Source of the DNA: Sphingobium yanoikuyae
GTDB taxonomy: Bacteria > Pseudomonadota > Alphaproteobacteria > Sphingomonadales > Sphingomonadaceae
Assembly (NCBI RefSeq): GCF_034424525.1
Contig: NZ_CP139979.1
Span: forward strand, 3,311,001 to 3,375,000
Reading direction: 5' to 3'
Length of the DNA stretch: 64,000 nt
Both the position numbers and the translations under genes were made by a program. Of this stretch, positions 1 through 64,000 are shown piece by piece. A model generated the notes under the pieces. It was not told the origin of the DNA, made no database searches, and saw only the letters and a list, made by a program, of their open reading frames with translations. How positions within the stretch are numbered: position 1 is the stretch's first letter; every line of letters starts with the position of its first letter.

Positions 1-666
1 ATGCGCCAGTTCGGCCAGGCTGTCCTCGTCGGGAACGCCATATTCCTGGCGCTTGAGCGACTGGCGATAATGGTCCTCGGGCGTCTCGCCGACGCAGGTC
101 AGATATTGGCGATGCGATCCGGGGATCAGCATCAGCGGGCCGTTATGCGGCGTGTTTTCGGCCAGCAGCACCGACATGGACAGCGCGCGCATGCGCGGCA
201 TGCCATCCTCCACATGCCAGGTCTCGAAATCGCTGTGCCAGTAGAATTCCTTGCCCTGGAAACCGGGCTTATAATTGAGTCGTGACTGGTGGATATAGAC
301 ATCGTCACCCAGCAGGAAGCGGGCCACGCCGACCAGGCGGCTGTCCGCCGCCAGCCGCTCGATCACCCGGCTCTGGGCATGGATGCGGAAGATGGAACGG
401 ACTTCCTTGCCGCCCGGTTCGGTGATCACCGTTTCGGCTTCCAGCGCATCGGGATCAGCCAGCAGCTTGCGGGCCTCGTGCTGGAGGAAGGCGACTTCCG
501 CGTCGGAGAAAATGTCTTCCAGCACCAGATAGCCGTCGCGCTCGAAGGCATCGGCCTGGTCGCGGCTGATCGGCGCGCCGGCGCTCCAGTCGGCATGGAC
601 GACCGGATCGTGGCGCGGCAGGAATTCCGCCATGTCGGCATGGCGGGACGGGTAGAGGTCTTTCAT
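1..666 (-). CDS. ectD: Ectoine hydroxylase EctD (3' part beyond window)
   Basis: Fe(II)/2-oxoglutarate dioxygenase that converts ectoine to 5-hydroxyectoine in the cytoplasm. About 222 N-terminal residues are inside the window; the frame is open to base 1, so the C-terminus lies outside. The translation starts MKDLYPSRHADMAEF and carries the family signature YWHSDFETWH, which holds the HxD iron ligands, followed by EDGMPRMR. The ATG at 666 has a GGGGGAG ribosome site just upstream. It is last in ectABCD but is separated from ectC by 176 bases that hold two hairpins, which may lower its expression relative to ectABC. The family assignment is firm. Confidence 0.95.
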   Translation of the reverse strand, partial: MKDLYPSRHADMAEFLPRHDPVVHADWSAGAPISRDQADAFERDGYLVLEDIFSDAEVAFLQHEARKLLADPDALEAETVITEPGGKEVRSIFRIHAQSRVIERLAADSRLVGVARFLLGDDVYIHQSRLNYKPGFQGKEFYWHSDFETWHVEDGMPRMRALSMSVLLAENTPHNGPLMLIPGSHRQYLTCVGETPEDHYRQSLKRQEYGVPDEDSLAELAH

Positions 667-730
667 GGGACTCCCCCTTTTTCAATCTAAGGTAATAAGG
701 GCGTGGCTGGCTCAGGCAGCGCCCAAGCCA

Positions 731-766
731 GAGCTTGATCCGTTCATACTGAACCGGATCAAGCTC
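731..766. repeat. Long hairpin (REP-like) between ectC and ectD
   Basis: Near-perfect inverted repeat: left arm GAGCTTGATCCGTTCA, right arm TGAACCGGATCAAGCTC, 3-base loop TAC, one bulged base. The stem is about 16 bp. It lies between two co-directional genes and has no T-run, so it looks more like a dispersed palindromic (REP/BIME) unit than a simple terminator. It could still attenuate transcription or protect mRNA ends. Confidence 0.7.
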
Positions 767-784
767 CAATTTTCGTTGTTGTCC

Positions 785-828
785 GCATTTTCCGAGTCAG
801 CAGATGTGGCCATCTGCTTTGAAAATGC
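785..828. repeat. Second palindrome between ectC and ectD
   Basis: Outer arms GCATTTTC (785-792) and GAAAATGC (821-828) enclose inner arms AGCAGATG (799-806) and CATCTGCT (811-818) around a TGGC loop. It sits 18 bases from the first hairpin, giving a paired arrangement like a BIME. It ends just before the ectC stop codon (843). Confidence 0.65.
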
Positions 829-842
829 TGGAGCGTCACGCA

Positions 843-1256
843 TCAGTCGGCCAGCGCAGGCTCGCGCGCGGCGCTGATATCGGCGGGATAGGCGCCATTC
901 TCGTCATGCACTTCCTTACCGGTGACCGGCGGATTGAAGGTGCAGGCGCACAATATGTCGGTTTCCGGCCGCACGATATGCTGGTCATGGGCATTGAGCG
1001 CATACATGACGCCGGGCGCCAGCTGATGGGTGATGCCGGTGCCCAGATCCTCGATCGTGCCGGTGCCCTTGAGCACGAGCACCGCCTCCAGATGGTTCTG
1101 GTAGTGCATGTGCAATTCCTCGCCCGCGTACATGGTGGTGACGTGGAAGGAAAAGCCCATATTGTCGTCCTTCAGCAGAAGGCGGGCACTTTCCCAGCCC
1201 TTGGACTTCACATTGCGGTCGGACTTGCGGATGTCCTGAAGCTTGCGAACGATCAT
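843..1256 (-). CDS. ectC: L-ectoine synthase EctC
   Basis: Cupin-fold cyclase that closes N-gamma-acetyl-L-2,4-diaminobutyrate to ectoine, the last step of ectoine synthesis. It is 137 residues, the usual family length. Start [16 protein letters not shown] and the central segments [17 protein letters not shown] and [17 protein letters not shown] are characteristic. The ATG at 1256 follows an AGGAG site. The ectB stop is 15 bases upstream, so the two are co-transcribed. Confidence 0.97.
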
Positions 1257-1271
1257 GTCTGAAATCTCCTC

Positions 1272-2582
1272 TTATTCTGCGGCGACGCCATAGGTGACGG
1301 TCAGCGCGGACCGGATGCTCTCCTCGAGAATGTCGAGCCCGGCCGACAGCACGGCGTCCTCGATCACGAGGGGCGCCAGCACTTTGACGATCTCGTCATG
1401 CGCGCCGCTGGTTTCGATGATGAGCCCCTGCGCAAAGCAGGCGGCGGTGATGGTCTGAGCGACTTCGCCCGATCCGACGTCGATGCCGCGCATCATGCCG
1501 CGGCCGCGCGTCGACAGGCCATGTTCGGCCGCCATCGCGTCCAGCCGCCGTTCCAGCAGCGCGCCGCGACGGGCGATATCCTGTTCGAACTGCGCATCGC
1601 CCCAGAAATGGCGCAGCGCGGCGGTGGCGGTGACGAAGGCATGGTTATTGCCCCGGAAGGTGCCATTATGTTCGCCCGGCGCCCATTGATCCAGTTCCGG
1701 ACGGAACAGGGTGAGCGCAAAGGGCAGGCCCATGCCCGACAGCGACTTCGCCATGGTGACGATGTCGGGGGTGAAGCCCATGCCTTCGAAGCTGAAGAAA
1801 TTGCCGGTACGGCCACAGCCGGCCTGGATGTCGTCGACGATCATCAGCGCGCCATGGCGCCTGGCGATCTCGGCGATCCGGCGCAGCCATTGCGGCGAGG
1901 CGGCATTGAGGCCACCTTCGCCCTGCACTGTCTCCACCAGGATGGCGGCCGGCGCGTCGAGGCCGCTCGACGGATCGGACAGGCGCCGCTCCAGCAGGTC
2001 GGCGGTATCGACATCGGGACCATGATAGCCGTCATAGGGTTCATGGGCGACATGGCTCAGCGGCACGCCCGCGCCGCCGCGCTTGGCGGCATTGCCGGTG
2101 CAGGCGAGCGCGCCCAGCGTCATGCCGTGGAAACCGTTGGTGAAGGCGATCACCAGTTCGCGACCCGTGATCTTGCGCGCCAGCTTGATCGCGGCCTCGA
2201 CCGCATTGGTGCCGGTCGGCCCGGTGAACATGGCGCGATAATCAAGCCCGCGGGGACGCAGGATCACATCCTCCAGCGTGGCAAGGAAGTCGGCCTTGGC
2301 ATCGGTGTGCAGGTCGAGGCCATGGGTGATACCGTCGCCGGCGATATAGTCGACCAGCGCGGCCTTCAGGACCGGGTGATTGTGGCCATAATTGAGCGTG
2401 GAGCAACCCGACAGGAAGTCGAGATAGCGGCCGCCCTGATTGTCGTGCATCCACACGCCTTCCGCACGGTTGAACTGGCGCGGCATGGCGCGGGCATAGC
2501 TGCGCACGGCGGACTCGCGTCGCTCATAAATGGCCGTGTCGGGCATGGCGCTGGTGGGTTTGGGCTGGGTCGTGACGGTCAT
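1272..2582 (-). CDS. ectB: Diaminobutyrate--2-oxoglutarate transaminase EctB
   Basis: PLP-dependent class III aminotransferase that forms L-2,4-diaminobutyrate from aspartate semialdehyde with glutamate as amino donor, the first committed ectoine step. About 436 residues from the ATG at 2582 (MTVTTQPKP); an in-frame TTG nine bases further upstream is less likely. The segments FLSGCSTLNYGHNHP, FTNGFHGMTLGAL, ILVETVQGEGG, VDDIQAGCGRTG and the PLP-lysine motif MAKSLSG are present. It lies 15 bases after ectA. Confidence 0.97.
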   Translation of the reverse strand: MTVTTQPKPTSAMPDTAIYERRESAVRSYARAMPRQFNRAEGVWMHDNQGGRYLDFLSGCSTLNYGHNHPVLKAALVDYIAGDGITHGLDLHTDAKADFLATLEDVILRPRGLDYRAMFTGPTGTNAVEAAIKLARKITGRELVIAFTNGFHGMTLGALACTGNAAKRGGAGVPLSHVAHEPYDGYHGPDVDTADLLERRLSDPSSGLDAPAAILVETVQGEGGLNAASPQWLRRIAEIARRHGALMIVDDIQAGCGRTGNFFSFEGMGFTPDIVTMAKSLSGMGLPFALTLFRPELDQWAPGEHNGTFRGNNHAFVTATAALRHFWGDAQFEQDIARRGALLERRLDAMAAEHGLSTRGRGMMRGIDVGSGEVAQTITAACFAQGLIIETSGAHDEIVKVLAPLVIEDAVLSAGLDILEESIRSALTVTYGVAAE

Positions 2583-2597
2583 GCTTTTCAATCTCTC

Positions 2598-3089
2598 TCA
2601 ACTCTGTGCCGGGGTCGGCAACGGGCCGATGCGCGCCTGCCATTCGGTGGCGCGGGCGCCGGCAAAATGGGCCTGTTCTTCAAAGCGGGCGGTCTTTTCG
2701 ATCCGAACGCCCCACCGCCGCGCCAGCCCCTGGAACAGGGCCCAGGAGGCGCGATTATCGTCGGTGATGGTCGTCGTCAGATGGGTGACGCCGGCCTGCG
2801 CGGGCCGGGCCAGCAGCGCCTCGATCATGCGCCCGGCAAGGCGCTGGCCACGCGCGGCGGACGACACCGCGACCTGCCAGACGAAGAAATTCTCGGGCGC
2901 TGCCGGCGGGCGATAGCCCGATACCCAGCCGACCACCCCACCGCCGCGCTCGGCGACGATGCAGCTGTCGGCAAAGTCCGTGCATTGCAGCAGGTTGCAA
3001 TAGGCCGAATTGGGATCAAGCGGCGGACAGGCCGCAATCAATCCGCTGATGGCTGGCCCATCCGTGGCGACGGGCTTGCGTAAGACGAT
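2598..3089 (-). CDS. ectA: L-2,4-diaminobutyrate acetyltransferase EctA, non-standard start
   Basis: GNAT acetyltransferase that makes N-gamma-acetyl-diaminobutyrate for EctC. Conserved sequence begins IVLRKPVATDGPAISGLI and runs through AACPPLDPNSAYCNLLQC. The frame upstream of TTG 3041 is open to a stop at 3171-3173 and contains no ATG, GTG, TTG or CTG. Starting at the TTG would remove the first beta strand of the GNAT fold. The best placed candidate is an ATC codon (3089-3087) six bases after a GAGGGG ribosome site, giving about 163 residues, normal for EctA. The function is firm; the start is inferred and could reflect a rare initiation codon, a point mutation or a sequencing error. Confidence 0.85.
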   Translation of the reverse strand: MVLRKPVATDGPAISGLIAACPPLDPNSAYCNLLQCTDFADSCIVAERGGGVVGWVSGYRPPAAPENFFVWQVAVSSAARGQRLAGRMIEALLARPAQAGVTHLTTTITDDNRASWALFQGLARRWGVRIEKTARFEEQAHFAGARATEWQARIGPLPTPAQS

Positions 3090-3195
3090 ATCCTGCCCCT
3101 CGCCCGATCGAGAGCGCGCAGAAGCCCGTGGCGGCGAAGCAGCCGCTGTAGCTTGGGAATCGAAGATTGTTCATCTCCCGAATTATATTTTACTC

Positions 3196-3212
3196 GGAGA
3201 AGCAGATTCTCC
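3196..3212. promoter_or_regulatory. Short inverted repeat in ectA-ectR interval
   Basis: GGAGAA and TTCTCC arms of 6 bp around a 5-base centre, about 107 bases upstream of the proposed ectA start. It is either a second regulator site or a leader hairpin of the ectA transcript. The sequence does not decide between them. Confidence 0.35.
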
Positions 3213-3271
3213 GGCGAGACGGGCGGTTATATGCCGATCATCGACGCCACCTTCAACCCCAAAGCCGAAAT

Positions 3272-3294
3272 TATATTTCATATGATGAAGTATA
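3272..3294. promoter_or_regulatory. Candidate EctR operator (23-bp palindrome)
   Basis: Imperfect palindrome with arms TATATTTCAT and ATGAAGTATA around a 3-base centre; 18 of 23 positions are symmetric. It lies in an AT-rich patch 47 bases before the ectR start and about 180 bases before ectA. A direct repeat of ATATGATGA (3280-3288, 3292-3300; period 12) overlaps it. MarR-family dimers usually bind palindromes of this size near their own divergent promoter, so EctR is the expected ligand. This is an inference from position and symmetry. Confidence 0.6.
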
Positions 3295-3341
3295 TGATGA
3301 GGAACTTTTGGCCCCGTTGGCGCTTTGCGGGACTTCGCGCT

Positions 3342-3842
3342 ATGCGCCTTCCCATGGATTCCGAAATCGCCTCCCTGACCCTGCGCGCGCTGCGCCGCGT
3401 CCTGCGCGCGACCGAAATCGGCAGCCGTCAGCTGGCGACGACGACCGGGCTCACGCCGTCGCAATTGCTGGTGCTGCGGGAAATCGACGCGCGCCTGTCC
3501 GTCACCCCCTCCGCCGTGGCGCAGGCGCTGCAATTCAGCCAGGCGACGATCACCGCGATCGTCGACCGGCTGGTCGCGCTCGGCTTCGTCCAGCGCCAGC
3601 GCGGCGAGCGCGACAAGCGCCAGATCCACCTGACCCTGCTGCCCGCCGGTCGTGATGCCCTGGCCGATGCCCCCGACCCGCTGCAGAAGCGCTTCACCGA
3701 TCGCTTCGACGCCCTCCCCACCTGGGAACAGGCCATGATCCTTGCCGCGACGGAAAGGCTGGCGATGCTGATGGACGCAGATTCGATCGACGCCGCGCCC
3801 CTGCTCGACAGCGGCAGGATCGACCGGTCGGAGCCGCTTTGA
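3342..3842 (+). CDS. ectR: MarR-family regulator EctR
   Basis: Winged-helix regulator divergent from ectABCD, as in many ectoine loci where EctR represses the operon until osmotic stress. About 166 residues. The MarR core runs from SEIASLTLRALRRVLRATEI through LTPSQLLVLREI, QALQFSQATITAIVDRLVALG (recognition helix region) to RQRGERDKRQIHLTL (wing). ATG 3342 and ATG 3354 are both possible; the frame is open further upstream but that part is not MarR-like and covers the operator. It is monocistronic. Confidence 0.85.
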   Translation: MRLPMDSEIASLTLRALRRVLRATEIGSRQLATTTGLTPSQLLVLREIDARLSVTPSAVAQALQFSQATITAIVDRLVALGFVQRQRGERDKRQIHLTLLPAGRDALADAPDPLQKRFTDRFDALPTWEQAMILAATERLAMLMDADSIDAAPLLDSGRIDRSEPL

Positions 3843-3978
3843 CGCCCCACGGCGCCCCGCCGTCAGCGTCCCCCCTTCATAGACTATGCATAGATTCCCT
3901 ATTCGACGCATCGTCTGCCCTTCGGCCGCCGGTCAGGAATCGCTGTCAGTTGCCGCTTCGATCCGTTAGGAGGGCGCG

Positions 3979-4269
3979 ATGAACGGGGTTATTTGCATGT
4001 TGCGCCATTCCGGCCGCACCCTCCTGATTGCAGGATCGATGGCCATCGGCACTGCTGCGCCTGCGCAGCAGGCCGCGCATGGCTCGCTGCTGGTCGGCGC
4101 GGTGGTCGTGCAGCCCTGCCGCATTTCCAGCGACCAGGCTGCTGGAAATTGTGGACAATATCATTATCGCATGGTGAAATCGTCCAGCGACAACGGAACT
4201 GTCGCCTCCCTTCGCAGCGGCAATATGGATCACAGCCGGCAGGACGACATCCTGTCCTATGAGTTCTGA
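3979..4269 (+). CDS. Small secreted protein of unknown function
   Basis: 96 residues beginning MNGVICMLRHSGRTLLIAGS, with an Ala-rich stretch and a probable signal-peptidase site near AAPAQQA (about residue 30). AGGAGG five bases before the ATG at 3979 supports real translation. The mature part has two cysteines (PCRISS and GNCGQ), suggesting a disulfide. No family is recognised. It lies 133 bases before the pilus operon on the same strand and could be a pilus-associated factor, but only position supports this. Confidence 0.6.
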   Translation: MNGVICMLRHSGRTLLIAGSMAIGTAAPAQQAAHGSLLVGAVVVQPCRISSDQAAGNCGQYHYRMVKSSSDNGTVASLRSGNMDHSRQDDILSYEF

Positions 4270-4402
4270 GGGACCGCTCCCTTGTCTTGCGACGAACGCG
4301 ATTTACGCAAAATATTGGTAAAGCCGCCTTTTGCCCAAAAGCGCGTTATTAACCGACATTGACGATACTCCCTCCATCAAAGCTTGAGGTGTTGGAGGAC
4401 AC

Positions 4403-4900
4403 ATGTTTCGTTTCAAACTGGCCGCATCCCTCGCAGCCGCGGCCCTGCTGACGGGTCTTGCAGGCACGGCCCAGGCAGCCACCACCACCACGACCTTCCC
4501 GGTTACCGCAACCGTGATCAAGGCCTGCGTCGTGTCGGCGACGGCGCTGGCGTTCGGCAATTATGACCCGACCGCAACCGGACCGACCGACGCCACCTCC
4601 ACCCTGTCGGTTCTCTGCACGGTCGGCACCACCTACACGGTCGGCCTGACCGCGGGCACTGCATCGGGCGCGACCGTGACCACGCGCAAGATGTCGAGCG
4701 GAAGCAATCTGCTGAGCTATGCGCTGTATCAGGATTCGGCGCACACGACGAACTGGGGCAACACACCTGCAACCGACACCGCCGCCGCGACGGCGCCGGT
4801 CGGCACCAATGCCCTGACCGTCTATGGCCGGATCACGGCCGGCCAGAATGTCCCGATCGGTTCCTATAGCGACACCATCACCGTCAACGTCGTCTATTGA
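4403..4900 (+). CDS. Csu-type pilin (spore coat protein U domain)
   Basis: 165-residue pilin of an archaic chaperone-usher pilus. Signal peptide 1-25 ends at AGTAQA. The mature SCPU domain has a Cys in IKACVVSATALAFGNYDP, a second Cys in LSVLCTVGT, and the closing motif YGRITAGQNVPIGSYSDTI, typical of CsuA/B-like subunits that are exported, held by the chaperone and polymerised through donor strands. GGAGG lies four bases before ATG. It is the first of four genes and is probably the major rod subunit. Confidence 0.9.
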   Translation: MFRFKLAASLAAAALLTGLAGTAQAATTTTTFPVTATVIKACVVSATALAFGNYDPTATGPTDATSTLSVLCTVGTTYTVGLTAGTASGATVTTRKMSSGSNLLSYALYQDSAHTTNWGNTPATDTAAATAPVGTNALTVYGRITAGQNVPIGSYSDTITVNVVY

Positions 4901-4921
4901 TCGATCCGGAGCGAGGCAGCC

Positions 4922-5665
4922 ATGCCCAAGATGTTCGCACGATGCGCGGCGGCGGCCCTGCTCGCCCTGGCGCAGCCCGCCACCGCCTGGGCCGCGACGC
5001 TGAAAATCTATCCGGTCCTGGTCGCGCTTGACGACAAGACCCCGGTCGAGACGATGACGATCGAAAATAGCGGCGATGCGCCGGCCCGCATGCAGGTGCG
5101 GGTCGTGGCATGGCGGCAGGATAATGGGCAGGATCTGTTCGAGGAAACACGCGACATCCTGGCCAATCCGCCGCTGTTCGAAATAGCCGCAGGCGGGCAG
5201 CAGATTGCGCGCTTCGGCCTGCGCACGGCCGCCTCACCGACCGAGAAAAGCTATCGCGTCTTCCTGGAGGAAATCCCGACCGATCGCCCGACCGCCGCTG
5301 GCGAGATCCGCACATTGCTGCGCGTCAGCATCCCCATCTTCGTGACCGCGCCCGGTGCGCAGGCATCCCTGGCGTGGCAGCTGACCGCCACCAATGACAG
5401 GCAGCTGACGCTGACCGCACGCAATGAAGGCAGCGCGCACGTCCACCTCAATCGCCTCGACCTGAAGCGGGCCGACGGCACCGCATTGGCGACGAGGCAG
5501 GAATCGATCTACATCCTTCCCGGCGCGACACGCAGCTTCCTGTTCGACATGCAACGGCCGGTGCGCGGCGGAGAGAAGCTGACGCTGGAGGCGGCCACCG
5601 GCCAGCGCAGCCTGACCGCAGAGCTCGTCCTCCAGTCGGCATCCCATGCCGGTGGGACGCGCTAG
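4922..5665 (+). CDS. Periplasmic pilus chaperone (PapD/CsuC-like)
   Basis: 247 residues with a signal peptide (cleavage after TAWA, about residue 24). The N-terminal Ig-like domain starts TLKIYPVLVALDDKTPVETM and contains the LRVSIPIFVTAP segment typical of pilus chaperones. It would hold pilin subunits after Sec export and deliver them to the usher. It begins 22 bases after the first pilin gene and its end overlaps the usher gene by 20 bases. Confidence 0.9.
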   Translation: MPKMFARCAAAALLALAQPATAWAATLKIYPVLVALDDKTPVETMTIENSGDAPARMQVRVVAWRQDNGQDLFEETRDILANPPLFEIAAGGQQIARFGLRTAASPTEKSYRVFLEEIPTDRPTAAGEIRTLLRVSIPIFVTAPGAQASLAWQLTATNDRQLTLTARNEGSAHVHLNRLDLKRADGTALATRQESIYILPGATRSFLFDMQRPVRGGEKLTLEAATGQRSLTAELVLQSASHAGGTR

Positions 5666-7961
5666 CACCCTTCTTGTCCTGCCCTGCGTCGTGGCCAGTT
5701 GCGGCATTGCCAGCGCGCAAGACAGCGCGCCGACGACAGGCGCGGTTGCGACGACGGCAGACGCGACGGCGCCCACAATGATGCTGGCCTCGGTCACACT
5801 CAACGGCCGGCTGTTGCCAGGCGACTATCTGCTTGCGCGGCGCGCCGGCGCATTCCTGGTGCGCGTGAAGGATCTGGCCGCCTGGCGGATGCGCCCGCCG
5901 ACCGGCACGGCAATGATGATCGATGGCGACGCCTTTGTCGCGCTATCCGCGCTCGGCGGCGTCGCGGCCGCCTTCGACGAGCCCAATCAGGCCTTGTTGC
6001 TGACGGTGTCGCCCGAAGCCTTCGAAGCGACCAGCGTTGCGCCCGCCAGCACCGTCGCCGCGCCCAGCGACAATATGCTCGCCGCCTTCCTCAACTATGA
6101 CATTTCGGCCGAATATGCCGGCAAGGCGCGCCTGGGCGCCTTCGTGGAGGCGGGGCTGTCCGATGACTGGGGCGTGGTGTCGAACAGCATGCTGCTGGGC
6201 AACGGCACGGTCTATGGCCGGGCGACCCGGCTGGACAGCTATTATCTGCGTGACGATCCGATCAACCTGACGCGCCTCGTCATCGGCGATGGCGTGACGG
6301 ACGCGCGCGACTGGACGCGGCAGATCCGCTTTGGCGGCGTGCGCTTCGGCACCGAGTTCGCCCTGCAGCCAAGCCTCCTGACCTTTCCGACCCCGTCCCT
6401 TGCCGGCAGCGCCGCCGTGCCGTCGAACGTGGAACTGCTGGTGAACGGCACCCAACGCTTCCAGACCGACGTCGGCCAGGGGCCCTTCTCCATCAACCAG
6501 GTGCCGCTAGTCACGGGTGCCGGCCAGGTGACGCTGGTGATCCGCGATCCGCTGGGTGTGGAGCGGCACGTCACGTCCAGCTACTATGTGAGTTCCCACC
6601 TGCTGCGCGCGGGCCTGGCGTCCTGGTCGATGGAGGCAGGAGCCGAACGGCGCGGCTATGGGCTGCGCAGCTTCGGCTATGACAATCCCTTCCTGGCCGG
6701 CACCTATCGCCGCGGCCTGACCGACCGGCTGACGATCGAGGGACGGGCCGAAGCCAGCGCCGACGTCACCATGGCCGGCGGCGGCGTCAACATGATCATC
6801 GTTCCGATCGGCGAGATCAGCCTGGCGGCAGCGGGATCGACGAGCCAGGCCGGTGAGGGCCTGTTGTATCGGGCAGCCTTTGCCCGCAACGCGCCGACCT
6901 GGAACGTCGCTCTCAGTTACCAGCGGGCGTCGAACCGCTATCGCGAAATCGGCGTGGAGCGCGACAGCGAGCGGATCGTGGAACAGGTGCAAGGCTCTGC
7001 CGGATGGAGCCTGGGCACCATGGGCACGATCGGCGCATCCTATACCAGCCTGACCTATGCCGACAGCCAGTCCGCCCGCGTCCTGTCGGGCAATTACAGC
7101 CTGTCCCTGCGCGACAAGGCCTTTGTCAGCGCCTACGCGATCCGCAGTCGCTTTTCGGAAAGCGGCCATGAAAACAGCATCGGCTTCAACCTGACCATCC
7201 CCTTCGGCCCGCGCAGCAGCGCCTATCTCCAGGCCGACCGGGGTGGCGTGCGGGCGGAAATGCGCAGCACCCCGCCGCAAAGCGGAGGCTGGGGCTATCG
7301 GGCGGCGATTTCGACCGGCAGCAACGCGCAACAGCAGGGCGAGATTCTGTGGCGCGGCAATGCGGCGGAGATGACCGCGCAGGTGGACCGTGCCGGCGGA
7401 CAAACCGGCTGGCGTGTCACCGGCCAGGGCGGCCTGTTGCTGGCCGATGGCGCGCTGTTCCCGACCCGCCGGGTGGAAAGCGGCTTTGCCGTGGTGCGCG
7501 TGCCCGGCCAGGCCGATGTGCGCATCTATCAGGAAAACCGCCTGGTCGCGCGGACCGACGCCCATGGCATGGCCGTCATTCCCGACCTGCGCCCCTATGA
7601 AATCAATCGCCTCAGCATCGCGGCGGCGGACGTGCCGATCGACATCCGGATGCCCAATGACCAGATCAGGGTGGTGCCGCGCTACCGTGGCGCCGTCAGC
7701 GCGCGTTTCGTCGCGGTCCGGGAGCATCCGGCGACATTGCGCATCGTGATGCCGGACGGCGCGCCGGCGGAAATCGGCGCCAGCGTCACCGCGGAAGATG
7801 AAAGATCCTTCGTCGGCAATGATGGTGCCGTCTTCATCCGCAGCCTTCACCCCGGCATGATGCTGACCGTCGATACGGGGGACGGCCCCTGCCATGTTCG
7901 GGTCGACGCCGTGCCGGACGAAATGCTACCAGTGATCGGGCCGCTGACATGCGTGCCATAA
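5646..7961 (+). CDS. Outer-membrane usher (FimD/CsuD-like)
   Basis: 771-residue outer-membrane usher that receives chaperone-pilin complexes and assembles the fibre. A signal peptide of about 25 residues is followed by an N-terminal domain and a barrel rich in alternating aromatic and polar residues. A recognisable segment is GDGVTDARDWTRQIRFGGVR, and PSNVELLVNGTQ marks the plug/barrel region. The C-terminal domains end DAVPDEMLPVIGPLTCVP. It overlaps the chaperone gene at its start, and the next gene begins just after its stop. Confidence 0.92.
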   Translation: MPVGRASTLLVLPCVVASCGIASAQDSAPTTGAVATTADATAPTMMLASVTLNGRLLPGDYLLARRAGAFLVRVKDLAAWRMRPPTGTAMMIDGDAFVALSALGGVAAAFDEPNQALLLTVSPEAFEATSVAPASTVAAPSDNMLAAFLNYDISAEYAGKARLGAFVEAGLSDDWGVVSNSMLLGNGTVYGRATRLDSYYLRDDPINLTRLVIGDGVTDARDWTRQIRFGGVRFGTEFALQPSLLTFPTPSLAGSAAVPSNVELLVNGTQRFQTDVGQGPFSINQVPLVTGAGQVTLVIRDPLGVERHVTSSYYVSSHLLRAGLASWSMEAGAERRGYGLRSFGYDNPFLAGTYRRGLTDRLTIEGRAEASADVTMAGGGVNMIIVPIGEISLAAAGSTSQAGEGLLYRAAFARNAPTWNVALSYQRASNRYREIGVERDSERIVEQVQGSAGWSLGTMGTIGASYTSLTYADSQSARVLSGNYSLSLRDKAFVSAYAIRSRFSESGHENSIGFNLTIPFGPRSSAYLQADRGGVRAEMRSTPPQSGGWGYRAAISTGSNAQQQGEILWRGNAAEMTAQVDRAGGQTGWRVTGQGGLLLADGALFPTRRVESGFAVVRVPGQADVRIYQENRLVARTDAHGMAVIPDLRPYEINRLSIAAADVPIDIRMPNDQIRVVPRYRGAVSARFVAVREHPATLRIVMPDGAPAEIGASVTAEDERSFVGNDGAVFIRSLHPGMMLTVDTGDGPCHVRVDAVPDEMLPVIGPLTCVP

Positions 7962-7972
7962 GGAGGATGAGG

Positions 7973-8467
7973 ATGCGCACTGGCCATGCCCTCTACGCCG
8001 TTGCGGTCGCGCTGGCGGCCCTGATCATGGCGCCCCCCGCGCAGGCGGCGTGCGATCCCCTGGCCCTGTGCACCTGTACCGTATCGGCAAGCGGCCTGAG
8101 CTTCGGCAATTACAACCCGGTCGCCAGCGGGGATAATGATTCATCGGGAACGGTGCGCGTGCGCTGCTCGCTGGTGGTCGCGCTGGGCGGCAGTTACACG
8201 ATCCAGCTCAGCAAAGGGACATCGTCCACCTATGCGCCGCGCGTCCTGACCAGTGGCGGCTCGACGCTCGCCTATAATCTCTACACCAGCAATGCGCGCA
8301 ACCAGGTCTGGGGCGATGGGACCGGCGGATCGCAGACGGTGACCAGCAATTTCATCGCGCTGCTGAACCTGGACCAGACCACGACGGTATATGGCCGTAT
8401 CCCGGCCGGGCAGAATGTCCCGCCCGGCAGCTATTCGGACACGATACTGGTCACGGTCATCTTCTGA
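7973..8467 (+). CDS. Second SCPU-domain pilin, probable tip or minor subunit
   Basis: 164 residues from the ATG at 7973, six bases after AGGAGG. Earlier in-frame ATGs at 7949 and 7967 lie before or against that ribosome site. A signal peptide ends near APPAQA. The mature part has CTCTVSASGLSFGNYNPV and YGRIPAGQNVPPGSYSDTI, parallel to the first pilin, but begins with the extra cysteine-rich segment ACDPLALCTC. In Csu operons the gene after the usher usually encodes the tip adhesin. Here it has only one SCPU domain, so the tip role is uncertain. Confidence 0.85.
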   Translation: MRTGHALYAVAVALAALIMAPPAQAACDPLALCTCTVSASGLSFGNYNPVASGDNDSSGTVRVRCSLVVALGGSYTIQLSKGTSSTYAPRVLTSGGSTLAYNLYTSNARNQVWGDGTGGSQTVTSNFIALLNLDQTTTVYGRIPAGQNVPPGSYSDTILVTVIF

Positions 8468-8501
8468 TCAGGCGCCTCTGAACCCGGTCATGCGCGCCTG
8501 A
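8468..8501. terminator. Possible bidirectional hairpin after the pilus operon
   Basis: Arms TCAGGCGC and GCGCCTGA (8 bp, perfect) with an 18-base loop in the 40-base gap between the converging pilin and GGDEF genes. There is no T-run, so termination is inferred mainly from position. Confidence 0.35.
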
Positions 8502-8507
8502 CAGCGC

Positions 8508-9452
8508 CTATTCATTGGCTGCCAGGGAATAGCCATGGCAGGTCTGCGCGTCGAACTGGATGGTCGTGATGCAATCGCGGCCGCGCTGCTTGCTGGCGTA
8601 AAGCTGGCGATCGGCTTCCGCCATCCACAGCTCGGCGGGCAGGTCGGCATGGCAACGGGCACTGGCGACGCCGATGCTGACGGTGATGAAGGGGCTGACC
8701 TGCGACTGGGCATGGGGAATGTTGAGCGACTGGATCTGCAGCCGGATTTCCTGCGCAACCAGTTCTGCCCCCTGGGGGTCCGCGCCGGGCAGGATGCAGG
8801 CGAACTCCTCGCCGCCATAGCGCGCCGGCAGGTCGGTCGCGCGCTTGACTGCACGGGTCAGCGCGGCACCGACCATCGCGATGCAGCGATCCCCGGCGGG
8901 ATGTCCATAGGTATCGTTGAACTGCTTGAAGAAATCGATGTCGAGCATGATGACCGACATCCATTCCCCGGTCCGGGTCAAGCGCGCGCTTTCCGCCTGC
9001 AGCGACCGTTCCATGTGGCGACGATTGCTCAGGCCCGTCAGCGCATCGGTGACGGCCAGCGTCGCGAGCTGATCGCGCAGGCGCTTGAGTTCGACATGGT
9101 TGCCGACCCGCGCGCGCAATATCGCCGGCTGGATCGGCTTGGTCACATAGTCGATCGCGCCCAGCGACAGGCCGCGCATCTCATCTTCCGTATCGCCAAG
9201 CCCGGTGGTGAAGATGATCGGTATGTCGACCAGCATGATGTCCGCCTTGATCTGGCGACAGACTTCGAACCCGTCGATGCCCGGCATCAGCACATCCAGC
9301 AGGATCAGGTCGGGCTGCACCGTGCGCGCAATGTCCAGCGCCTGCTGGCCCGACGTGGCGAAGCAGATCTCATAATCATCCTCCAGCACGGCGTTCATGA
9401 TTTCGATATTCGAAATCTCGTCATCGACGATCAGGATGGTGGCCTTGCTCAT
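8508..9452 (-). CDS. PleD-like response regulator with GGDEF domain
   Basis: 314 residues: receiver domain 1-120 (phospho-acceptor in [16 protein letters not shown], switch Lys in YVTKPIQP) joined to a GGDEF domain. The active-site motif is [13 protein letters not shown], and the product-binding I-site RxxD is present as RATD. It should therefore make c-di-GMP when phosphorylated and be feedback-inhibited. Its ATG overlaps the stop of the upstream hybrid kinase by 4 bases (9449-9452), which points to that kinase as its phosphodonor. Confidence 0.93.
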
Positions 9453-12292
9453 GATGTCGCTCCTGCCGGATCGATCGACCGGCCTGCTGTGCCCGCGCCC
9501 GGCGCATCGGCATCGATCAGCGCGAGGGCAGTTTCATAATCCAGTTGCTCCAGCGCCCGCTGAACCGGATGGCCAGCGCGCTGATCGGCCGTCAGCCCCA
9601 TCGCCTGGGCCAGCCGCTCGAACCCGGCGCGGGCGCTCAGGCTCCGGCGCGCGATCAGCCCGCGCAATTCGGTGCGCGCCTGTTCGACCGCGCCATCATC
9701 CTGGTCGGTGACGATCGCGACGTCCGATGCCTCCGCGCCCCCCGTCAGGCTGCGCGCAGCGGCGATCGCTGGTGCTATCGCCACCTCCAGATCGACGACC
9801 GCGGCCAGCGCCGGCCCGGTTTCGCCCGCCGCCAGCATCCGTTCGATGTCCGACGCGATCTGCTGGACGCCGGGCAGTTCCAGCGATCCGGCCACGCCCT
9901 TCAGGCTATGGGCCAGGCGCCGCGCATCGGGCAGCAACCCTGCCGCCAAATGCGCCCGCAAATCCCGGCCGACATGGTCATAGCTGTCACCGAAGGTGAC
10001 GATCAGCTTGCGCAGCAGCCCGGTCTTGCCATTGACCCGCGCCAGTGCGGCGGGCAGGTCGAAGGGCGGCAGCCGATCGGGCAGCGACGAACTGGCAACC
10101 GTCGGCACGACCGGCGACGGCAGCGGCGTGGTCACTCGTCCCGCCTTCAGCCAGCGATCCAGCACCCTGACCAGCACCGGCGGCTCGACCGGCTTGGCGA
10201 TATGATCGTTCATGCCCGCAGCCTTGCAGCGCTGCTTTTCCTCCTCATAGGCATGGGCGGTCATGGCGATGATCGGCAGATCCTCGGCGCTCCACTGCTC
10301 GCGGATGATCCGGGTGGCGCTGATGCCGTCCATTTCGGGCATCTGCACGTCCATCAGCACGGCGGCATAACCCGCCCCCTTCTCGCGCACCATGTCGCAG
10401 GCGATGCGGCCATTTTCCGCGAAATCCACCTTCAACCCGGCATCGTCCAGCAGTTCGGCCGCAATCTCGCGGTTGATCTCATTATCCTCGACCAGCAGCA
10501 CGCGCAGCCCGCGCAGCGCTTCGGCCACCATCGGCAGGGCGGGCGTGGCCGGCGCGGCGACATGGACGACGGGCGCATGTTCCTCGGCGAAAATCTCGGT
10601 GATCGTATCCAGCAATATCTTGGGCACGACCGGCTTGGTCAGGAAGGCGGCAACCTTGTCGGTATCGACACCCTGCAACAGATCGTCCGCGCCATAGGCG
10701 GTGATGATCAATGCCTTGGGCTGGGGATGGCGCAGCGCCGTGGCACGCAGCGCATCGACCGTCTCCATCCCGTCCAGGCCGGGCATCTTCCAGTCGAGCA
10801 GGGCCAGGTCATAGGGCTCGCCCCGTTCGTCGGCATGTTCGATCGCGGCGATCGCCTCGCCACCCGACGCCACCAGATCCACCGCCATGCCCCAGCCGGC
10901 AAAGACGTCATGGATGATCTGGCGCGACGCCGGATTGTCGTCGGCGGCCAGCACGCGCAGCCGGCGGACATGCGCCGACATCGGCATTTCCAGCCCCATC
11001 GCCCGGTCGTCCGCATCCATCAGCATGTGGCAGATGAAGCTGCTGCCCTGGCCGGGTGCGCTCTCGACCGCGATGTCACCGCCCATCTGCTCCACGATCT
11101 GACGGCAGATGGCGAGGCCAAGGCCGGTGCCACCGAACCGCCGCGTGGTCGAACTGTCCGCCTGGGTGAAGGAATGGAACAGCGATTTCTGCTGCTCGGG
11201 CGTCATGCCGATGCCGGTGTCGCGCACCGTCAGCTTCAGCCGCACCCGGCCATTCTGCTCGGACGCCGACAGGCCGATGGTGACGGTGCCTTCCTCGGAA
11301 AATTTGACGGCATTGCTCATCAGGTTGAGCACGACCTGACAGAAGCGCATTTCGTCGCCTATCAGCCGCTCGGGCACATCGGCGTCGACCCGCGAGACAA
11401 CCCTGACCTGCTTTGCCTCGGCATTGGCCGCGACCAGTTGGATCTGGTTCTCGATCGCGCTGCGCAGGGTGAAGGGATGCGCCTCCAGCGTCAGCTTGCC
11501 CGCTTCATTCTTCGAGAAATCGAGGATGTCGTTGATCAGCCGCAGCAGCGACACGCCAGCCTGGTTGATCTTGCCGATATAATCCTGCTGCTTGGGGTCG
11601 AGGTCGGTCCGGGCGACCAGATGGCAGAAGCCCAATATGGCATTCATCGGCGTGCGGATTTCATGGCTCATATTGGCCAGGAACAGGCTCTTCGCGCGAT
11701 TGGCCTCCTCCGCCTCGCGGGTCCGCGCCTCCAGCGCCTGATTCTTGGCCAATATCTCCTCGCCCATCTTCTGGTTGCGCTGAAAACTCTCGACCAGCTT
11801 GTCGCTCAGCCAGACCAGCACTGCCGTCTGGAAGGCAACGATGCCGGCATGCAGCAGCACCCGTTCCAGATTACCCTGCCCCGGAAACACCGCATAGGGC
11901 AGCAGATAGAGCAGCAGCAGATGATGCAGCGCCGTCGCCGTCGCCGCCGCCAGGATGGCCCGCTTGTCGCACCAGGCGATGGTCAGCGCCAGCATGGCGA
12001 AGAAATACATGTGCATGTCCATCTGCCAGGCATGGCCGCGCAGCAGGAACAGCAGGATCGCCGGCTCGCCCATCAGTGCGACGGCGGACAGATAGCGGGT
12101 CGCAGGGGCAATCCCCTGCCGCCACCAGGTCAGATGATAGGCCCCCGCCAGCAATGTGCCGCCCAGCGCCGCCGCGATCGGCGAATGGCCCGTGAGCAGG
12201 GCCACCGTCGCCAGCAACGGCACATGCGCCCAGAAGAGCGGCACGAGGAAGCGGCCGAAATGGAAACGCAGCTTGTCCAGCTCGATAATCAT
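9449..12292 (-). CDS. Hybrid sensor histidine kinase with two receivers and Hpt
   Basis: About 947 residues. An N-terminal set of membrane helices (residues about 15-190, [18 protein letters not shown] onward) without an obvious periplasmic domain is followed by a coiled coil, HisKA ([14 protein letters not shown]), HATPase ([23 protein letters not shown]), receiver 1 ([12 protein letters not shown]), receiver 2 ([24 protein letters not shown]) and a C-terminal Hpt domain ([15 protein letters not shown]). This is a full internal phosphorelay. The ATG at 12292 overlaps the preceding stop by 4 bases and is preferred to upstream in-frame codons. Confidence 0.93.
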
Positions 12293-12609
12293 GATGCCTG
12301 CCCCCCCGGCAATGGTTCGCCGCATTCGATCCGCGACGGCGTCGCGATCACGCCCCAGGCCCCCGCCCTGCGCAACGCCGCCGCGAAATCCGGCCGGTTC
12401 GACCCGGCAATGATGATGTTGGACAGGCGCCCCATGCCGACCAGCCCCCCGTCGGCCGCCCGCACCAGGTTGATCGCCTCGGCCCGCGACGCACCCCAGG
12501 GCGCGATCACCAGATAGCGTCCCGAGCCGCTGCCGCTCATGATCCAGGCGGCCGCCAGCCCGACCAGCCCCGCCAGCAGCAGCAAAGCCGCAGGCAAATA
12601 GGCGGACAT
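12289..12609 (-). CDS. Small membrane-anchored protein of unknown function
   Basis: 106 residues from ATG 12609 ([20 protein letters not shown]): one N-terminal membrane helix, then a soluble part of about 75 residues containing [18 protein letters not shown] and a Cys near the end. A longer frame exists upstream without better support. The stop overlaps the hybrid kinase start (ATGA), so it is the first gene of a coupled three-gene signalling operon and may supply or tune the input. No family is recognised; the soluble part could be periplasmic or cytoplasmic. Confidence 0.7.
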
Positions 12610-13122
12610 GGCGCAGGACGCGTCCATGCTGCCCGCGCGCGCGGGACGGTTCAAACCCTTGAGCAACCCTGCCTCATCCATCGCATTATTAAGCCATGGA
12701 AGCATTTTACAATGGTTAAGAGGCCTTTGCCTGTTCTGTTCGCAAAATGATCGCCTGCCTTTCTCGACATACCCAATATTTACATATGAAATTACAGAAA
12801 ACGGGCTTGGATTGGCGGCATAATTTACAAGTTATACGTCAACCGCGCTCCCTTTTCTGCAATTCCGGCATCGGCTTGCCCGGCTCGCCCGAACATGGCA
12901 TCTGCGCCGCCCGAACCCATATTTTTGCCGGACGAGCCCCTGTCTATGGTCGTGCGCAACGCTGCGCCCGGCCCTTGGAGGCGCTTCTCCGGCATTGCCG
13001 AGGACAATGCGCCAGCCTGCCCGTCATCCGTCCCTGTCTGCCCCTCAGCGCACCGGCGATGTCTCCATCGTCGCGGCTACGCCGGATCGCGCGTCCCGTC
13101 CGGCCGCGCGTGGTGCCGCCTG
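12610..13122. other. 513-base divergent intergenic region
   Basis: Separates the minus-strand signalling operon from the plus-strand jet/mks operon. Roughly 12690-12840 is clearly more AT-rich than the surroundings and should contain the promoters for both sides. The jetA frame stays open upstream to 12895, but its translation there does not resemble JetA/MksF. No RNA gene, repeat or convincing small gene is seen. Confidence 0.5.
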
Positions 13123-14652
13123 ATGCTGTTCGGCCAACTCCATTCCGATATCTTCGCGCTGTTCGCCGGGTCGAACCGCTTTCTCTACGAGCGCGTGCTG
13201 ATCGGCCTCTATGAAGGCTTCTACCGTTCCGACCTGCATTTCCCGACCCAGGGTGAGGTCGTCCAGCTGATCTATACGCTGCTGGGCGACAATGCGGAGC
13301 TGTGGCGCGAGGATGAAAGCCCGGTGGTGCTGGACAAGCTGGCCGCGCGACCGGGCCGCCGCGTGCGCCGGCACAAGCTGGAAGCCGCCGACGCACAGGC
13401 GACCAGCGCGGCGATGATGCGCGCCCGGCACATCTACAACCGGCTGCAGGCAACCGGCTGGATCGAGGAAAGCCGCTATGGCCTGAAGGTCACGGTCGAC
13501 ATGTCCGCCGGCGCCATGCGTCTGGCCGAATTTCTCTGCAGCCTGCGCGAAGGCCTGTCCGACCAGCTTGGCGGCCTTGTCATCCAGGTGAAGAACGAGC
13601 TGGAAGCGCTGCAGCGCAATGCGCGGGAAAATGCCCCCGGCCTGCACAAGGCGGCGCGCGATGCCGCCAGCTTCGGCCGCTATCTGCGCAGCGTGCTGAG
13701 CGCGCTGCGCGACATCGACAAGCGGGTGGTGGAAAGCGACAGCGTGGGCCGCCGGCTGCGCCATTATTTCGAGGATTTCGTCGAGAAGCTGCTGCTGCAG
13801 GATTATGCGGCCATCTCGACCACCTCCCACCCCTATCGCTTCCGCCATCGCATCTTCACCGCGCTGGACGCGATCGAGGATTCGATCGCCGACGTCGCCG
13901 CCATCGCCGAAGCCTATCATGAGGCCCGGCTGGCGCCCGATCCGTCCGCCGCCCGCGATCTGGTCTATGACGATCTGCACAAGGTGCGGCGCGTGTTCGA
14001 CCAGATAGAGGAGGCTTTCGAGCGCATCCAGCAGCATCGCAGCCGGCTGGAGACGCGGCTGCGCAACACCGTCCGCTATGCCGGACGGCGCGGCAACAGC
14101 TTTCTCCAGCGCAGCGAGCCGATGCTGCTGCAACTCGACCGGCTGCTCGCGCGCACGGATGGGCAGGATATGGCGCCGTCCATGTCCGGCCTGCTGGAAC
14201 CGCGCCGGTCCTATTGGTCCCCCGCCCTGCTCGCGCGGCCGCGCACCTATCGTTCGACGGTTTCGGGCGGCCTGCTGGTCCTGCCGCCGCCCGATCCCCT
14301 GCGCGAATGGCGCAAACGGCTGGACCGGGACTATCTGGCCCGCCTTGCCGTCACGCCCGAACAGGTCAGTCGATTCCTCGAACGGCGCGTGGCGCCCTTC
14401 GGATCGGGCGAGGCCAGCCGCTTCGCGATCGAGACGGTCGATGATTTCCTGACGCTCGAAGCCCTGCGCCTGTCCGTGCTGGCCGCTGATGCCGACGGCC
14501 GGGGCAATGCCATCGCCAACCATCTGGCGCCCCATTTCCGCTTCTCGGTCGATACCGGATCGACCATCGACAATGACTGGCTGCACTGCGCGGGCTTCAC
14601 CGTCTCGCGCATCGGCGATGCCGTGACCCCAGAGATACAAGATGCTCAGTGA
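13123..14652 (+). CDS. jetA: JetA/MksF-like kleisin subunit
   Basis: 509 residues from ATG 13123 (MLFGQLHSDIFALFAGSNRF). The protein resembles the JetA/MksF kleisin of Wadjet and MksBEF complexes: N-terminal winged-helix-like part (LYEGFYRSDLHFPTQGEVV), a long helical middle, and a C-terminal segment. Such a kleisin bridges the SMC-like JetC heads and recruits JetB. The ribosome site is weak and the frame stays open upstream; the start is chosen because family similarity begins there. It overlaps jetB by 11 bases. Confidence 0.85.
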   Translation: MLFGQLHSDIFALFAGSNRFLYERVLIGLYEGFYRSDLHFPTQGEVVQLIYTLLGDNAELWREDESPVVLDKLAARPGRRVRRHKLEAADAQATSAAMMRARHIYNRLQATGWIEESRYGLKVTVDMSAGAMRLAEFLCSLREGLSDQLGGLVIQVKNELEALQRNARENAPGLHKAARDAASFGRYLRSVLSALRDIDKRVVESDSVGRRLRHYFEDFVEKLLLQDYAAISTTSHPYRFRHRIFTALDAIEDSIADVAAIAEAYHEARLAPDPSAARDLVYDDLHKVRRVFDQIEEAFERIQQHRSRLETRLRNTVRYAGRRGNSFLQRSEPMLLQLDRLLARTDGQDMAPSMSGLLEPRRSYWSPALLARPRTYRSTVSGGLLVLPPPDPLREWRKRLDRDYLARLAVTPEQVSRFLERRVAPFGSGEASRFAIETVDDFLTLEALRLSVLAADADGRGNAIANHLAPHFRFSVDTGSTIDNDWLHCAGFTVSRIGDAVTPEIQDAQ

Positions 14653-15310
14653 ATTTCAGACCCTGGAGGCGCGCGATCCGCGCCGGATGCACCGCGTGAC
14701 CCAGGCGATCAGCCAGTTGCTGCGCCATCAGTTCCTGCATGTGCAGGATCGCGGTTCATCGGCCCTGCTCGAAGTCCTGCTCCGCCCCGAGGTCGAGCGG
14801 CTGGTGGCGGATTATTTCGAAGTTGCGGGCTATCGGCTGGTGGTGCGCGAAAGCGAAGGCTGGGCCGGCATCCTGCCCGATACCGAACAGATCGGCCATC
14901 CGCGCATGCGGATCGACGAGACGCTGGTGCTGCTGCTGTTCCGCCGATTGTGGGAAGAGGGCATCCAGGAAGGCGATGTCGAACGCTATGGCAGCGTGAT
15001 GGTGACGCTCAACGCCGCCTATGACGCCTATCAGGACATGGTCGCCCGCGCCCGCCGCGCGACGCTGGGCATCAACGAGTTCAAGGCGCTGGTCACCGCG
15101 CTCGACCGCCGGGCGATCGTCCATATGGGCGACATCGACGAAGAGCTGGAGGACATGCCGATCACCATCCGCGCGCTGATCGCGACCGTCGCGGGCGAGG
15201 AGTTCATGGCCCATCTCGAACAATTGCTGGCCGGCGGCGACTATCAGGAAAGCGAGACGGAGGAGCCCGTCATCGATCTGGATGATGCCGACGAGGAGGA
15301 GGTCGCATGA
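14642..15310 (+). CDS. jetB: JetB/MksE-like subunit (DUF4194)
   Basis: 222 residues. Matches the DUF4194/MksE type that binds the kleisin as a winged-helix partner: ISQLLRHQFLHVQDRG, YFEVAGYRLVVRESEGWAG and the segment ETLVLLLFRRLWEEGIQEGD. The C-terminus is strongly acidic (EESETEEP-like stretch ending DADEEEVA). It starts inside the end of jetA and its stop overlaps the jetC ATG, so subunit levels are translationally coupled. Confidence 0.87.
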   Translation: MLSEFQTLEARDPRRMHRVTQAISQLLRHQFLHVQDRGSSALLEVLLRPEVERLVADYFEVAGYRLVVRESEGWAGILPDTEQIGHPRMRIDETLVLLLFRRLWEEGIQEGDVERYGSVMVTLNAAYDAYQDMVARARRATLGINEFKALVTALDRRAIVHMGDIDEELEDMPITIRALIATVAGEEFMAHLEQLLAGGDYQESETEEPVIDLDDADEEEVA

Positions 15311-18300
15311 TGCAGCTTGCCCATATCGCACTGGTGCAATGGCATCTGTTCGGTCGCGAGGACCTGGCCGTCGGCGGCGACACCGCCGTGCTGGGCCAGA
15401 ACCGCTCCGGCAAATCGACGCTGATCGACCTCATCCAGGCGGTGATGACCGGCGGCTCGCGGCGCTGGTATCAGTTCAATCGTTCCGCCGGCGAAACCGG
15501 CAGCCGCAAGTCGGAACGCACGCTGCGCGGCTATTGCCTCGGCCAGCTCAACGAACATGAATTTCTGCGCCAGGAATCCGTCACCCACATCGTGCTGACG
15601 TTCGACGACCCCGATGGTGTGCGCCCGCCGGTGAGCGTGGGCCTGTGCGTCGAGGCATCCGCGATCGAGGATGCACAGGTGGTCGGCCGCTATATCGCGC
15701 CCGGCGTGCGGGTGGATACCGACCTGCTGATCGAGCATCTGGATAGCGGGCAGCAGCGCTCGGCGCCCTGGAGCCTGGTGCGCGAACGGCTGGAGCAGGC
15801 CTGCGCAGCGGCCGGCACCCAGCTCATTCGCCCCGACGGCCCGCGCAACCATATCCGCGAATATATGCGCCAGCTGTTCACCGGCCGGCGCCACAGCGAT
15901 CCGGATCGCTTCATCCGCGCCTTCGTCATGGCCCTGTCGTTCGAGGACATGCGCTCGGTCGAGGGCTTCGTGCATAATTTCCTGCTCGCCCGGAACGACA
16001 TCGACATCGGCGAGCTGCGCGAGGGCATCCAGCGCTATCGCGACATCCAGAAGGATGTGCATGAGCTGGAACGGCGGCTCGACGCGCTGCGGGCGCTGGC
16101 CGAACTCGTATCCCGCTTCGTCACCTTGCTGGAACGGGAGGATGTCGCCCGCGGCACCGCCCGCCTCGCCGCCATGATCGAGGCGGGCGCCGCGCTGATC
16201 GCCAATCTGCGCGAACGGCGCGACACGCTGGCGGAACTGGATGACATCCAGCAGGATATCGGCCGCTGCGATGCGGAGATCGCGGCACTGGGCGATCGGC
16301 AGGACAGCCTGCTCGCCCAGTCCGTGGCGGAGGGCGCCGCCGGCAAGCGTGCCGTGGTCGCGAGCGAACTCAAGGCCGTGGACCTGGCCCGCACCGGCGT
16401 GGTGCAACGGCTCGAAGCCCGTTTCCGTGCGGCCGCGCTCGGCGCCAGCCTGCTCGACCATCGCGAGCGGCTCGCGCCCCTGAAGCTCGGCGCCCTGTTC
16501 CAGGCGCTGGAGGCGCTGCGGCAGCACAGCGACGGGCTGGAGCCGCCAACATGGCCGCGAGATCCGCTGGCGATGGAGGACCTGATCGCCAGCGCCCGCC
16601 GCAGCGCCATCGATAGCATCGCCAAGATCCAGGAACGACGCGACCAGGCGATCGCCCAGCGGCGCGGCCTGCAGGACGAGCTGGCCGATCTGGTCGCGCG
16701 CCGCGACAAGGCGCGCGCCGGCCAGGTGAGCCTGGATGATCGCACCATCCGCCTGATGGGCGCGCTGGAGCGGGAGAATATGCGCCCGCGCACGCTCTGT
16801 CAGGTGGCCGAAATCGTCGATCCGCAATGGCGCGAAGCTGCCGAGGCCCTGCTTGGGCGCGACCGCGAGGCGATCCTGGTCGATCCCGAACATGCGTCCC
16901 GCGCGGTTGAGATCGTGCGCGCCAACCGTGACGGCTTCCGCGGATGCCGGGTCATCAACAGCCGCCGCCTCGCCGAACAGCCGCCCGGCTTCGACACCGA
17001 TTCCCTCGCCACCGTCTTTGCCAGCGACGACCCATTGGCGATCGCCTTCCTGCGCTTCCGCACCGGCCAGGTGCGGCTCGCCGGCACCCAGGCGGAATTG
17101 CTGGCGGGCGGCCGCGCGATCATGCGCGATGGCGCCTATAATAGCGGCATCGTGGTCGAGGTGCTGCGCACCCGCGACCTCAAGATCGGCCGGGCCGCAG
17201 CCCCGCTGATGGAGGCCGAACTGCTCGCCCGGATCGAGGATCGGCAGGCGCTGATCGCCGTCCATGCCGAAACCGAGCGGTTCCATGACGATATTCATCG
17301 CAAGCTGCTGCCGCTGATGGCCGATGTCGATCCGGCCGACCGGCTCGACCTGCTGGTCGCCGCGATCGACCAGCATGAGGAAAGCCGCTCCGAATTGCAG
17401 CACCGGCTCGACAAGATCGCGATGACGGTCGATCCGGCAATCCAGCACAATCTGGACAAGGTGAAGCTGCAACTGCGCAGCGCCACCGAGGAAAAGGAAG
17501 AACTGATCGGCCGGCGCGGCCAGCTTGGCCAGGCCAGGATCGAAATCCAGCGGCGGCTGGATGCGGGCGATGCCCAGCCCGGCTCCTGGCTCTGCCTGCG
17601 CTCGCGGCGCGCCCTGTTCAAGGATCGGGTGCGCTCATCGGCCAGCCTCTCGATCCTGCGCGAGGCCTATCGCCAGCAGCGCGGACGCCCCCTGACCCGG
17701 CTGGTGCAGGAGATGATGAAGCGCGCGGACGAGGCCCGCGACGCCTATCAGGCGTTGCAGGGCGAAATTCGCGAGACGCTGGGCCATTACCGCGCCGATT
17801 TCGACAATAGCGCGCCCATTGCCCTGCCCGGCGCGATCGCGACCGAAGTGAAGCCCTGGCTCGCCGCCAATATCGCGGCGCTGGAGGAAAATGAGCTGAT
17901 CCAGTATCGGCGCCAGGCCGACGAAGCCGCCGAGCAGATCGGCCAGCTGTTCCGCACCGCCTTCATCCATGAGCTGAACGCCCGCTTCAACGATCTGCGT
18001 TCGGAGCTGGACAACCTCACCCGCGCGCTGCGGATGCGGCCGCTTCACGGCGAGATCTACACGCTCCACGCCCGTCCCAAGGAGGAGTTTGCCGCGCTCC
18101 ACCGGCTGGCGCGCGAGAGCGAGCATGACGAACTGACCTTCGACGCCCTCTTTGGCCGGGCCGCCCCGCGCGACGCCGAACATGCCCAGGCACTGGCGGA
18201 GGTCGAACGGCTGCTGAGCGACGAGTCCCTCGATTTCTCCGCCTATCAGGATTATCGCAACTATTTCACCTTCGACCTGCGCATGGAGGATGTGAACAAG

Positions 18301-18750
18301 GGCCGCACCACCAGCTATGACAAGCGCAAGGGGACGGCGAGCGGCGCGGAGCGGCAGGTGCCCTATTATGTGGTGATCGGCGCGGCGCTGGCCAGCATCT
18401 ATCATGGCGCGCGCCGGCAATATGAGCGGGCGGAACTGGGCCTGGGCCTTGCCGTGTTCGACGAGGCGTTCAGCAAGATGGACGGCCCCAACCAGCGCAC
18501 CCTGCTCGAATTTTACGACGATATCGGGCTGCAGGTGGTGATCGCTGCGCCATCGGAAAAGCGCGCGGTCGTCTATGAAAATCTCGACAGCGTGATCGAC
18601 GTGTTCCGCCATGGCGACAATGCCAGCGCCGAAGCCGTCCGCATCAAGCCCCACGCCCGCACCCAGATGCGCGCCGCCAACCCGCAACATCTCGACGATG
18701 CCGCGCTGGCCGAACGGCTCGACCTCTTCGCGCTGGACAGCGCGGAATAG
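15307..18750 (+). CDS. jetC: JetC/MksB-like SMC ATPase
   Basis: 1147 residues. SMC-like ATPase: Walker A GQNRSGKSTLIDL at residues 30-42, long coiled-coil arms (about 250-480 and 690-960) around a hinge-like centre, signature-type SGAERQ at 1012-1017, and Walker B LAVFDEAF with D1052-E1053. In Wadjet this motor extrudes plasmid DNA loops; in MksBEF it acts in chromosome organisation. Two tandem ATGs (15307, 15310) overlap the jetB stop. A strong hairpin follows the stop, and no jetD/mksG nuclease gene lies downstream or anywhere else in the window. Confidence 0.9.
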   Translation: MMQLAHIALVQWHLFGREDLAVGGDTAVLGQNRSGKSTLIDLIQAVMTGGSRRWYQFNRSAGETGSRKSERTLRGYCLGQLNEHEFLRQESVTHIVLTFDDPDGVRPPVSVGLCVEASAIEDAQVVGRYIAPGVRVDTDLLIEHLDSGQQRSAPWSLVRERLEQACAAAGTQLIRPDGPRNHIREYMRQLFTGRRHSDPDRFIRAFVMALSFEDMRSVEGFVHNFLLARNDIDIGELREGIQRYRDIQKDVHELERRLDALRALAELVSRFVTLLEREDVARGTARLAAMIEAGAALIANLRERRDTLAELDDIQQDIGRCDAEIAALGDRQDSLLAQSVAEGAAGKRAVVASELKAVDLARTGVVQRLEARFRAAALGASLLDHRERLAPLKLGALFQALEALRQHSDGLEPPTWPRDPLAMEDLIASARRSAIDSIAKIQERRDQAIAQRRGLQDELADLVARRDKARAGQVSLDDRTIRLMGALERENMRPRTLCQVAEIVDPQWREAAEALLGRDREAILVDPEHASRAVEIVRANRDGFRGCRVINSRRLAEQPPGFDTDSLATVFASDDPLAIAFLRFRTGQVRLAGTQAELLAGGRAIMRDGAYNSGIVVEVLRTRDLKIGRAAAPLMEAELLARIEDRQALIAVHAETERFHDDIHRKLLPLMADVDPADRLDLLVAAIDQHEESRSELQHRLDKIAMTVDPAIQHNLDKVKLQLRSATEEKEELIGRRGQLGQARIEIQRRLDAGDAQPGSWLCLRSRRALFKDRVRSSASLSILREAYRQQRGRPLTRLVQEMMKRADEARDAYQALQGEIRETLGHYRADFDNSAPIALPGAIATEVKPWLAANIAALEENELIQYRRQADEAAEQIGQLFRTAFIHELNARFNDLRSELDNLTRALRMRPLHGEIYTLHARPKEEFAALHRLARESEHDELTFDALFGRAAPRDAEHAQALAEVERLLSDESLDFSAYQDYRNYFTFDLRMEDVNKGRTTSYDKRKGTASGAERQVPYYVVIGAALASIYHGARRQYERAELGLGLAVFDEAFSKMDGPNQRTLLEFYDDIGLQVVIAAPSEKRAVVYENLDSVIDVFRHGDNASAEAVRIKPHARTQMRAANPQHLDDAALAERLDLFALDSAE

Positions 18751-18755
18751 GACTG

Positions 18756-18795
18756 GCCGGCTTCAGGGGCGCCGTCCCGCGCCCCTGAAGCCGGC
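18756..18795. terminator. Strong bidirectional terminator hairpin
   Basis: Perfect 17-bp stem, left arm GCCGGCTTCAGGGGCGC (18756-18772), 6-base loop CGTCCC, right arm 18779-18795. It lies in the 51-base gap between the converging jetC and CapA genes. No T-run is present, but stem strength and position fit termination from both sides. It also marks the end of the jet operon. Confidence 0.75.
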
Positions 18796-18801
18796 ATTAG
18801 A

Positions 18802-20226
18802 TCAGGGGCGGGTCGCCGCCACGCGGATCACGCCGACGCCCTTGACCGTCTCGATCTTCGTGCCGAACGGCGCGGACAGGCGCTGCAGCCGTTCCAGGAT
18901 GCGCGCGCCGGTGGTGGCATCGGCCAGGTGCGGCACGCCCTTGCCCGCGCCCGTCGCATTGACGCCCAGGTCAACGGGATAGAGGCGAATTTCGCTCAAC
19001 TGGCCATCCTTGTAATGGCTGACCGCGATCACCGTTTCATAGAGGTTGGGATCGCCAAATTCCTTCGCCCCGCGCGCCTGTAACAATTCGGGCGCGGTCA
19101 CGCTGCCCGGCGTGATGCCGAACTGGTCGTACATGTCGGCCGGCAGGTCATCCAGGCTGTTGTTCATCATCGCAAAGTTGCCGAGCGAATAGAAGATCGG
19201 CTTGCCCTTGTAGATCTCGATCCCGCGCAGCTGGTGCGGGCCATGGCCGACATAGGCGTCCGCGCCGGCATCGATCGCCTGATGCGCCAGACCCTGGGCG
19301 AAATTGGCGGGCGTCTGGCTGGCATTGCCGGGCTCATGATTGTGCAGCGAGAAGACGGCGAAATTACCATTCTGCTTGGCCTGGCGCACGGCCAGCATGT
19401 TGGCGGCGACATCCCTGGCGTTGAGATCATATTCGATCGTCATCGGTGCGGTCGGGGTTGTCGTCGCCCGATATTCGCGGCCCTTCATCTTGACCGGCGC
19501 GCCCGCCTTGGTGCCCGCCAGCCGCGCGATCGTCGCCAGATCGGTGTCGGACACCAGACCGACCTCGACGCTGCGGATGGCGTTGGCGCCGCCACGGCCG
19601 GGCACCTGGCCCAGCGGATCGGAGGCCGGCGACATCGGCGTGAAGCTGGTGGTGGCCGACACCAGTCCGACACGGCCATGCGGCCCGTCATAATAGGCCG
19701 GGGCGCGGGCTGCGGTCATCGAACGGCCGGTGCCGGCATGGACGATATGCGCGCCGTCGAGCAGCGCCAGCGTGTCATACAGCCCCTCCACGCCCCAGTC
19801 GGTGGCGTGGTTGTTGGCATGGCCGACAATGTCGATGCCCATCTTCGCCACATCAGCCGGAACGGCGGGATCGGCCAGCATCCAGGTGCCACCCGACTCC
19901 GCCTGGGGCGAGCCCTTGAAGGTCTTGAGGTCGAGCGCGGTCGTCTCGAAATTGCCGAAGGTCACATCCGCACCGCGCAGGATGCGCAGCATGTCGGGCG
20001 ACTGCTGCTCGATCGTCGCCAGCATCGGACGCAGATAGATGAGGTCGCCCACCGCCGCGAAGCTGAAATCACCGGCGATCGGGCTGGTCGGCACGCGGCT
20101 GGTCGACAGCTGGCCACCGCTTTCCTCTTCCTCGGCATGGGCCACGATCGGCGCGGTCAGCATCAGCGCGGCGCCGGCCAGCGACAGGCTGCGCACTGCG
20201 CGGCGGCGAAGAATCTTGGACAGCAT
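18802..20226 (-). CDS. CapA-family (PGA_cap) metallophosphatase-like protein
   Basis: 474 residues from ATG 20226. Signal peptide MLSKILRRRAVRSLSLAGAA to about AHAEE. The PGA_cap domain follows: FSFAAVGDLIYLRPM, FGNFETTALD, GIDIVGHANNHATDWG, FSLHNHEPGN, YVGHGPHQLRGIEIY and SLGNFAMMNN. The family shares the calcineurin fold of CapA, linked to poly-gamma-glutamate or other surface-polymer formation. No capsule synthase genes are nearby, so the substrate is unknown. The frame continues upstream of 20226 without a signal peptide, which supports the chosen start. Confidence 0.88.
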   Translation of the reverse strand: MLSKILRRRAVRSLSLAGAALMLTAPIVAHAEEEESGGQLSTSRVPTSPIAGDFSFAAVGDLIYLRPMLATIEQQSPDMLRILRGADVTFGNFETTALDLKTFKGSPQAESGGTWMLADPAVPADVAKMGIDIVGHANNHATDWGVEGLYDTLALLDGAHIVHAGTGRSMTAARAPAYYDGPHGRVGLVSATTSFTPMSPASDPLGQVPGRGGANAIRSVEVGLVSDTDLATIARLAGTKAGAPVKMKGREYRATTTPTAPMTIEYDLNARDVAANMLAVRQAKQNGNFAVFSLHNHEPGNASQTPANFAQGLAHQAIDAGADAYVGHGPHQLRGIEIYKGKPIFYSLGNFAMMNNSLDDLPADMYDQFGITPGSVTAPELLQARGAKEFGDPNLYETVIAVSHYKDGQLSEIRLYPVDLGVNATGAGKGVPHLADATTGARILERLQRLSAPFGTKIETVKGVGVIRVAATRP

Positions 20227-20318
20227 CAACGGACTTCCCCTTTGTAACTTTGTGTCGGGGATAGCCGGTCGGGCTGACATGAACCTGTCGCCGGGACAGG
20301 CTTTTCTGTTCGGCGGCG

Positions 20319-21809
20319 CTATTCGGCGCGAAACGCGATGGTGACGCACAGCCCCCGGCCGGTCCGTCCGTCGGCGAGGCTGATCTGCGCGCCCATCCGG
20401 TCGGCGAGCGCGCGGGCGATCGGCAGGCCAAGGCCGGTGCCCGGCGTCGCGCTGTTGCCCGGCATGCGATAGAAACGGTCCCACACCTTTTCGCGCTGCG
20501 CCTCAGGAATGCCCGGACCATCATCGTCGATGTCGACCATCGCCTGCCCCTCGCGGCGATAGAGATGGACGGTCACCGTGCCGCCCGGCCGGTTGTAGCG
20601 GATCGCATTGTCGAGCAGATTGCCGATCAGCTCCGCCGCCAGCCCCGGCTGGCCGACCGCCATGGCCGGACCGACCATCGCCTTGTCATAGCCGATCTCG
20701 ATATCGGCCGGCGCCTGGGCGGCGCGATCGGCGATTACGTCCGCGGCGACTTCGGACAGGTCGAACGGCCCCATGCGCATGTCGCCATCCTCCTCGCTGC
20801 GGGCGAGCGCGATCAACTGGCGCAGCAATTGTTCGAGGCTGTCGATGGCGTGGGGAATATCCTGCAACGCCGCCTTGCCCTGTGGCGAGGCCGCGCCATA
20901 GCGATCGAGCACGTCGAGATGGACCCGCGCCACGGCGAGCGGCGTGCGCATCTGGTGCGAGGCGTTGGAGGTGAACTGCCGCAGCGAATTGGTCGCCCGC
21001 TCCAGCCGCGCCATCAGCCCGTTGAAGGCCGCGACGAACGGCTTGATCTCGACCGGCGTGGCGTCCGCCATTTCCATGCGGAAAGCCGGCGACGCCTCGC
21101 GCCGGGCGGCCTCCACCTGCCCCGTCAGGTCCGACAGCGGCCGCAGTCCCCAGCGGATCGCCCACCAGAAGAGCAGCCCGGTGACCAGCAGCACCGCGAC
21201 GCCGACCAGCAGCACCTGGCGCAGGAACAGCCTTTCATAGGCGGACCGATCATCCAGATAGTCGGCAATCTGGATCGCGATCAGCCTGTCATCGCCATAG
21301 GCGCGGCGCATCTCGGTCGCGATCCGCACCGGCTTGCCGTGCAGCGTGCCGCTGCGCAGATAGGCCGCCTGGGTAACATAATGGGCGTCCGCCGGATCGA
21401 GATAGCCGCGCACCAGCGGCGTCTTGCGATAGGCATTCTTGAAGGTCGCGGGCGGATGGCGATCGGTCACGCCATCCCAGTCCGCGCGATAGTCGGCGGG
21501 CGGCTTCAGGCTGGGATCGCCGGCGACCAGCGTATCGCCGCGATAGACGCTGTAATGGACCACCGGCCGGGCGCGACGCTGGAGCAGGTGAATGACCAGC
21601 GGCACCAGCCGCTTCTGGTCGGCGGGCGGGCTGTTATAGGCAAGGCTGAGCGTGCGGACCGACCCCACCAGCACCCGGTCGACCGTGTCCGCCTCGGTAT
21701 TGTGATTGACCAGTGCGGTGATGACGGAAAAGACCAGCACCAGCGCCGTCAGCGGCATCATCACCGCCCCGGTCAGGCGCAGCCGCAGCGAGGAAGACAA
21801 TCTGCGCAT
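20319..21809 (-). CDS. Sensor histidine kinase, TctE/QseC type
   Basis: 496 residues. Helix about 13-33, periplasmic sensor about 34-195 of the 2CSK_N type found in TctE-like kinases, helix about 198-218 (VLLVGVAVLLVTGLLFWWA), HAMP-like region, HisKA with NASHQMRTPLAVARVHLDVL, and HATPase with NLLDNAIRYN, DDGPGIPEAQ and GTGLGLPIARAL. Transcribed after its regulator partner, 27 bases downstream of the regulator stop. TctE-like kinases often sense carboxylates; the ligand here is unknown. Confidence 0.92.
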   Translation of the reverse strand: MRRLSSSLRLRLTGAVMMPLTALVLVFSVITALVNHNTEADTVDRVLVGSVRTLSLAYNSPPADQKRLVPLVIHLLQRRARPVVHYSVYRGDTLVAGDPSLKPPADYRADWDGVTDRHPPATFKNAYRKTPLVRGYLDPADAHYVTQAAYLRSGTLHGKPVRIATEMRRAYGDDRLIAIQIADYLDDRSAYERLFLRQVLLVGVAVLLVTGLLFWWAIRWGLRPLSDLTGQVEAARREASPAFRMEMADATPVEIKPFVAAFNGLMARLERATNSLRQFTSNASHQMRTPLAVARVHLDVLDRYGAASPQGKAALQDIPHAIDSLEQLLRQLIALARSEEDGDMRMGPFDLSEVAADVIADRAAQAPADIEIGYDKAMVGPAMAVGQPGLAAELIGNLLDNAIRYNRPGGTVTVHLYRREGQAMVDIDDDGPGIPEAQREKVWDRFYRMPGNSATPGTGLGLPIARALADRMGAQISLADGRTGRGLCVTIAFRAE

Positions 21810-21836
21810 GTGTATGGCGGTCGATCAGCCCGGCGC

Positions 21837-22502
21837 TCAGGCCGCTTCGATCATATAGCCCAGGCCGCGGATCGTGCGGATCGACGGGCCTGACGGCTGC
21901 AACTTGCGGCGCAGGCGGCCGACATAGACTTCCAGTGCATTGGGCGTGACGGCATCGTCGAAGTTGAACACTTCGGCCGACAGCCTTTCCTTGGCCACCA
22001 CCTTGCCCGGCCGGCCCATCAGCGTTTCCAGCACCGCCAGTTCGCGCCGGCGCAGGTCGATCATGCTGCCTTCCAGATAGACAGTGCGGCTGGACCGGTC
22101 GAAGCTCAGCGTGCCGATGCGCAGCACCGGATCGAGCGTGCCCTGGCTGCGCCGCACCAGCGCGCGGACCCGCGATTCCAGTTCGCGCGGATCGAACGGC
22201 TTGGCCATATAATCGTCGGCGCCGCGATCCAGACCATTGATCCGGTCGTCGATCATGTCGCGAGCGGTCAGGATGATGATCGGCGTCCGCGCACCGCGCG
22301 CACGCAGCCGGCTCAGCACTTCCAGGCCATCGAGATCGGGCAGGCCCAGGTCCAGGATGATCGCGCTATAGGGTTCCTGATCAGCCAGCCGCAGCGCATC
22401 CTCGCCGCTGGTCAATATGTCGACGGCAAAGCCCGCGCCTTCCAGCGAGGCCATGATTCCCCGCGCCAGACGCTCATCATCTTCCACCAGCAACAAACGC
22501 AT
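21837..22502 (-). CDS. OmpR-family response regulator, TctD/QseB type
   Basis: 221 residues from ATG 22502 (MRLLLVEDDERLARGIMASL). Receiver with phospho-acceptor in SAIILDLGLPDLDGLEV and Lys in DDYMAKPFDPREL, then a winged-helix DNA-binding domain (VTPNALEVYVGRLRRKL). It is first in the pair with the TctE-like kinase and divergent from the serine hydrolase and TonB-receptor genes, which are plausible targets. Confidence 0.94.
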   Translation of the reverse strand: MRLLLVEDDERLARGIMASLEGAGFAVDILTSGEDALRLADQEPYSAIILDLGLPDLDGLEVLSRLRARGARTPIIILTARDMIDDRINGLDRGADDYMAKPFDPRELESRVRALVRRSQGTLDPVLRIGTLSFDRSSRTVYLEGSMIDLRRRELAVLETLMGRPGKVVAKERLSAEVFNFDDAVTPNALEVYVGRLRRKLQPSGPSIRTIRGLGYMIEAA

Positions 22503-22599
22503 TACAGCACTCCTACCGATCCCGGCAGGCACCCTCGATCGACATTAAATTGCGATACGCATCCACAGCAGGAATGCAAATACCAAATAAAAAGCCCTT

Positions 22600-22621
22600 A
22601 TCTTGCCGTTGATTGCAAGAT
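22600..22621. promoter_or_regulatory. Inverted repeat in the divergent promoter region
   Basis: Arms ATCTTGC and GCAAGAT (7 bp, perfect) around an 8-base centre, 98 bases upstream of the response regulator and about 160 bases upstream of the hydrolase. Either an operator or a small hairpin in the hydrolase leader. Confidence 0.3.
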
Positions 22622-22642
22622 CGGCCGCCGCACCCCTCTCTG

Positions 22643-22658
22643 TGTCAGGTTCGTGACA
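22643..22658. promoter_or_regulatory. TGTCA-N6-TGACA candidate regulator site
   Basis: Inverted repeat TGTCA GGTTCG TGACA in the 279-base interval between the divergent response regulator and hydrolase genes. The position fits a dimeric activator or autoregulatory site for the adjacent OmpR-family regulator. This is inferred from symmetry only. Confidence 0.35.
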
Positions 22659-22781
22659 GCGACTCCGGTTAGGACTCGCCAGGAAAGACGGACGACGACG
22701 GATTTTCCGCCGTACGCGCCGCCGGAAAAAACAGATCGCAGCGCGGCAAGAGCGCTTCGGGCGCACAAGGGGAACATTGAT

Positions 22782-24416
22782 ATGACGACCGTTCGGTCCT
22801 CGCTCGCGGGGGCGCTCATCTGCATGGCTGCGGCACTGCCCGCTGCCGCCATGGCGCAATCGGCCAGCCCGGCCCCGGCTGATGCCGCGTCGCTCGCCCG
22901 CCTCGACGCGCTGTTCGCGCGCTGGAACAGCAAGACCGCCCCCGGCTGCGCCGTCGCCGTCTCGCGCAATGGGCAGGCGATCGCCACCCGCGCCTATGGC
23001 ATGGCCAGCCTGGAACTGGGCGTCCCCCTCACCCCGGACAGCATTTTCGAGGCCGGATCGGACTCCAAGCAGTTCACCGCCGCCGCGACCCTGATGCTGG
23101 CGCATGCCGGCAAGCTGTCGCTGGACGATGACATCCGCAAGGTCGTGCCGGAAATGCCCGATTACGGCACCCCGGTCACGATCCGCCACCTGCTGCACCA
23201 CACCAGCGGCCTGCGCGACTGGGGTTCGGTCGCCGCGATCGAGGGCTGGCCGCGCAACAGCCGCACCGCCGACAATCAGGACATGCTGAACATCGTCGCG
23301 CGCCAGAAGGAACTGAACTTCGCGCCCGGCAGCCATTATCTCTACAGCAACAGCAACTATAACCTGCTCGCCATCATCGTCGCGCGGGTCAGCGGCCAGT
23401 CGCTCGCCGACTTCACCCAGGATCATATCTTCAAGCCGCTGGGCATGACCCACACACGCTGGCGCGACGATCATGGCGATGTCGTGCCGGGCCGCACCGG
23501 CGCCTATGAATTTGACGATGGCGTCTATCGCAACGACCAGGTGATCGAGGACGCCTATGGCAATGGCGGCCTGCTGACGACGGTCGGCGATCTGGTGAAG
23601 TGGCAGGCGGCGCTTGACGCCGAGACGTTCGGCACCGGCTTCACCGCGCAGATGCAGACGCCGACCAAGCTGAATGACGGCACGCCGATCGCCTATGCAC
23701 TGGCGCTGGTGAACCTCGACCATCATGGCCAGCAGGAAGTCAGCCACAGCGGTTCGACCGGCGGCTACCGCGCCTGGATGGCCCGCTATCCGCAGCAGAA
23801 GCTGGCCGTGTCGCTGCTCTGCAATAGCGGCAATGCCGATACGCCGGTGCTGGGCCGCGATGTCGCCGACATCTTCCTGCCTGCCTACAAGGCCAAGGCC
23901 TATACCCCCAAGGGGCCGCTGCCCTCGGGCACCTATGCCGACGGCATGACCGGCTTCCCGGTGCGCTTCGACAGCGACGACAAGGGCAATCTGCGCGCCG
24001 ACGGCCGGGTGCTGACGCCGGTGGGTCCGGGCCGCTGGGCGCAGCGCGAGGATATCTTCGCCTTCGACAAGACCGGCCTGACGCTGGAACATCGCGAGGG
24101 CGAGAAGATCGCCTATCGCAAGGTCGATGCCGTCACCGCCTTCGACGCCAAGCCCTATGTCGGCCGTTTCTGCGGCGTCGACACCTTCGCCTGCCTCAGC
24201 TTCAAGCAGCAGGGCAATACGCTGACCTATAGCGGCCCGCGCTGGTACAACACGCCGCTCAGCCCCGCCTATGCAGACGTCTTCACCGGCGAAGCCGCGC
24301 CGGGCGCAGGCCGCATCACCGTCAAGTTCGAACGCGACGCATCGGGCGCGGTCACCGCGCTGCGCTTTGGCGAAGGGCGTGCCTACGACGTCGCCTTCCG
24401 CCGCGTCGCCGACTGA
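22782..24416 (+). CDS. Secreted serine hydrolase, beta-lactamase class C fold
   Basis: 544 residues from ATG 22782 after AAGGGG. Signal peptide 1-25 (AMAQS). The catalytic SxxK motif is S93-DSK in EAGSDSKQFTAA, the YxN motif is in LYSNSNYN, and the third motif is HSGSTGG. An extra C-terminal domain of about 170 residues follows, as in penicillin-binding-protein-like esterases and D-aminopeptidases of this family. It acts in the periplasm or outside. It is followed after 72 bases by a TonB receptor gene. The substrate (ester, peptide or lactam) cannot be told. Confidence 0.88.
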   Translation: MTTVRSSLAGALICMAAALPAAAMAQSASPAPADAASLARLDALFARWNSKTAPGCAVAVSRNGQAIATRAYGMASLELGVPLTPDSIFEAGSDSKQFTAAATLMLAHAGKLSLDDDIRKVVPEMPDYGTPVTIRHLLHHTSGLRDWGSVAAIEGWPRNSRTADNQDMLNIVARQKELNFAPGSHYLYSNSNYNLLAIIVARVSGQSLADFTQDHIFKPLGMTHTRWRDDHGDVVPGRTGAYEFDDGVYRNDQVIEDAYGNGGLLTTVGDLVKWQAALDAETFGTGFTAQMQTPTKLNDGTPIAYALALVNLDHHGQQEVSHSGSTGGYRAWMARYPQQKLAVSLLCNSGNADTPVLGRDVADIFLPAYKAKAYTPKGPLPSGTYADGMTGFPVRFDSDDKGNLRADGRVLTPVGPGRWAQREDIFAFDKTGLTLEHREGEKIAYRKVDAVTAFDAKPYVGRFCGVDTFACLSFKQQGNTLTYSGPRWYNTPLSPAYADVFTGEAAPGAGRITVKFERDASGAVTALRFGEGRAYDVAFRRVAD

Positions 24417-24488
24417 TTTTCAGCCATCACACAAGAGCCGCTCGGGTCGCGGCCACAACAAAGCAAGAGCAAAAGGGGACTATTGGAA

Positions 24489-27182
24489 ATGCGTATTGAA
24501 GACACTGGATTTCGCCGCCTGCTGATGGCGGGCAGCGCCGGGGCCGCCCTGGTCCTGTCGCTCGCCACGGCGCAGGTCGCCCTGGCACAGGACAGCACGC
24601 CCGCCGCCGACGATGACGCCGGTTCGATCGTCGTCACCGGTTCGCGCATCGACCGCAAGGGCTTCGACGCGCCGACCCCGACCACCGTCGTGGGCGAGAG
24701 CGAACTGCGCCAGGGCGCCCGTCCCAGCATCGCGCAGGTGCTGAACGACCTGCCGCAGTTCCGCGCGACCCAGTCGCCCGCCAGCACCGTCGCCAACACC
24801 AACTCCTCCTCGTCGGCGATGGACCTTCGCGGCCTGGGCGTCACCCGCACCCTGACCCTGCTCAACAACCGCCGCTTCACCGGCTCGTCGGACCTCAACA
24901 CCGTGCCGCAGGGCCTGGTGAAGCGGGTCGAGATCGTCACCGGCGGCGCCAGCGCAGCCTGGGGCTCGGGCGCGATCGGCGGCGTCGTCAACATCATGCT
25001 CGACGATGATCTGGAAGGCCTGACCATCGGCGCGCAGAACGGCGTGTCGTCGCGTGGCGACGGCTATCGCTACAGCTTCGACGGCACCTTCGGCACCCAT
25101 TTCGCCGACGGTCGCGGCCACTTCATGATCGGCGCCGAATATCAGAATGACGAGGGCATTCTGGACCGCAACTCGCGCAAGAATGTCGGCAGCGCCAACC
25201 TCTTCTCGCCGACCACGGGCGACCATGACTATATCCTGGTGCGCGACGTCAACAGTTCGACCACCAGCCTCGGCGGCCTGATCACCTCGGGCACGCTCAA
25301 GGGCCAGACCTTCAATTCGGACGGCACGCTGCGCGCCTTCCAGTACGGCAGCCAGATCAGCGGTTCGACCATGGTCGGCGGCGAAGGCGTGGCCACCAAC
25401 GACGAATATGCGCTGACCAACCCCTATCAGCGCGTCAACAGCTATGCCCGCGCCAGCTTCGAGGTTGGCGACGCCACCTTCTGGGCGGACGGCAGCTACA
25501 GCCGCATCTGGGCCAAATATCCCTTCTATGCGGAAAATGGCACCTACACCCTGTCGGCCAGCAATCCCTATCTGTCGCAGTCGATCCGCGATCAGCTCGC
25601 CGCCGCCGGCGAGACCAGCATCAAGGTCGGCCGCTTCTTCGAGGATTATGGCTATCGCACCTTCGGCTATTATCGCCAGAATGTGGAAGGCGCGATCGGC
25701 GTCGATGGCAGCTTCGCGGACGGCAAATGGCGCTATTCGGCCTATTACAGCCATGGCGAAAACCGCAACATGCAGAGCTATGACAACCAGATCACCGGCG
25801 CGAACCTGACCGCCGCGCTGGATGCCGTGACCGACAGCAGCGGCAATATCGTCTGCCGCACCGCGCTCACCGATCCGACGACCGCCTGCCGCCCGCTCAA
25901 CATCCTGGGCGAAGGCGCCGCCAGCCAGGACGCGATCGACTATGTGTTCGGCAATGTCGCCCGCGTCGTCTACACCACCAAGCTCGACAGCGCCGGCGCC
26001 AGCCTGCGCGGCGACCCCTTCTCCACCTGGGCCGGTCCGGTTTCGGTCGCCTTCGGTGCGGAAGCCCGCTGGGAAGAGCAGGTCACCAACAGCCTCGACG
26101 CCACCTCGGCCGCCAAGGGCTTCAGCCGCTTCAACTTCTCGCCGCTCGACGGCGGGTTCAACGTCCAGGAAGCGTTCGGCGAAGTCGCCATCCCGCTGCT
26201 CGACCAGCCGTTCAGCAAGCTCGATGTCAACGGTGCGGCCCGCTACAGCCGCTACAGCACCAGCGGTGGCATCTGGTCGTGGAAGCTGGGTGTGACCGAT
26301 CGCATCTTCGACAATCTGCTGCTGCGCGTGTCGCGTTCGCGTGACATCCGTTCGGGCAGCCTGGCGGAACTCTACACCACCACCACGACCAGCTTCACCA
26401 CGGTCGCGGAAAATGGCAGCACCTACTCGATCACCCGCTATGGCGGCGGCAATGCGAACCTGAAGCCGGAAATCGGCAGCACGCTGACCGCCGGCGCCGT
26501 GTTCACGCCGACCTTCCTGCCGGGCTTCAACCTGTCGGTCGACTATTACAACATCAAGCTCAAGGACGCGATCACCTCGCTGGGCGCACAGGACGTCATC
26601 AGCGGTTGCGCCAACGGCAATACCGACCTGTGCAGCCAGATCGTGCGTGACACTGCCGGTGCCCCGACCACCATCTACACCACCTATATCAACCTGGCCG
26701 AATACAAGACCGCCGGCGTGGATATCGAGGCCAGCTACACCCTGCCGCTGAGCAAGGTGAGCGGCGGCCTGGGCGGCACGATGCGCTTCCGCGGCCTCGC
26801 CACCTATGTCGACAAGGTGCTGATCAACGACGGCATGACCAGCGTCGACCGTGCCGGTGACGTGGGCGACAATGTCAGCTTCGGCACGCCGCACTGGCGC
26901 GCCACCGGGTCGATCAACTACAGCAGCCAGGACGTCTCGGTCGACGCCCGCGTCCGCTATGTCGGCGGCGGCAAGTTCAACCATGCGCTGGACATCGCCA
27001 ACAACGACATCGCCGCCCGCGTCTATGTCGACCTCGGTGCCCAGGTGAATGTCGACAAGTTCACCCTGTTCGCCAACGTCAACAACCTGTTCGACCGCGA
27101 TCCGCCGCTGACCACCTATGGCGCGATCCACTATGACACGATCGGCCGTTACATGACGGTCGGTGCCAAGGTTCGCTTCTGA
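24489..27182 (+). CDS. TonB-dependent outer-membrane receptor
   Basis: About 897 residues from ATG 24489. Signal peptide ends near ALAQ. A TonB-box-like segment SIVVTGSRI precedes the plug (TTVVGESELRQGARPSIAQV, IVTGGASAAWGSGAIGGVVN). The barrel ends in the aromatic terminus TVGAKVRF. The type resembles large sphingomonad receptors with polar-residue-rich loops. Its neighbours, a secreted hydrolase upstream and quinate/shikimate genes downstream, suggest uptake of a plant-derived compound, perhaps after ester cleavage. That link is only inferred. Confidence 0.9.
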   Translation: MRIEDTGFRRLLMAGSAGAALVLSLATAQVALAQDSTPAADDDAGSIVVTGSRIDRKGFDAPTPTTVVGESELRQGARPSIAQVLNDLPQFRATQSPASTVANTNSSSSAMDLRGLGVTRTLTLLNNRRFTGSSDLNTVPQGLVKRVEIVTGGASAAWGSGAIGGVVNIMLDDDLEGLTIGAQNGVSSRGDGYRYSFDGTFGTHFADGRGHFMIGAEYQNDEGILDRNSRKNVGSANLFSPTTGDHDYILVRDVNSSTTSLGGLITSGTLKGQTFNSDGTLRAFQYGSQISGSTMVGGEGVATNDEYALTNPYQRVNSYARASFEVGDATFWADGSYSRIWAKYPFYAENGTYTLSASNPYLSQSIRDQLAAAGETSIKVGRFFEDYGYRTFGYYRQNVEGAIGVDGSFADGKWRYSAYYSHGENRNMQSYDNQITGANLTAALDAVTDSSGNIVCRTALTDPTTACRPLNILGEGAASQDAIDYVFGNVARVVYTTKLDSAGASLRGDPFSTWAGPVSVAFGAEARWEEQVTNSLDATSAAKGFSRFNFSPLDGGFNVQEAFGEVAIPLLDQPFSKLDVNGAARYSRYSTSGGIWSWKLGVTDRIFDNLLLRVSRSRDIRSGSLAELYTTTTTSFTTVAENGSTYSITRYGGGNANLKPEIGSTLTAGAVFTPTFLPGFNLSVDYYNIKLKDAITSLGAQDVISGCANGNTDLCSQIVRDTAGAPTTIYTTYINLAEYKTAGVDIEASYTLPLSKVSGGLGGTMRFRGLATYVDKVLINDGMTSVDRAGDVGDNVSFGTPHWRATGSINYSSQDVSVDARVRYVGGGKFNHALDIANNDIAARVYVDLGAQVNVDKFTLFANVNNLFDRDPPLTTYGAIHYDTIGRYMTVGAKVRF

Positions 27183-27196
27183 TCCCTGGCTGATCG

Positions 27197-27235
27197 ATGT
27201 GCGCGGGCACCCCCTTGCCCCCTGCCCGCGCACAT
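27197..27235. terminator. Hairpin after the TonB receptor gene
   Basis: Perfect 13-bp arms ATGTGCGCGGGCA and TGCCCGCGCACAT with a 13-base C-rich loop, starting 15 bases after the receptor stop. It lies 106 bases before the LysR gene and probably ends the receptor transcript. Confidence 0.6.
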
Positions 27236-27340
27236 TGAAAACCCGTCTTCGAACGACCGGCACCCACGCGGCGGGCTTTCATGCGCCGCTCCGCTGGGCT
27301 AGCACGCGCTATCCATCCGGTGCAGGATCATGGACGTTCG

Positions 27341-28246
27341 ATGCTCACGGTTCGACAGATAGAAATTTTCCGCGCCGTCATGATTACCAAGACGGTCAGC
27401 GGCGCCGCGCGGATGCTCGGCACGTCCCAGCCCGGCCTCAGCCGGATGCTCGGCCATATGGAGGACAGGCTGCAGTTCCGCCTGTTCGACCGCACCCGCG
27501 GCCGGCTGGTGCCGACCCAGGAAGCCGGCGTGCTGTTCGAGGAGATCGAACGCATCTACAAGGGCTTCGACGATCTCGCCCATGTCATCCGCCGGCTGGC
27601 CAAGGGGGAGGACAAGACCTTTCGCGTCGGCGCATCGCCCTCGCTCGGCCATTCGATCCTGCCCCAGATGCTGGCCCGCCTCAGCGCCAATTATCCCGGC
27701 CTCACCATCCAGTTCGATATTCTCTCGGTCGAGCAGGCGATCGATTATCTCGCACTCCAGCGTGGCGAATATGCGCTGACCGTCTTTCCGATCGACCATC
27801 CCAACATCCTGTCCAGCCGGATCGGCGCCGGGCGCATGGTCTGCGCCGTGCCCAGCCATCATCCGCTGGCGGATCGCGGCCGGATCGGCGTGGCCGACCT
27901 TGCCGGCGCGCAACTGCAATCCTTCCGCCCCGATACGCCCCATGGCCGGATCATCGCCGACATGTTCGCCCGCGCCGGGCAGGAGCCGGACGTTTCCACC
28001 TATATCCGCTTCGCCGAAACCGCGGTCGCCTTCGTCGCCAACGGCATGGGCGTGGCGCTGGTCGACAGCTTCACCGCGATGCAGCCCCATGCCGACACCG
28101 TCCGCTTCCTGGAATTTGAAGACCCCGGCGTGCTTCCGGTCTATATCAACCGCAATATGGAATCGCCGCGCGCCATCATCGGCGAAACCTTCGAGGAGAT
28201 TGCCCGCAGTGCGATGCTCGCCCTGCCGCGCCCGCCAAAGCCATAA
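27341..28246 (+). CDS. LysR-family regulator of the quinate/shikimate genes
   Basis: 301 residues from ATG 27341. N-terminal helix-turn-helix: MLTVRQIEIFRAVMITKTVS, AARMLGTSQPGLSRMLGHME. An effector domain follows (FRVGASPSLGHSILPQMLAR). It stands directly before the MFS-dehydrogenase-porin genes. A 19-base LysR-type box overlaps its stop codon and a near copy precedes the dehydratase gene, so it likely controls both units, with quinate, shikimate or protocatechuate as effector. Confidence 0.9.
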   Translation: MLTVRQIEIFRAVMITKTVSGAARMLGTSQPGLSRMLGHMEDRLQFRLFDRTRGRLVPTQEAGVLFEEIERIYKGFDDLAHVIRRLAKGEDKTFRVGASPSLGHSILPQMLARLSANYPGLTIQFDILSVEQAIDYLALQRGEYALTVFPIDHPNILSSRIGAGRMVCAVPSHHPLADRGRIGVADLAGAQLQSFRPDTPHGRIIADMFARAGQEPDVSTYIRFAETAVAFVANGMGVALVDSFTAMQPHADTVRFLEFEDPGVLPVYINRNMESPRAIIGETFEEIARSAMLALPRPPKP

Positions 28247-28259
28247 CATAGCGATATAG
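28241..28259. promoter_or_regulatory. LysR-type box 1 (MFS-dehydrogenase-porin unit)
   Basis: CCATAACATAGCGATATAG contains an ATA-N9-TAT core with the T-N11-A spacing of LysR-type sites (T28244, A28256). It overlaps the lysR stop codon and lies about 140 bases before the MFS start. It matches box 2 at 33934-33952 in 16 of 19 positions. Confidence 0.65.
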
Positions 28260-28397
28260 CGAAGCGCATCTGGAGCGGTGGAAATTACCTATTGAATGGA
28301 TGAGGCATAGCCATCCGCAGAATAGAAGCCGACAGGCCACCGGACAAGCAAGGCAAGGGCGCAGGGCGCCGCGAGAGGATGAAAGGCATTATTCGAG

Positions 28398-29753
28398 ATG
28401 GCCAGCTATTCCGCCACCGGCAGCGTGTCCGTGCGGCCCTATGTGACCGTTGACGGCCAGGCTGCGCCCGTCGCGGCGGACAGCCTATGGACCGCGCGCC
28501 AGATACTGGTCGTCGCCATCTGCTTCATCCTCAACATGCTCGACGGCATGGACGTGCTGATCCTGTCCTATATCGCCCCCGCCCTGTCGACCGACTGGCA
28601 GGTGACGCCCGAACGGCTGGGCGTGGTGTTCAGCGCCGGGCTGGCCGGCATGGCCGCCGGTGGCCTGCTGATCGCGCCGATGGCCGACAGGTTCGGTCGT
28701 CGCAAGCTGATCCTCGCCTCGCTGGTGATGATGGCCGGCGCCATGTTCGGCTCGGCCATGGCCGCCAATATCGGCGAACTGATCGTCAGCCGCTTCATCG
28801 TCGGCATCGGCATCGGCACGGTGCTGGCCAGCATGGCGGCGCTGACCGCCGAATATGCCCCGCCCCGGCACCGCACCTTCGCGGTCGGTTTCCTCCAGGC
28901 CGGCTATCCGGTCGGCGCCACCATCACCGGCTTCGTCGTCGCCAACCTGCTGCCCATCTATGGCTGGCAGGCGATGCTGCTGGGCGCGGCGATCCTCTGC
29001 ACCCTGTCCCTGCCCTTCGTCTGGCTGCTGCTGCCCGAAAGCATCGACTTCCTGCTGACCCGCCAGCCCAAGGGCGCGCTGGAAAAGGCCAACCGCCTGC
29101 TCCGCTCGATGGGCCAGCCGGCGGTCGATACGCTGCCCGCCAAGAAGGTGCATGAAGCCAACAAGGCCGGCGTGCGCGGCCTGCTGGCCGATGGCCGCGC
29201 AACCGGCACCATCCTGCTGTGGATGGCCACCATCTCGGGCTTCATGACGCTCTATTTCGTCATCAGCTGGATTCCCAAGCTGGCGGTCGAGGCCGGCCTG
29301 CCGGCCAAGGACGCCATCTATGCCGGCGCCATCTATAATATCGGCGCCTTTGTCGGCGTGACCCTGATCGGCATCGCCGGCACCCATTTCGACCTGCGCC
29401 GCCTGATCCTGGGCTATATGTCGGCCGCTGCCGTCACGCTGGTCCTGTTCGGATCGGTCGCGATGCCGCTGGTCGCGACGCTCGCCACCGCCTTCCTGAT
29501 CGGCGTCTTCGTCCAGGGCGGCTTCAACGGCTGCTACCCGCTCGCCGCCAGCCTCTATCCGCCCGAAGCACGCGGCACCGGCATCGGCTGGGCCATGGGC
29601 GTCGGCCGGATCGGCGCAGTGATCGGGCCGATGCTGGGCGGCTTCCTGCTCGCGGCGAAAGTCTCACTGCCTGTCATCTTCGGTGTCTTCGCGGTGCCGG
29701 CCGTCATCGCGGGCATCTGCGCCGCGATGATCCGCCTGCCCAAGGCCGACTGA
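28398..29753 (+). CDS. MFS transporter, aromatic/quinate:H+ symporter type
   Basis: 451 residues, 12 predicted helices. Early motif LNMLDGMDVLILSYIAPALS is typical of the AAHS group (PcaK/BenK-like), which has a conserved Asp pair in helix 1, and MADRFGRRKLILASL is the helix 2-3 loop signature. It would import quinate, shikimate or a related carboxylate with protons across the inner membrane. It starts the operon with the dehydrogenase gene 25 bases downstream. Confidence 0.88.
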   Translation: MASYSATGSVSVRPYVTVDGQAAPVAADSLWTARQILVVAICFILNMLDGMDVLILSYIAPALSTDWQVTPERLGVVFSAGLAGMAAGGLLIAPMADRFGRRKLILASLVMMAGAMFGSAMAANIGELIVSRFIVGIGIGTVLASMAALTAEYAPPRHRTFAVGFLQAGYPVGATITGFVVANLLPIYGWQAMLLGAAILCTLSLPFVWLLLPESIDFLLTRQPKGALEKANRLLRSMGQPAVDTLPAKKVHEANKAGVRGLLADGRATGTILLWMATISGFMTLYFVISWIPKLAVEAGLPAKDAIYAGAIYNIGAFVGVTLIGIAGTHFDLRRLILGYMSAAAVTLVLFGSVAMPLVATLATAFLIGVFVQGGFNGCYPLAASLYPPEARGTGIGWAMGVGRIGAVIGPMLGGFLLAAKVSLPVIFGVFAVPAVIAGICAAMIRLPKAD

Positions 29754-29778
29754 CCGCCCCTCTTCCAAGGATAATGCC

Positions 29779-30675
29779 ATGTTCCAGTCCCCCGCGCCCG
29801 TCGCGGATCGCCCCCGCGCGTCCATTCTCTGCGGCCTGATCGGCCAGGGCATTGCCGGATCGCGCAGCCCGCACATGCACGAGACGGAGGCAAAGGCGCT
29901 CGGCCTGACCCTCGTCTACCGCATCCTCGATGCCGATCGGATGGGCTATGACGCGGACGACCTGCCCCGCCTGCTGCCGATGCTGGGCGCGATGGGCTTT
30001 GACGGGATCAACGTCACCCATCCCTTCAAGCAGGCGGTCATCCCCTTGCTCGACAGCCTGTCCGACGCGGCGCGGGCATTGGGCGCGGTCAATACCATAT
30101 TGTTCCGCAACGGCCGGGCGCATGGCGACAATACGGATTGGTCGGGCTATCGCGCCCATTTCCTCGCAGGCCTTGCCGATCGCCCGCGCGGCCGGATCGC
30201 GATGATCGGTGCAGGCGGCGCTGCGGCAGCGGTCGGCTATGCCCATCTCGACCTTGGCGCGACGCATCTTGCCATCGTCGATCCGGCACAGGACCGCGCG
30301 GCGGCGCTGGCCGATCGGCTTGGCGCGCTCTTCCCGGCGGCGCAGGTGCAGGCCATGGCCCATGCGGCCGATGCCATTGCGGACGCCGATGGCGTGGTCC
30401 AGACCTCCCCGATCGGGATGCTCAGCCATCCCGGCCTGCCCTTCGATCCCGATCTGCTGACGCCCGATCAATGGGTGTCGGACATCATCTATTTCCCGCT
30501 GCACACCCCGTTGCTGGTGGCGGCACAGGCCAAGAGCTGCGCCATATTGACCGGCGGCGGCATGGCGGTGATGCAGGCGGCCCATGCCTTCGCCCTGTTC
30601 ACAGCGGTCGCACCGGACAGCAACCGCATGCTGGCGGACTTCGCCCGCGCGACCGATGCGGCTGTCGCGCCATGA
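29779..30675 (+). CDS. Quinate/shikimate dehydrogenase (AroE fold)
   Basis: 298 residues. AroE-family catalytic features: GIAGSRSPHMHE for substrate binding, NVTHPFKQ with the catalytic Lys, DNTDWSGY with the catalytic Asp, Rossmann GAGGAAAAV, and the closing GGGMAVMQAAHAF. It oxidises shikimate to 3-dehydroshikimate and possibly quinate to 3-dehydroquinate. Location among a transporter, porin and 3-dehydroshikimate dehydratase points to catabolism rather than aromatic amino-acid synthesis. Its stop overlaps the porin ATG. Confidence 0.88.
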   Translation: MFQSPAPVADRPRASILCGLIGQGIAGSRSPHMHETEAKALGLTLVYRILDADRMGYDADDLPRLLPMLGAMGFDGINVTHPFKQAVIPLLDSLSDAARALGAVNTILFRNGRAHGDNTDWSGYRAHFLAGLADRPRGRIAMIGAGGAAAAVGYAHLDLGATHLAIVDPAQDRAAALADRLGALFPAAQVQAMAHAADAIADADGVVQTSPIGMLSHPGLPFDPDLLTPDQWVSDIIYFPLHTPLLVAAQAKSCAILTGGGMAVMQAAHAFALFTAVAPDSNRMLADFARATDAAVAP

Positions 30676-31985
30676 TCGCCGACAGCCCGCCCGCCATCGT
30701 CCTGCCCGTCCAGGTCGCCGAAGCGGTGAAGCCCGCGCCGCAATTGCAGGGGCCGCCCGCCGGACCACAGACGCCCCCACCCCAGCCGCCGGCCGCGCCC
30801 CAGGCCGGCTGGCGCACACGGCTCAAGGACAGCGGCGTCAACCTCACCTTCTCCTATGTCTCCGAAAGCGCCGCATCGATCAGCGGCGGGCGCGATCAGG
30901 GCGCAGCCTATACCCAGCAATTGCTGGCATCGGCGGTCGTCGACACCGGCAAGGCGTTCGGCCTTTCAGGCGGGAAGATCATCGCGACGATCATCCATCG
31001 CAAGGGGCAGGATCTGACCGCCACCCGCATCGGCAATCTGTTCGAGGTGCAGGAACTGTTCGGCGGCGGGCAGGATCTGCGCCCGGCGGAACTCAGCTAT
31101 GAGCAGCAGTTGAATGGTGGCAGGACCGCGCTCAAGATCGGCCTCTATCATACGGGCGACGATTTCGCGACCTTGCCCTCGGGCTGCCAGTTCCAGAATT
31201 TCGCCTTCTGCCCGCGCCCGACCACACTCTTCTACAATAGCGGCTTTTCCGGCTTCCCGATCCCGCGCTGGGGCATTCGCGCCCGGCAGGACATCGGCCA
31301 TGGGCTGAGCATCAGCGTCGCCGCCTTCGAAGTGAACAGCATCCGCGCCCAGACCGGCAATGGCTGGCAACTGGCGCCGCGTTTCGACAGTGTCGTCCTG
31401 CCGGTCGAACTGGGCTGGAAATCGGGCCAGGGCGCGGGGCAATTGCCCGGCCTGGTCCGGCTCGGCGGCCTCATCGACACGACCGACAAGCCCGATGTCT
31501 ATGCCGACGCCAATGGCAATTCCTACGTCCTGTCCGGCCTCGCCCCGGCCACCCGGCGCGAACGGTGGAGCGCCTGGGCGATGGCGGAAAAGATGATCGT
31601 CCGCTTCGGCCCCGGCGAACGCGGCCTGTCGCTGTTCGGCACCATGACGCTGTCCGACCGGGCGACCGCGCGCGTGCCCTTGTTCCTGAGCGGCGGCTTC
31701 GTCGCGCGCGGCCTGTGGGACAATCGGCCCAGGGACAATTTCGGCCTCGGCCTCGTCTATGCCAGGGTCAATCCGCGCATCGCCGATCGCCAGCGCGACC
31801 AGCAGTCGTTGGGACAGGATGTCGATCCGCAGCGCTGGGAGGCAAGCGGCGAAATCTTCTATGGCTGGCAGGCGACCCGCGCATTGCTGCTGCGCCCCAA
31901 CCTCCAATATATCCACCGCGTCGGGGCGACGAGCCGCTATCCCGATGCGGTGGTGGCCGGCATGACGATCAAGCTGATCCTCTGA
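30672..31985 (+). CDS. OprB-like porin without an evident signal peptide
   Basis: 437 residues from ATG 30672, which overlaps the dehydrogenase stop (ATGA). The body looks like a carbohydrate-selective OprB porin: repeated amphipathic strands, PRWGIRARQDIG, FEVNSIRAQTG, NFGLGLVYARVNPRI and a C-terminal hydrophobic strand. The N-terminus is MIADSPPAIVLPVQVAEAV followed by a Pro/Gln-rich linker, not a normal Sec signal. No better start is present upstream in this frame. It would admit the substrate across the outer membrane if exported. Confidence 0.78.
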   Translation: MIADSPPAIVLPVQVAEAVKPAPQLQGPPAGPQTPPPQPPAAPQAGWRTRLKDSGVNLTFSYVSESAASISGGRDQGAAYTQQLLASAVVDTGKAFGLSGGKIIATIIHRKGQDLTATRIGNLFEVQELFGGGQDLRPAELSYEQQLNGGRTALKIGLYHTGDDFATLPSGCQFQNFAFCPRPTTLFYNSGFSGFPIPRWGIRARQDIGHGLSISVAAFEVNSIRAQTGNGWQLAPRFDSVVLPVELGWKSGQGAGQLPGLVRLGGLIDTTDKPDVYADANGNSYVLSGLAPATRRERWSAWAMAEKMIVRFGPGERGLSLFGTMTLSDRATARVPLFLSGGFVARGLWDNRPRDNFGLGLVYARVNPRIADRQRDQQSLGQDVDPQRWEASGEIFYGWQATRALLLRPNLQYIHRVGATSRYPDAVVAGMTIKLIL

Positions 31986-31991
31986 TCCCGC

Positions 31992-33863
31992 TCAATCGAC
32001 GGGATTCTCGTCGCGGAACCGGTTCTGTGCGGCCAGCCGGACGCCGGCATTGGGCGCGCCATAGCCCGTATAGCCATGATCGCGCTGGACGAACTCGAAG
32101 AAGAACAGCTTGTCGAAGGCGCGGCTGTAGAGCTGCCAGAAGCCGTGACCATCGGCATCCTCGTCATAGAGGATGCCCAGCGCCTGCATCCGCGCCACCA
32201 GCGCGTCGTCAAAGCCGAAGCGCGCGGCGATGTCCGCATAATAATTGGCCGGAATGGTCAGCACCGCCGCGCCCTCGTCCCGCAATGCCTGCGCGGTCGC
32301 GAAGATATCGTCGGTCGCCAGCGCCACATGCTGATAGCCGCCGCCAATTCCCTGGTCGAGGAAGCGGGACGACAGCGTCTCGCGCGCGTCCGATGCATTG
32401 AGCGTCACCCGGAAAGCGCCGTCGGGCGCCTGCAAGGCCTGGCTATGCACCAGTCCCGACGGATCGATCACATCCTGCGCCGCCTTGGCCTCAAGCCCGA
32501 ACAGGGCGCGCCAGTAAAGCTGCCAGGACAGGAACTCGTCATTATGAATGACGGCAGCGAGATGGTCGAAGCCATGGGCATGGACCGGCGCATCGGGCTC
32601 CGCCTCGATCGCCTGGAACTCGCGCGCCCACAGCCCTTCGACCTCATTATCGTCGATCAGATAGACCAGGCTGCCGCCGACCCCGCGCAGCGCCGGCATC
32701 GCCATCCGGCCGGGGCGCCCTTCCGCGCTATAGGCCTTGATCCCCAGCGCCGCCGCGCGCGCCTGCACCGCCGCCTTGTCCCTCACCCGCACGCCGATCG
32801 CGCAGATGGACGATCCATGCGCCGCACGATAGGCGCTGGCAAAGCCCTTGGGCTCGGCATTGACGACCAGATTGACGCCGTCCTGACGCCATCGCGTCAC
32901 CTTCTTCTGGCGATGCTCGCCGGCAAGACTGAAGCCCAGTGTCGCCAGCGTGCGGCCCAGCCGCGCGGAATCGGCGCTGGCGGTGGTGAATTCCACGAAC
33001 TCGGCGCCCAGCACCGGCTCCGGCGCGGGCATGGTCGACGGGCGCCCCAACTGCCGCAGCGCCGCGTCGCGCACATAGTCGAGCGAACGATGCCCGTCCT
33101 CCGCCACCAGCGTCGCGGCATTGGAGCGGAACCGGTCGTTGAAGATTTCCAGCGACAGTGGCCCGTCATAGCCGGTGGCCAATATCTCCGCGACGAAGCC
33201 GGCGACATCCAGCCCGCCCTGCCCCGGCAGGTTGCGGAAATGGCGGCTCCAATAGAGCAGGTCCATGTCGAGCAGCGGCGCATCGGCCAGCTGGACGAAG
33301 ACGATCTTGTCGCCACGAATCTCGCGGATGCTCTCGCTCGGAATCTTGCGCGACAGCGAATGAAAACTGTCGAGGATGATGCCGATATGGGGATGGTCGA
33401 CCTGCTCTACGATCGACCAGACATCGCGATGATCGAACACATGCCGGCCCCAGGCCAGCGCCTCATAGCCGACCAATATGCCGCGCTTGGCCGCCCGCTC
33501 GCCCAGATCCCGGAAATCGTCGACGATCCGCTCCCGCTCCCCCAGCGAAGCGGGCGAGCAGTTGGAGCAGACCAGGATGCGATCGGTGCCCAGTTCGCCC
33601 ATCAGGTCGAACTTACGTTCGGCCCGGTCGAAGGCGCGCTGGCGCAGCGCGCCCGGCATCCCCTCGAAATCGCGGAAGGGCTGGTAGAGCATGCAGGCAA
33701 GGCCCAGATCGTCCAGCATGCGCCGCACGTCCCGCGGCGCCAGTTCCGACCCGATCAGGTCATTCTCGAATATCTCGACCCCGGCAAAGCCGGCCGCGGC
33801 AGCGGCGCGCAATTTCTCTTCGAGCGTGCCGCGCAGCGAGACGGTGGCGATGGCGTTGGACAT
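31992..33863 (-). CDS. quiC: 3-dehydroshikimate dehydratase fused to a VOC/HPPD-like domain
   Basis: 623 residues, two parts. Residues 1-290 form a TIM-barrel sugar-isomerase-type dehydratase with metal ligands in GYEALAWGRH, GIILDSFHSL, FVQLADAPLLD and LEIFNDRFRSN. Residues 300-623 form two VOC folds like 4-hydroxyphenylpyruvate dioxygenase (GGGYQHVALATDDIF, QLYSRAFDKLFFFEFVQR). Fused QuiC1-type dehydratases convert 3-dehydroshikimate to protocatechuate. It converges on the porin gene and has its own LysR-type box 71 bases upstream. Confidence 0.9.
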   Translation of the reverse strand: MSNAIATVSLRGTLEEKLRAAAAAGFAGVEIFENDLIGSELAPRDVRRMLDDLGLACMLYQPFRDFEGMPGALRQRAFDRAERKFDLMGELGTDRILVCSNCSPASLGERERIVDDFRDLGERAAKRGILVGYEALAWGRHVFDHRDVWSIVEQVDHPHIGIILDSFHSLSRKIPSESIREIRGDKIVFVQLADAPLLDMDLLYWSRHFRNLPGQGGLDVAGFVAEILATGYDGPLSLEIFNDRFRSNAATLVAEDGHRSLDYVRDAALRQLGRPSTMPAPEPVLGAEFVEFTTASADSARLGRTLATLGFSLAGEHRQKKVTRWRQDGVNLVVNAEPKGFASAYRAAHGSSICAIGVRVRDKAAVQARAAALGIKAYSAEGRPGRMAMPALRGVGGSLVYLIDDNEVEGLWAREFQAIEAEPDAPVHAHGFDHLAAVIHNDEFLSWQLYWRALFGLEAKAAQDVIDPSGLVHSQALQAPDGAFRVTLNASDARETLSSRFLDQGIGGGYQHVALATDDIFATAQALRDEGAAVLTIPANYYADIAARFGFDDALVARMQALGILYDEDADGHGFWQLYSRAFDKLFFFEFVQRDHGYTGYGAPNAGVRLAAQNRFRDENPVD

Positions 33864-33933
33864 GGGGGATCTCCTTGGAGCCCCCTTATCCCACAGCCCG
33901 GCACCGCCATTTAACCGCTCAAGACCGACTATC

Positions 33934-33952
33934 CCATAGCATAGAGTTATAG
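33934..33952. promoter_or_regulatory. LysR-type box 2 (dehydratase promoter)
   Basis: CCATAGCATAGAGTTATAG, 71 bases upstream of the dehydratase ATG, with T33937-N11-A33949. It matches box 1 in 16 of 19 positions. The shared sequence ties the two transcription units to one LysR regulator. Confidence 0.65.
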
Positions 33953-33966
33953 GATGGCCGCCCGGA

Positions 33967-34446
33967 TCAGGACGGGATCAGCCCCTTGCCCGCCAGCCGA
34001 CCGCGCTCGGCCGCGACCTGCGCCGCGGTCTGCTTGCCGCCGGCGCGCACCTTGGCGACCTCCGCCGCGGTAAAGGGCGCGGCGGGCTTGGCTGCCTTCT
34101 TGAGCGACACGGCGTGGTTGAGCACGTCGGCAATATCCTGATCGGACATGGTGCCCATGCCCGGCATCAGGCCGGTGATCTTCCTGTCGTCCACGGTGAT
34201 CGGGCCATAAATGCCATAGAGCAGCACCATGGCGAGATAGCGCCGCCCCTCCGGACTGGTCGCGATCTGCGCCACCCGGCCATTGAGACGCGGAAACTGG
34301 CCCGGCAGGCCCGCGCCCGAGGGCTGATGGCACATGGAGCAGCGATTGGCGAAGGTCTGTGGCCCGGTCGCCTGTGCCGCCCCGGGCAAACCAACCGCCG
34401 CAACCGCCAGCAGAGAGAATGTGACGCGCTTGATACCCTGAATCAT
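33967..34446 (-). CDS. Mono-heme cytochrome c, secreted
   Basis: 159 residues from ATG 34446. Signal peptide to about AAQA, heme site NRCSMCHQP, then ARLNG-like spacing and a Met-rich segment GLMPGMGTMSDQDIADV that should hold the axial Met. The tail contains PFTAAEVAKVRAGG, which parallels PFTAEEVAHERR in the cytochrome after the amine dehydrogenase genes. It is divergent from the TetR regulator and is probably a periplasmic electron carrier of the amine oxidation system. Confidence 0.87.
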   Translation of the reverse strand: MIQGIKRVTFSLLAVAAVGLPGAAQATGPQTFANRCSMCHQPSGAGLPGQFPRLNGRVAQIATSPEGRRYLAMVLLYGIYGPITVDDRKITGLMPGMGTMSDQDIADVLNHAVSLKKAAKPAAPFTAAEVAKVRAGGKQTAAQVAAERGRLAGKGLIPS

Positions 34447-34549
34447 CGCCTGAAATGTCCCCGCACATATGGACGTTTGCCCCGGAAGCCGCCCCCGCCA
34501 GGGTGCCGCACCGGATTTCACGCCTCTTCCCAAGATTATGTGGATGAGC

Positions 34550-34577
34550 GAATACTGGACAGTCTTCAAATATTCGT
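34550..34577. promoter_or_regulatory. Candidate TetR operator
   Basis: Arms CGAATA and TATTCG separated by 16 bases, with a small palindrome ACTGGACAGT (34555-34564) inside, in the 213-base divergent interval between the cytochrome and TetR genes. Symmetry is partial, so confidence is low. Confidence 0.3.
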
Positions 34578-34659
34578 CAAGCCCGCCGTTGCGAGCGATG
34601 CGCAAAGGGTGGCGAACCGGGCCGCGCCGTGGTAGGAGGGCCGCCAAGGCAGATGTGAT

Positions 34660-35313
34660 ATGATACTCGCTCCCTCACGGCCCGGCATCTATGCCCGCGG
34701 GTCCGAAACGGTGGACCAGATCCTCAAGGCGGCGCTGGACGTGCTGATCGACGAGGGTGCCGATGCCTTCACCCTGCGCCGCATCGCCGCGCGCTGCGAC
34801 ATGAAGGTCGGCAATGTCAGCTATCATTTCCCGCGCAAGGAAATGCTCATCCAGGTGATGCTGGACGAGATGCTGGAATCCTATGACAAGCTGCTGGAGG
34901 AGATGGTGCGCAAGCCCGGCCTCACCGCCGAGGAACGGCTCAAGCTGGTCATCATCCTGTGCCTGGAGGATATCCAGACCAAGCGCACCACCCATTTGTT
35001 CACCGAGCTCTGGGCCCTCGCCAACCAGAGCGAGTTCGTCGCCGACCGGGTGCGCCTGTTCTACAGCAAGGTGCATGAGGTGATCGGCGAATATGTCGCG
35101 CAGATCAATCCGGCCCTGTCCCCGGACGAGGTGCATAGCGTCGCCCTGTTCATCAGCGCATCGATGGAAGGATCGACGCCGTTCCTGGGGCATCAGAAGC
35201 CCTGGGCGGCCAAGATGCCGGTGTTTACCGCGCTGGCCGCAATGTCGTTCGTGCATCTTGCCAAGACGGTGACTTCGCGCGATCTTGCAGGGCTGATGAC
35301 AGAAGCGGCCTGA
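34660..35313 (+). CDS. TetR/AcrR-family regulator
   Basis: 217 residues. The helix-turn-helix is FTLRRIAARCDMKVGNVSYH followed by FPRKEMLIQVML, the TetR signature; the C-terminal ligand and dimer domain is helical. It is divergent from a cytochrome gene and precedes an MFS and the amine dehydrogenase cluster, which are its likely targets, with an amine or its aldehyde as effector. The start has no strong ribosome site. Confidence 0.88.
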   Translation: MILAPSRPGIYARGSETVDQILKAALDVLIDEGADAFTLRRIAARCDMKVGNVSYHFPRKEMLIQVMLDEMLESYDKLLEEMVRKPGLTAEERLKLVIILCLEDIQTKRTTHLFTELWALANQSEFVADRVRLFYSKVHEVIGEYVAQINPALSPDEVHSVALFISASMEGSTPFLGHQKPWAAKMPVFTALAAMSFVHLAKTVTSRDLAGLMTEAA

Positions 35314-35387
35314 CGCCGCCCCAGGGGGGAGAGATGGTCTGAACGGCAGGAGCGCCACCGGCGCCTGTTCATGCTGTGGGGGCCATC

Positions 35388-36569
35388 ATGACGCAAAGCC
35401 GTATATTGCCCGGATGGGCACCGGACCGGACCATCGCCTGCATCGCCGCCGCCGCGCTCGCGCTGCTGCAACCCGGCATCGATCCCGTCTTCCTCACCCT
35501 GCTGACCGCCGCCACCGGGCTTGATCCATCCGACCATGGCTGGATCGTCGGCGCGACCCAGGGCGGCATGGCGATCGGCGCGATCCTGGTCTGGCGCGGC
35601 GGCGCGCATCTGCCGACTGGCGCGCCGGCCTTCGCCGCACTGATCGCGCTGGCCGCCAGCCTGATAACGCCGGCGCTCGACGAGCTGGCAACGCTGGTCG
35701 TCGCGCGCGGCCTGTTCGGCGTCGGCATGGGCGTCGCCTATACCCATGCGATGAGCGCCGCCGCCTCGCAGCGTCCGACCGGCGCCTATGCCGCCGTCTT
35801 CCTGGTCCAGTTGCTGCTGTCCACCCTGGTCGCGCTGGCGCTGCCGGCGATCGGCGACCGCGCCGGGCCGGCCGCGGCGCTGCGTCTGCTGGCACTGGCG
35901 CCGATCGGCGTGCTGCTGCTCAGCCTGATGATGCCGGCCGCCGATCCGGCGCAGTCACAAACCAGCGACGCCGATGAACGCGCACCCACCCCGGCCCGCG
36001 CCTGGGCACTGGCCGTCGCCCTGTTCTGCTTCATCGCCGGCACCATGATGGTCTGGAGCTTTTCCGGCGCGCTGGCGCTGGCCGCCGGCATTGACGACAG
36101 CGTGATCGGCGAGGCAGTGGCGATCGGATCGGTGATCGGCGCGCTGACCGCGATCGCGCTGATGCGCGAACAAAGCATCGTGCCGCTGCCGCTGACCGGC
36201 CTGCTGTCCGCCGTCTGCCTGCTCGCCCCGCTCGCCCTCACTCGCCCCGGCGCACCGACCCTGTTCATCCTGGCGATCGGCCTGCTCAATATCGGGTCCA
36301 CCGCCACCATCATCCGCTTTTCCGGCCTTGCCACGGCAGCGGGCGGCGGCAGTCCGCTGTTCCGCCGCTTCGTCGCCTGCGTCCACAGCCTGGGCATGAT
36401 CGCCGGGCCGGTGGCGGGATCGCTGCTGTCCGACGGGTTGGGGCAGCAGGGGCTGATCGATGGCGCGCTGGTCGCGCTCACCGGCGGCTGTTTCGCGCTG
36501 CTGGTGGCGGCCTCGCCCGACAGGCTGCGCCTGCCCCGGATCGAAGGCGTTCACGAGATTATCGCTTAG
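35388..36569 (+). CDS. MFS-type transporter
   Basis: 393 residues from ATG 35388, about 12 helices. Hydrophobic throughout with GWIVGATQGGMAIGAILV in helix 2 and ARGLFGVGMGVAYTHAM near helix 4, plus a polar central loop (DPAQSQTSDADERAPTPARA). No close family is recognised. It is located between the TetR gene and the amine dehydrogenase genes; it could move an amine or the resulting acid or aldehyde. Confidence 0.75.
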   Translation: MTQSRILPGWAPDRTIACIAAAALALLQPGIDPVFLTLLTAATGLDPSDHGWIVGATQGGMAIGAILVWRGGAHLPTGAPAFAALIALAASLITPALDELATLVVARGLFGVGMGVAYTHAMSAAASQRPTGAYAAVFLVQLLLSTLVALALPAIGDRAGPAAALRLLALAPIGVLLLSLMMPAADPAQSQTSDADERAPTPARAWALAVALFCFIAGTMMVWSFSGALALAAGIDDSVIGEAVAIGSVIGALTAIALMREQSIVPLPLTGLLSAVCLLAPLALTRPGAPTLFILAIGLLNIGSTATIIRFSGLATAAGGGSPLFRRFVACVHSLGMIAGPVAGSLLSDGLGQQGLIDGALVALTGGCFALLVAASPDRLRLPRIEGVHEIIA

Positions 36570-36597
36570 TTTTGCTGCGGCGCAAAAATATTTTGCG
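36570..36597. promoter_or_regulatory. Alternative hairpins after the MFS gene
   Basis: TTTTGC (36570-36575), GCAAAA (36582-36587) and TTTTGC (36591-36596) can form two mutually exclusive stems; the second, CGCAAAA-ATA-TTTTGCG, is a perfect 7-bp palindrome. It starts right after the MFS stop and 118 bases before mauB. It may be a terminator, attenuator or operator. Confidence 0.4.
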
Positions 36598-36613
36598 GGG
36601 AGCGTCTCCACCT

Positions 36614-36632
36614 CCTTGACCAATCCTTGACA
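36614..36632 (+). promoter_or_regulatory. Direct repeat before the amine dehydrogenase operon
   Basis: CCTTGACC and CCTTGACA lie 12 bases apart, 83 bases before the large-subunit start. TTGACA alone matches a -35 element, but no good -10 follows at the usual distance. The repeat may therefore be an activator site. Confidence 0.3.
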
Positions 36633-36714
36633 CTTGTCCAGCCTTCATTCCAGCGGCGAAACGCGGACCAGATGAGTCCAGCGCCGCCGCACCGATCAAG
36701 GGGGATCACGCCAG

Positions 36715-37893
36715 ATGTCGAGCGCCGCCGTCAGGGGATTTTTCGCCACCGCCGCCATGGGTTTCGTCCTGTGCGCAGCCATCACCGCCCAAGCCGCGCC
36801 CGCCGACACCACGGCCGCGCTGGAGCCGGAAACGTCCGATGTCGTGACGATGGAGCCGCCCAAGCCCAACTGGTTCTTCGTCGACGGCGGATGGGACATG
36901 CCGGGCACCAGCATCTTCGACGGCGACAGCGGCAAGATGGTGGGCATGGTCGAAACCCGGCGCCTCGCTGACATGGCGATCGATCCGGCCGGCCAATATT
37001 ATTATGTCGCCGAAACCATCTGGTCAAAGGGCGATCGCGGCACGCGGCAGGACATGGTGTCGGTCTATGACACGCGCGAGCTGAAGCTGGTCACCGAAAT
37101 CACCATTCCCGACCGTATCCTGATCGGATCGCGCAAGAACAATTTCATCATCAGCGACGATAGCAAGACCGGCTTCGTCTATAATCTCAGCCCCGCTTCC
37201 TCGGTGAACATCGTCGATCTGGTGAAGCGCAAGTTCGTCGCCAATGTCGAAGTGCCGGGCTGCGCCAGCATGATGCCCAATCCGGGCGTCGGCTTTTCCG
37301 CGCTGTGCGCCGACGGATCGCTCGCCACCGTGAAGCTGACCGGCAGCAAGGCCGACATTACCCACAGCGCGCCCTTCTTCTCGGCCACCGACGATCCGAT
37401 CTTCGACAATTTCACCTATGACCGGAAGAAGAAGGAAACGACGTTCCTGAGCTACACCGGCCAGATCTGGACCGCGAAGCTCGGCCCGGCGCCGACCATC
37501 TCCGCCCCCTTCTCGATCCAGGCCGCCGCCGGCATCCGGCCGGGCGAAACCAAGCCACTGGAGCTGAACTGGTATCCGGGCGGGCGCCAGCCGATGGCGC
37601 TGCACCGCGCGACCGGCCATCTGTTCGTGCTGATGCACATGGGCGAATATTGGTCGCACAAGGCGTCCGGCACGGAAGTGTGGGAGGTCGATCTCGCCAC
37701 GCAGAAGGTGGTCAAGCGCCGCCCGCTGGAAGAGCCGATGAACAATATCGAGGTCACCCAGTCGGACAAGCCGCTGCTCATCATGGACGGCGAGAAGGGC
37801 ACGGCCCTCGTCATCGACCTCGCCACCTGGGAGGAAAAGCACAAGATCGAGAAGGCCGGCGGCAGCACCATCACGGTCGTGGACCCGTCCTGA
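36715..37893 (+). CDS. mauB: Amine dehydrogenase large (heavy) subunit
   Basis: 392 residues with a signal peptide (to about ITAQA). It is the seven-bladed beta-propeller heavy chain of TTQ-dependent methylamine or aromatic amine dehydrogenase: MEPPKPNWFFVDGGWDMPGT, FIISDDSKTGFVYNLSPASS, GCASMMPNPGVGFSALCADG, LNWYPGGRQPMALHRATGHL. It forms a heterotetramer with the MauA light chain in the periplasm and oxidises primary amines to aldehydes and ammonia. Methylamine versus aromatic amine preference cannot be told from the sequence alone. Confidence 0.93.
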   Translation: MSSAAVRGFFATAAMGFVLCAAITAQAAPADTTAALEPETSDVVTMEPPKPNWFFVDGGWDMPGTSIFDGDSGKMVGMVETRRLADMAIDPAGQYYYVAETIWSKGDRGTRQDMVSVYDTRELKLVTEITIPDRILIGSRKNNFIISDDSKTGFVYNLSPASSVNIVDLVKRKFVANVEVPGCASMMPNPGVGFSALCADGSLATVKLTGSKADITHSAPFFSATDDPIFDNFTYDRKKKETTFLSYTGQIWTAKLGPAPTISAPFSIQAAAGIRPGETKPLELNWYPGGRQPMALHRATGHLFVLMHMGEYWSHKASGTEVWEVDLATQKVVKRRPLEEPMNNIEVTQSDKPLLIMDGEKGTALVIDLATWEEKHKIEKAGGSTITVVDPS

Positions 37894-37895
37894 CC

Positions 37896-38429
37896 ATGAC
37901 ACTGGGTCTGGCGATCGCCGCGCTGGCGGCTGCCATCGGGATCGGCCTCATCCTGTTGCAGGCGGGCCTGTCGAAGTTGCGCCATCGCATCCTGTTGCCC
38001 GGCGTGATCGCCAATTACCGGCTGCTGCCGCCGGCGCTGGTGGCCCCCGCCGCCATCCTGCTGCCGCTGGCGGAGATCGCCATCGGCGCCACGCTGATCG
38101 CCGGCCTGGCTCCGGTGCCTGTGCTGCTTGCCATGCTGCTGCTTAGCCTCTTTGCCGGGGCGATGGCGATCAACATCGCGCGCGGGCGCAGCCATATCGA
38201 CTGCGGCTGCGGACGTTCTCAGTTACGCCATCCGATCGGCTGCCCGCTGGTGATCCGCAACCTGCTGCTGATCGCGCTGGTCGCGCCGCGCCTGCTGCCC
38301 GCCCCGCCGCTGTCCGCGCTGGACATTGCCACCGCGGCCGCTGGCGGCATCGCCCTGTTCCTCGCCTTCCATCTGCTCGGCGCCATCCTGGCGCTGATCG
38401 CCACGCCCGCCGCCGCCTACCGGAGATAG
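37896..38429 (+). CDS. mauE: Amine dehydrogenase accessory membrane protein MauE
   Basis: 177 residues, 4-5 membrane helices, MauE/DoxX-like. SHIDCGCGRSQLRHPIGCPLVIRN carries the cysteines expected of this family (DCGCG and GCP). MauE works with MauD in export and disulfide formation of the cysteine-rich light chain. It starts 2 bases after the mauB stop. Confidence 0.9.
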   Translation: MTLGLAIAALAAAIGIGLILLQAGLSKLRHRILLPGVIANYRLLPPALVAPAAILLPLAEIAIGATLIAGLAPVPVLLAMLLLSLFAGAMAINIARGRSHIDCGCGRSQLRHPIGCPLVIRNLLLIALVAPRLLPAPPLSALDIATAAAGGIALFLAFHLLGAILALIATPAAAYRR

Positions 38430-38436
38430 AAGACCT

Positions 38437-39039
38437 ATGCTGACCTCGCTCATCATCGCGCAGATCCTGTCCTGGGTCGCCATTTTCGCGCTCGGCATCG
38501 CCCTGCTGGCGGTCGCGCGGCAGGTCGGCGTGCTGCATATCCGCGTCGCGCCCGCCGGCGCACTCGCCACCAGCGGCGGCCCGGCGGTGGGCGACGCCAT
38601 CGTCAAGATCGATACCCGCACCATCGACGGCGCGCCCGTCACGATCGGCGGCCATGCCCATGGCACGGCGCTGCGCCTCTTGATGTTCGTCTCCGCCCAA
38701 TGCCCGCTGTGCAAGAATATCATCCCGATGGCCAAATCCTTCGCGCGGGACGAGCGGGTCGCGCTGACCTTCGTGGGCGACGATGATGTCGCCGCCCAGC
38801 GCGCGATGATCGCCCAGCACGGGCTGGAGGGCCATGCCTTCGTCAACGGGCCGGAGGCGGGCCAGGCCTATGGCGTCGCCAAGCTGCCCTTCGCCGTGCT
38901 GCTCGATGCCGAGGGCACCATCCTGTCCAAGGGGCTGGTCAACAGCCGCGAGCATCTCGAAAGCCTGGTCGTCGCCCATGAAATGGGGATCGCCACGGTG
39001 CAGGATTATATCGGTTCGCTCAAAGCCCAGGCGGCCTGA
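38437..39039 (+). CDS. mauD: Amine dehydrogenase accessory protein MauD
   Basis: 200 residues: N-terminal membrane anchor (residues 5-27) and a thioredoxin-like domain with the redox motif CPLCKN in MFVSAQCPLCKNIIPMAKSF. It is probably the periplasmic disulfide oxidoreductase or isomerase that sets the six disulfides of the light chain. It begins 7 bases after mauE. Confidence 0.92.
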   Translation: MLTSLIIAQILSWVAIFALGIALLAVARQVGVLHIRVAPAGALATSGGPAVGDAIVKIDTRTIDGAPVTIGGHAHGTALRLLMFVSAQCPLCKNIIPMAKSFARDERVALTFVGDDDVAAQRAMIAQHGLEGHAFVNGPEAGQAYGVAKLPFAVLLDAEGTILSKGLVNSREHLESLVVAHEMGIATVQDYIGSLKAQAA

Positions 39040-39065
39040 TCGCAAGTTCAAAGGGGGTCCGTGAC

Positions 39066-39611
39066 ATGAAGAAGTTCGACGCCGACGCCATGGGGGAAAA
39101 GCTGCTGCGACGCCTCGCCGGGGGGACATCCCGCCGCTCGATGCTCTCGCGCCTGGGGGCCGCCCTGGTCGCTGCGCCCGCCTTCCCGCTGCTGCCGGTC
39201 AGCCGCGCCGAAGCGGCCAAGCCCGACCGCTCGCCCGAGGCCAAGACCGCCTTTGCCCGCACCGCGCAAAGCAAGGACGAAACCAAGTGCGACTATTGGC
39301 GCTATTGCGCGATCGACGGCGCGCTCTGCACCTGTTGCGGCGGCGGCATCCACAGCTGCCCGGCGGGTTCGGAGCCCTCGCCCGTCTCCTGGGTCGGCAC
39401 CTGCATCAACCCGGACGACGGCAAGGCCTATCTGATCGCCTATCGCGACTGTTGCGGCAAGCCGGCCTGCGGCCAGTGCGGCTGCGACAATACCGACCGC
39501 GAGACCCAGCTCTACATGCCCCAGCTCAACAATGACGTGATCTGGTGCTTCGGCACCAGCAGCATGGAATATCATTGTTCGACCGCCGTGCTGGTCGGCG
39601 CGGCGAGTTGA
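39066..39611 (+). CDS. mauA: Amine dehydrogenase light subunit, TTQ-bearing
   Basis: 181 residues. Tat-type signal TSRRSMLSRLGAALVAAPAF ends near SRAEA. The mature part matches light chains with conserved cysteines (KCDYWRYC, DCCGKPACGQCGCDN, IWCFG). The TTQ-forming tryptophans align with W109 (SWVGTC) and W160 (VIWCFG), and the catalytic Asp with D128 (YRDCC). All key residues for the cofactor are present. Confidence 0.95.
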   Translation: MKKFDADAMGEKLLRRLAGGTSRRSMLSRLGAALVAAPAFPLLPVSRAEAAKPDRSPEAKTAFARTAQSKDETKCDYWRYCAIDGALCTCCGGGIHSCPAGSEPSPVSWVGTCINPDDGKAYLIAYRDCCGKPACGQCGCDNTDRETQLYMPQLNNDVIWCFGTSSMEYHCSTAVLVGAAS

Positions 39612-39623
39612 GGCGAGCAGGGC

Positions 39624-40136
39624 ATGCGGCATGCGCTGCTGATCGGATCGCTGGCGCTGCTCGGCGCGGTCGGCATCGGCCGCGCCGCCCTGCCGCCGAT
39701 GGGGCTGTTGCCCAGCGCGATCACCGATCCCGATCTCGCCCGGTCCGATTATGTCGAAAATTGCGGCGGCTGCCACGGGGTGCAGGGCAGCGCCGCGCCT
39801 GCGGCCCTGCCCGAACTGCGCGGCCGGGTCGGCTGGTTCCTCTGCACGCCGGAAACCCGCGCCTATCTCATCCGCCTGCCCAATGTCGCGCTCAGCCGGA
39901 TCAAGGATAATCAGCAGCTCGCCGACATGATGAACTTCGTCGTCTTCGGCCTGGGCGGCGGCAGCGTGCCGCAGGGCAGCACGCCCTTCACCGCCGAGGA
40001 AGTCGCCCATGAACGGCGCTTCGCCCTGTCCGCCGCCTCGCTGACCGCCGAACGCGCCCGCCATGTCGAAACCGCGATCCGCAAATGCCATGCGCCAGCC
40101 TCGCTCAGGCAGATGTTCCCGTCTGCAGGGCGATAG
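39624..40136 (+). CDS. Mono-heme cytochrome c of the amine dehydrogenase operon
   Basis: 170 residues, signal-like N-terminus MRHALLIGSLALLGAVGIG. Heme motif ENCGGCHGVQG; the MADMMNFVV-like segment could supply the Met ligand. It ends with PFTAEEVAHERR and a late Cys (RKCHAP). It starts 12 bases after mauA and probably accepts electrons from the TTQ enzyme in place of amicyanin. It shares tail features with the cytochrome at 33967-34446. Confidence 0.85.
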   Translation: MRHALLIGSLALLGAVGIGRAALPPMGLLPSAITDPDLARSDYVENCGGCHGVQGSAAPAALPELRGRVGWFLCTPETRAYLIRLPNVALSRIKDNQQLADMMNFVVFGLGGGSVPQGSTPFTAEEVAHERRFALSAASLTAERARHVETAIRKCHAPASLRQMFPSAGR

Positions 40137-40452
40137 CGCTGCCACGGGCATCGCTGTCCTACACGCCGCTTTTCTGATCTATCCCTCGCCATGCGACAGA
40201 GGCTGTTCCCCCTCGCCCAACCCGGCCGCCCGGCGCGTGGCAGGCGCCTATGTGGCGCGCGGCTGTCGCGTCACAGGCGCGCGACAGGGGCAAGGGCGAC
40301 GCGCGTCAATGCCCCTCCCCCCGCCACCCCCGGCGCGGCACAGGCGCGTTACCGACGCGTTACAGGTGCGCGACAGGCGCAAATGGCCCCGATAGGCCGT
40401 TTACACTGTGAACTTCGGCAGACGCGCGCCCGATCGCGGGCGCCGCCATGCT
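40137..40452. other. 316-base gap with GC-rich ACAGG repeats
   Basis: No credible gene. An imperfect 16-base direct repeat ACAGGCGCGCGACAGG (40273-40288) and ACAGGTGCGCGACAGG (40362-40377) contains ACAGG units 11 bases apart, with another ACAGG at 40340-40344. A GTTTACA-C-TGTGAAC-like palindrome lies at 40399-40413. It separates two converging units (amine dehydrogenase and a TonB receptor). Confidence 0.45.
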
Positions 40453-42783
40453 TCAGAATTTCGCCTTCACCCCGGCATACCAGCGGCGCGGCGCACCCGC
40501 GCCATAGGCCCTGGGATCACTCGCCCCCGGCGCCTCCTCCAGTTCGATCTCGTCCACTTCGGTAAAGGTGCCGAAGGTCGCATAATGGCGGTCAAACAGG
40601 TTGCGGACCTCGCCGAACAGGGTGACACCGGGAATGATGTCGATGCCGGCGCGGATATTGGCGATCAGATAGCCGGGCACCCTGGCATTCTGGTTCGCCT
40701 CGTCGCCGACCAGATATTGGCCCGACCGGGCAATCAGGTCGCCGCCAACCGACCAACGGCGCTGGCCGCCCAAGGTGCCAGCATAATCCAGCGTCAAGGT
40801 CGCACTATGGCGAGGGATACCGGGCAGGCGATCGCCCTTGCGAACGTCGATCGTGCTGTCGTCATTCGCCTCGGGATTGGCCGGGCTGCTGAGTTCCAGC
40901 GCGCTGCGATAGGTCGCATCGGTAAAGGCATAGCTCAGGCCCGCACTAAAGCCACCCCGCGCCGCCTTGACCGACGCCTCGACACCCTGGCGCCGGGTCT
41001 TGCCGATATTCTGGAAATAGGCCCGGCCGCGAATGTCCGACGCGATATATTGGATGTCATCATGATTGCCGGTGCGATAGGCCGAGAGCAGCCAGTCGGC
41101 GGTCCATCCCCCGACGGCGAAGCGGCCCGAACCGCCCGCCTCCCAGCTTTTCGCCACCACCTGCTTGAGCGGCGGATCGGCGATGAAGAAATTGGTGAGG
41201 CTGCATGGCGCATTCTCGTCGGCGCAGGACAATTCCGCCGGGGTCGGCGCGCGGTTGGTCTCGGCATAGCCGGCCCGCAGCGACAGCCCGTCCGAAACCC
41301 GATAGTCCAGCTCCGCGCCGGGGTTCAGTCGCTGGAACCGATGCCGCCCGTTCAGCGCCGTGCCGATCTGGTCGACCAGTTCGATCCGCGCATGGTTCCA
41401 GCGCAGCCCCAGTTCCGCCGTCAGCCCCGGCGCCAGCGGCAACCGGTCCTGCACGAACATACCCCAATAATCGCTATGCGCGACCAGCCCGACCGGCGCG
41501 ATTGCCCCATCCGGCTGGACGATGATCGATCCCAGCCCCTCGACGCTGCGCTCGTCCGTCATCGCGCCCAGTTCGGTCGATGTGTCGAAACGGGTGCGGC
41601 TCGTGTCGTAGCTCATGCCGATCGCAAAATGATTGGTCCCGCCCATCAGCGCGCGATCGTCGATCAACTGCACCAGCGCGCCCATCGCATCGGTCCGCGT
41701 CCGCCCCCGATTGAGCACGCCATAGCCTTCGCCTCCCAGGCTGTCGGCAATGGCATTGCCGTTCGCGTCGGTCAGGACCGACTGCGCCTCATCCTCATCA
41801 TCGCCCCCCACCGTCTCCAGGCACAGCAGCCCGGCGTCATCCTCATCCTCGCACCCTTCGATATCGGCAGCATCGCCATTGACCGTGCGCAGGGTCAGCC
41901 GCTGGGCATAGAGCGTTCCCTCGATCCGGGTCGTGTCGGAAAGCGCGACCCAGGGGTGCAGGCTGATCCGGCCATAGCGGCTGCGACTATTATCGGGCCA
42001 GGTGAAGACGGCGCGCCGGTCCGCTGCCAGCAGTTCGACCGGCGATACGCCATTGCCGGTCAGGTTGGTCTTTGCCCCGACCAGCTTCATGTGCAGCCCG
42101 CCCTTCTCCGTGTCGAAGCCCAGGTCGGCATAGCCATTATAGAGATGCGACGGGCTATGATCCCGCCATCCATCGTCATGACTATATTGGAAAGCACCGA
42201 ACGCACTGAAATTGCCGCGCGCAAAGCCGCCGGCGATGCTCGCCTCGGCATAGCCGAAACGGCCGCCGGTTATGCTCGCCTCCAGCCCCGGATCGCTGCG
42301 CCCGTCCTTCGTCTCCAGCAGGATCGCCCCGCCCAGCGCATTGAGGCCATAGACCGGGCTGGCGTCGAGCAGGCTCAGCTTGCGGATCGCCGCCTCGGGG
42401 ATCAGGTCGAACTGGACGGTATCGCCGAACGGCTGGTTGAAACGGGCACCGTCCATATAGACGGCCAGCCCCTGCGCCTGCCCCTGCAACGGCGAGGCGA
42501 CGAAGCCGCGATAGAGAAGATTGGGCTGCCAGGGGTTATTCTGCGCGTCCTGCAGCGTGATGCCGGCGATATTGCGGGTCAGCGCGCCGAGCAGGTCGGG
42601 CGTGCCGCCAATGCCGATATCCCGGCCGGAAATGGACAGCGCATCATCGACATCGATCGCCCCGCCCGGCGCCGTGACGATGATCGTCTGTGCCGGGCCA
42701 GCATCGGGCTCTTCCGCCCATGCCAGCGCCGGTATCAGCGCCGCGCCTGCCAGACCCGCGCAAAGCCAGCCCCTGCCCCGCAT
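40453..42783 (-). CDS. TonB-dependent receptor of the PQQ dehydrogenase region
   Basis: 776 residues. Signal peptide to AWAEE; TonB-box-like TIIVTAPGG; plug with YRGFVASPLQGQAQGLAVYM and LDASPVYGLNALGGAILLET; barrel ending YAGVKAKF. An acidic loop at about residues 304-339 (GDAADIEGCEDEDDAG and GGDDEDEA) has two Cys, a feature also seen in related receptors. A variant of the PQQ-region motif lies 58 bases before its ATG. Possible cargo: lanthanide chelate, other metal chelate or PQQ. Only context supports this. Confidence 0.88.
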   Translation of the reverse strand: MRGRGWLCAGLAGAALIPALAWAEEPDAGPAQTIIVTAPGGAIDVDDALSISGRDIGIGGTPDLLGALTRNIAGITLQDAQNNPWQPNLLYRGFVASPLQGQAQGLAVYMDGARFNQPFGDTVQFDLIPEAAIRKLSLLDASPVYGLNALGGAILLETKDGRSDPGLEASITGGRFGYAEASIAGGFARGNFSAFGAFQYSHDDGWRDHSPSHLYNGYADLGFDTEKGGLHMKLVGAKTNLTGNGVSPVELLAADRRAVFTWPDNSRSRYGRISLHPWVALSDTTRIEGTLYAQRLTLRTVNGDAADIEGCEDEDDAGLLCLETVGGDDEDEAQSVLTDANGNAIADSLGGEGYGVLNRGRTRTDAMGALVQLIDDRALMGGTNHFAIGMSYDTSRTRFDTSTELGAMTDERSVEGLGSIIVQPDGAIAPVGLVAHSDYWGMFVQDRLPLAPGLTAELGLRWNHARIELVDQIGTALNGRHRFQRLNPGAELDYRVSDGLSLRAGYAETNRAPTPAELSCADENAPCSLTNFFIADPPLKQVVAKSWEAGGSGRFAVGGWTADWLLSAYRTGNHDDIQYIASDIRGRAYFQNIGKTRRQGVEASVKAARGGFSAGLSYAFTDATYRSALELSSPANPEANDDSTIDVRKGDRLPGIPRHSATLTLDYAGTLGGQRRWSVGGDLIARSGQYLVGDEANQNARVPGYLIANIRAGIDIIPGVTLFGEVRNLFDRHYATFGTFTEVDEIELEEAPGASDPRAYGAGAPRRWYAGVKAKF

Positions 42784-42840
42784 ATTCCTCTCCCATCTCT
42801 ATTTATGAAAAGGACGCTAGGGAGGGCTGGCCATCGCCTC

Positions 42841-42853
42841 CATTATACCTTGG
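42841..42853 (-). promoter_or_regulatory. PQQ-region motif, weak copy (TonB receptor 1)
   Basis: On the minus strand reads CCAAGGTATAATG, 58 bases before the receptor ATG. It matches the consensus CCAANGKCCAATK except for AT in place of CC in the second half. It is preceded by ACC as in the alcohol dehydrogenase copy. Confidence 0.4.
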
Positions 42854-42867
42854 GTCGCATGCGACAA

Positions 42868-44826
42868 TCAGGCCGCGACCCCGGCGCGGCTGCGCACCAG
42901 GTCCGCGACCACGCTCGGGTCGGCCAGCGTGCTAACATCGCCCAGCGCCTGCGCCGACACCTCGCCTTCGGCGATCTTGCGCAATATGCGGCGCATGATC
43001 TTGCCCGATCGTGTCTTGGGCAGGCCCGGCGCGAACTGGATCACGTCGGGCGTGGCGATCGGCCCGATCTCGCTGCGCACCCATTGGGTCAGGGTTCGGC
43101 GCAAATCCTCGCTCGGTTCCTCGCCCACATTCAGTGTGACATAGGCATAGATGCCCTGCCCCTTGATGTCGTGCGGCATGCCGACCACCGCCGCCTCCGC
43201 CACGGTCGCATGCAGCACCAGCGCGCTCTCGACCTCGGCCGTGCCCATGCGATGGCCCGACACGTTGATGACATCGTCGACCCGGCCGGTGATCCAGTAA
43301 TAGCCGTCCTCGTCCCGCCGTGCGCCGTCGCCGGTGGTATATTTGCCGGGAAAAGTGGTGAAATAGGTCTGGAAGAAGCGCTCATGATCGTTCCAGACGG
43401 TGCGCATCTGCCCGGGCCAGGACCGGGCGATCACCAGATTGCCCTCGCTCGCGCCATCCTGCACCGCGCCTTCGCCATCGACGATCTGCGCCTCGACGCC
43501 GGGCATGGGGAAGGTCGCGCTGCCGGGCTTCAGGTCAGTGGCGCCTGGCATCGGCGCGATCATCGCGCCGCCAGTCTCGGTCTGCCACCAAGTGTCGATG
43601 ATCGGGCAGCGTCCCTCGCCCGCAACGCCATGATACCAGCGCCAGGCTTCGGGATTGATCGGCTCGCCGACGCTGCCCAGCAATTGGAGCGACGCACGGC
43701 TGGTCTTCGCGACATGATGGTCGCCCTCCTTCATCAGCGCGCGCAGCACGGTCGGCGCGGTGAAGAGGGTGTGGACCTGATGTCGGTCGACCACCTCCCA
43801 GATGCGGCTGGGCGTCGGCCAGCTCGGCAGGCCTTCATACATCAGCGTCGTCGCGCCATTGGCCAGCGGACCATAAACGATATAGCTGTGCCCCGTGACC
43901 CAGCCGACATCGGCCGCGCACCACCAGACGTCACCCGGCCGATAGTCGAAGCAGAGCGCGTGGGTGAGGCTGGCCCAGAGCAGATAGCCGCCGCTCGAAT
44001 GGACCACGCCCTTGGGCTTGCCGGTGGAGCCGGAGGTATAGAGCAGGAACAGCGGGTCTTCCGCATTCATCACCTCGGCCGGACAATCGGGCGCGACGCC
44101 GGCCATCGCCTCGTCATACCAGCTGTCGCGGCCCGGCTGCATCGCCACCGCCCCGCCGGTTGCGCGCACCACCAATACGCGGCGCACGCTGGTGCAATGG
44201 TCGAGCGCCAGCGCCGCGTCGACATTGGCCTTGAGCGGCACGCGCTTGCCGCCGCGCCGGCCCTCGTCGGCAGTGACGACGATGCTGGAATCGCAATCGG
44301 TGATGCGGCCTGCCAGCGCCTCGGGCGAAAAGCCGCCGAACACGACGCTGTGGATCGCGCCGATCCGGGCGCAGGCGAGCAGTGCCATTGCCGCCTCCGG
44401 GATCATCGGCATATAGATGGTGATGCGGTCGCCCCGGCGTGCGCCAGCATCCTTGAGCACATTGGCGAAGCGGCAGACCTCGGCATGCAATTCACGATAG
44501 GTCAGGCTACGCGGCGCTTCAGACGGATCATCGGGTTCCCAGAGGATCGCGGTAACGTCGCCCCGCTCGGCCAAATGCCGGTCGAGGCAATTGGCCGACA
44601 CGTTGAGCGTGCCGTCGGCGAACCACTGGATGCCGAAATCCGCTTCGTCGAAGCTGCTGTCCGACGCGCGGGTCGGCGGCGTGATCCAGTCCAGCCGCTG
44701 CGCCTGTTCCAGCCAATAGGCATCGCCGTCATCAAGCGACCGGCGATAATCGGCGGCGCGCGCCGTCTGATTCATGCGGGCATGGGCCGCCCAGTCGGCA
44801 GGTATCGGAAACAGGTCTTCGGACAT
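42868..44826 (-). CDS. acsA: Acetyl-CoA synthetase
   Basis: 652 residues from ATG 44826 ([20 protein letters not shown]). ATP-dependent acetate:CoA ligase with [11 protein letters not shown] (AMP/ATP binding), [36 protein letters not shown] and the C-terminal [12 protein letters not shown] with the acetylatable Lys. It starts 11 bases after the upstream TonB receptor stop, so the two are one transcript. It would feed acetate made from ethanol into acetyl-CoA. Confidence 0.96.
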
Positions 44827-44837
44827 GATGGCTCCCT

Positions 44838-46883
44838 TCATTGGCCGAACCGCACGCCGATCCAGAGCGTCCTGGGCGTGCCCAGGTCGATCGATCCGCC
44901 GGCATTGCGGGTGACGATATCCTCGTCGAACAAGTTCTCGCCGCGCGCAACCAGGCTGATGCCATGGCCGATCGGCAGCCGGGCGAGGGCGTCGAGCGTC
45001 AGCGCATCGGGCAGCACATCGCTCTGCAGGTCATCCTCATATTGCTTGGCCGTGTAGCGCAGCGTCGCCGACAGCTCCGGTCCGGCTTTCGGTGCCCAGG
45101 CCAGCGTCGCGCTGGCGGAGTGACGCGGCACCTGCGCCGGCGCGAAGCCATCGAAGGCCATGCCCGGCGCATCGACCTTGCTGTGGCTATAGGCATAGGA
45201 GGCGAGCAGCGAGAAATTGGCCGGCAGTTGCGCGCTGGCGGTCAGTTCCACGCCCTTCGCCACGATCGCATTCACATTCTGGCGCTCACGGGTGTTGGCG
45301 ACGCTGGTGAGGGTGACGTTCGCGATCGCATCGTCGAGCCGGTTGTAGAAGAGCGTGGCGGAGAGCTGCACGCCCGATGCCGGGGTCAGATCGATGCCGC
45401 CTTCCACGCCCTTCAGCTTTTCCGGCTTCAGTGCCGCATTGGCCTGGGTGGTGATCGGGAAGACGACGAAGGGGCGATACAGCTCGTTGAGCGTGGGCAG
45501 GCGGAAGCCGCTATAGGCCGCGCCGCGCAGCGCCACCGCATCGCTCACATGGTAGAGCGCGCCGGCCCGGCCGGAAAAGGCCCAGTCGGAGCGATTGGCA
45601 TAGCTGCTGTCCTGCGTCACCAGGCCGGCCGCACTGACCGCCTTGTAGAAGCCGTTGCGGATCGACCAGCGATCGGCCCGCACCCCGCCGGTCAGGACAA
45701 GCTTGCCGCCAAAGACATCGGGGCTCCAGTCATCCTCCGCGAAGATACCGGACGTGATCTGGTCGCCGCCAGCATGACGACGCGATGTCAGCGGGTTGGT
45801 GGCGATGCCCGCATTATAGGCGTCCTCATACATGTCGCCGGTGGCAAAGCGGGTGTCCATACCGATGCGCAGCACATGATCCTCGCCGACCGGCGGACGC
45901 AGCTCGATCTTGCCGCCGATCCCGGTCGAGGGGGTGTTGCGCTGGTCAAGCGACTTGCGGAAGCTGGTGGAGGAGATGACGATATTGGAGAAATTGCGCG
46001 CCTGGAGATAGGCAAGTGCATCGACCTGCCAGCGGCCGCGGCTGATATAGCGGATGCTGGCATCCTGGCCCTGGCTCATGCTGTCGGCGCCGGCAAAGCG
46101 CAGGGTACGGTTGTCCTGGAACAGGGTACCGCGAAACTGGATTTCCGAGGTCGCGTCGATCGGCGCGACGGCGCGCAAATTGGTCGACCAGCTATCATAG
46201 GCGGCGGGCACGGTGGCGGCGACGCGCTGGTCACGGGGCGTGGTCTGGAAACCGTCGCCCCGGTCCCAGCGACCCGAGAGCGAGACATAGCCCTGGCCCA
46301 GATCCGGCGCGATGCTGGCGGACAGCTCGGTCGCGTCCCTGCTGCCATAGAAGGCGCTGGCGCCGAAGTGCGGCATCTGGTCGCGGGTGGCGCTGGCCAG
46401 TTCGATCGTGCCGGCAACCGCGCCCGCGCCAAAGGCACCGCTGCCGCCGCCACGCGTCACCCGCACCAGCGCCAGCCGGTCGGGCACCAAAGCCGAGAAG
46501 GGGATATAGCCGAAGAAGGGATCGGCCACCGGCACGCCGTCGAGCAGCACCAGGGTCCGGCTCGACGCATTGCCGCCCAGCGCGCGCAGCGTGGCGCCCT
46601 GGTTCGAGGGATTGGACGCCCGGCTGTCGGACCGGCGGAACTGCTGGAAGCCCGCGACATCGGCCAGCACGCTCTCGATCCGCCCCGACGCCGCATCCTC
46701 AAGCCGGTCCCGGTCGATCTTCACGGAGCCGTAGGCCGGTGTCCCCGGTGGCAGGGCGAGGCCCGTCCCCGTCACCACGATCGACGCGGCGGCCATCACC
46801 TCGCCCGCGTCATCGGGCGCTTCCGCCTGCGCCGCAAAGGGCGCCATTGCCATGCCGAGCGCGAGCCATTTTGTTCTGCGCAT
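44838..46883 (-). CDS. TonB-dependent receptor co-transcribed with acsA
   Basis: 681 residues. Signal peptide to about AQAEA; TonB-box-like ASIVVTGTG; plug with [20 protein letters not shown] and [21 protein letters not shown]-terminal strand [10 protein letters not shown]. Size is near that of PQQ and siderophore receptors. The gene has a good PQQ-region motif 71 bases before its ATG and shares a transcript with acsA, so it belongs to alcohol oxidation. A role in PQQ or lanthanide-chelate uptake is inferred. Confidence 0.88.
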
Positions 46884-46911
46884 ATATCCTCCCCTGCCGC
46901 CCCGTCATGCG

Positions 46912-46946
46912 AAGGGGCGGCATCCCTCGATAGGATGCCGCCCCTT
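46912..46946. terminator. Strong hairpin after the porin gene
   Basis: Perfect 14-bp arms AAGGGGCGGCATCC and GGATGCCGCCCCTT with a 7-base loop CTCGATA, between the porin stop and the TonB receptor start. It probably ends the porin transcript; it lies downstream of the motif copy at 46954-46966 and so could also be in the leader of the receptor mRNA. Confidence 0.6.
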
Positions 46947-46953
46947 GCCGGAA

Positions 46954-46966
46954 CATTGGCCTTTGG
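46954..46966 (-). promoter_or_regulatory. PQQ-region motif (TonB receptor 2-acsA)
   Basis: Minus strand reads CCAAAGGCCAATG, 71 bases before the receptor ATG. Two CCAA half-sites lie 7 bases apart, as in the other copies. Confidence 0.6.
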
Positions 46967-46986
46967 GCCGATGGCCCTTCTTCCGC

Positions 46987-48366
46987 TCAGAAGAAGAGGA
47001 TGGCGCCGGCAGCGATCGTGTCGCCCTCCGCCTCATTGCCATTATGCGCCTTGGACCTGCTGTGGATATATTCGCCGATCAGCGTCACCCAGCTGGTCAG
47101 GCCATAACGGCCCTGCCCCACCCAGCTGCTGTTCTTGCGGATAAGCGTCGGGTTGGCGAGCGCATCGGCGGCATTGGCATAATGGAGATTGCTCTCGCCA
47201 TAGCTGCCGCCGACCGAGAATTTGCCGAAGGTCGCCAGCCCCTGAAGATAGAAGCCGTCGCTGTCGCGCTTGTTGCCGGCGGCATCCGTGTCGAACAGGT
47301 TGAGCGCCGTCGTGCCCAGCCCCGAGCCATTATAATAATAGCCGGTAAGGACGATCGGGCCGTAGCCGATCTTGGCGCCGGTATCGAAGCCGCTGCCGGT
47401 ATAGGAAATGCCATCGACGCGATTATGCCGCTGGGTGATGCCCGACAGCCAGGCGCGGGCCGAGAAGTCGCCGAACTTGCCGTCATAGACGATCTTGCCC
47501 TGGAAGCCGGGCGACTTGTTGCTTTCACCCGGTCCCGTCAGCGATTCGAGCGGCTGGAAGACGCCGACCGAGACCTGGAAGCCCGACAGGCTGGGCGAGG
47601 TATAAGTGATCTGCGGCTGGAAGTCCGTGTAGATATAGCCGATGCCGATGCGGCCGAGCGAGGTGTTGGACGGCGCGACATTGCCGCCGCTCGCCCCGAC
47701 CGACAGCAAGGTGATGTCGTTCAAGATGCCTTCCGATCCGAACAGGCCGATGTCGCGACCCAGCTTGAACTCGCCCAGGCCGGAACGGCCGATGGTCATG
47801 TAGGTCTGGCGGAAATCGATGCCGGCGGTCTGCAGCGCCACCGGCCGGCCGCCGGCATTGGCGCCGCCGCCGACGGAATAATCCGCACTGTTGATGCCGG
47901 GATACATGCCGAAATGGGCGCCGACGTCCCAGCCGCCCTGGTTGGTCGTGACGTCGAACTTCAGATAGCCGGGCAACAGGCCGTTGCGGATCGCCGAACT
48001 ATTGCCGCCAACCGGCACCACGCCGCCGACGACATCGGTATTCGGCCCCGCCGCCTGGCCATTTTCATGGGTGTAGAAACCATTGACCGATCCGGACATC
48101 TTGACCGTGACGTCGCCCACCTCGAAGCCGACGCCGCTGTCGGCGACGCGGACCACGGGCTTCCCGTCCGACGCGGCGGGCGCAGCGGCAGCGGCCGGCG
48201 CCGCAGCATCTTCCTTCGCCAGCTGGGCATATTCCTCGTCGGTGAGGATCCCCTTTTCATGCAGCCTTTTCAGCAGCTCCGTCGTCGTCCCGGCGCTGGC
48301 CGGCGTTGCCCCTGCGACGAACAGCAACGCCATGGCGGCGCTGCCGAGGAATGTTCCCCGTGCCAT
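46987..48366 (-). CDS. Outer-membrane porin of the PQQ region
   Basis: 459 residues. Signal peptide to about TPASA; a short coiled region (TELLKRLHEKGILTDEEYAQ) and Ala-rich linker; then a 16-strand-type barrel with FEVGDVTVKMSGSVNGFYTH and FKLGRDIGLFGSEGI, ending in aromatic AGAILFF. The layout is that of OprP/OprO-like or general porins with an N-terminal trimer helix. It has its own PQQ-region motif 70 bases upstream and is probably the entry route for small alcohols. Confidence 0.87.
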   Translation of the reverse strand: MARGTFLGSAAMALLFVAGATPASAGTTTELLKRLHEKGILTDEEYAQLAKEDAAAPAAAAAPAASDGKPVVRVADSGVGFEVGDVTVKMSGSVNGFYTHENGQAAGPNTDVVGGVVPVGGNSSAIRNGLLPGYLKFDVTTNQGGWDVGAHFGMYPGINSADYSVGGGANAGGRPVALQTAGIDFRQTYMTIGRSGLGEFKLGRDIGLFGSEGILNDITLLSVGASGGNVAPSNTSLGRIGIGYIYTDFQPQITYTSPSLSGFQVSVGVFQPLESLTGPGESNKSPGFQGKIVYDGKFGDFSARAWLSGITQRHNRVDGISYTGSGFDTGAKIGYGPIVLTGYYYNGSGLGTTALNLFDTDAAGNKRDSDGFYLQGLATFGKFSVGGSYGESNLHYANAADALANPTLIRKNSSWVGQGRYGLTSWVTLIGEYIHSRSKAHNGNEAEGDTIAAGAILFF

Positions 48367-48435
48367 CTCATCCTCCCTCTTGTGCGCCGGTCGTGCCGGC
48401 TGTCGGGAAGAGTGGGCGGCGGCGATGGCGGCTGA

Positions 48436-48448
48436 AATTGGACTTTGG
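48436..48448 (-). promoter_or_regulatory. PQQ-region motif (porin)
   Basis: Minus strand reads CCAAAGTCCAATT, 70 bases before the porin ATG, in the gap after the beta-propeller gene. It is one base from the alcohol dehydrogenase copy. Confidence 0.6.
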
Positions 48449-48486
48449 TTCTCATCCTCCCCCCGCGCGCCGCGCTATACTTTTGG

Positions 48487-49449
48487 TCAGGGCGCGACGG
48501 CGATGCCCCACGGCCCGGCGCCGACCGCTACCGTGCCGACGACCTTGCCGGCGGCCAGATCGATCACCGAGACATTGTCCGAAAGGCCATTGGCGGCAAA
48601 AGCACGCGCGCCGTCCGGGCTGACCGCGACATGCCAGACCCGTTTGCCGACCGGCACATAGGCCCGGACCTTGCGGGTGGCGACATCGACCAGCGCGACA
48701 TGGTTGGCACGGCCCAGCGCCACGACCGCCGTCTTGCCGTCCGGCGTGAAACGGATGCCGCAGGGCAATAGCTGATAATCCTGCACGCCAGGAATGGTGA
48801 AATGCAGCGTCTCGACGATCTTGCGCGTGGCCGGATCGGCAATCTGCACCGTGCCGCCCATCTCCGCCGCGATCCACAACTCCTTGCCATCGGCGGTAAA
48901 TTCCACATGGCGCGGGCGCTGGTCCGTCTCGGTCGCATCGACCATCGTCTTGCTCGCCAGGTCGATCCAGTTGACGACGCCGTCATCCTCCGATGTCACC
49001 ACCACCCATTTGCCGTCGGGACTCTGCGCCACGCCCTCGGGCTCCTTGCCGACATCGACCTGGAAGGCGACCTTGCGGCTGTCGAGGTCGATAGCGGTCA
49101 GCGCGGCATTATCCTCATTGGCGACGAACAAGGTCCGGCCATCGCGCGACAGGAAGAATTGCTCGGGATCCTGGCCTGAAGGCAGGTCGGCGATGACCTT
49201 GCCGGTCGCGCGGTCGATTATCTGCACCGCATGGTCGTTGCTGGCGCAAAGCAGGATATATTTGCCGTCCTTGGTGAGGGTGATACCGCGCGGCCGTCCG
49301 CCCACCGGCCAGGTCGCGACCGTCTGCATCGTGGCGGCATCGATGACGCTGATGCTGTTGCCGCGTTCGTTGGAGACATAGAGCGTCTCGGCCCGGACGG
49401 ACGGGATCGCCGCCGCCAGCGCAAGCCCCGCAATCATGCCCTTCATCAT
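48487..49449 (-). CDS. YVTN beta-propeller protein linked to PQQ catabolism
   Basis: 320 residues. Signal peptide to about SVRA, then repeated 40-residue YVTN blades (LYVSNERGNSISVIDAATMQ, PVGGRPRGITLTKDGKYILL, VGKEPEGVAQSPDGKWVVVT, VGKRVWHVAVSPDGARAFAA). This matches the PQQ-dependent catabolism-associated propeller found next to quinoprotein alcohol dehydrogenases in pseudomonads. A periplasmic role is likely; the precise function is unknown. It is divergent from the cytochrome c-550 gene. Confidence 0.88.
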   Translation of the reverse strand: MMKGMIAGLALAAAIPSVRAETLYVSNERGNSISVIDAATMQTVATWPVGGRPRGITLTKDGKYILLCASNDHAVQIIDRATGKVIADLPSGQDPEQFFLSRDGRTLFVANEDNAALTAIDLDSRKVAFQVDVGKEPEGVAQSPDGKWVVVTSEDDGVVNWIDLASKTMVDATETDQRPRHVEFTADGKELWIAAEMGGTVQIADPATRKIVETLHFTIPGVQDYQLLPCGIRFTPDGKTAVVALGRANHVALVDVATRKVRAYVPVGKRVWHVAVSPDGARAFAANGLSDNVSVIDLAAGKVVGTVAVGAGPWGIAVAP

Positions 49450-49516
49450 GCCCGCATCCTCTCGTCCTTTTGGCCTGATAGCGGATTAGCCCCCGGCCCG
49501 TCGCGGCGGGATTGTA

Positions 49517-49529
49517 CCAATGGCCAATG
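49517..49529 (+). promoter_or_regulatory. PQQ-region motif (cytochrome c-550)
   Basis: CCAATGGCCAATG, a 7-base tandem with CCAATGG repeated, 88 bases before the cytochrome ATG, in the 167-base divergent interval with the beta-propeller gene. Confidence 0.6.
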
Positions 49530-49616
49530 GGGGCCGGTCCCGCCCTCCCCTACAGTCGTCAGCGACAGGGACGACATGCGGCCAGCACAGGCACGCGGCA
49601 CAGACGAGGGTTTGGG

Positions 49617-50045
49617 ATGAGGAATTACGGACGGATCGCATTGTTCGGCGCGGCCTGCCTGGCGGGCGCATCGATCACATCGGCACTGATGGCGCATGGC
49701 AACGTCACGCCGCAGGCGGTCGACACATCGGCCCTGCCGGAAATCGGTGCCGACTGGGTGCAGCACAATCCCTATCGCGGCAATGCCACGGCGGCCAAGA
49801 TCGGCGAATCCGCCTATGGCCAGAATTGCGCGCGCTGCCACGGGCTGGACGCGGAAAGCGGTGGCATCGCGCCGGACCTGCGCTATCTGGAAGTCGGCGA
49901 CAGCGGCGATGAATGGTTCATCCAGCGTTACCAGCATGGCTCCAGCCATGACGGCAAGGTCTATATGCCGCCCTTCGGCGACGTGCTGGGACAGAAGGCC
50001 GGATGGGCGATCCGCGCCTGGCTCGAAACCAAGCATCAGGAGTGA
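49617..50045 (+). CDS. Cytochrome c-550, PedF-like
   Basis: 142 residues. Signal peptide to about ALMAHG; heme site NCARCHGLDAESGG; GKVYMPPFGDVLGQKAGWAI supplies the Met ligand. It resembles PedF/ExaB-type cytochrome c-550, the electron acceptor of PQQ alcohol dehydrogenases, passing electrons to the terminal oxidase. The ATG at 49617 (MRNYGRIALFGA) is preferred over the longer frame. The next gene begins 5 bases after its stop. Confidence 0.9.
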   Translation: MRNYGRIALFGAACLAGASITSALMAHGNVTPQAVDTSALPEIGADWVQHNPYRGNATAAKIGESAYGQNCARCHGLDAESGGIAPDLRYLEVGDSGDEWFIQRYQHGSSHDGKVYMPPFGDVLGQKAGWAIRAWLETKHQE

Positions 50046-50050
50046 CCGCG

Positions 50051-50914
50051 ATGGATCGCCGCGCCTTCTTGAGCAGCGCGGCGGCCGCCGCGCTGATTGG
50101 CTATATTTCGAGCGGGCAGGCGGCAAAGGCCGCGCCGCTCGGCAAGGTCAGGGAATTGGGTGTCCTTCGGGTCGCAGTCTATAAGGACAACCGCCCCTGG
50201 TCCTGGCGCAAGGACGGCAAGCTGACCGGGATCGACGTCGACCTGGCCCAGGCGCTGGCCAAGGGGCTGGGCGTGCGCGCCGACATTGCCGAACTGGTCG
50301 CGGACGAAAGCGCCGACGACGACCTGCGCAACGGGGTGTGGAAGGGCGGCCTTTTGGGCTTCCAGCCGGCCGACATCATGCTGCATGTGCCGTTCGACCG
50401 GACTTTCGCCGCACGCAACGATCAGGTCGCGATCATCGCGCCTTATTATCGCGAAAGCTTCCAGTTTGCGGCGGTGAAGGGCGAGATCGACGTCAATGCG
50501 CCGCCGACCCAATATCGCGGCAAGCGGCTGGCGGTCGAGATCGACTCCATTCCCGATTTCTACCTGATCGGCACATTCGGCGGCATATTGGCCAGGGATG
50601 TCGTCCATTTCCCCGGCGGGACAGAAGCCGTCACCGCGCTGATCGATGGCCGGGCCGATGGCGCGCTCGCCAGCCGGGCGCAGATCGAGGCGGTGCTGCA
50701 CGACAGCGGCGCCACCAACATCGTCCGTCGCACCAGCCCCCTGCCCGCCTTCACCTCGGCCGGGTGGGACATCGGCATGGCGGTGAAGGAGAATAGCCGA
50801 AACCTGGGCGATGCGGTCGAGACCATCCTGGCCGACATGACGCAATCGGGCGCGCTCAAGGCGATCTTCGAACGCCATGGCGTCGCCTATGCGCCGGCCG
50901 TCGCGGCGGGCTGA
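50051..50914 (+). CDS. Quinoprotein-associated periplasmic binding protein (MxaJ/XoxJ-like)
   Basis: 287 residues. Twin-Arg-like start [20 protein letters not shown], then a family 3 solute-binding fold: [36 protein letters not shown], and a C-terminal [17 protein letters not shown]. It corresponds to the quinoprotein dehydrogenase-associated binding proteins (MxaJ/XoxJ) that interact with or help activate the dehydrogenase, rather than to an ABC importer; no ABC genes are nearby. It lies between the cytochrome and dehydrogenase genes. Confidence 0.87.
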
Positions 50915-50923
50915 ACGGGCGAC

Positions 50924-50936
50924 CCAAGGTCCAATT
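50924..50936 (+). promoter_or_regulatory. PQQ-region motif (alcohol dehydrogenase)
   Basis: CCAAGGTCCAATT, 73 bases before the dehydrogenase ATG at 51010 and just after the binding-protein stop, so the dehydrogenase has its own regulated promoter. A CATAAG hexamer at 50955-50960 could be the -10 element. Confidence 0.6.
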
Positions 50937-51009
50937 GGCACGGCCGCCGGGCCTCATAAGGTGCTGCATCGACGGCGTTGATCACGCCGGAAAACAAGGG
51001 AGGATGACT

Positions 51010-52764
51010 ATGACGGGACGTTTCACGCGTTCGTTCCTGGGGGCAGCCGCGATCGCGCTGGTGGCCGGGGCCGCGCCGCTGCTGGCGGCCGATACGGCAG
51101 GCGGGCCGACCGATGCCGACCTGATGAACGACGCCGCATCGACCGGCGACGTGCTGACCTATGGCATGGGACCGCAGGCGCAGCGTTTCAGCACGCTCAA
51201 CCAGATCAACACCGACACCGTCAGCAAGCTGGTGCCCGCCTTCGCCTCGTCGCTGGGCGGCGAGAAGCAGCGCGGCCAGGAGGCCCAGCCGCTGGTCTAT
51301 GACGGCACCATCTATGTCACCGGTTCCTATTCGCGGCTCTATGCCTTCGACTCCCGCACCGGCGAGGAGAAATGGGAATATAATGCCCGCCTGCCCGACG
51401 ACATCATGCCCTGCTGCGACGTCGTCAATCGCGGTGCGGCGATCCATGGCGACAAAATCATCTTCGCCACGCTCGACGCGCGACTGGTGGCGCTCAACCG
51501 CCATACCGGCAAGGTGGTGTGGAACAAGCAGATCGCCGATTACAAGGCCGGCTACAGCGCGACCGCCGCGCCGCTGATCGTCAAGTCCATGGTCATCACC
51601 GGCAATTCGGGCGGCGAGTTCGGCATTGTCGGCGCGGTCGAGGCCCGCGACGTCGATACCGGCGAGCTGATCTGGCACCGCCCGGTGATCGAAGGCAACA
51701 TGGGCACCCTGCGCGGCAAGGATAACGGCATCACCGGCAAGCTCAACGCGACCTGGCAGGGCGATCTCTACAAGACCGGCGGCGGCGCAACCTGGCTGGG
51801 TGGCACCTATGATCCGGAAACCAATCTTCTCTATTTCGGCACCGGCAACCCGGCCCCCTGGAACAGCCATTTGCGGCCCGGCGACAATCTCTACACCGCG
51901 TCGACGCTGGCGATCGATCCCGAAACCGGCGTGATCAAATGGCATTACCAGACCACCCCGCATGACGGCTGGGATTTCGACGGGGTCAACGAGTTCATCC
52001 CGTTCGACGCGACGATCAACGGCAAGCCGATGAAGCTGGGCGCCAAGGCAGACCGCAACGGCTATTTCTTCGTGCTCGACCGGACCAACGGCAAATTCGT
52101 CAGCGCCAACCGCTTCGTGATGCAGACCACCTGGGCCAGCGGCTATGACAAGAATGGCAAGCCGATCGTGATCCCGGCCGGTCGCCCCGGCGCGCCGAGC
52201 GCCACCGAAAAGGGCAGCACCGTCTTCTCCTCGCCCAGTTTCCTGGGCGGCAAGAACTGGATGCCGATGGCCTATAGCAAGGACACCGGCCTGTTCTACA
52301 TCCCGTCCAACGACTGGGGCATGGACATCTGGAACGAGCCGATCGCCTACAAGAAGGGCGCCGCCTATCTGGGCGCGGGCTTCACCATCAAGCCGATCGC
52401 CGAGGATCATATCGGCGCGCTGCGGGCGATGGACCCCAGGACCGGCAAGATCGTCTGGGAATATAAGAACAAGGCGCCGCTGTGGGGCGGCGTGCTGTCG
52501 ACCGCCGGCAACCTGGTCTTCACCGGCACGCCCGAAGGCTATCTGAAGGCCTTCGACGCCAAGACCGGCAAGGAGTTGTGGAAGTTCCAGACCGGGTCGG
52601 GCGTGGTCGGATCGCCGGTCACCTGGGAACAGGATGGCGAACAATATGTCGCCGTCATGTCCGGCTGGGGCGGCGCGGTGCCGCTGTGGGGCGGCGAAGT
52701 GGCCAAATCCTTCAAGGACATCAATCAGGGCGGTTCGCTCTGGGTGTTCAAGCTGGCCAAATAA
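51010..52764 (+). CDS. PQQ alcohol dehydrogenase, predicted lanthanide-dependent (PedH-like)
   Basis: 584 residues from ATG 51010, six bases after GGGAGG. Signal peptide to about LLAAD. Eight-bladed propeller with tryptophan-docking segments, vicinal disulfide C135-C136 ([12 protein letters not shown]), metal ligand Glu203 (SGGEFG), Asn280 (GTGNPAPWN) and catalytic Asp322. The motif WDFDGVNE has an extra Asp324 two residues on, which marks lanthanide-using enzymes (XoxF/PedH); calcium enzymes carry Ala or Ser there. It oxidises alcohols in the periplasm and gives electrons to cytochrome c-550. Substrate range is not determined by sequence. Confidence 0.93.
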
Positions 52765-52777
52765 GGAGGCGAGGACG

Positions 52778-53545
52778 ATGATCGTCATGGGGCGCGGACA
52801 GACTATGCACGGCGGAAATCGCGGGCAATTTGCCGCGCCCCCGCCTATGATCCATCATCATGGCCAGGGGGCGGACATGCAGGTCGAAGACAGTGATGCG
52901 ATGATGGAAAGGGTGCTGATCGTCGACGACCACCCGCTGGTGCGCGACGGGCTGCGCAGCGTGATCGCGGTCAGTTTCGACGGCTGCGAGATTTTCGAGG
53001 CCGCCAGCCTGGAGGAAGCGCTGGCGACGCTGGAAAAACAGTCCAATTTCGATCTGGTGCTGCTCGACCTCAATATTCCCGACGTGAAGCGGCTCGACGG
53101 CCTGAAACTGCTGCGCAGCCGCCACCCGATCCTGCCGGTGGTGATGGTGTCGGGCGCGTTCGACCGGGGAATCGTGCGCGAGGCGCTGGGCGCCGGCGCG
53201 GCCGGCTTCATCCCCAAGTCGATGAAGCGCAGTTCGATCGTCGATGCGCTGCACCGGGTGGTGTCAGGCGAAATCTACATGCCCGACGCGATCGACGAGG
53301 CGCCGCAGGAAAGCGCCGAGGAAGCCGATATCCTGACCCGGATCGGCAGCCTGACGCCGCAGCAGCGGATCGTGCTGACCCATCTGGTCCATGGCCGGCT
53401 GAACAAGCAGATCGCCCATGACCTGAGCGTATCAATGACCACGGTGAAGGCGCATGTCTCCGCGATCCTGCAGAAGCTCAACGTCTTCAGCCGGACCCAG
53501 GCGGTGATCCTGGCCAATCGGGTCCATTTCGATGGCGACAACTGA
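52778..53545 (+). CDS. LuxR/NarL-family response regulator of alcohol oxidation
   Basis: Receiver (RVLIVDDHPLVRDGLRSVIA, LVLLDLNIPD, phospho-acceptor Asp in that motif) joined to a LuxR helix-turn-helix (LTPQQRIVLTHLVHGRLNKQ, VSMTTVKAHVSAILQKLNVF). From ATG 52778, 8 bases after AGGAGG, it has 255 residues with a weak N-terminal tail; ATG 52877 after AGGGGG gives a more standard N-terminus and is equally possible. It follows the dehydrogenase after 13 bases and is the best candidate to bind the five motif copies. Confidence 0.88.
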   Translation: MIVMGRGQTMHGGNRGQFAAPPPMIHHHGQGADMQVEDSDAMMERVLIVDDHPLVRDGLRSVIAVSFDGCEIFEAASLEEALATLEKQSNFDLVLLDLNIPDVKRLDGLKLLRSRHPILPVVMVSGAFDRGIVREALGAGAAGFIPKSMKRSSIVDALHRVVSGEIYMPDAIDEAPQESAEEADILTRIGSLTPQQRIVLTHLVHGRLNKQIAHDLSVSMTTVKAHVSAILQKLNVFSRTQAVILANRVHFDGDN

Positions 53546-53650
53546 CCGCGCAAAATAGGAAATCCCGCGCTTAACTTCGCATATTTCCCGCACATTTCGA
53601 CATTTTGATGCCGATGTTGGAAATCATGTTGCGCGCCCCATCCCTATCGT

Positions 53651-53680
53651 CCCCTGTTCCCGACTAGCATGGAACAGGGG
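53651..53680. terminator. Bidirectional terminator-like hairpin
   Basis: Perfect 10-bp arms CCCCTGTTCC and GGAACAGGGG with a 10-base loop, between the converging response regulator and marC genes. No long T-run, so confidence is moderate. Confidence 0.55.
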
Positions 53681-53702
53681 CTGTAGGACAGGCAGGGACG
53701 GG

Positions 53703-54320
53703 TCAGAAGCTGGCCTTCAGCCCGTCGATCACGAACTGCGCCGCGAGCGCGGCGAGCAGCACGCCGAGCAGGCGGGTAATCACCGCCTCGATCTTGGTGC
53801 CCAGGATCGCCATCAGCGGCCCGGCCGCCAGCAAGGCGCCCAGCATCAGCACCAAAGTCACCGCGACGGCGACCAGCACGACCAGCCGGTCGACCATGCC
53901 ATCGGCGCGCGACATCAGCAGCATGACGGTCGCGATCGAGCCCGGCCCGGCGATCATCGGCATCGCCATCGGGAAGACGGAGACATCCTCCACCTCCGGC
54001 GTCTCGGCGATCTTCTGCGCCCGGTCCTCGCGCCGCTGGGTGCGCTTTTCGAACACCATGTCCATCGCGATCATGAACAGCATGATGCCGCCGGCAATGC
54101 GGAAACTGTCCAGTTCGATGCCGAGCACGCCCAGCAGCTGCTTGCCCCACAGGGCGAAGACCAGCAGGATGGCGGCGGCGATGCCGACCGCACGGATCGC
54201 CATCGACCGGCGCTGGGCAATGCTCGCCCCGCTGGTCAGGCTGGCATAGATGGGCGCGCAGCCCGGCGGATCGATCACCACGAACAGGGTGACGAAAGCG
54301 GATATGAACAATTCCATCAT
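53703..54320 (-). CDS. MarC-family membrane protein
   Basis: 205 residues, six predicted helices. MarC/UPF0056 segments: FVTLFVVIDPPGCAPIYASL, FRIAGGIMLFMIAMDMVFEK, FPMAMPMIAGPGSIATVMLL. The function of the family is not established. The ATG overlaps the preceding stop (54317-54320), linking it to the folD block. Confidence 0.9.
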   Translation of the reverse strand: MMELFISAFVTLFVVIDPPGCAPIYASLTSGASIAQRRSMAIRAVGIAAAILLVFALWGKQLLGVLGIELDSFRIAGGIMLFMIAMDMVFEKRTQRREDRAQKIAETPEVEDVSVFPMAMPMIAGPGSIATVMLLMSRADGMVDRLVVLVAVAVTLVLMLGALLAAGPLMAILGTKIEAVITRLLGVLLAALAAQFVIDGLKASF

Positions 54321-54964
54321 GACGGCGCCCCCACCTTGTCGTCGATCACCACATCATAGCCGGTCCCGTTCCACATGCGGACGGTGACCCGGCGGCTGCC
54401 GTCGGTCGCGACATCAGCGGACCAGATCAGGCTGTCATCCTGCGGCACCGGCGGCGCCTCCCCCTTTGCCGGGGGTGGACCTTCGGGCCGCGCGCCGCGC
54501 TTGCAGGTCGCAACCTTGCCGGTCAGAAATTCCGGCGCGTCCCGTTCGGTCGCCAGACGATCTCCATGATCGAGGATCCACTGCCAGCGGCCCTTCTTGT
54601 CGCGCCGCCACAGGGTGGTGAAATAGCCGACCGATCCGTCCGGCCGTTTCCAGTTGCCGGTGCTGGCGGCGAGCAGGCCGTCGCAGGAGACATAGACGAT
54701 CGAGGGCGACCAGCTGACCGAGGCCGGCGGGTCCGCCTGCTTTTTCAGCCAGTCCTTCGCCACCACCCGCTGCGGCACGAACATCACCGCGTCGTCCGCC
54801 GCCGTTTCGCGAAAGGCGGTCCATTGCCCCTTTTGCTGGGCAAGCCGGTTGAAGGCGATTTCGGCTGCGATCACCGAGCTGGGATCGGGCTGGTAACGCA
54901 TCGGCGGCTTGGCCGCGACCAGCATCACCAGGCTGAGGGCGAGGAGCGCGCCGCGCCCCGTCAC
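54317..54964 (-). CDS. Secreted NTF2/SnoaL-like protein (DUF4440 type)
   Basis: 215 residues from a GTG at 54964 that overlaps the folD stop (GTGA). Short hydrophobic signal ([15 protein letters not shown]), then a SnoaL-like cone fold: [65 protein letters not shown]-terminal tail with one Cys and a Pro-rich segment follows. The role is unknown. Overlaps on both sides place it firmly in the folD-marC operon. Confidence 0.78.
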
Positions 54965-55854
54965 AGCCCCTCCGGCTTGGCGAGGCCCGCACGCGCATGG
55001 GCGGCAACCAGCGTGTTGCGCAGCAGCACGGCGATCGTCATCGGGCCGACGCCGCCGGGCACCGGGGTGATGGCGCGGACATGCGACAGCGCTTCGGCGG
55101 TGGCGACATCGCCGACGATCCGGCCCTTGCCATCTTCGGTATCGACCACGCGGTTGATGCCAACGTCGATCACCGTCGCGCCCGGCTTGATCCATTCGCC
55201 CTTCACCATTTCGGCGCGGCCGACGGCGGCGACGACGATGTCGGCACGGTGGACGATGCTGGCAATGTCGCGGGTGCGGCTATGGGCGATGGTGACGGTG
55301 CAATTTTCGGCCAGCAGCAGCGCCGCCATCGGCTTGCCGACGATGTTGGAGCGACCGACCACGACCGCCTCCATGCCCGACAGGTCGCCCAGTTCATCCT
55401 TCAGCAGCATGATGCAGCCGAGCGGCGTGCAGGGCACCAAAGCCTCCTGCCCGGTGGCGAGGCGCCCCGTATTGACGACATGGAAGCCATCGACATCCTT
55501 GGCCGGGTCGATCGCGGCGATCACCGCTGCTTCATCGATATGCCTGGGCAGCGGCAGCTGAACCAGGATACCATCGACCCGGTCGTCATGGTTCAGTTCC
55601 TCGATCAGATCGAGCAGGTCGTCCTCGCCGATGCTGTCGGGACGCTTGAACTCCAGGCTTTCCATGCCGGCCGCGACCGTCATCTTGCCCTTGTTGCGGA
55701 CATAGACGCTGCTCGCGGGATCTTCCCCCACCAGCACCACGGCCAGGCCCGGCTTGCGGCCCGTCTGTTCCACGAAGGCGGCGACGCCATCGGCCACCTT
55801 GTCCCGCAGTCCAGCCGCAAAAGCCTTGCCGTCGATAATCTTGCCGATCGTCAT
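54961..55854 (-). CDS. folD: Bifunctional methylene-THF dehydrogenase/cyclohydrolase FolD
   Basis: 297 residues. Interconverts 5,10-methylene- and 10-formyl-tetrahydrofolate with NADP. Features: [20 protein letters not shown] (catalytic Lys), [45 protein letters not shown] (Rossmann), [16 protein letters not shown]. The ATG at 55854 overlaps the DUF167 stop by 4 bases. Confidence 0.97.
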
Positions 55855-56318
55855 GTCGCGTCTATCCATGTCTCGATGATGGCGGTCAGCCGGTCCAACG
55901 CCTGCGCCCCGCCCTGTATCCGCAATCGCTTTAGCCGGTTGGTATCACCCGATTCCAGCAAAATCGCGCCCCTGGGCCAATCCAGCCGCTTGGCCAGCAG
56001 CGCGATCAGCGCCGCATTGGCCTTTCCCTTTTCCGGCACGGCGCGCACGCGGGCGGACAACCAGTGCGCGCCATGTTCGTCGATCCAGCGCCCGCCGACA
56101 TCCTCGCGCGTGGCGCCGGGCGTCAGGCGGACCGCCAGAATGAGGTCATCCCCGTCCCGGCGCCACCCGGTCAGAGACTGTTTGAGAAAGCCGGTACCAG
56201 CCCGCTCCCCCGCCCAACCACCCGATCCAGTGTCATCCTGTCGGGTGGTTGGGCGGGGGAGCGGGCTGGTACCGCGCTGAAAAATCGCTCTTTCGCGATT
56301 TTTCAAACAGCCGGTCAC
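55851..56318 (-). CDS. DUF167/YggU-like protein with in-frame insertion
   Basis: The frame from GTG 56318 has 155 residues. The conserved DUF167 core begins about residue 50 ([20 protein letters not shown]) and runs to [20 protein letters not shown]. The first 48 residues are encoded by a palindromic element; residues 49-51 (LTG) repeat residues 1-3 (MTG). Before insertion the gene would have begun GTG ACC GGG TGG, overlapping the yggT stop. Translation now must pass a 33-bp stem or begin at the internal CTG at codon 49, so expression may be impaired. Small DUF167 proteins have no well-defined role. Confidence 0.8.
56174..56310. mobile_element. 137-base palindromic MITE-like element
   Basis: Flanked by direct repeats CCGGTCA (56167-56173 and 56311-56317). 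Ends are partly inverted: CTGTTTGAGAAA at 56178-56189 against CTGTTTGAAAAA (complement of 56299-56310). The centre is a perfect 33-bp inverted repeat (56193-56225 and 56241-56273) with a 15-base loop; a second stem TGAAAAATCGC/GCGATTTTTCA lies at 56278-56305. It encodes no protein of its own. Element plus one repeat is 144 bases, a multiple of 3. The left direct repeat is four bases from the terminal inverted repeat, so the exact left end is uncertain. Confidence 0.7.
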
Positions 56319-56608
56319 ATCAGGCTGGAGAAGAGCGGCGGCAGGATCGCCTGGCGGATGATGAGAATGCCCAGCAGGACGACCATCGGCGTCAGGTCGA
56401 GCGCGCCCAAGTCCGGCATGACCCGGCGGATCGGATTATAGATGGGCGCCGTCATCCGATCGAGCGCGACCATCACGGTGCGCACGAAATCGCTGCCCAT
56501 GTTGACGACGTTGAAGGCGATCAGCCAGCTCATGACGGCCTGGATGATGATGATCCACCACAGCACGTCGAGCAGGATGACGATGGTCTGATAGAGGGCG
56601 TAGGCCAT
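56315..56608 (-). CDS. YggT-family membrane protein
   Basis: 97 residues with two hydrophobic segments (VILLDVLWWIIIIQAVMSWL and the C-terminal MVVLLGILIIRQAILPPLF) and the family motif TAPIYNPIRRVMPDLGALDL. YggT proteins are inner-membrane proteins linked to osmotic tolerance and cell-division or chromosome functions. The stop overlaps the GTG start of the DUF167 frame. Confidence 0.93.
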   Translation of the reverse strand: MAYALYQTIVILLDVLWWIIIIQAVMSWLIAFNVVNMGSDFVRTVMVALDRMTAPIYNPIRRVMPDLGALDLTPMVVLLGILIIRQAILPPLFSSLM

Positions 56609-56768
56609 GCGGTCTCCGAAAGAGCGGTTGGCGCTCGCTCTAGCCGAGGCATGGGGCCGGCCACAAGTCGAGACAGTCCCTTATTCCACCAAAGGACGCC
56701 ATAGTTCTGCAAAAGCCGGTTCGACAGGAAGGGGTAGCGGGACCAGCCTGTCGCGCTATAGCTGGGTC

Positions 56769-57290
56769 ATGGATTTTCGTGACGCCTCCCCCGCCGACGC
56801 CCCGCTGATCGCCGCCATGCATGTGGACAGCTGGCGCATCGCCTATGCCCATATCATGGACCCGGCCTATCTGGCGGGCGGGATCGAGGCCGAGCGGCTG
56901 GCCACCTGGACGCAGCGGCTCGAACATCCGGCGCCGGGACAGCGCATCATCATCGCCGAACGGGACGGGCAGCCGATGGGCTTCACCTGCATCATCGGCG
57001 GGGCCGATGATCGCTGGGGCACGCTGGTCGACAATCTCCACGCCCTGCCTGCCGCGCGCGGCACCGGTCTTGGCACGGCATTGCTGGCGCGCGGGGCGCA
57101 ATGGGCGATCGAGGGCTGGCCGCAGACCGGCCTGTTCCTGTGGTGCTACAGCGACAATTTGGCCGCGCGCGGCTTCTATGCCTCGCGCGGCGGGGTCGAG
57201 GTCGAGGATTGGGACAAGCCCGGCCCGGACGGCCGGACCCTGCCGGAAAAGCGCATCTACTGGGCTGATCCGGCAATCCTGCTCCGATAA
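56769..57290 (+). CDS. GNAT-family N-acetyltransferase
   Basis: 173 residues from ATG 56769 (MDFRDASPADAPLIAAMHVD). Acetyl-CoA binding motif A is in LHALPAARGTGLGTALLARG; NLAARGFYASRGGVEVED is motif B. The substrate is unknown. It is divergent from yggT and ends 8 bases before the converging argB. Confidence 0.88.
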   Translation: MDFRDASPADAPLIAAMHVDSWRIAYAHIMDPAYLAGGIEAERLATWTQRLEHPAPGQRIIIAERDGQPMGFTCIIGGADDRWGTLVDNLHALPAARGTGLGTALLARGAQWAIEGWPQTGLFLWCYSDNLAARGFYASRGGVEVEDWDKPGPDGRTLPEKRIYWADPAILLR

Positions 57291-57298
57291 ATCGGCGC

Positions 57299-58204
57299 TT
57301 ATTTGCGGATCAGCGTGCCCGCGCCGCGATCAGTGAAGATTTCCAGCAGCATGGCGTGCGGCACCCGGCCATCGAGGATGACGGCGGCATCGACGCCGCT
57401 CTCGACCGCCTTGACGCAGGTTTCCAGCTTCGGGATCATGCCGCCGGTGATGGTGCCGTCGACCTGCAGCGCATGGATCGCCGCCGGATCGAGATCGGTC
57501 AGCAATTCCTTGTCCTTGTTGAGCACGCCCGGCACGTCGGTCAGCAGGAAGAAGCGCGACGCCTGAAGCTCGGCGGCGATCGCGCCGGCCATGGTGTCGG
57601 CGTTGACATTATAGGTATGGCCGTCGGCGCCGATGCCCACGGGCGCGACCACCGGGATGATGCCGTCCTGGGTCAGCGTGTCGAGGATGCGACGATCGAC
57701 CGAGACCGGATCGCCGACGAAGCCCAGATCGACATGGCGTTCGATGCCCGAATTGGGATCGGGCGCGCGGCTGTGGCCGACCTTCTCGCACAGGACGAGG
57801 CCGCCATCCTTGCCCGAGATGCCGACCGCGCGGCCGCCCGCGCCGCTGATCCAGCCGACGATTTCCTTGTTGATGGAACCGGCCAGCACCATTTCGGCGA
57901 TCTGGGCGGTTTCCTTGTCGGTGACGCGCAGGCCGTTCACGAACTGCGATTCGACGCCCAGCTTCTTGAGCATCGCGCCGATCTGCGGCCCGCCGCCATG
58001 GACGACGACGACATTGATGCCGACCGCCTTCATCAGCACCACGTCCTCGGCGAAGTCGCGTGCAGCCTCCGGATCGCCCATGGCGTGGCCGCCATATTTC
58101 ACGACGAAGGTCTTGCCCGCATAGCGCTGCATATAGGGCAGCGCCTCGACAAGGGTTTCGGCCTTCGCGAGGAGCGCGGGATCGGGGGCGTAGTTGCTGG
58201 TCAT
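57299..58204 (-). CDS. argB: Acetylglutamate kinase ArgB
   Basis: 301 residues. Phosphorylates N-acetyl-L-glutamate in arginine synthesis. Family features: [87 protein letters not shown]. The ATG at 58204 is chosen over the upstream codon at 58216. Confidence 0.97.
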
Positions 58205-58241
58205 GCGCGCGCGCATAAGCCCATATGCGCGCTACGGCAAG

Positions 58242-58874
58242 TTATCGATCGAGGCGACGGCCCAATGCGACCGCGGCCGAGATGAGCGGCGGCACCAGGA
58301 TGATCGACAGCAGCACCTTGGTAATCATCTGCCCGACCATCAGGTCCATGATCGGCCGCTCGCCATAGAAGGAGATGGTGATGAACAGCAGGGTGTCGAC
58401 GATCTGCGACACGACGCTGGCCACCATGCCGCGCAGCCAGACCAGACGGCCCTCGCCCCCGGCCAGTCGCGAGAAGATGAAGACGTTGAGCGTCTGCGAC
58501 GTGCCATAGGAAATGAGGCCCGCCAGCATCATGCGCGATCCCTGTCCCACGACGATCGGGAAGGCATCGACCGCGGGCGGATACATGCCCGGATCATACG
58601 GCAGGGCGATGACGATATGAATGAGCGCGGCCGACACCAGCAGCGGCACGAAGCCCAGCCGCACCAGCGCGGTCGCGGTCTTTTGCCCGTGCAGTTCCGA
58701 CACGGCGCTGGAAATGATGACCAGCAGCAGGAAGGCGAAGATGCCGGCCTCCACCGCGAGCGGCCCTAGGGCGACCTGTTTCACCCCCAGCACGCCGGCC
58801 ATGCAGACCATGCCGCCATAAAGGATGGAAAAGACGAAGAGGGAGCGGGTCAGCGGCGCGGGCGATGAAGTCAT
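58242..58874 (-). CDS. Queuosine precursor transporter (YhhQ/VUT family)
   Basis: 210 residues, about six helices: FVFSILYGGMVCMAGVLGVK, AVEAGIFAFLLLVIISSAVS, ELHGQKTATALVRLGF, SRMMLAGLISYGTSQTLNVF, SQIVDTLLFITISFYG. Matches inner-membrane importers of queuosine precursors. It lies 37 bases upstream of argB on the same strand. Confidence 0.9.
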   Translation of the reverse strand: MTSSPAPLTRSLFVFSILYGGMVCMAGVLGVKQVALGPLAVEAGIFAFLLLVIISSAVSELHGQKTATALVRLGFVPLLVSAALIHIVIALPYDPGMYPPAVDAFPIVVGQGSRMMLAGLISYGTSQTLNVFIFSRLAGGEGRLVWLRGMVASVVSQIVDTLLFITISFYGERPIMDLMVGQMITKVLLSIILVPPLISAAVALGRRLDR

Positions 58875-58940
58875 CGCCAGCCCTTACCGGGATTCGGCCT
58901 GCGGGGGAAGATGGCGCGGCACGCCCTGCCCCGTCCCCTT

Positions 58941-61190
58941 TCAGGCCAGCATGGTGCGCAGCAGCGCGCGCAGCTGGGCGGGCTTTACCGGCTTGTTGAG
59001 CAAAGGGATGTTGGCGGCGGCGAGCTGGGTCTTGAGCGGTTCGCCGCGATCGGCCGAGATCATGACGGCGGGGATGCGGACGCCGAAATGATCGTGCAGG
59101 CGGGTGATGACCGTGTCGCCGGTTTCCCCGTCCTTGAGATGATAGTCGACCAGGATGATGTCGGGCCGGCGGCCATCGGCGAACAGGGCGGCCGCCTGGT
59201 CATAGCCGTCGGCGGTGACGACGCTGCATCCCCAGCCGGTGAGCAGGGTGCGCATGCCCGACTGGATCTGCTTTTCATTGTCGACCACCAGCACCGACAG
59301 GTCGCGCATCGACCGGTCGCGGGTCGGCTGGCCGGTATCGCCATCCTCCTCGCGCTGGGGCTGGCCGATGGGCAGGGCGATGGCGAAGGTCGCCCCCTGC
59401 CCCGGCTGCGAGCGCAGGCTGATGGGGTGGCCCAGCATGTCGCTGGCGCGCTTGACGATGGCGAGGCCCAGCCCCTTGCCCTGGCTGCGGGTGTCGAGCC
59501 GGCGAAATTCCTCGAAGATCAGCGCCTGCTGCTCGGGCGCGATGCCGGGACCACTGTCGGTCACGCTGATTTCCACCCGGTCGTCATGCTGGATGCAGGC
59601 GACCGAGACCGTCCCGCGCGGCGTGTAGCGGATGGCGTTGGAGATGAAATTCTGGAGGATGCGGCGCAGCAGGCGCAGGTCGGTTTCGACCCAGAGCGGC
59701 TGCGCCTCGATCCGGAAGATCAGGCCAGCCGATCGGGCCATGGGGGCAAATTCGACATTCAGCGTCTGGAGCAGCCGGTCGATGCGGAACGGGCCGATTT
59801 CCGGCTGGATCGCACCGGCGTCGAGGCGCGAGATTTCCAACAGCGCCTCCAGCAGATCCTCAACCGAGTCGAGCGCGGTCGAGGTCTGGTTGACCAGCGC
59901 GCGGGTCGGCAGCGCCAGCCGCCGGTCCCCCAGCGCCGCGACGAACAGCCGCGCGGCATTGAGCGGCTGGAGCAAGTCATGGCTGGCGGCGGCGAGAAAG
60001 CGGGTCTTGGACAGGTTCGCCTTTTCCGCGACGATCTTGGCATCGATCAGCGCCGCCTCGATCGCGCGGCGCTCGGCCACTTCGCCTTCCAGCTTGCGGT
60101 TGAGGTCGACCAGTTCGCCGGTGCGTTCCGACACGCGCCGTTCCAGCGTCTCGGCGGTTTCCTGAAGGCTGGCCTGGGCGCGCAGCATGTCGGTGACGTC
60201 GGTGAAGCCGAACACCTGGCCGCCATCGGCCATCGCGTTGCTGCGCAATTCGAAATGCCGTTCCCCGGCGGTGCAGAGGCAGACCATCGCCTGCTGGTCC
60301 GCGCCGCCACCGCGCCAGTCGAGACAGCCCTGATCGTCCATCGCCAGCGTTTCGCGGCACCAGCGCTGCAATTCGGCATGGCTGCCAAGCGCGCCGGCGA
60401 AATTTTCCGGCAAAGCGAGCAACCGGCGCAGCGCGTCGTTCCAGGCGGCCAGCTGTCCACTGCCGTCGAACACGCAGACCCCCTCCGACAGATTGTCGAG
60501 CGTGGATTGCAGCACGACGTTGCGTTCGGCCAGTTCGCGGGCACGGGCGCGGGCATCCTCCGCCTTCGCCTCGGTAATGTCGGTATAGATGCCGACGATG
60601 CCGCCTTCGCTGGTGCGCAGTTCGTTGATCTGTATCCAGCGGCCATCGGCCAGCCGCTGCACCTGGCCGCCATCGGCGATGCCGTGCTTGGCCAGGCGAT
60701 CCGACACCCAGCGATCGGGCGCGACCTGTGCCCCGGCCGGCCCCTGACTATGGGCGGCGATGCGGGCGATGTCGTGGAAGGTCAGATTCTGGTCCAGCCG
60801 CTCGGCGACCTGCGGCCAGAAGCCGAGATAGGCTTCATTGTAGAGGATCAGCCGGTCTTCGGCATCGAACAGGACGAAGCCTTCGTTGATCGATTCGATC
60901 GCATCGCGCAGGCGCACCTGCGCGGCGTCCGCATCGGCATGGGCCTCGGCCAGATCGGCATTGGCCTTGGCGAGGCGGCCCAGCGCATCTTCCAGCTGGA
61001 GCGTCCGGTCGCGCACCTTGGCTTCGAGCGAGATGGCGGTTTCGAACATGGAAAAGGCGTTGGCCGACATGTCGGTCGAGCGTTCCACCCGATCCATCAG
61101 CGCGCCGTTGATCTTGCGCAGCTTGCGCACCTCCTCGCGCAGGGCATCCAGCTCCGCGTCGGTTTCAAGGGCGGTGCGCAGCTCGCTCAT
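58941..61190 (-). CDS. Hybrid histidine kinase, NahK/ErcS'-like
   Basis: 749 residues, no membrane helix, from ATG 61190 (MSELRTALETDAELDALREE). Coiled coil, PAS 1 (AIESINEGFVLFDAEDRLIL), PAS 2 (LDNLSEGVCVFDGSGQLAAW), HisKA with AAASHDLLQPLNAARLFVAA, HATPase (SDSGPGIAPEQ-like DSGPGIAPEQQ, GKGLGLAIVKRASDM) and a receiver (LSVLVVDNEKQIQSG, IILVDYHLKDGETG). This domain order and the FIST gene overlapping it match the NosP-NahK pair of pseudomonads, a cytoplasmic nitric-oxide-responsive relay. Its output partner is not evident here. Confidence 0.9.
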   Translation of the reverse strand: MSELRTALETDAELDALREEVRKLRKINGALMDRVERSTDMSANAFSMFETAISLEAKVRDRTLQLEDALGRLAKANADLAEAHADADAAQVRLRDAIESINEGFVLFDAEDRLILYNEAYLGFWPQVAERLDQNLTFHDIARIAAHSQGPAGAQVAPDRWVSDRLAKHGIADGGQVQRLADGRWIQINELRTSEGGIVGIYTDITEAKAEDARARARELAERNVVLQSTLDNLSEGVCVFDGSGQLAAWNDALRRLLALPENFAGALGSHAELQRWCRETLAMDDQGCLDWRGGGADQQAMVCLCTAGERHFELRSNAMADGGQVFGFTDVTDMLRAQASLQETAETLERRVSERTGELVDLNRKLEGEVAERRAIEAALIDAKIVAEKANLSKTRFLAAASHDLLQPLNAARLFVAALGDRRLALPTRALVNQTSTALDSVEDLLEALLEISRLDAGAIQPEIGPFRIDRLLQTLNVEFAPMARSAGLIFRIEAQPLWVETDLRLLRRILQNFISNAIRYTPRGTVSVACIQHDDRVEISVTDSGPGIAPEQQALIFEEFRRLDTRSQGKGLGLAIVKRASDMLGHPISLRSQPGQGATFAIALPIGQPQREEDGDTGQPTRDRSMRDLSVLVVDNEKQIQSGMRTLLTGWGCSVVTADGYDQAAALFADGRRPDIILVDYHLKDGETGDTVITRLHDHFGVRIPAVMISADRGEPLKTQLAAANIPLLNKPVKPAQLRALLRTMLA

Positions 61191-62338
61191 CGGCCGATCG
61201 CCAATCCGCTGAAGGTCTGGTTGACGTGCAACGCATGATATTGCTCGCCATAGGTGTTGAAGCCGATGACCCGGTTGCCGGCATAGAGGGCAGAGACATC
61301 GCGCGAAATCTGGCGCTGCTCCGCATCGATGCGGTTGAGCACGCAGTCGAAGGCGATGATCCGGTCCACCTCGCCCACGCGGGCGTGCAAGTCGGAGAAG
61401 AGCTGGCGCATGCCGGCGATCCGATCCACCGGCTCGCCGATGTTGAGGACGATCCCCTCGTCGATCGCGCAATAGAAGGTCAGGCTGCCGTCCGCATTGG
61501 CGCTCTGGATCGAGCGGACATGATATTCGCCGCCGGCCCGGACCATCGGCGGATGCGCCGCGAAAAATTCCATCCCCAGCTCCTCGCCGGCATGGCCGGC
61601 CAGGCGCAGATATTCGGCCGCGGCCGGCTCTGCATTGATCTCGGTCACGATGCGTTCGTGCGGGATCGCGCCGGTAATCACCATCTTGGCGGCGCCAGGC
61701 TGATAATGCTGCGCCTTGAAGACGTGCATCGGCCGGGTCGAGGAGAGGATCGCGACCACGGCGGCGCGGGCATGGAAGCGGCCGCCATCGAAGATCGCGG
61801 TCTGGCGGAAGGCGAGATCGTCGCCGGACGATCCGCCGATCAGCGGAATGTCGCCCAGCGCATCCTGGATCGTCATGGTCAACAATTCCTCCCGGTGCGA
61901 GAGGCCGTCGACCAGGAACAGCGCGACATGATTGACCAGCCCGCCCAGCCGGCGGCTGTCCCGTTCCGCCTGCGCCGCCAGCGCGCGCACGATTTCGCGC
62001 GCGGCGACCGGATCGAAATTGTCGATGTCGTCGAAACAATGGGAGGTCATGCAGAAATCGGCCGCAGGAAAGCCGATCACGGTCAGGCTGTCATGATCAT
62101 AGCCCGCATCGGTCAGTTCGCCCGAGCTGGTGCAACCGATCACGGTGGTGCATTCGCTGTGCAGGTTGATCGCCCGCGCCAGGCTGTCCCGGTCATAATG
62201 CTGGGAACAGAAGATCACGGCGCCGGCCAGCGGCTCCGTGCCGAGTTGATCCACCAGATCCGCCATCGCCTCGAACGGATCGTCGGCATGGGAGGACGCA
62301 AACCCTATCCCTGCCCTTACCCCTGCGCCTGTCGCCAT
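61187..62338 (-). CDS. FIST-domain sensor, NosP-like
   Basis: 383 residues with FIST-N (about 30-225: VIFCSQHYDRDSLARAI, VIGCTSSGELTDAGYDHDSL, IPLIGGSSGDDLAFRQTAIF) and FIST-C (about 226-370: LNIGEPVDRIAGMRQLF, VIGFNTYGEQYHALHVNQTF). Cytoplasmic. Its stop overlaps the ATG of the hybrid kinase, as for nosP-nahK, where the FIST protein senses NO through heme and inhibits the kinase. Heme binding is inferred from family, not from a residue identified here. Confidence 0.87.
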   Translation of the reverse strand: MATGAGVRAGIGFASSHADDPFEAMADLVDQLGTEPLAGAVIFCSQHYDRDSLARAINLHSECTTVIGCTSSGELTDAGYDHDSLTVIGFPAADFCMTSHCFDDIDNFDPVAAREIVRALAAQAERDSRRLGGLVNHVALFLVDGLSHREELLTMTIQDALGDIPLIGGSSGDDLAFRQTAIFDGGRFHARAAVVAILSSTRPMHVFKAQHYQPGAAKMVITGAIPHERIVTEINAEPAAAEYLRLAGHAGEELGMEFFAAHPPMVRAGGEYHVRSIQSANADGSLTFYCAIDEGIVLNIGEPVDRIAGMRQLFSDLHARVGEVDRIIAFDCVLNRIDAEQRQISRDVSALYAGNRVIGFNTYGEQYHALHVNQTFSGLAIGR

Positions 62339-62380
62339 TGTCTCTCCCCATCGCCCATTTTCTTATGCTTTGGGGCATTA

Positions 62381-63724
62381 TCATGTAGCGGGTTCCGCCG
62401 GCCTGTCACGCGAAACAAGCCGGCTTCTGGCGCCGTGGATCAGGTGGAAGACCAGCAATGCGACGAATGGCATGGCAAGCCCCAGCAGCAGCGTCGCGGA
62501 CAGGCGCGGCCAGTGCTTTTCCACGGCCTTGAGCGGATAGGAGAGCAGGCCAAGCGCATAATAGCTGACGGCAACCGTCGACAGCCCCTCAACCAGTTGC
62601 TGAAGCTGGAGCTGCATCCGCGCGCTGCGGTCCATCGAGGCGAGCAGGCGGCCATTCTGGTTCTCGATATGGGTTTCGATCCGGGTGCGCAGCAGGGCGG
62701 TGAACTGCGCCGCGCGGCCGTTGAGCAGCGCCAGCCGATCGGTCAGCGCCGCGCAGGTGCGCACGGCAGGCCAGAGCCGCCTTTCGGTGAAGTCGGCGAG
62801 CGAGCGATGACCGGCGATCGGCACGACATCCAGTTCAGCGAGGCGACTGGCGACGATCCGGCCATAGGCGGCGGTCGCGCTCATCCGATAGGCGCAGCCG
62901 CTGTCGATCGACAATATGTCGGCGGACAACTGGATCAGTCGGCCCAGCAGCACATCGTCGCGCACCTCGCCGGCGGCCAGCGCCCGGCCGACCTGCTCCA
63001 GCGCCTGTTCCAGCCAGTCGAGATCGGCCCAGGCCGTGCGCGCGGGCGGCAGGCCAAGCAGCGCCAGATTGCGATAATTGCCCAGTTCCTGCAGCCGCTG
63101 GACGCAGCGGGCAAGATCGCCGGGCAGCAGGCCGTTGGCGGCCACCACCATCCGGCCATAGCCATCATCATGGATGCGGAAATCGGTCCAGATGCGCGCG
63201 CCGCCACCGACATGGCAGGTGACGAGCTGGCCCGCCGGGAAACCGGCACTGGCCACCAGCTCAGCGGCGGCGCCTTCATCCGCGACGATCGCCAGCCGCA
63301 CGGCGCGGATCACCGCACCCGGCAGATATTCGGCCCAGGCGATCGCGGCACGGGCGTCGGCCGCATCGGGAAAATCCCAGCCGACCGGATCGCTGCCGCC
63401 GCGCACCAGGGTGACCGTGCTGGCCTCGCTATGCTGCTCCCAGTGAAGATGGATGTCGGCGCCCAGCCGGGTCTCGCGATGGCGGCTGTCATGCCCTGGA
63501 CGCAGATCGCCCGGCATGGCGGACACGGCCGCCAGTTCGGCCGTGCGCGCGTCCGCATCGAGCAGGCGGACAAGCTGGATCATCCGTGCCGGGACCGTCA
63601 GCGCAGGTTCGCGGCGCAATTGCATCTCGCCCACCACCTGCGGGCGCAGCGCATGTTCGGTGAAGCGCCGCTCAGCCACCACGCGCCGGCTCTCCAGCGG
63701 CTTCCAGCAGATCCGCCTCCGCAT
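62381..63724 (-). CDS. DUF3422 membrane protein
   Basis: 447 residues from ATG 63724, overlapping the DUF779 gene by 53 bases; GTG codons at 63682 and 63679 just before the DUF779 stop are alternatives and would avoid most of the overlap. Long soluble part (EHALRPQVVGEMQLRREPAL, FTERRLWPAVRTCAALTDRL) and two C-terminal membrane helices (VSYYALGLLSYPLKAVEKHW, ATLLLGLAMPFVALLVFHLI), the DUF3422 arrangement. Function unknown. Confidence 0.82.
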   Translation of the reverse strand: MRRRICWKPLESRRVVAERRFTEHALRPQVVGEMQLRREPALTVPARMIQLVRLLDADARTAELAAVSAMPGDLRPGHDSRHRETRLGADIHLHWEQHSEASTVTLVRGGSDPVGWDFPDAADARAAIAWAEYLPGAVIRAVRLAIVADEGAAAELVASAGFPAGQLVTCHVGGGARIWTDFRIHDDGYGRMVVAANGLLPGDLARCVQRLQELGNYRNLALLGLPPARTAWADLDWLEQALEQVGRALAAGEVRDDVLLGRLIQLSADILSIDSGCAYRMSATAAYGRIVASRLAELDVVPIAGHRSLADFTERRLWPAVRTCAALTDRLALLNGRAAQFTALLRTRIETHIENQNGRLLASMDRSARMQLQLQQLVEGLSTVAVSYYALGLLSYPLKAVEKHWPRLSATLLLGLAMPFVALLVFHLIHGARSRLVSRDRPAEPAT

Positions 63725-64000
63725 CGGTGAAGACGCGCGAGCGGACGATGAAGCGCTGCCCCTCCGGGCTTTCGAGCGACATGCCGGCGCCCCGCCCCGG
63801 CACCACGTCGATCGTCACCTGGGTATGGCGCCAATATTCGAACTGGGCCGCGCCGATCCACACCGGCACATCGCCCGCGACATGGCCCAGCAGCACATCC
63901 TGCGGGCCGACCCGGAACTCGCCGCGCGGGAAGCACATCGGCGCGGAACCGTCGCAGCAGCCGCCCGACTGGTGGAACATCAGCGGGCCATGCTGGTCGG
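63672..64000 (-). CDS. DUF779 protein (start beyond window)
   Basis: At least 109 residues visible; the frame stays open past 64000 with codons for DQHGPLMFHQSGGCCDGSAP, so the true start is outside. Typical DUF779 features are the Cys pair GGCCDGSAPMC and YWRHTQVTIDVVPGRGAGMS. Such genes often sit beside acetaldehyde dehydrogenase genes in alcohol oxidation loci, so an aldehyde dehydrogenase may lie just outside the window. Confidence 0.85.
   Translation of the reverse strand, partial: DQHGPLMFHQSGGCCDGSAPMCFPRGEFRVGPQDVLLGHVAGDVPVWIGAAQFEYWRHTQVTIDVVPGRGAGMSLESPEGQRFIVRSRVFTDAEADLLEAAGEPARGG

Follow-up and report, generated by a model that had tools for sequence, protein, structure and literature searches.

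A tandem CCAA motif as the probable operator of a conserved PQQ alcohol-oxidation regulon in a sphingomonad

Among the closest described counterparts of the locus analysed here is the ped/exa system of Pseudomonas, whose core activator of PQQ alcohol oxidation, AgmR/ErbR/PedR1, is likewise a NarL/LuxR-type protein with a NosP/NahK-type pair in its cluster (PMC12997753). A LuxR-type activator of a PQQ alcohol dehydrogenase gene has also been described, unnamed, in Azospirillum brasilense Sp7 (PMC6115532), for which PMC12826043 uses the name EraR, and the NarL-type protein CrbR/ErdR is described as activating acs from −52 to −36, just above an RpoD promoter (PMC5715377). In the 64-kb window, by which we mean the whole stretch of DNA analysed, a regulator made of receiver and LuxR/GerE domains (PF00072, PF00196) is accompanied, as AgmR/ErbR is, by adh, PedF and a NosP/NahK-type pair nearby (Table 1).

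Table 1. Genes, candidate operators and −10-like elements of the proposed regulon (window positions unless marked C1)
Feature	Position	Strand	Evidence or remark
PQQ alcohol dehydrogenase (adh), lanthanide-type WDFD	51010..52764	+	TIGR03075 788 bits, cut-off 480
LuxR/NarL-type response regulator, proposed activator	52877..53545	+	PF00072, PF00196
Cytochrome c-550 PedF	49617..50045	+	TIGR04494 208.7 bits, cut-off 122
Family 3 solute-binding protein	50051..50914	+	PF00497
PQQ-associated beta-propeller protein, divergent from pedF	48487..49449	-	TIGR03866 398.5 bits, cut-off 287
Porin-like protein	46987..48366	-	"porin" is the name given by the sequence-only reading
TonB-dependent receptor 1, opens acsA unit	44838..46883	-	PF00593, PF07715
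Acetate-CoA ligase AcsA	42868..44841	-	TIGR02188 960.8 bits, cut-off 725
TonB-dependent receptor 2, remote PqqU/YncD relative	40453..42783	-	YncD/PqqU structures at E 1e-5
NahK/ErcS-family hybrid sensor kinase, ends proposed exaC unit	58941..61190 (start approximate)	-	NF041832 426.2 bits, cut-off 400
NosP-like FIST protein	61187..62338	-	NF041558 409.6 bits, cut-off 450; PF08495
DUF3422 protein, exaC gene run	62381..63724	-	
DUF779 gene	63672..64000	-	truncated by window end, exaC next
exaC	C1:3375203-3376726		outside window
Candidate operator CCAAGGTCCAATT, adh promoter	50924..50936	+	score 25.4
Candidate operator CCAATGGCCAATG, between pedF and divergent beta-propeller gene	49517..49529	+	score 17.8
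Candidate operator CCAAAGTCCAATT, porin promoter	48436..48448	-	score 28.1
Candidate operator CCAAAGGCCAATG, TonB receptor-acsA unit promoter	46954..46966	-	score 19.7
Weaker candidate operator CCAAGGTATAATG, second TonB receptor promoter	42841..42853	-	score 15.0, fifth of five
Candidate operator CGAAGGTCCAAT, exaC	C1:3376797-3376808		outside window; score 23.0
-10-like TAAGGT, adh	50957..50962	+	21 bases after CCAAT
-10-like TACAGT, pedF	49551..49556	+	22 bases after CCAAT
CACTCT, weak -10-like, porin	48409..48414	-	22 bases after CCAAT
-10-like TATCGA, TonB receptor-acsA	46927..46932	-	22 bases after CCAAT
-10-like TAGCGT, second TonB receptor	42814..42819	-	22 bases after site's AAT

The dehydrogenase carries a WDFD motif with a second Asp two residues past the catalytic Asp, the mark of lanthanide-dependent PQQ alcohol dehydrogenases, and this motif aligns with the WDFD of its closest solved structures, 6zcv/6zcw (which we take to be PedH), and with the WDFS of 1flg (presumably the calcium-type ExaA). 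The regulator gene may begin at 52877 or at an in-frame ATG further upstream, for example at 52778; the family 3 solute-binding protein gene is probably co-transcribed with pedF, and family searches with the porin-like protein gave no match above cut-off.

Five CCAA-N3-CCAAT sites had been claimed for this cluster by the sequence-only reading, and all five were present at its coordinates and on its strands, four of them exact and one weaker. The distances to the start codons also agreed, with 57–87 intervening bases: 73 for adh (ATG 51010), 87 for pedF (ATG 49617), 69 for the porin, 70 for the TonB receptor-acsA unit and 57 for the second TonB receptor, whose site is the least certain of the five. 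The five-site pattern stood; for its consensus the form CC(A/T/G)A(A/G)GTCCAAT(T/A/G) is preferable. By eye the sites look like tandem CCAA repeats, and a literature search found no published description of the motif. The pedF site, CCAATGGCCAATG, is almost self-complementary.

A weight matrix built from 93 distinct 17-mers, all from other species, selected these five sites in the window (28.1, 25.4, 19.7, 17.8 and 15.0), the next match scoring 9.7. In a motif-free search, CCAA-N3-CCAAT was the sole gapped 4+5-mer (gap 0–6) common to four of six cluster upstream regions, and 1 of 2000 dinucleotide-shuffled sets reached four of six; the six regions had been picked when the finding was already known. 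CCAANGKCCAATK occurs exactly five times in the 5,527,198-base genome, four of them within 4 kb at the cluster; by exact counts and matrix scans together, the strict motif does not occur at a random frequency across the genome. The fifth exact copy lies outside the cluster, before an ecfG-like gene and directed away from it, and is probably there by chance. This copy would fit a coincidence, that is, a short pattern spotted by eye, as would the consensus with two mismatches, which showed no clear enrichment in the window (22 observed versus 14.5 expected, with 7 of 100 shuffles reaching 22). Loose matches say little, because they are common in this genome: with one mismatch the genome contains 88, compared with 26 when the pattern is reversed, and nearly all of the 88 lie outside the cluster. 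Given the precise selection of the five sites by the other-species matrix, the shuffled sets and the retention of the site in orthologous promoters, coincidence has a negligible probability and is refuted as regards the four strong sites, with less certainty at the weak TonB site.

Conservation in orthologous promoters, a check suggested by the sequence-only reading, was scored by counting a site in a related locus where the matrix reached 12 or more on the sense strand of the upstream region. The site was found before 53/53 porin, 65/73 pedF and 59/77 adh orthologues. Controls comprised reversed and permuted matrices and the luxR, kinase and nosP upstream regions; the reversed matrix matched in 2 of 671 upstream regions, and the luxR upstream regions carried the site in none of 70 related loci. 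Orthologues lacking the site numbered 18/77 for adh, 16/47 for exaC, 25/37 for the SoxYZ-like carrier, 20/28 for the first TonB receptor, 13/16 for the second (three with the site) and 12/15 for acsA. The first gene after the porin had a site of at least 12 in 12 of 35 loci, and in L031, the locus with the closest dehydrogenase (93%), the porin-adjacent TonB receptor had none (score −6.3).

Downstream of the sites in relatives, 48 of the 55 distinct adh promoters have TA at offset 21; of the 61 distinct pedF promoters, 34 have it at offset 22 and 15 at offset 23, and all 10 of 10 SoxYZ-like promoters have it at 22; the adh element retains T, A, T like a sigma-70 −10. TA at 21–23 bases was found in 0/16 pseudoazurin and 0/27 exaC promoters and, at 21–22, in only 3 of 52 porin promoters, which share CAnnnT at the −10 place, so that the −10 is weak or different in these three groups. 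As the −10-like element starts 21–23 bases after CCAAT in most adh and pedF promoters, the site would lie between about −45 and −34, the position predicted for a class II activator. By reading, with no separate scoring, the promoters themselves lack a good −35. Alternatively, the motif might belong to the promoter of an alternative (ECF) sigma factor instead of being an activator site, as the nearly fixed spacing would allow; ECF promoters usually space their elements by 16–17 bases, shorter than the 21–23 seen here, the motif of 12–13 bases has a tandem half-site, and the adh element keeps its sigma-70-like T, A, T. An effect of RpoE6 on exaA and pqqA is described in A. brasilense (PMC12826043), and we nevertheless regard an ECF promoter as very improbable. 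An equally small chance is given to a chiefly repressive role, in which the regulator would occlude the −35 region pending a signal: the site does overlap the −35 place, and PedR2 of Pseudomonas putida is described as both activating and repressing (PMC6115532), but promoters lacking a good −35 resemble activator-dependent ones.

The LuxR-type response regulator adjoining the dehydrogenase, AgmR/ErbR/EraR-like, most likely activates these promoters; binding and activation are what we infer, and the genomic evidence favours the earlier proposal of this gene as the natural candidate for the predicted binding. In 68 of 80 loci luxR follows closely on adh. The arrangement adh-luxR and then convergent kinase-nosP-exaC is shared by 39 of the 80; of the 65 loci extending 11 kb past the adh start, 38 show it. 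The recognition helix TTVKAHVSAIL is almost invariant among sphingomonad regulators. Five of 29 PedF genomes lack a regulator homologue at E 1e-30, and none of these has the site; among the 24 with a homologue, 12 are without a strict pedF site, namely the eight genomes of one group (f49) with a different second half-site and four others. One of these four others combines a 47% homologue with a pedF score of 0.3. In four Azospirillum genomes with no luxR in the 10-kb adh flanks, one is encoded elsewhere (54–55% identity). Counted against this assignment is the lack of a site at the regulator's own start. A real operator might instead be read by a second NarL-type or an enhancer-binding protein, the adjacent regulator being a passenger or co-regulator, since a search with the regulator gives 35 matches in the genome, most of them partial, and the LuxR-type regulator of A. 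brasilense is described as acting with sigma-54 at exaA (PMC6115532). No second regulator was noticed, however, when translations of adjoining genes in the conserved block were read, the runner-up match by score has 32% identity, all 12 other PedF genomes scoring at least 12 before pedF have a homologue of at least 40% identity, and the near-fixed −10-like spacing at adh, pedF and SoxYZ-like promoters also argues against another reader, which we hold to be rather unlikely.

A regulon around the dehydrogenase had been proposed and was upheld, but its extent had been drawn too narrowly. Genes outside the matrix training also carry the site (exaC 31/47, pseudoazurin 20/22, SoxYZ-like carrier 12/37), with scores of 23.0, 20.1 and 21.1, respectively, in this genome, where the pseudoazurin and SoxYZ-like sites are ~287 kb away from the dehydrogenase. 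The exaC run is presumably one transcript; its kinase, which reached 520 of 1500 against the narrower NahK model, below cut-off, is encoded in this run and would thus be under the regulon's own control.

Directly established are the sites, their conservation, the −10-like spacing at adh, pedF and SoxYZ-like genes, and the gene set. With a probability of roughly 0.8, the motif serves a conserved alcohol-oxidation regulon as its operator and is most likely read by the dehydrogenase-adjacent regulator. This NarL/LuxR-type protein would bind a tandem pair of CCAA half-sites with a 7-base period, with the operator centred near −40 over the −35 place, and would recruit RNA polymerase to promoters with a −10-like element and no good −35; half-sites of NarL-type proteins are often inverted, not tandem, which counts against this reading. 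Input would likely come from the NahK/ErcS-type hybrid kinase and the NosP-like partner at the end of the exaC run, the kinase link and the inducer being presumed; known sensors of this type may respond to nitric oxide, not alcohol (PMC12997753). Outputs would comprise outer-membrane entry through the porin and TonB receptors, oxidation of alcohol to acetyl-CoA by the lanthanide-type dehydrogenase, the ExaC aldehyde dehydrogenase and AcsA, and the electron carriers PedF, pseudoazurin and SoxYZ-like protein. The operator offers a testable handle on the PQQ alcohol-oxidation regulon in sphingomonads and some other Alphaproteobacteria, and adds members missed by gene order alone (acsA, porin and TonB receptors, and here pseudoazurin and SoxYZ-like).

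Profile searches of this genome gave no pqqE above cut-off and no pqqC. Among 61 genomes (this one and 60 relatives), 59 had no pqqC over cut-off, and a PQQ alcohol dehydrogenase match at E 1e-150 was present in 40 of 61 genomes from the genus, the two sets overlapping only in part. A published route of PQQ acquisition for such pqqC-less genomes was not found in a literature search, and the two TonB receptors of the regulon are candidates. PqqU is reported to be largely absent from Alphaproteobacteria, which are taken as mainly PQQ producers, and its signature is described as combining an aromatic amino acid at residue 99 with R304 and R365 (PMC12124388). Like PqqU (YncD), the second receptor is TonB-dependent, and at E 1e-5 the solved structures related to it are all YncD/PqqU; it is the genome's best match to the PqqU model NF041535, albeit at 107.7 bits against a cut-off of 1200, and has Gln opposite Y99 (6v81 numbering) in an alignment that covers Y99 alone of the three signature positions. 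The weakest site precedes this nearest, though remote, PqqU relative. It is a tentative and rather doubtful idea that, in sphingomonads unable to make PQQ, alcohol oxidation and the uptake of the borrowed cofactor are tied together by a single operator, a TonB receptor of the regulon, likeliest that at 40453-42783, importing PQQ or a lanthanide chelate; if true, this would be an importer type that the PqqU signature does not capture, in a class from which PqqU is reported to be largely missing.

Compared with the described regulators, the operator differs in several respects. EraR of A. brasilense Sp7, which reportedly has a 17-base dyad, has been described with sigma-54, whereas here a tandem repeat is combined with a sigma-70-like −10 at most adh and pedF promoters. 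The CrbR/ErdR element ACTU is an imperfect inverted repeat by its description (PMC5715377), and the motif here is tandem CCAA by eye; against the ErdR model NF041830 our regulator scored 181 bits (cut-off 390). In all eight f49 genomes, inferred to be Pseudomonas-like, CCAAAGCAGSAT precedes pedF, and 22 bases beyond it comes TA...T (six) or CA...T (two), their second half-site being AGGATT as against CCAATT here; in six of the eight, stretches of 21–37 kb around pedF contained adh in all six, exaC in five and a regulator homologue in four. AgmR also drives the pqq operon, whereas this genome is without one; in two pqqC-bearing relatives the fetched stretches gave no matrix match above 10.1. 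Unlike in the AgmR system, acsA, the porin and the TonB receptors share the operator here.

The tandem motif CCAA-N3-CCAAT, which the sequence-only reading had placed before the PQQ alcohol dehydrogenase gene (adh), pedF, a porin gene, a TonB receptor gene (TonB1) with acsA, and a second TonB receptor gene (TonB2), was confirmed at all five positions. A search that assumed no motif returned it as the sole gapped 4+5-mer common to four of six upstream regions of the cluster, a degree of sharing matched by 1 of 2000 dinucleotide-shuffled sets, and a weight matrix built from sites of other species picked exactly these five sites in the window (scores 28.1, 25.4, 19.7, 17.8 and 15.0; next best 9.7). 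Genome-wide, pattern searches (allowing up to one mismatch, or with fixed IUPAC patterns) found the exact consensus five times in 5.53 Mb, with four copies lying within 4 kb in the window cluster, and the core CCAANNNCCAAT 30 times versus five for a reversed control. When two mismatches to the consensus were allowed, no clear enrichment was seen in the window (22 matches versus 14.5 expected). Dyad symmetry of the motif, judged by eye only, was set aside.

Several matches outside the window were rejected (table; C1 denotes genome coordinates). One exact copy, in locus L001 of this genome, sits some 30 bases away from where an ecfG-like gene starts, yet on the opposite strand and pointing away from it, has no TA at 21–22 bases, and was taken as a chance occurrence; the ecfG-like sigma gene adjoins a phyR-like gene, both named from reading their translations. 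Two further matches lie in or across open reading frames, and the translations read there revealed a function fitting the regulon in neither case; because of these two, scores of about 20 are not in themselves proof of a site. A second PQQ dehydrogenase (locus L227) has a match 54 bases upstream of its start that lacks a −10 element at 21 bases, and was not counted; among the best 15 of the 30 loci fetched (this genome and 14 of the genus), seven scored 13 or more.

Features, predicted sites and profile matches (site score, weight-matrix score of the upstream or local match; profile score with its cut-off in brackets)
Feature	Coordinates	Strand	Site score	Profile score
TonB2	40453..42783	-		
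TonB1	44838..46883	-		
adh	51010..52764	+		
luxR, response regulator	52877..53545	+		
Housekeeping genes	53600-58900			
DUF3422 gene	62381-63724			
DUF779 gene (part in window)	63672-64000			
exaC			23.0	NF050026 953.8 (900)
SoxYZ-like carrier			21.1	TIGR04557 196 (140)
Hydrolase after SoxYZ-like carrier				TIGR04558 364 (300)
Pseudoazurin			20.1	TIGR02375 148 (110)
Pseudoazurin and SoxYZ-like genes (L223)	C1:3073454-3075449			
Exact copy near ecfG-like gene (L001)	C1:771876-771888		14.8	
Match overlapping an open reading frame	C1:2762684		20.1	
Match inside opposite-strand open reading frame	C1:2748410		19.5	
Second PQQ dehydrogenase	L227:3853-5898		18.6	

Conservation was followed in the best 80 of at least 595 candidate loci, predominantly from Sphingomonadales, the rest coming from Azospirillum-type genomes and a small number of others; the orthologues retained reached the identity limit for their gene (30–60%), aligned from residue 40 or earlier and had an upstream region that no contig end truncated. 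Sense-strand scores of 12 or more were counted as sites. As the matrix was derived from sites with at least eight of nine matches to the core proposed in the sequence-only reading, the counts for porin (53/53), pedF (65/73), adh (59/77), TonB1 (8/28), TonB2 (3/16) and acsA (3/15) are not independent of it. The matrix-independent genes gave sites in 31/47 exaC, 20/22 pseudoazurin, 12/37 SoxYZ-like, 8/70 beta-propeller and 4/70 solute-binding protein regions, and in none of those before luxR (0/70), the kinase (0/47) and nosP (0/46). The reversed matrix matched twice in all 671 upstream regions (once before luxR, once before nosP), ten permuted matrices yielded on average 0.0 to 0.4 matches per gene, and 77 of 4000 segments of 215 bases drawn at random from these loci, without removal of the true sites, reached 12. 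On the antisense strand, 53/70 beta-propeller matches correspond to the intergenic site shared with pedF, read on the opposite strand, and those of exaC (12/47) were put down, as a group rather than case by case, to divergent neighbours. Whatever its identity, the first gene downstream of porin was preceded by a site in 12/35 loci, of which seven are named Sphingobium; in locus L031 no site precedes it.

When adh promoters were aligned, conservation was most evident in the motif and in an ATAG..T element downstream of it. Of 55 distinct adh promoters, 48 have a TA that begins 21 bases downstream of CCAAT and six have it at 22 bases; for pedF (n = 61) the distance is 22 bases in 34, 23 in 15 and 21 in five promoters, and for SoxYZ-like promoters 22 bases in 10/10. 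The five sites of the window are followed 21–22 bases on by TA in four cases and by CA in porin, and at the same place CA...T replaces TA in porin promoters generally and cA...T in exaC promoters; pseudoazurin promoters showed no clear element there (TA in 0/16). With the hexamer as the −10 element, the site would reach from about −45 to −34, a position typical of class II activators. Among 52 porin promoters, eight show an additional copy with a score of at least 4 located 14–15 bases upstream.

Further sites scoring 16 or more in the relatives' loci numbered 77, located before exaC (25), pseudoazurin (14), SoxYZ-like (13) and solute-binding protein genes (four), with 21 lacking an assigned gene; several of the latter lie upstream of small cytochrome-like proteins, as judged by reading. 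All three of the first-named genes carry high-scoring sites in this genome (table). The exaC run comprises exaC, DUF779, DUF3422, a NosP-like FIST protein and a NahK/ErcS-family kinase, and its strand and order suggest a single transcript; DUF779 stands beside exaC in nearly every exaC locus. A regulon including ExaC and AcsA would lead from alcohol to acetyl-CoA. Whereas several relatives (e.g. L031, L034 and L037) have the pseudoazurin and SoxYZ-like genes no more than 10 kb from the dehydrogenase, the distance in this genome is about 287 kb, with both sites kept.

By alignment, the adh product has the additional Asp that marks lanthanide-dependent PQQ dehydrogenases. Profile searches of this genome detected no pqqE over the cut-off and no pqqC, and pqqC exceeded the cut-off in two of 61 genomes (this one and 60 relatives), so that PQQ is probably supplied from outside. 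In one of the two pqqC genomes a transposase-like gene, identified by reading, lies beside the pqq genes. A link between the motif and the pqq operon was rejected, as no match above 10.1 occurred in the stretches fetched from the two pqqC-bearing relatives. In this genome no protein matches the PqqU model better than the TonB2 product, but the score is far below the model's cut-off, and the TonB2 residue at the Y99 position, part of the signature in PMC12124388, is not aromatic; the receptor is a candidate for PQQ uptake and not a PqqU.

The proposed activator, encoded by luxR, is a NarL/LuxR-type response regulator by domain search, its next best match in the genome having 32% identity, and its recognition-helix residues are nearly constant among sphingomonad relatives. 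It scored below the cut-off of the ErdR model, and this identity was rejected. The luxR gene closely follows adh in 68/80 loci, and adh-luxR is followed by a convergent kinase-nosP-exaC in 39/80, or 38/65 among loci reaching 11 kb past the adh start; this order is missing in, among others, the Azospirillum loci and Sphingobium L044, L045 and L047. Between luxR and the sensor kinase the window holds housekeeping genes (MarC-like, FolD-like, ArgB-like and others, named from translations), and in many relatives the kinase lies within about 1 kb after luxR. No report of the motif strings or of such a regulon was found in the mainly open-access literature searched; the papers drawn on were PMC12997753, PMC8402216, PMC5715377, PMC9927353, PMC6115532, PMC12826043 and PMC12124388.

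Four motif-bearing Azospirillum genomes without luxR in the 10 kb adh flanks encode a homologue of 54–55% elsewhere, and two Magnetospirillum-type genomes with the exact core before pedF have one of 44–45%. Azospirillum and Skermanella adh promoters (L088-L090, L092-L096, L098, L102) carry (T/G)ACT(A/T)TNNGNCAAT, followed at a distance of 21 bases by TA...T; they preserve the spacing and the position of one half-site, whereas the other half-site is altered. PedF exceeded the cut-off in 34 genomes of a 398-genome sample, and the locus was fetched for 29 besides this genome. A motif reaching a score of at least 12 stood upstream of pedF in 12/29 (antisense control 2/29), namely in 3/3 of the same family, 7/9 others of the class and 2/17 others of the phylum. 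It occurred in none of the five genomes lacking a regulator homologue at E 1e-30, and was present in 12 and absent in 12 of the 24 possessing one. Eight of these 12 motif-less genomes belong to one group (f49), whose pedF promoters (L272-L279) all carry AAGG(G/A)NNNAG, CCAAAGCAGSAT at the matching place, followed 22 bases later by TA (six) or CA (two). This pattern, a correlation and not proof of binding, would fit a regulator family with a drifted half-site preference, and in the six of the eight f49 genomes that were read the gene order is Pseudomonas-like in look.
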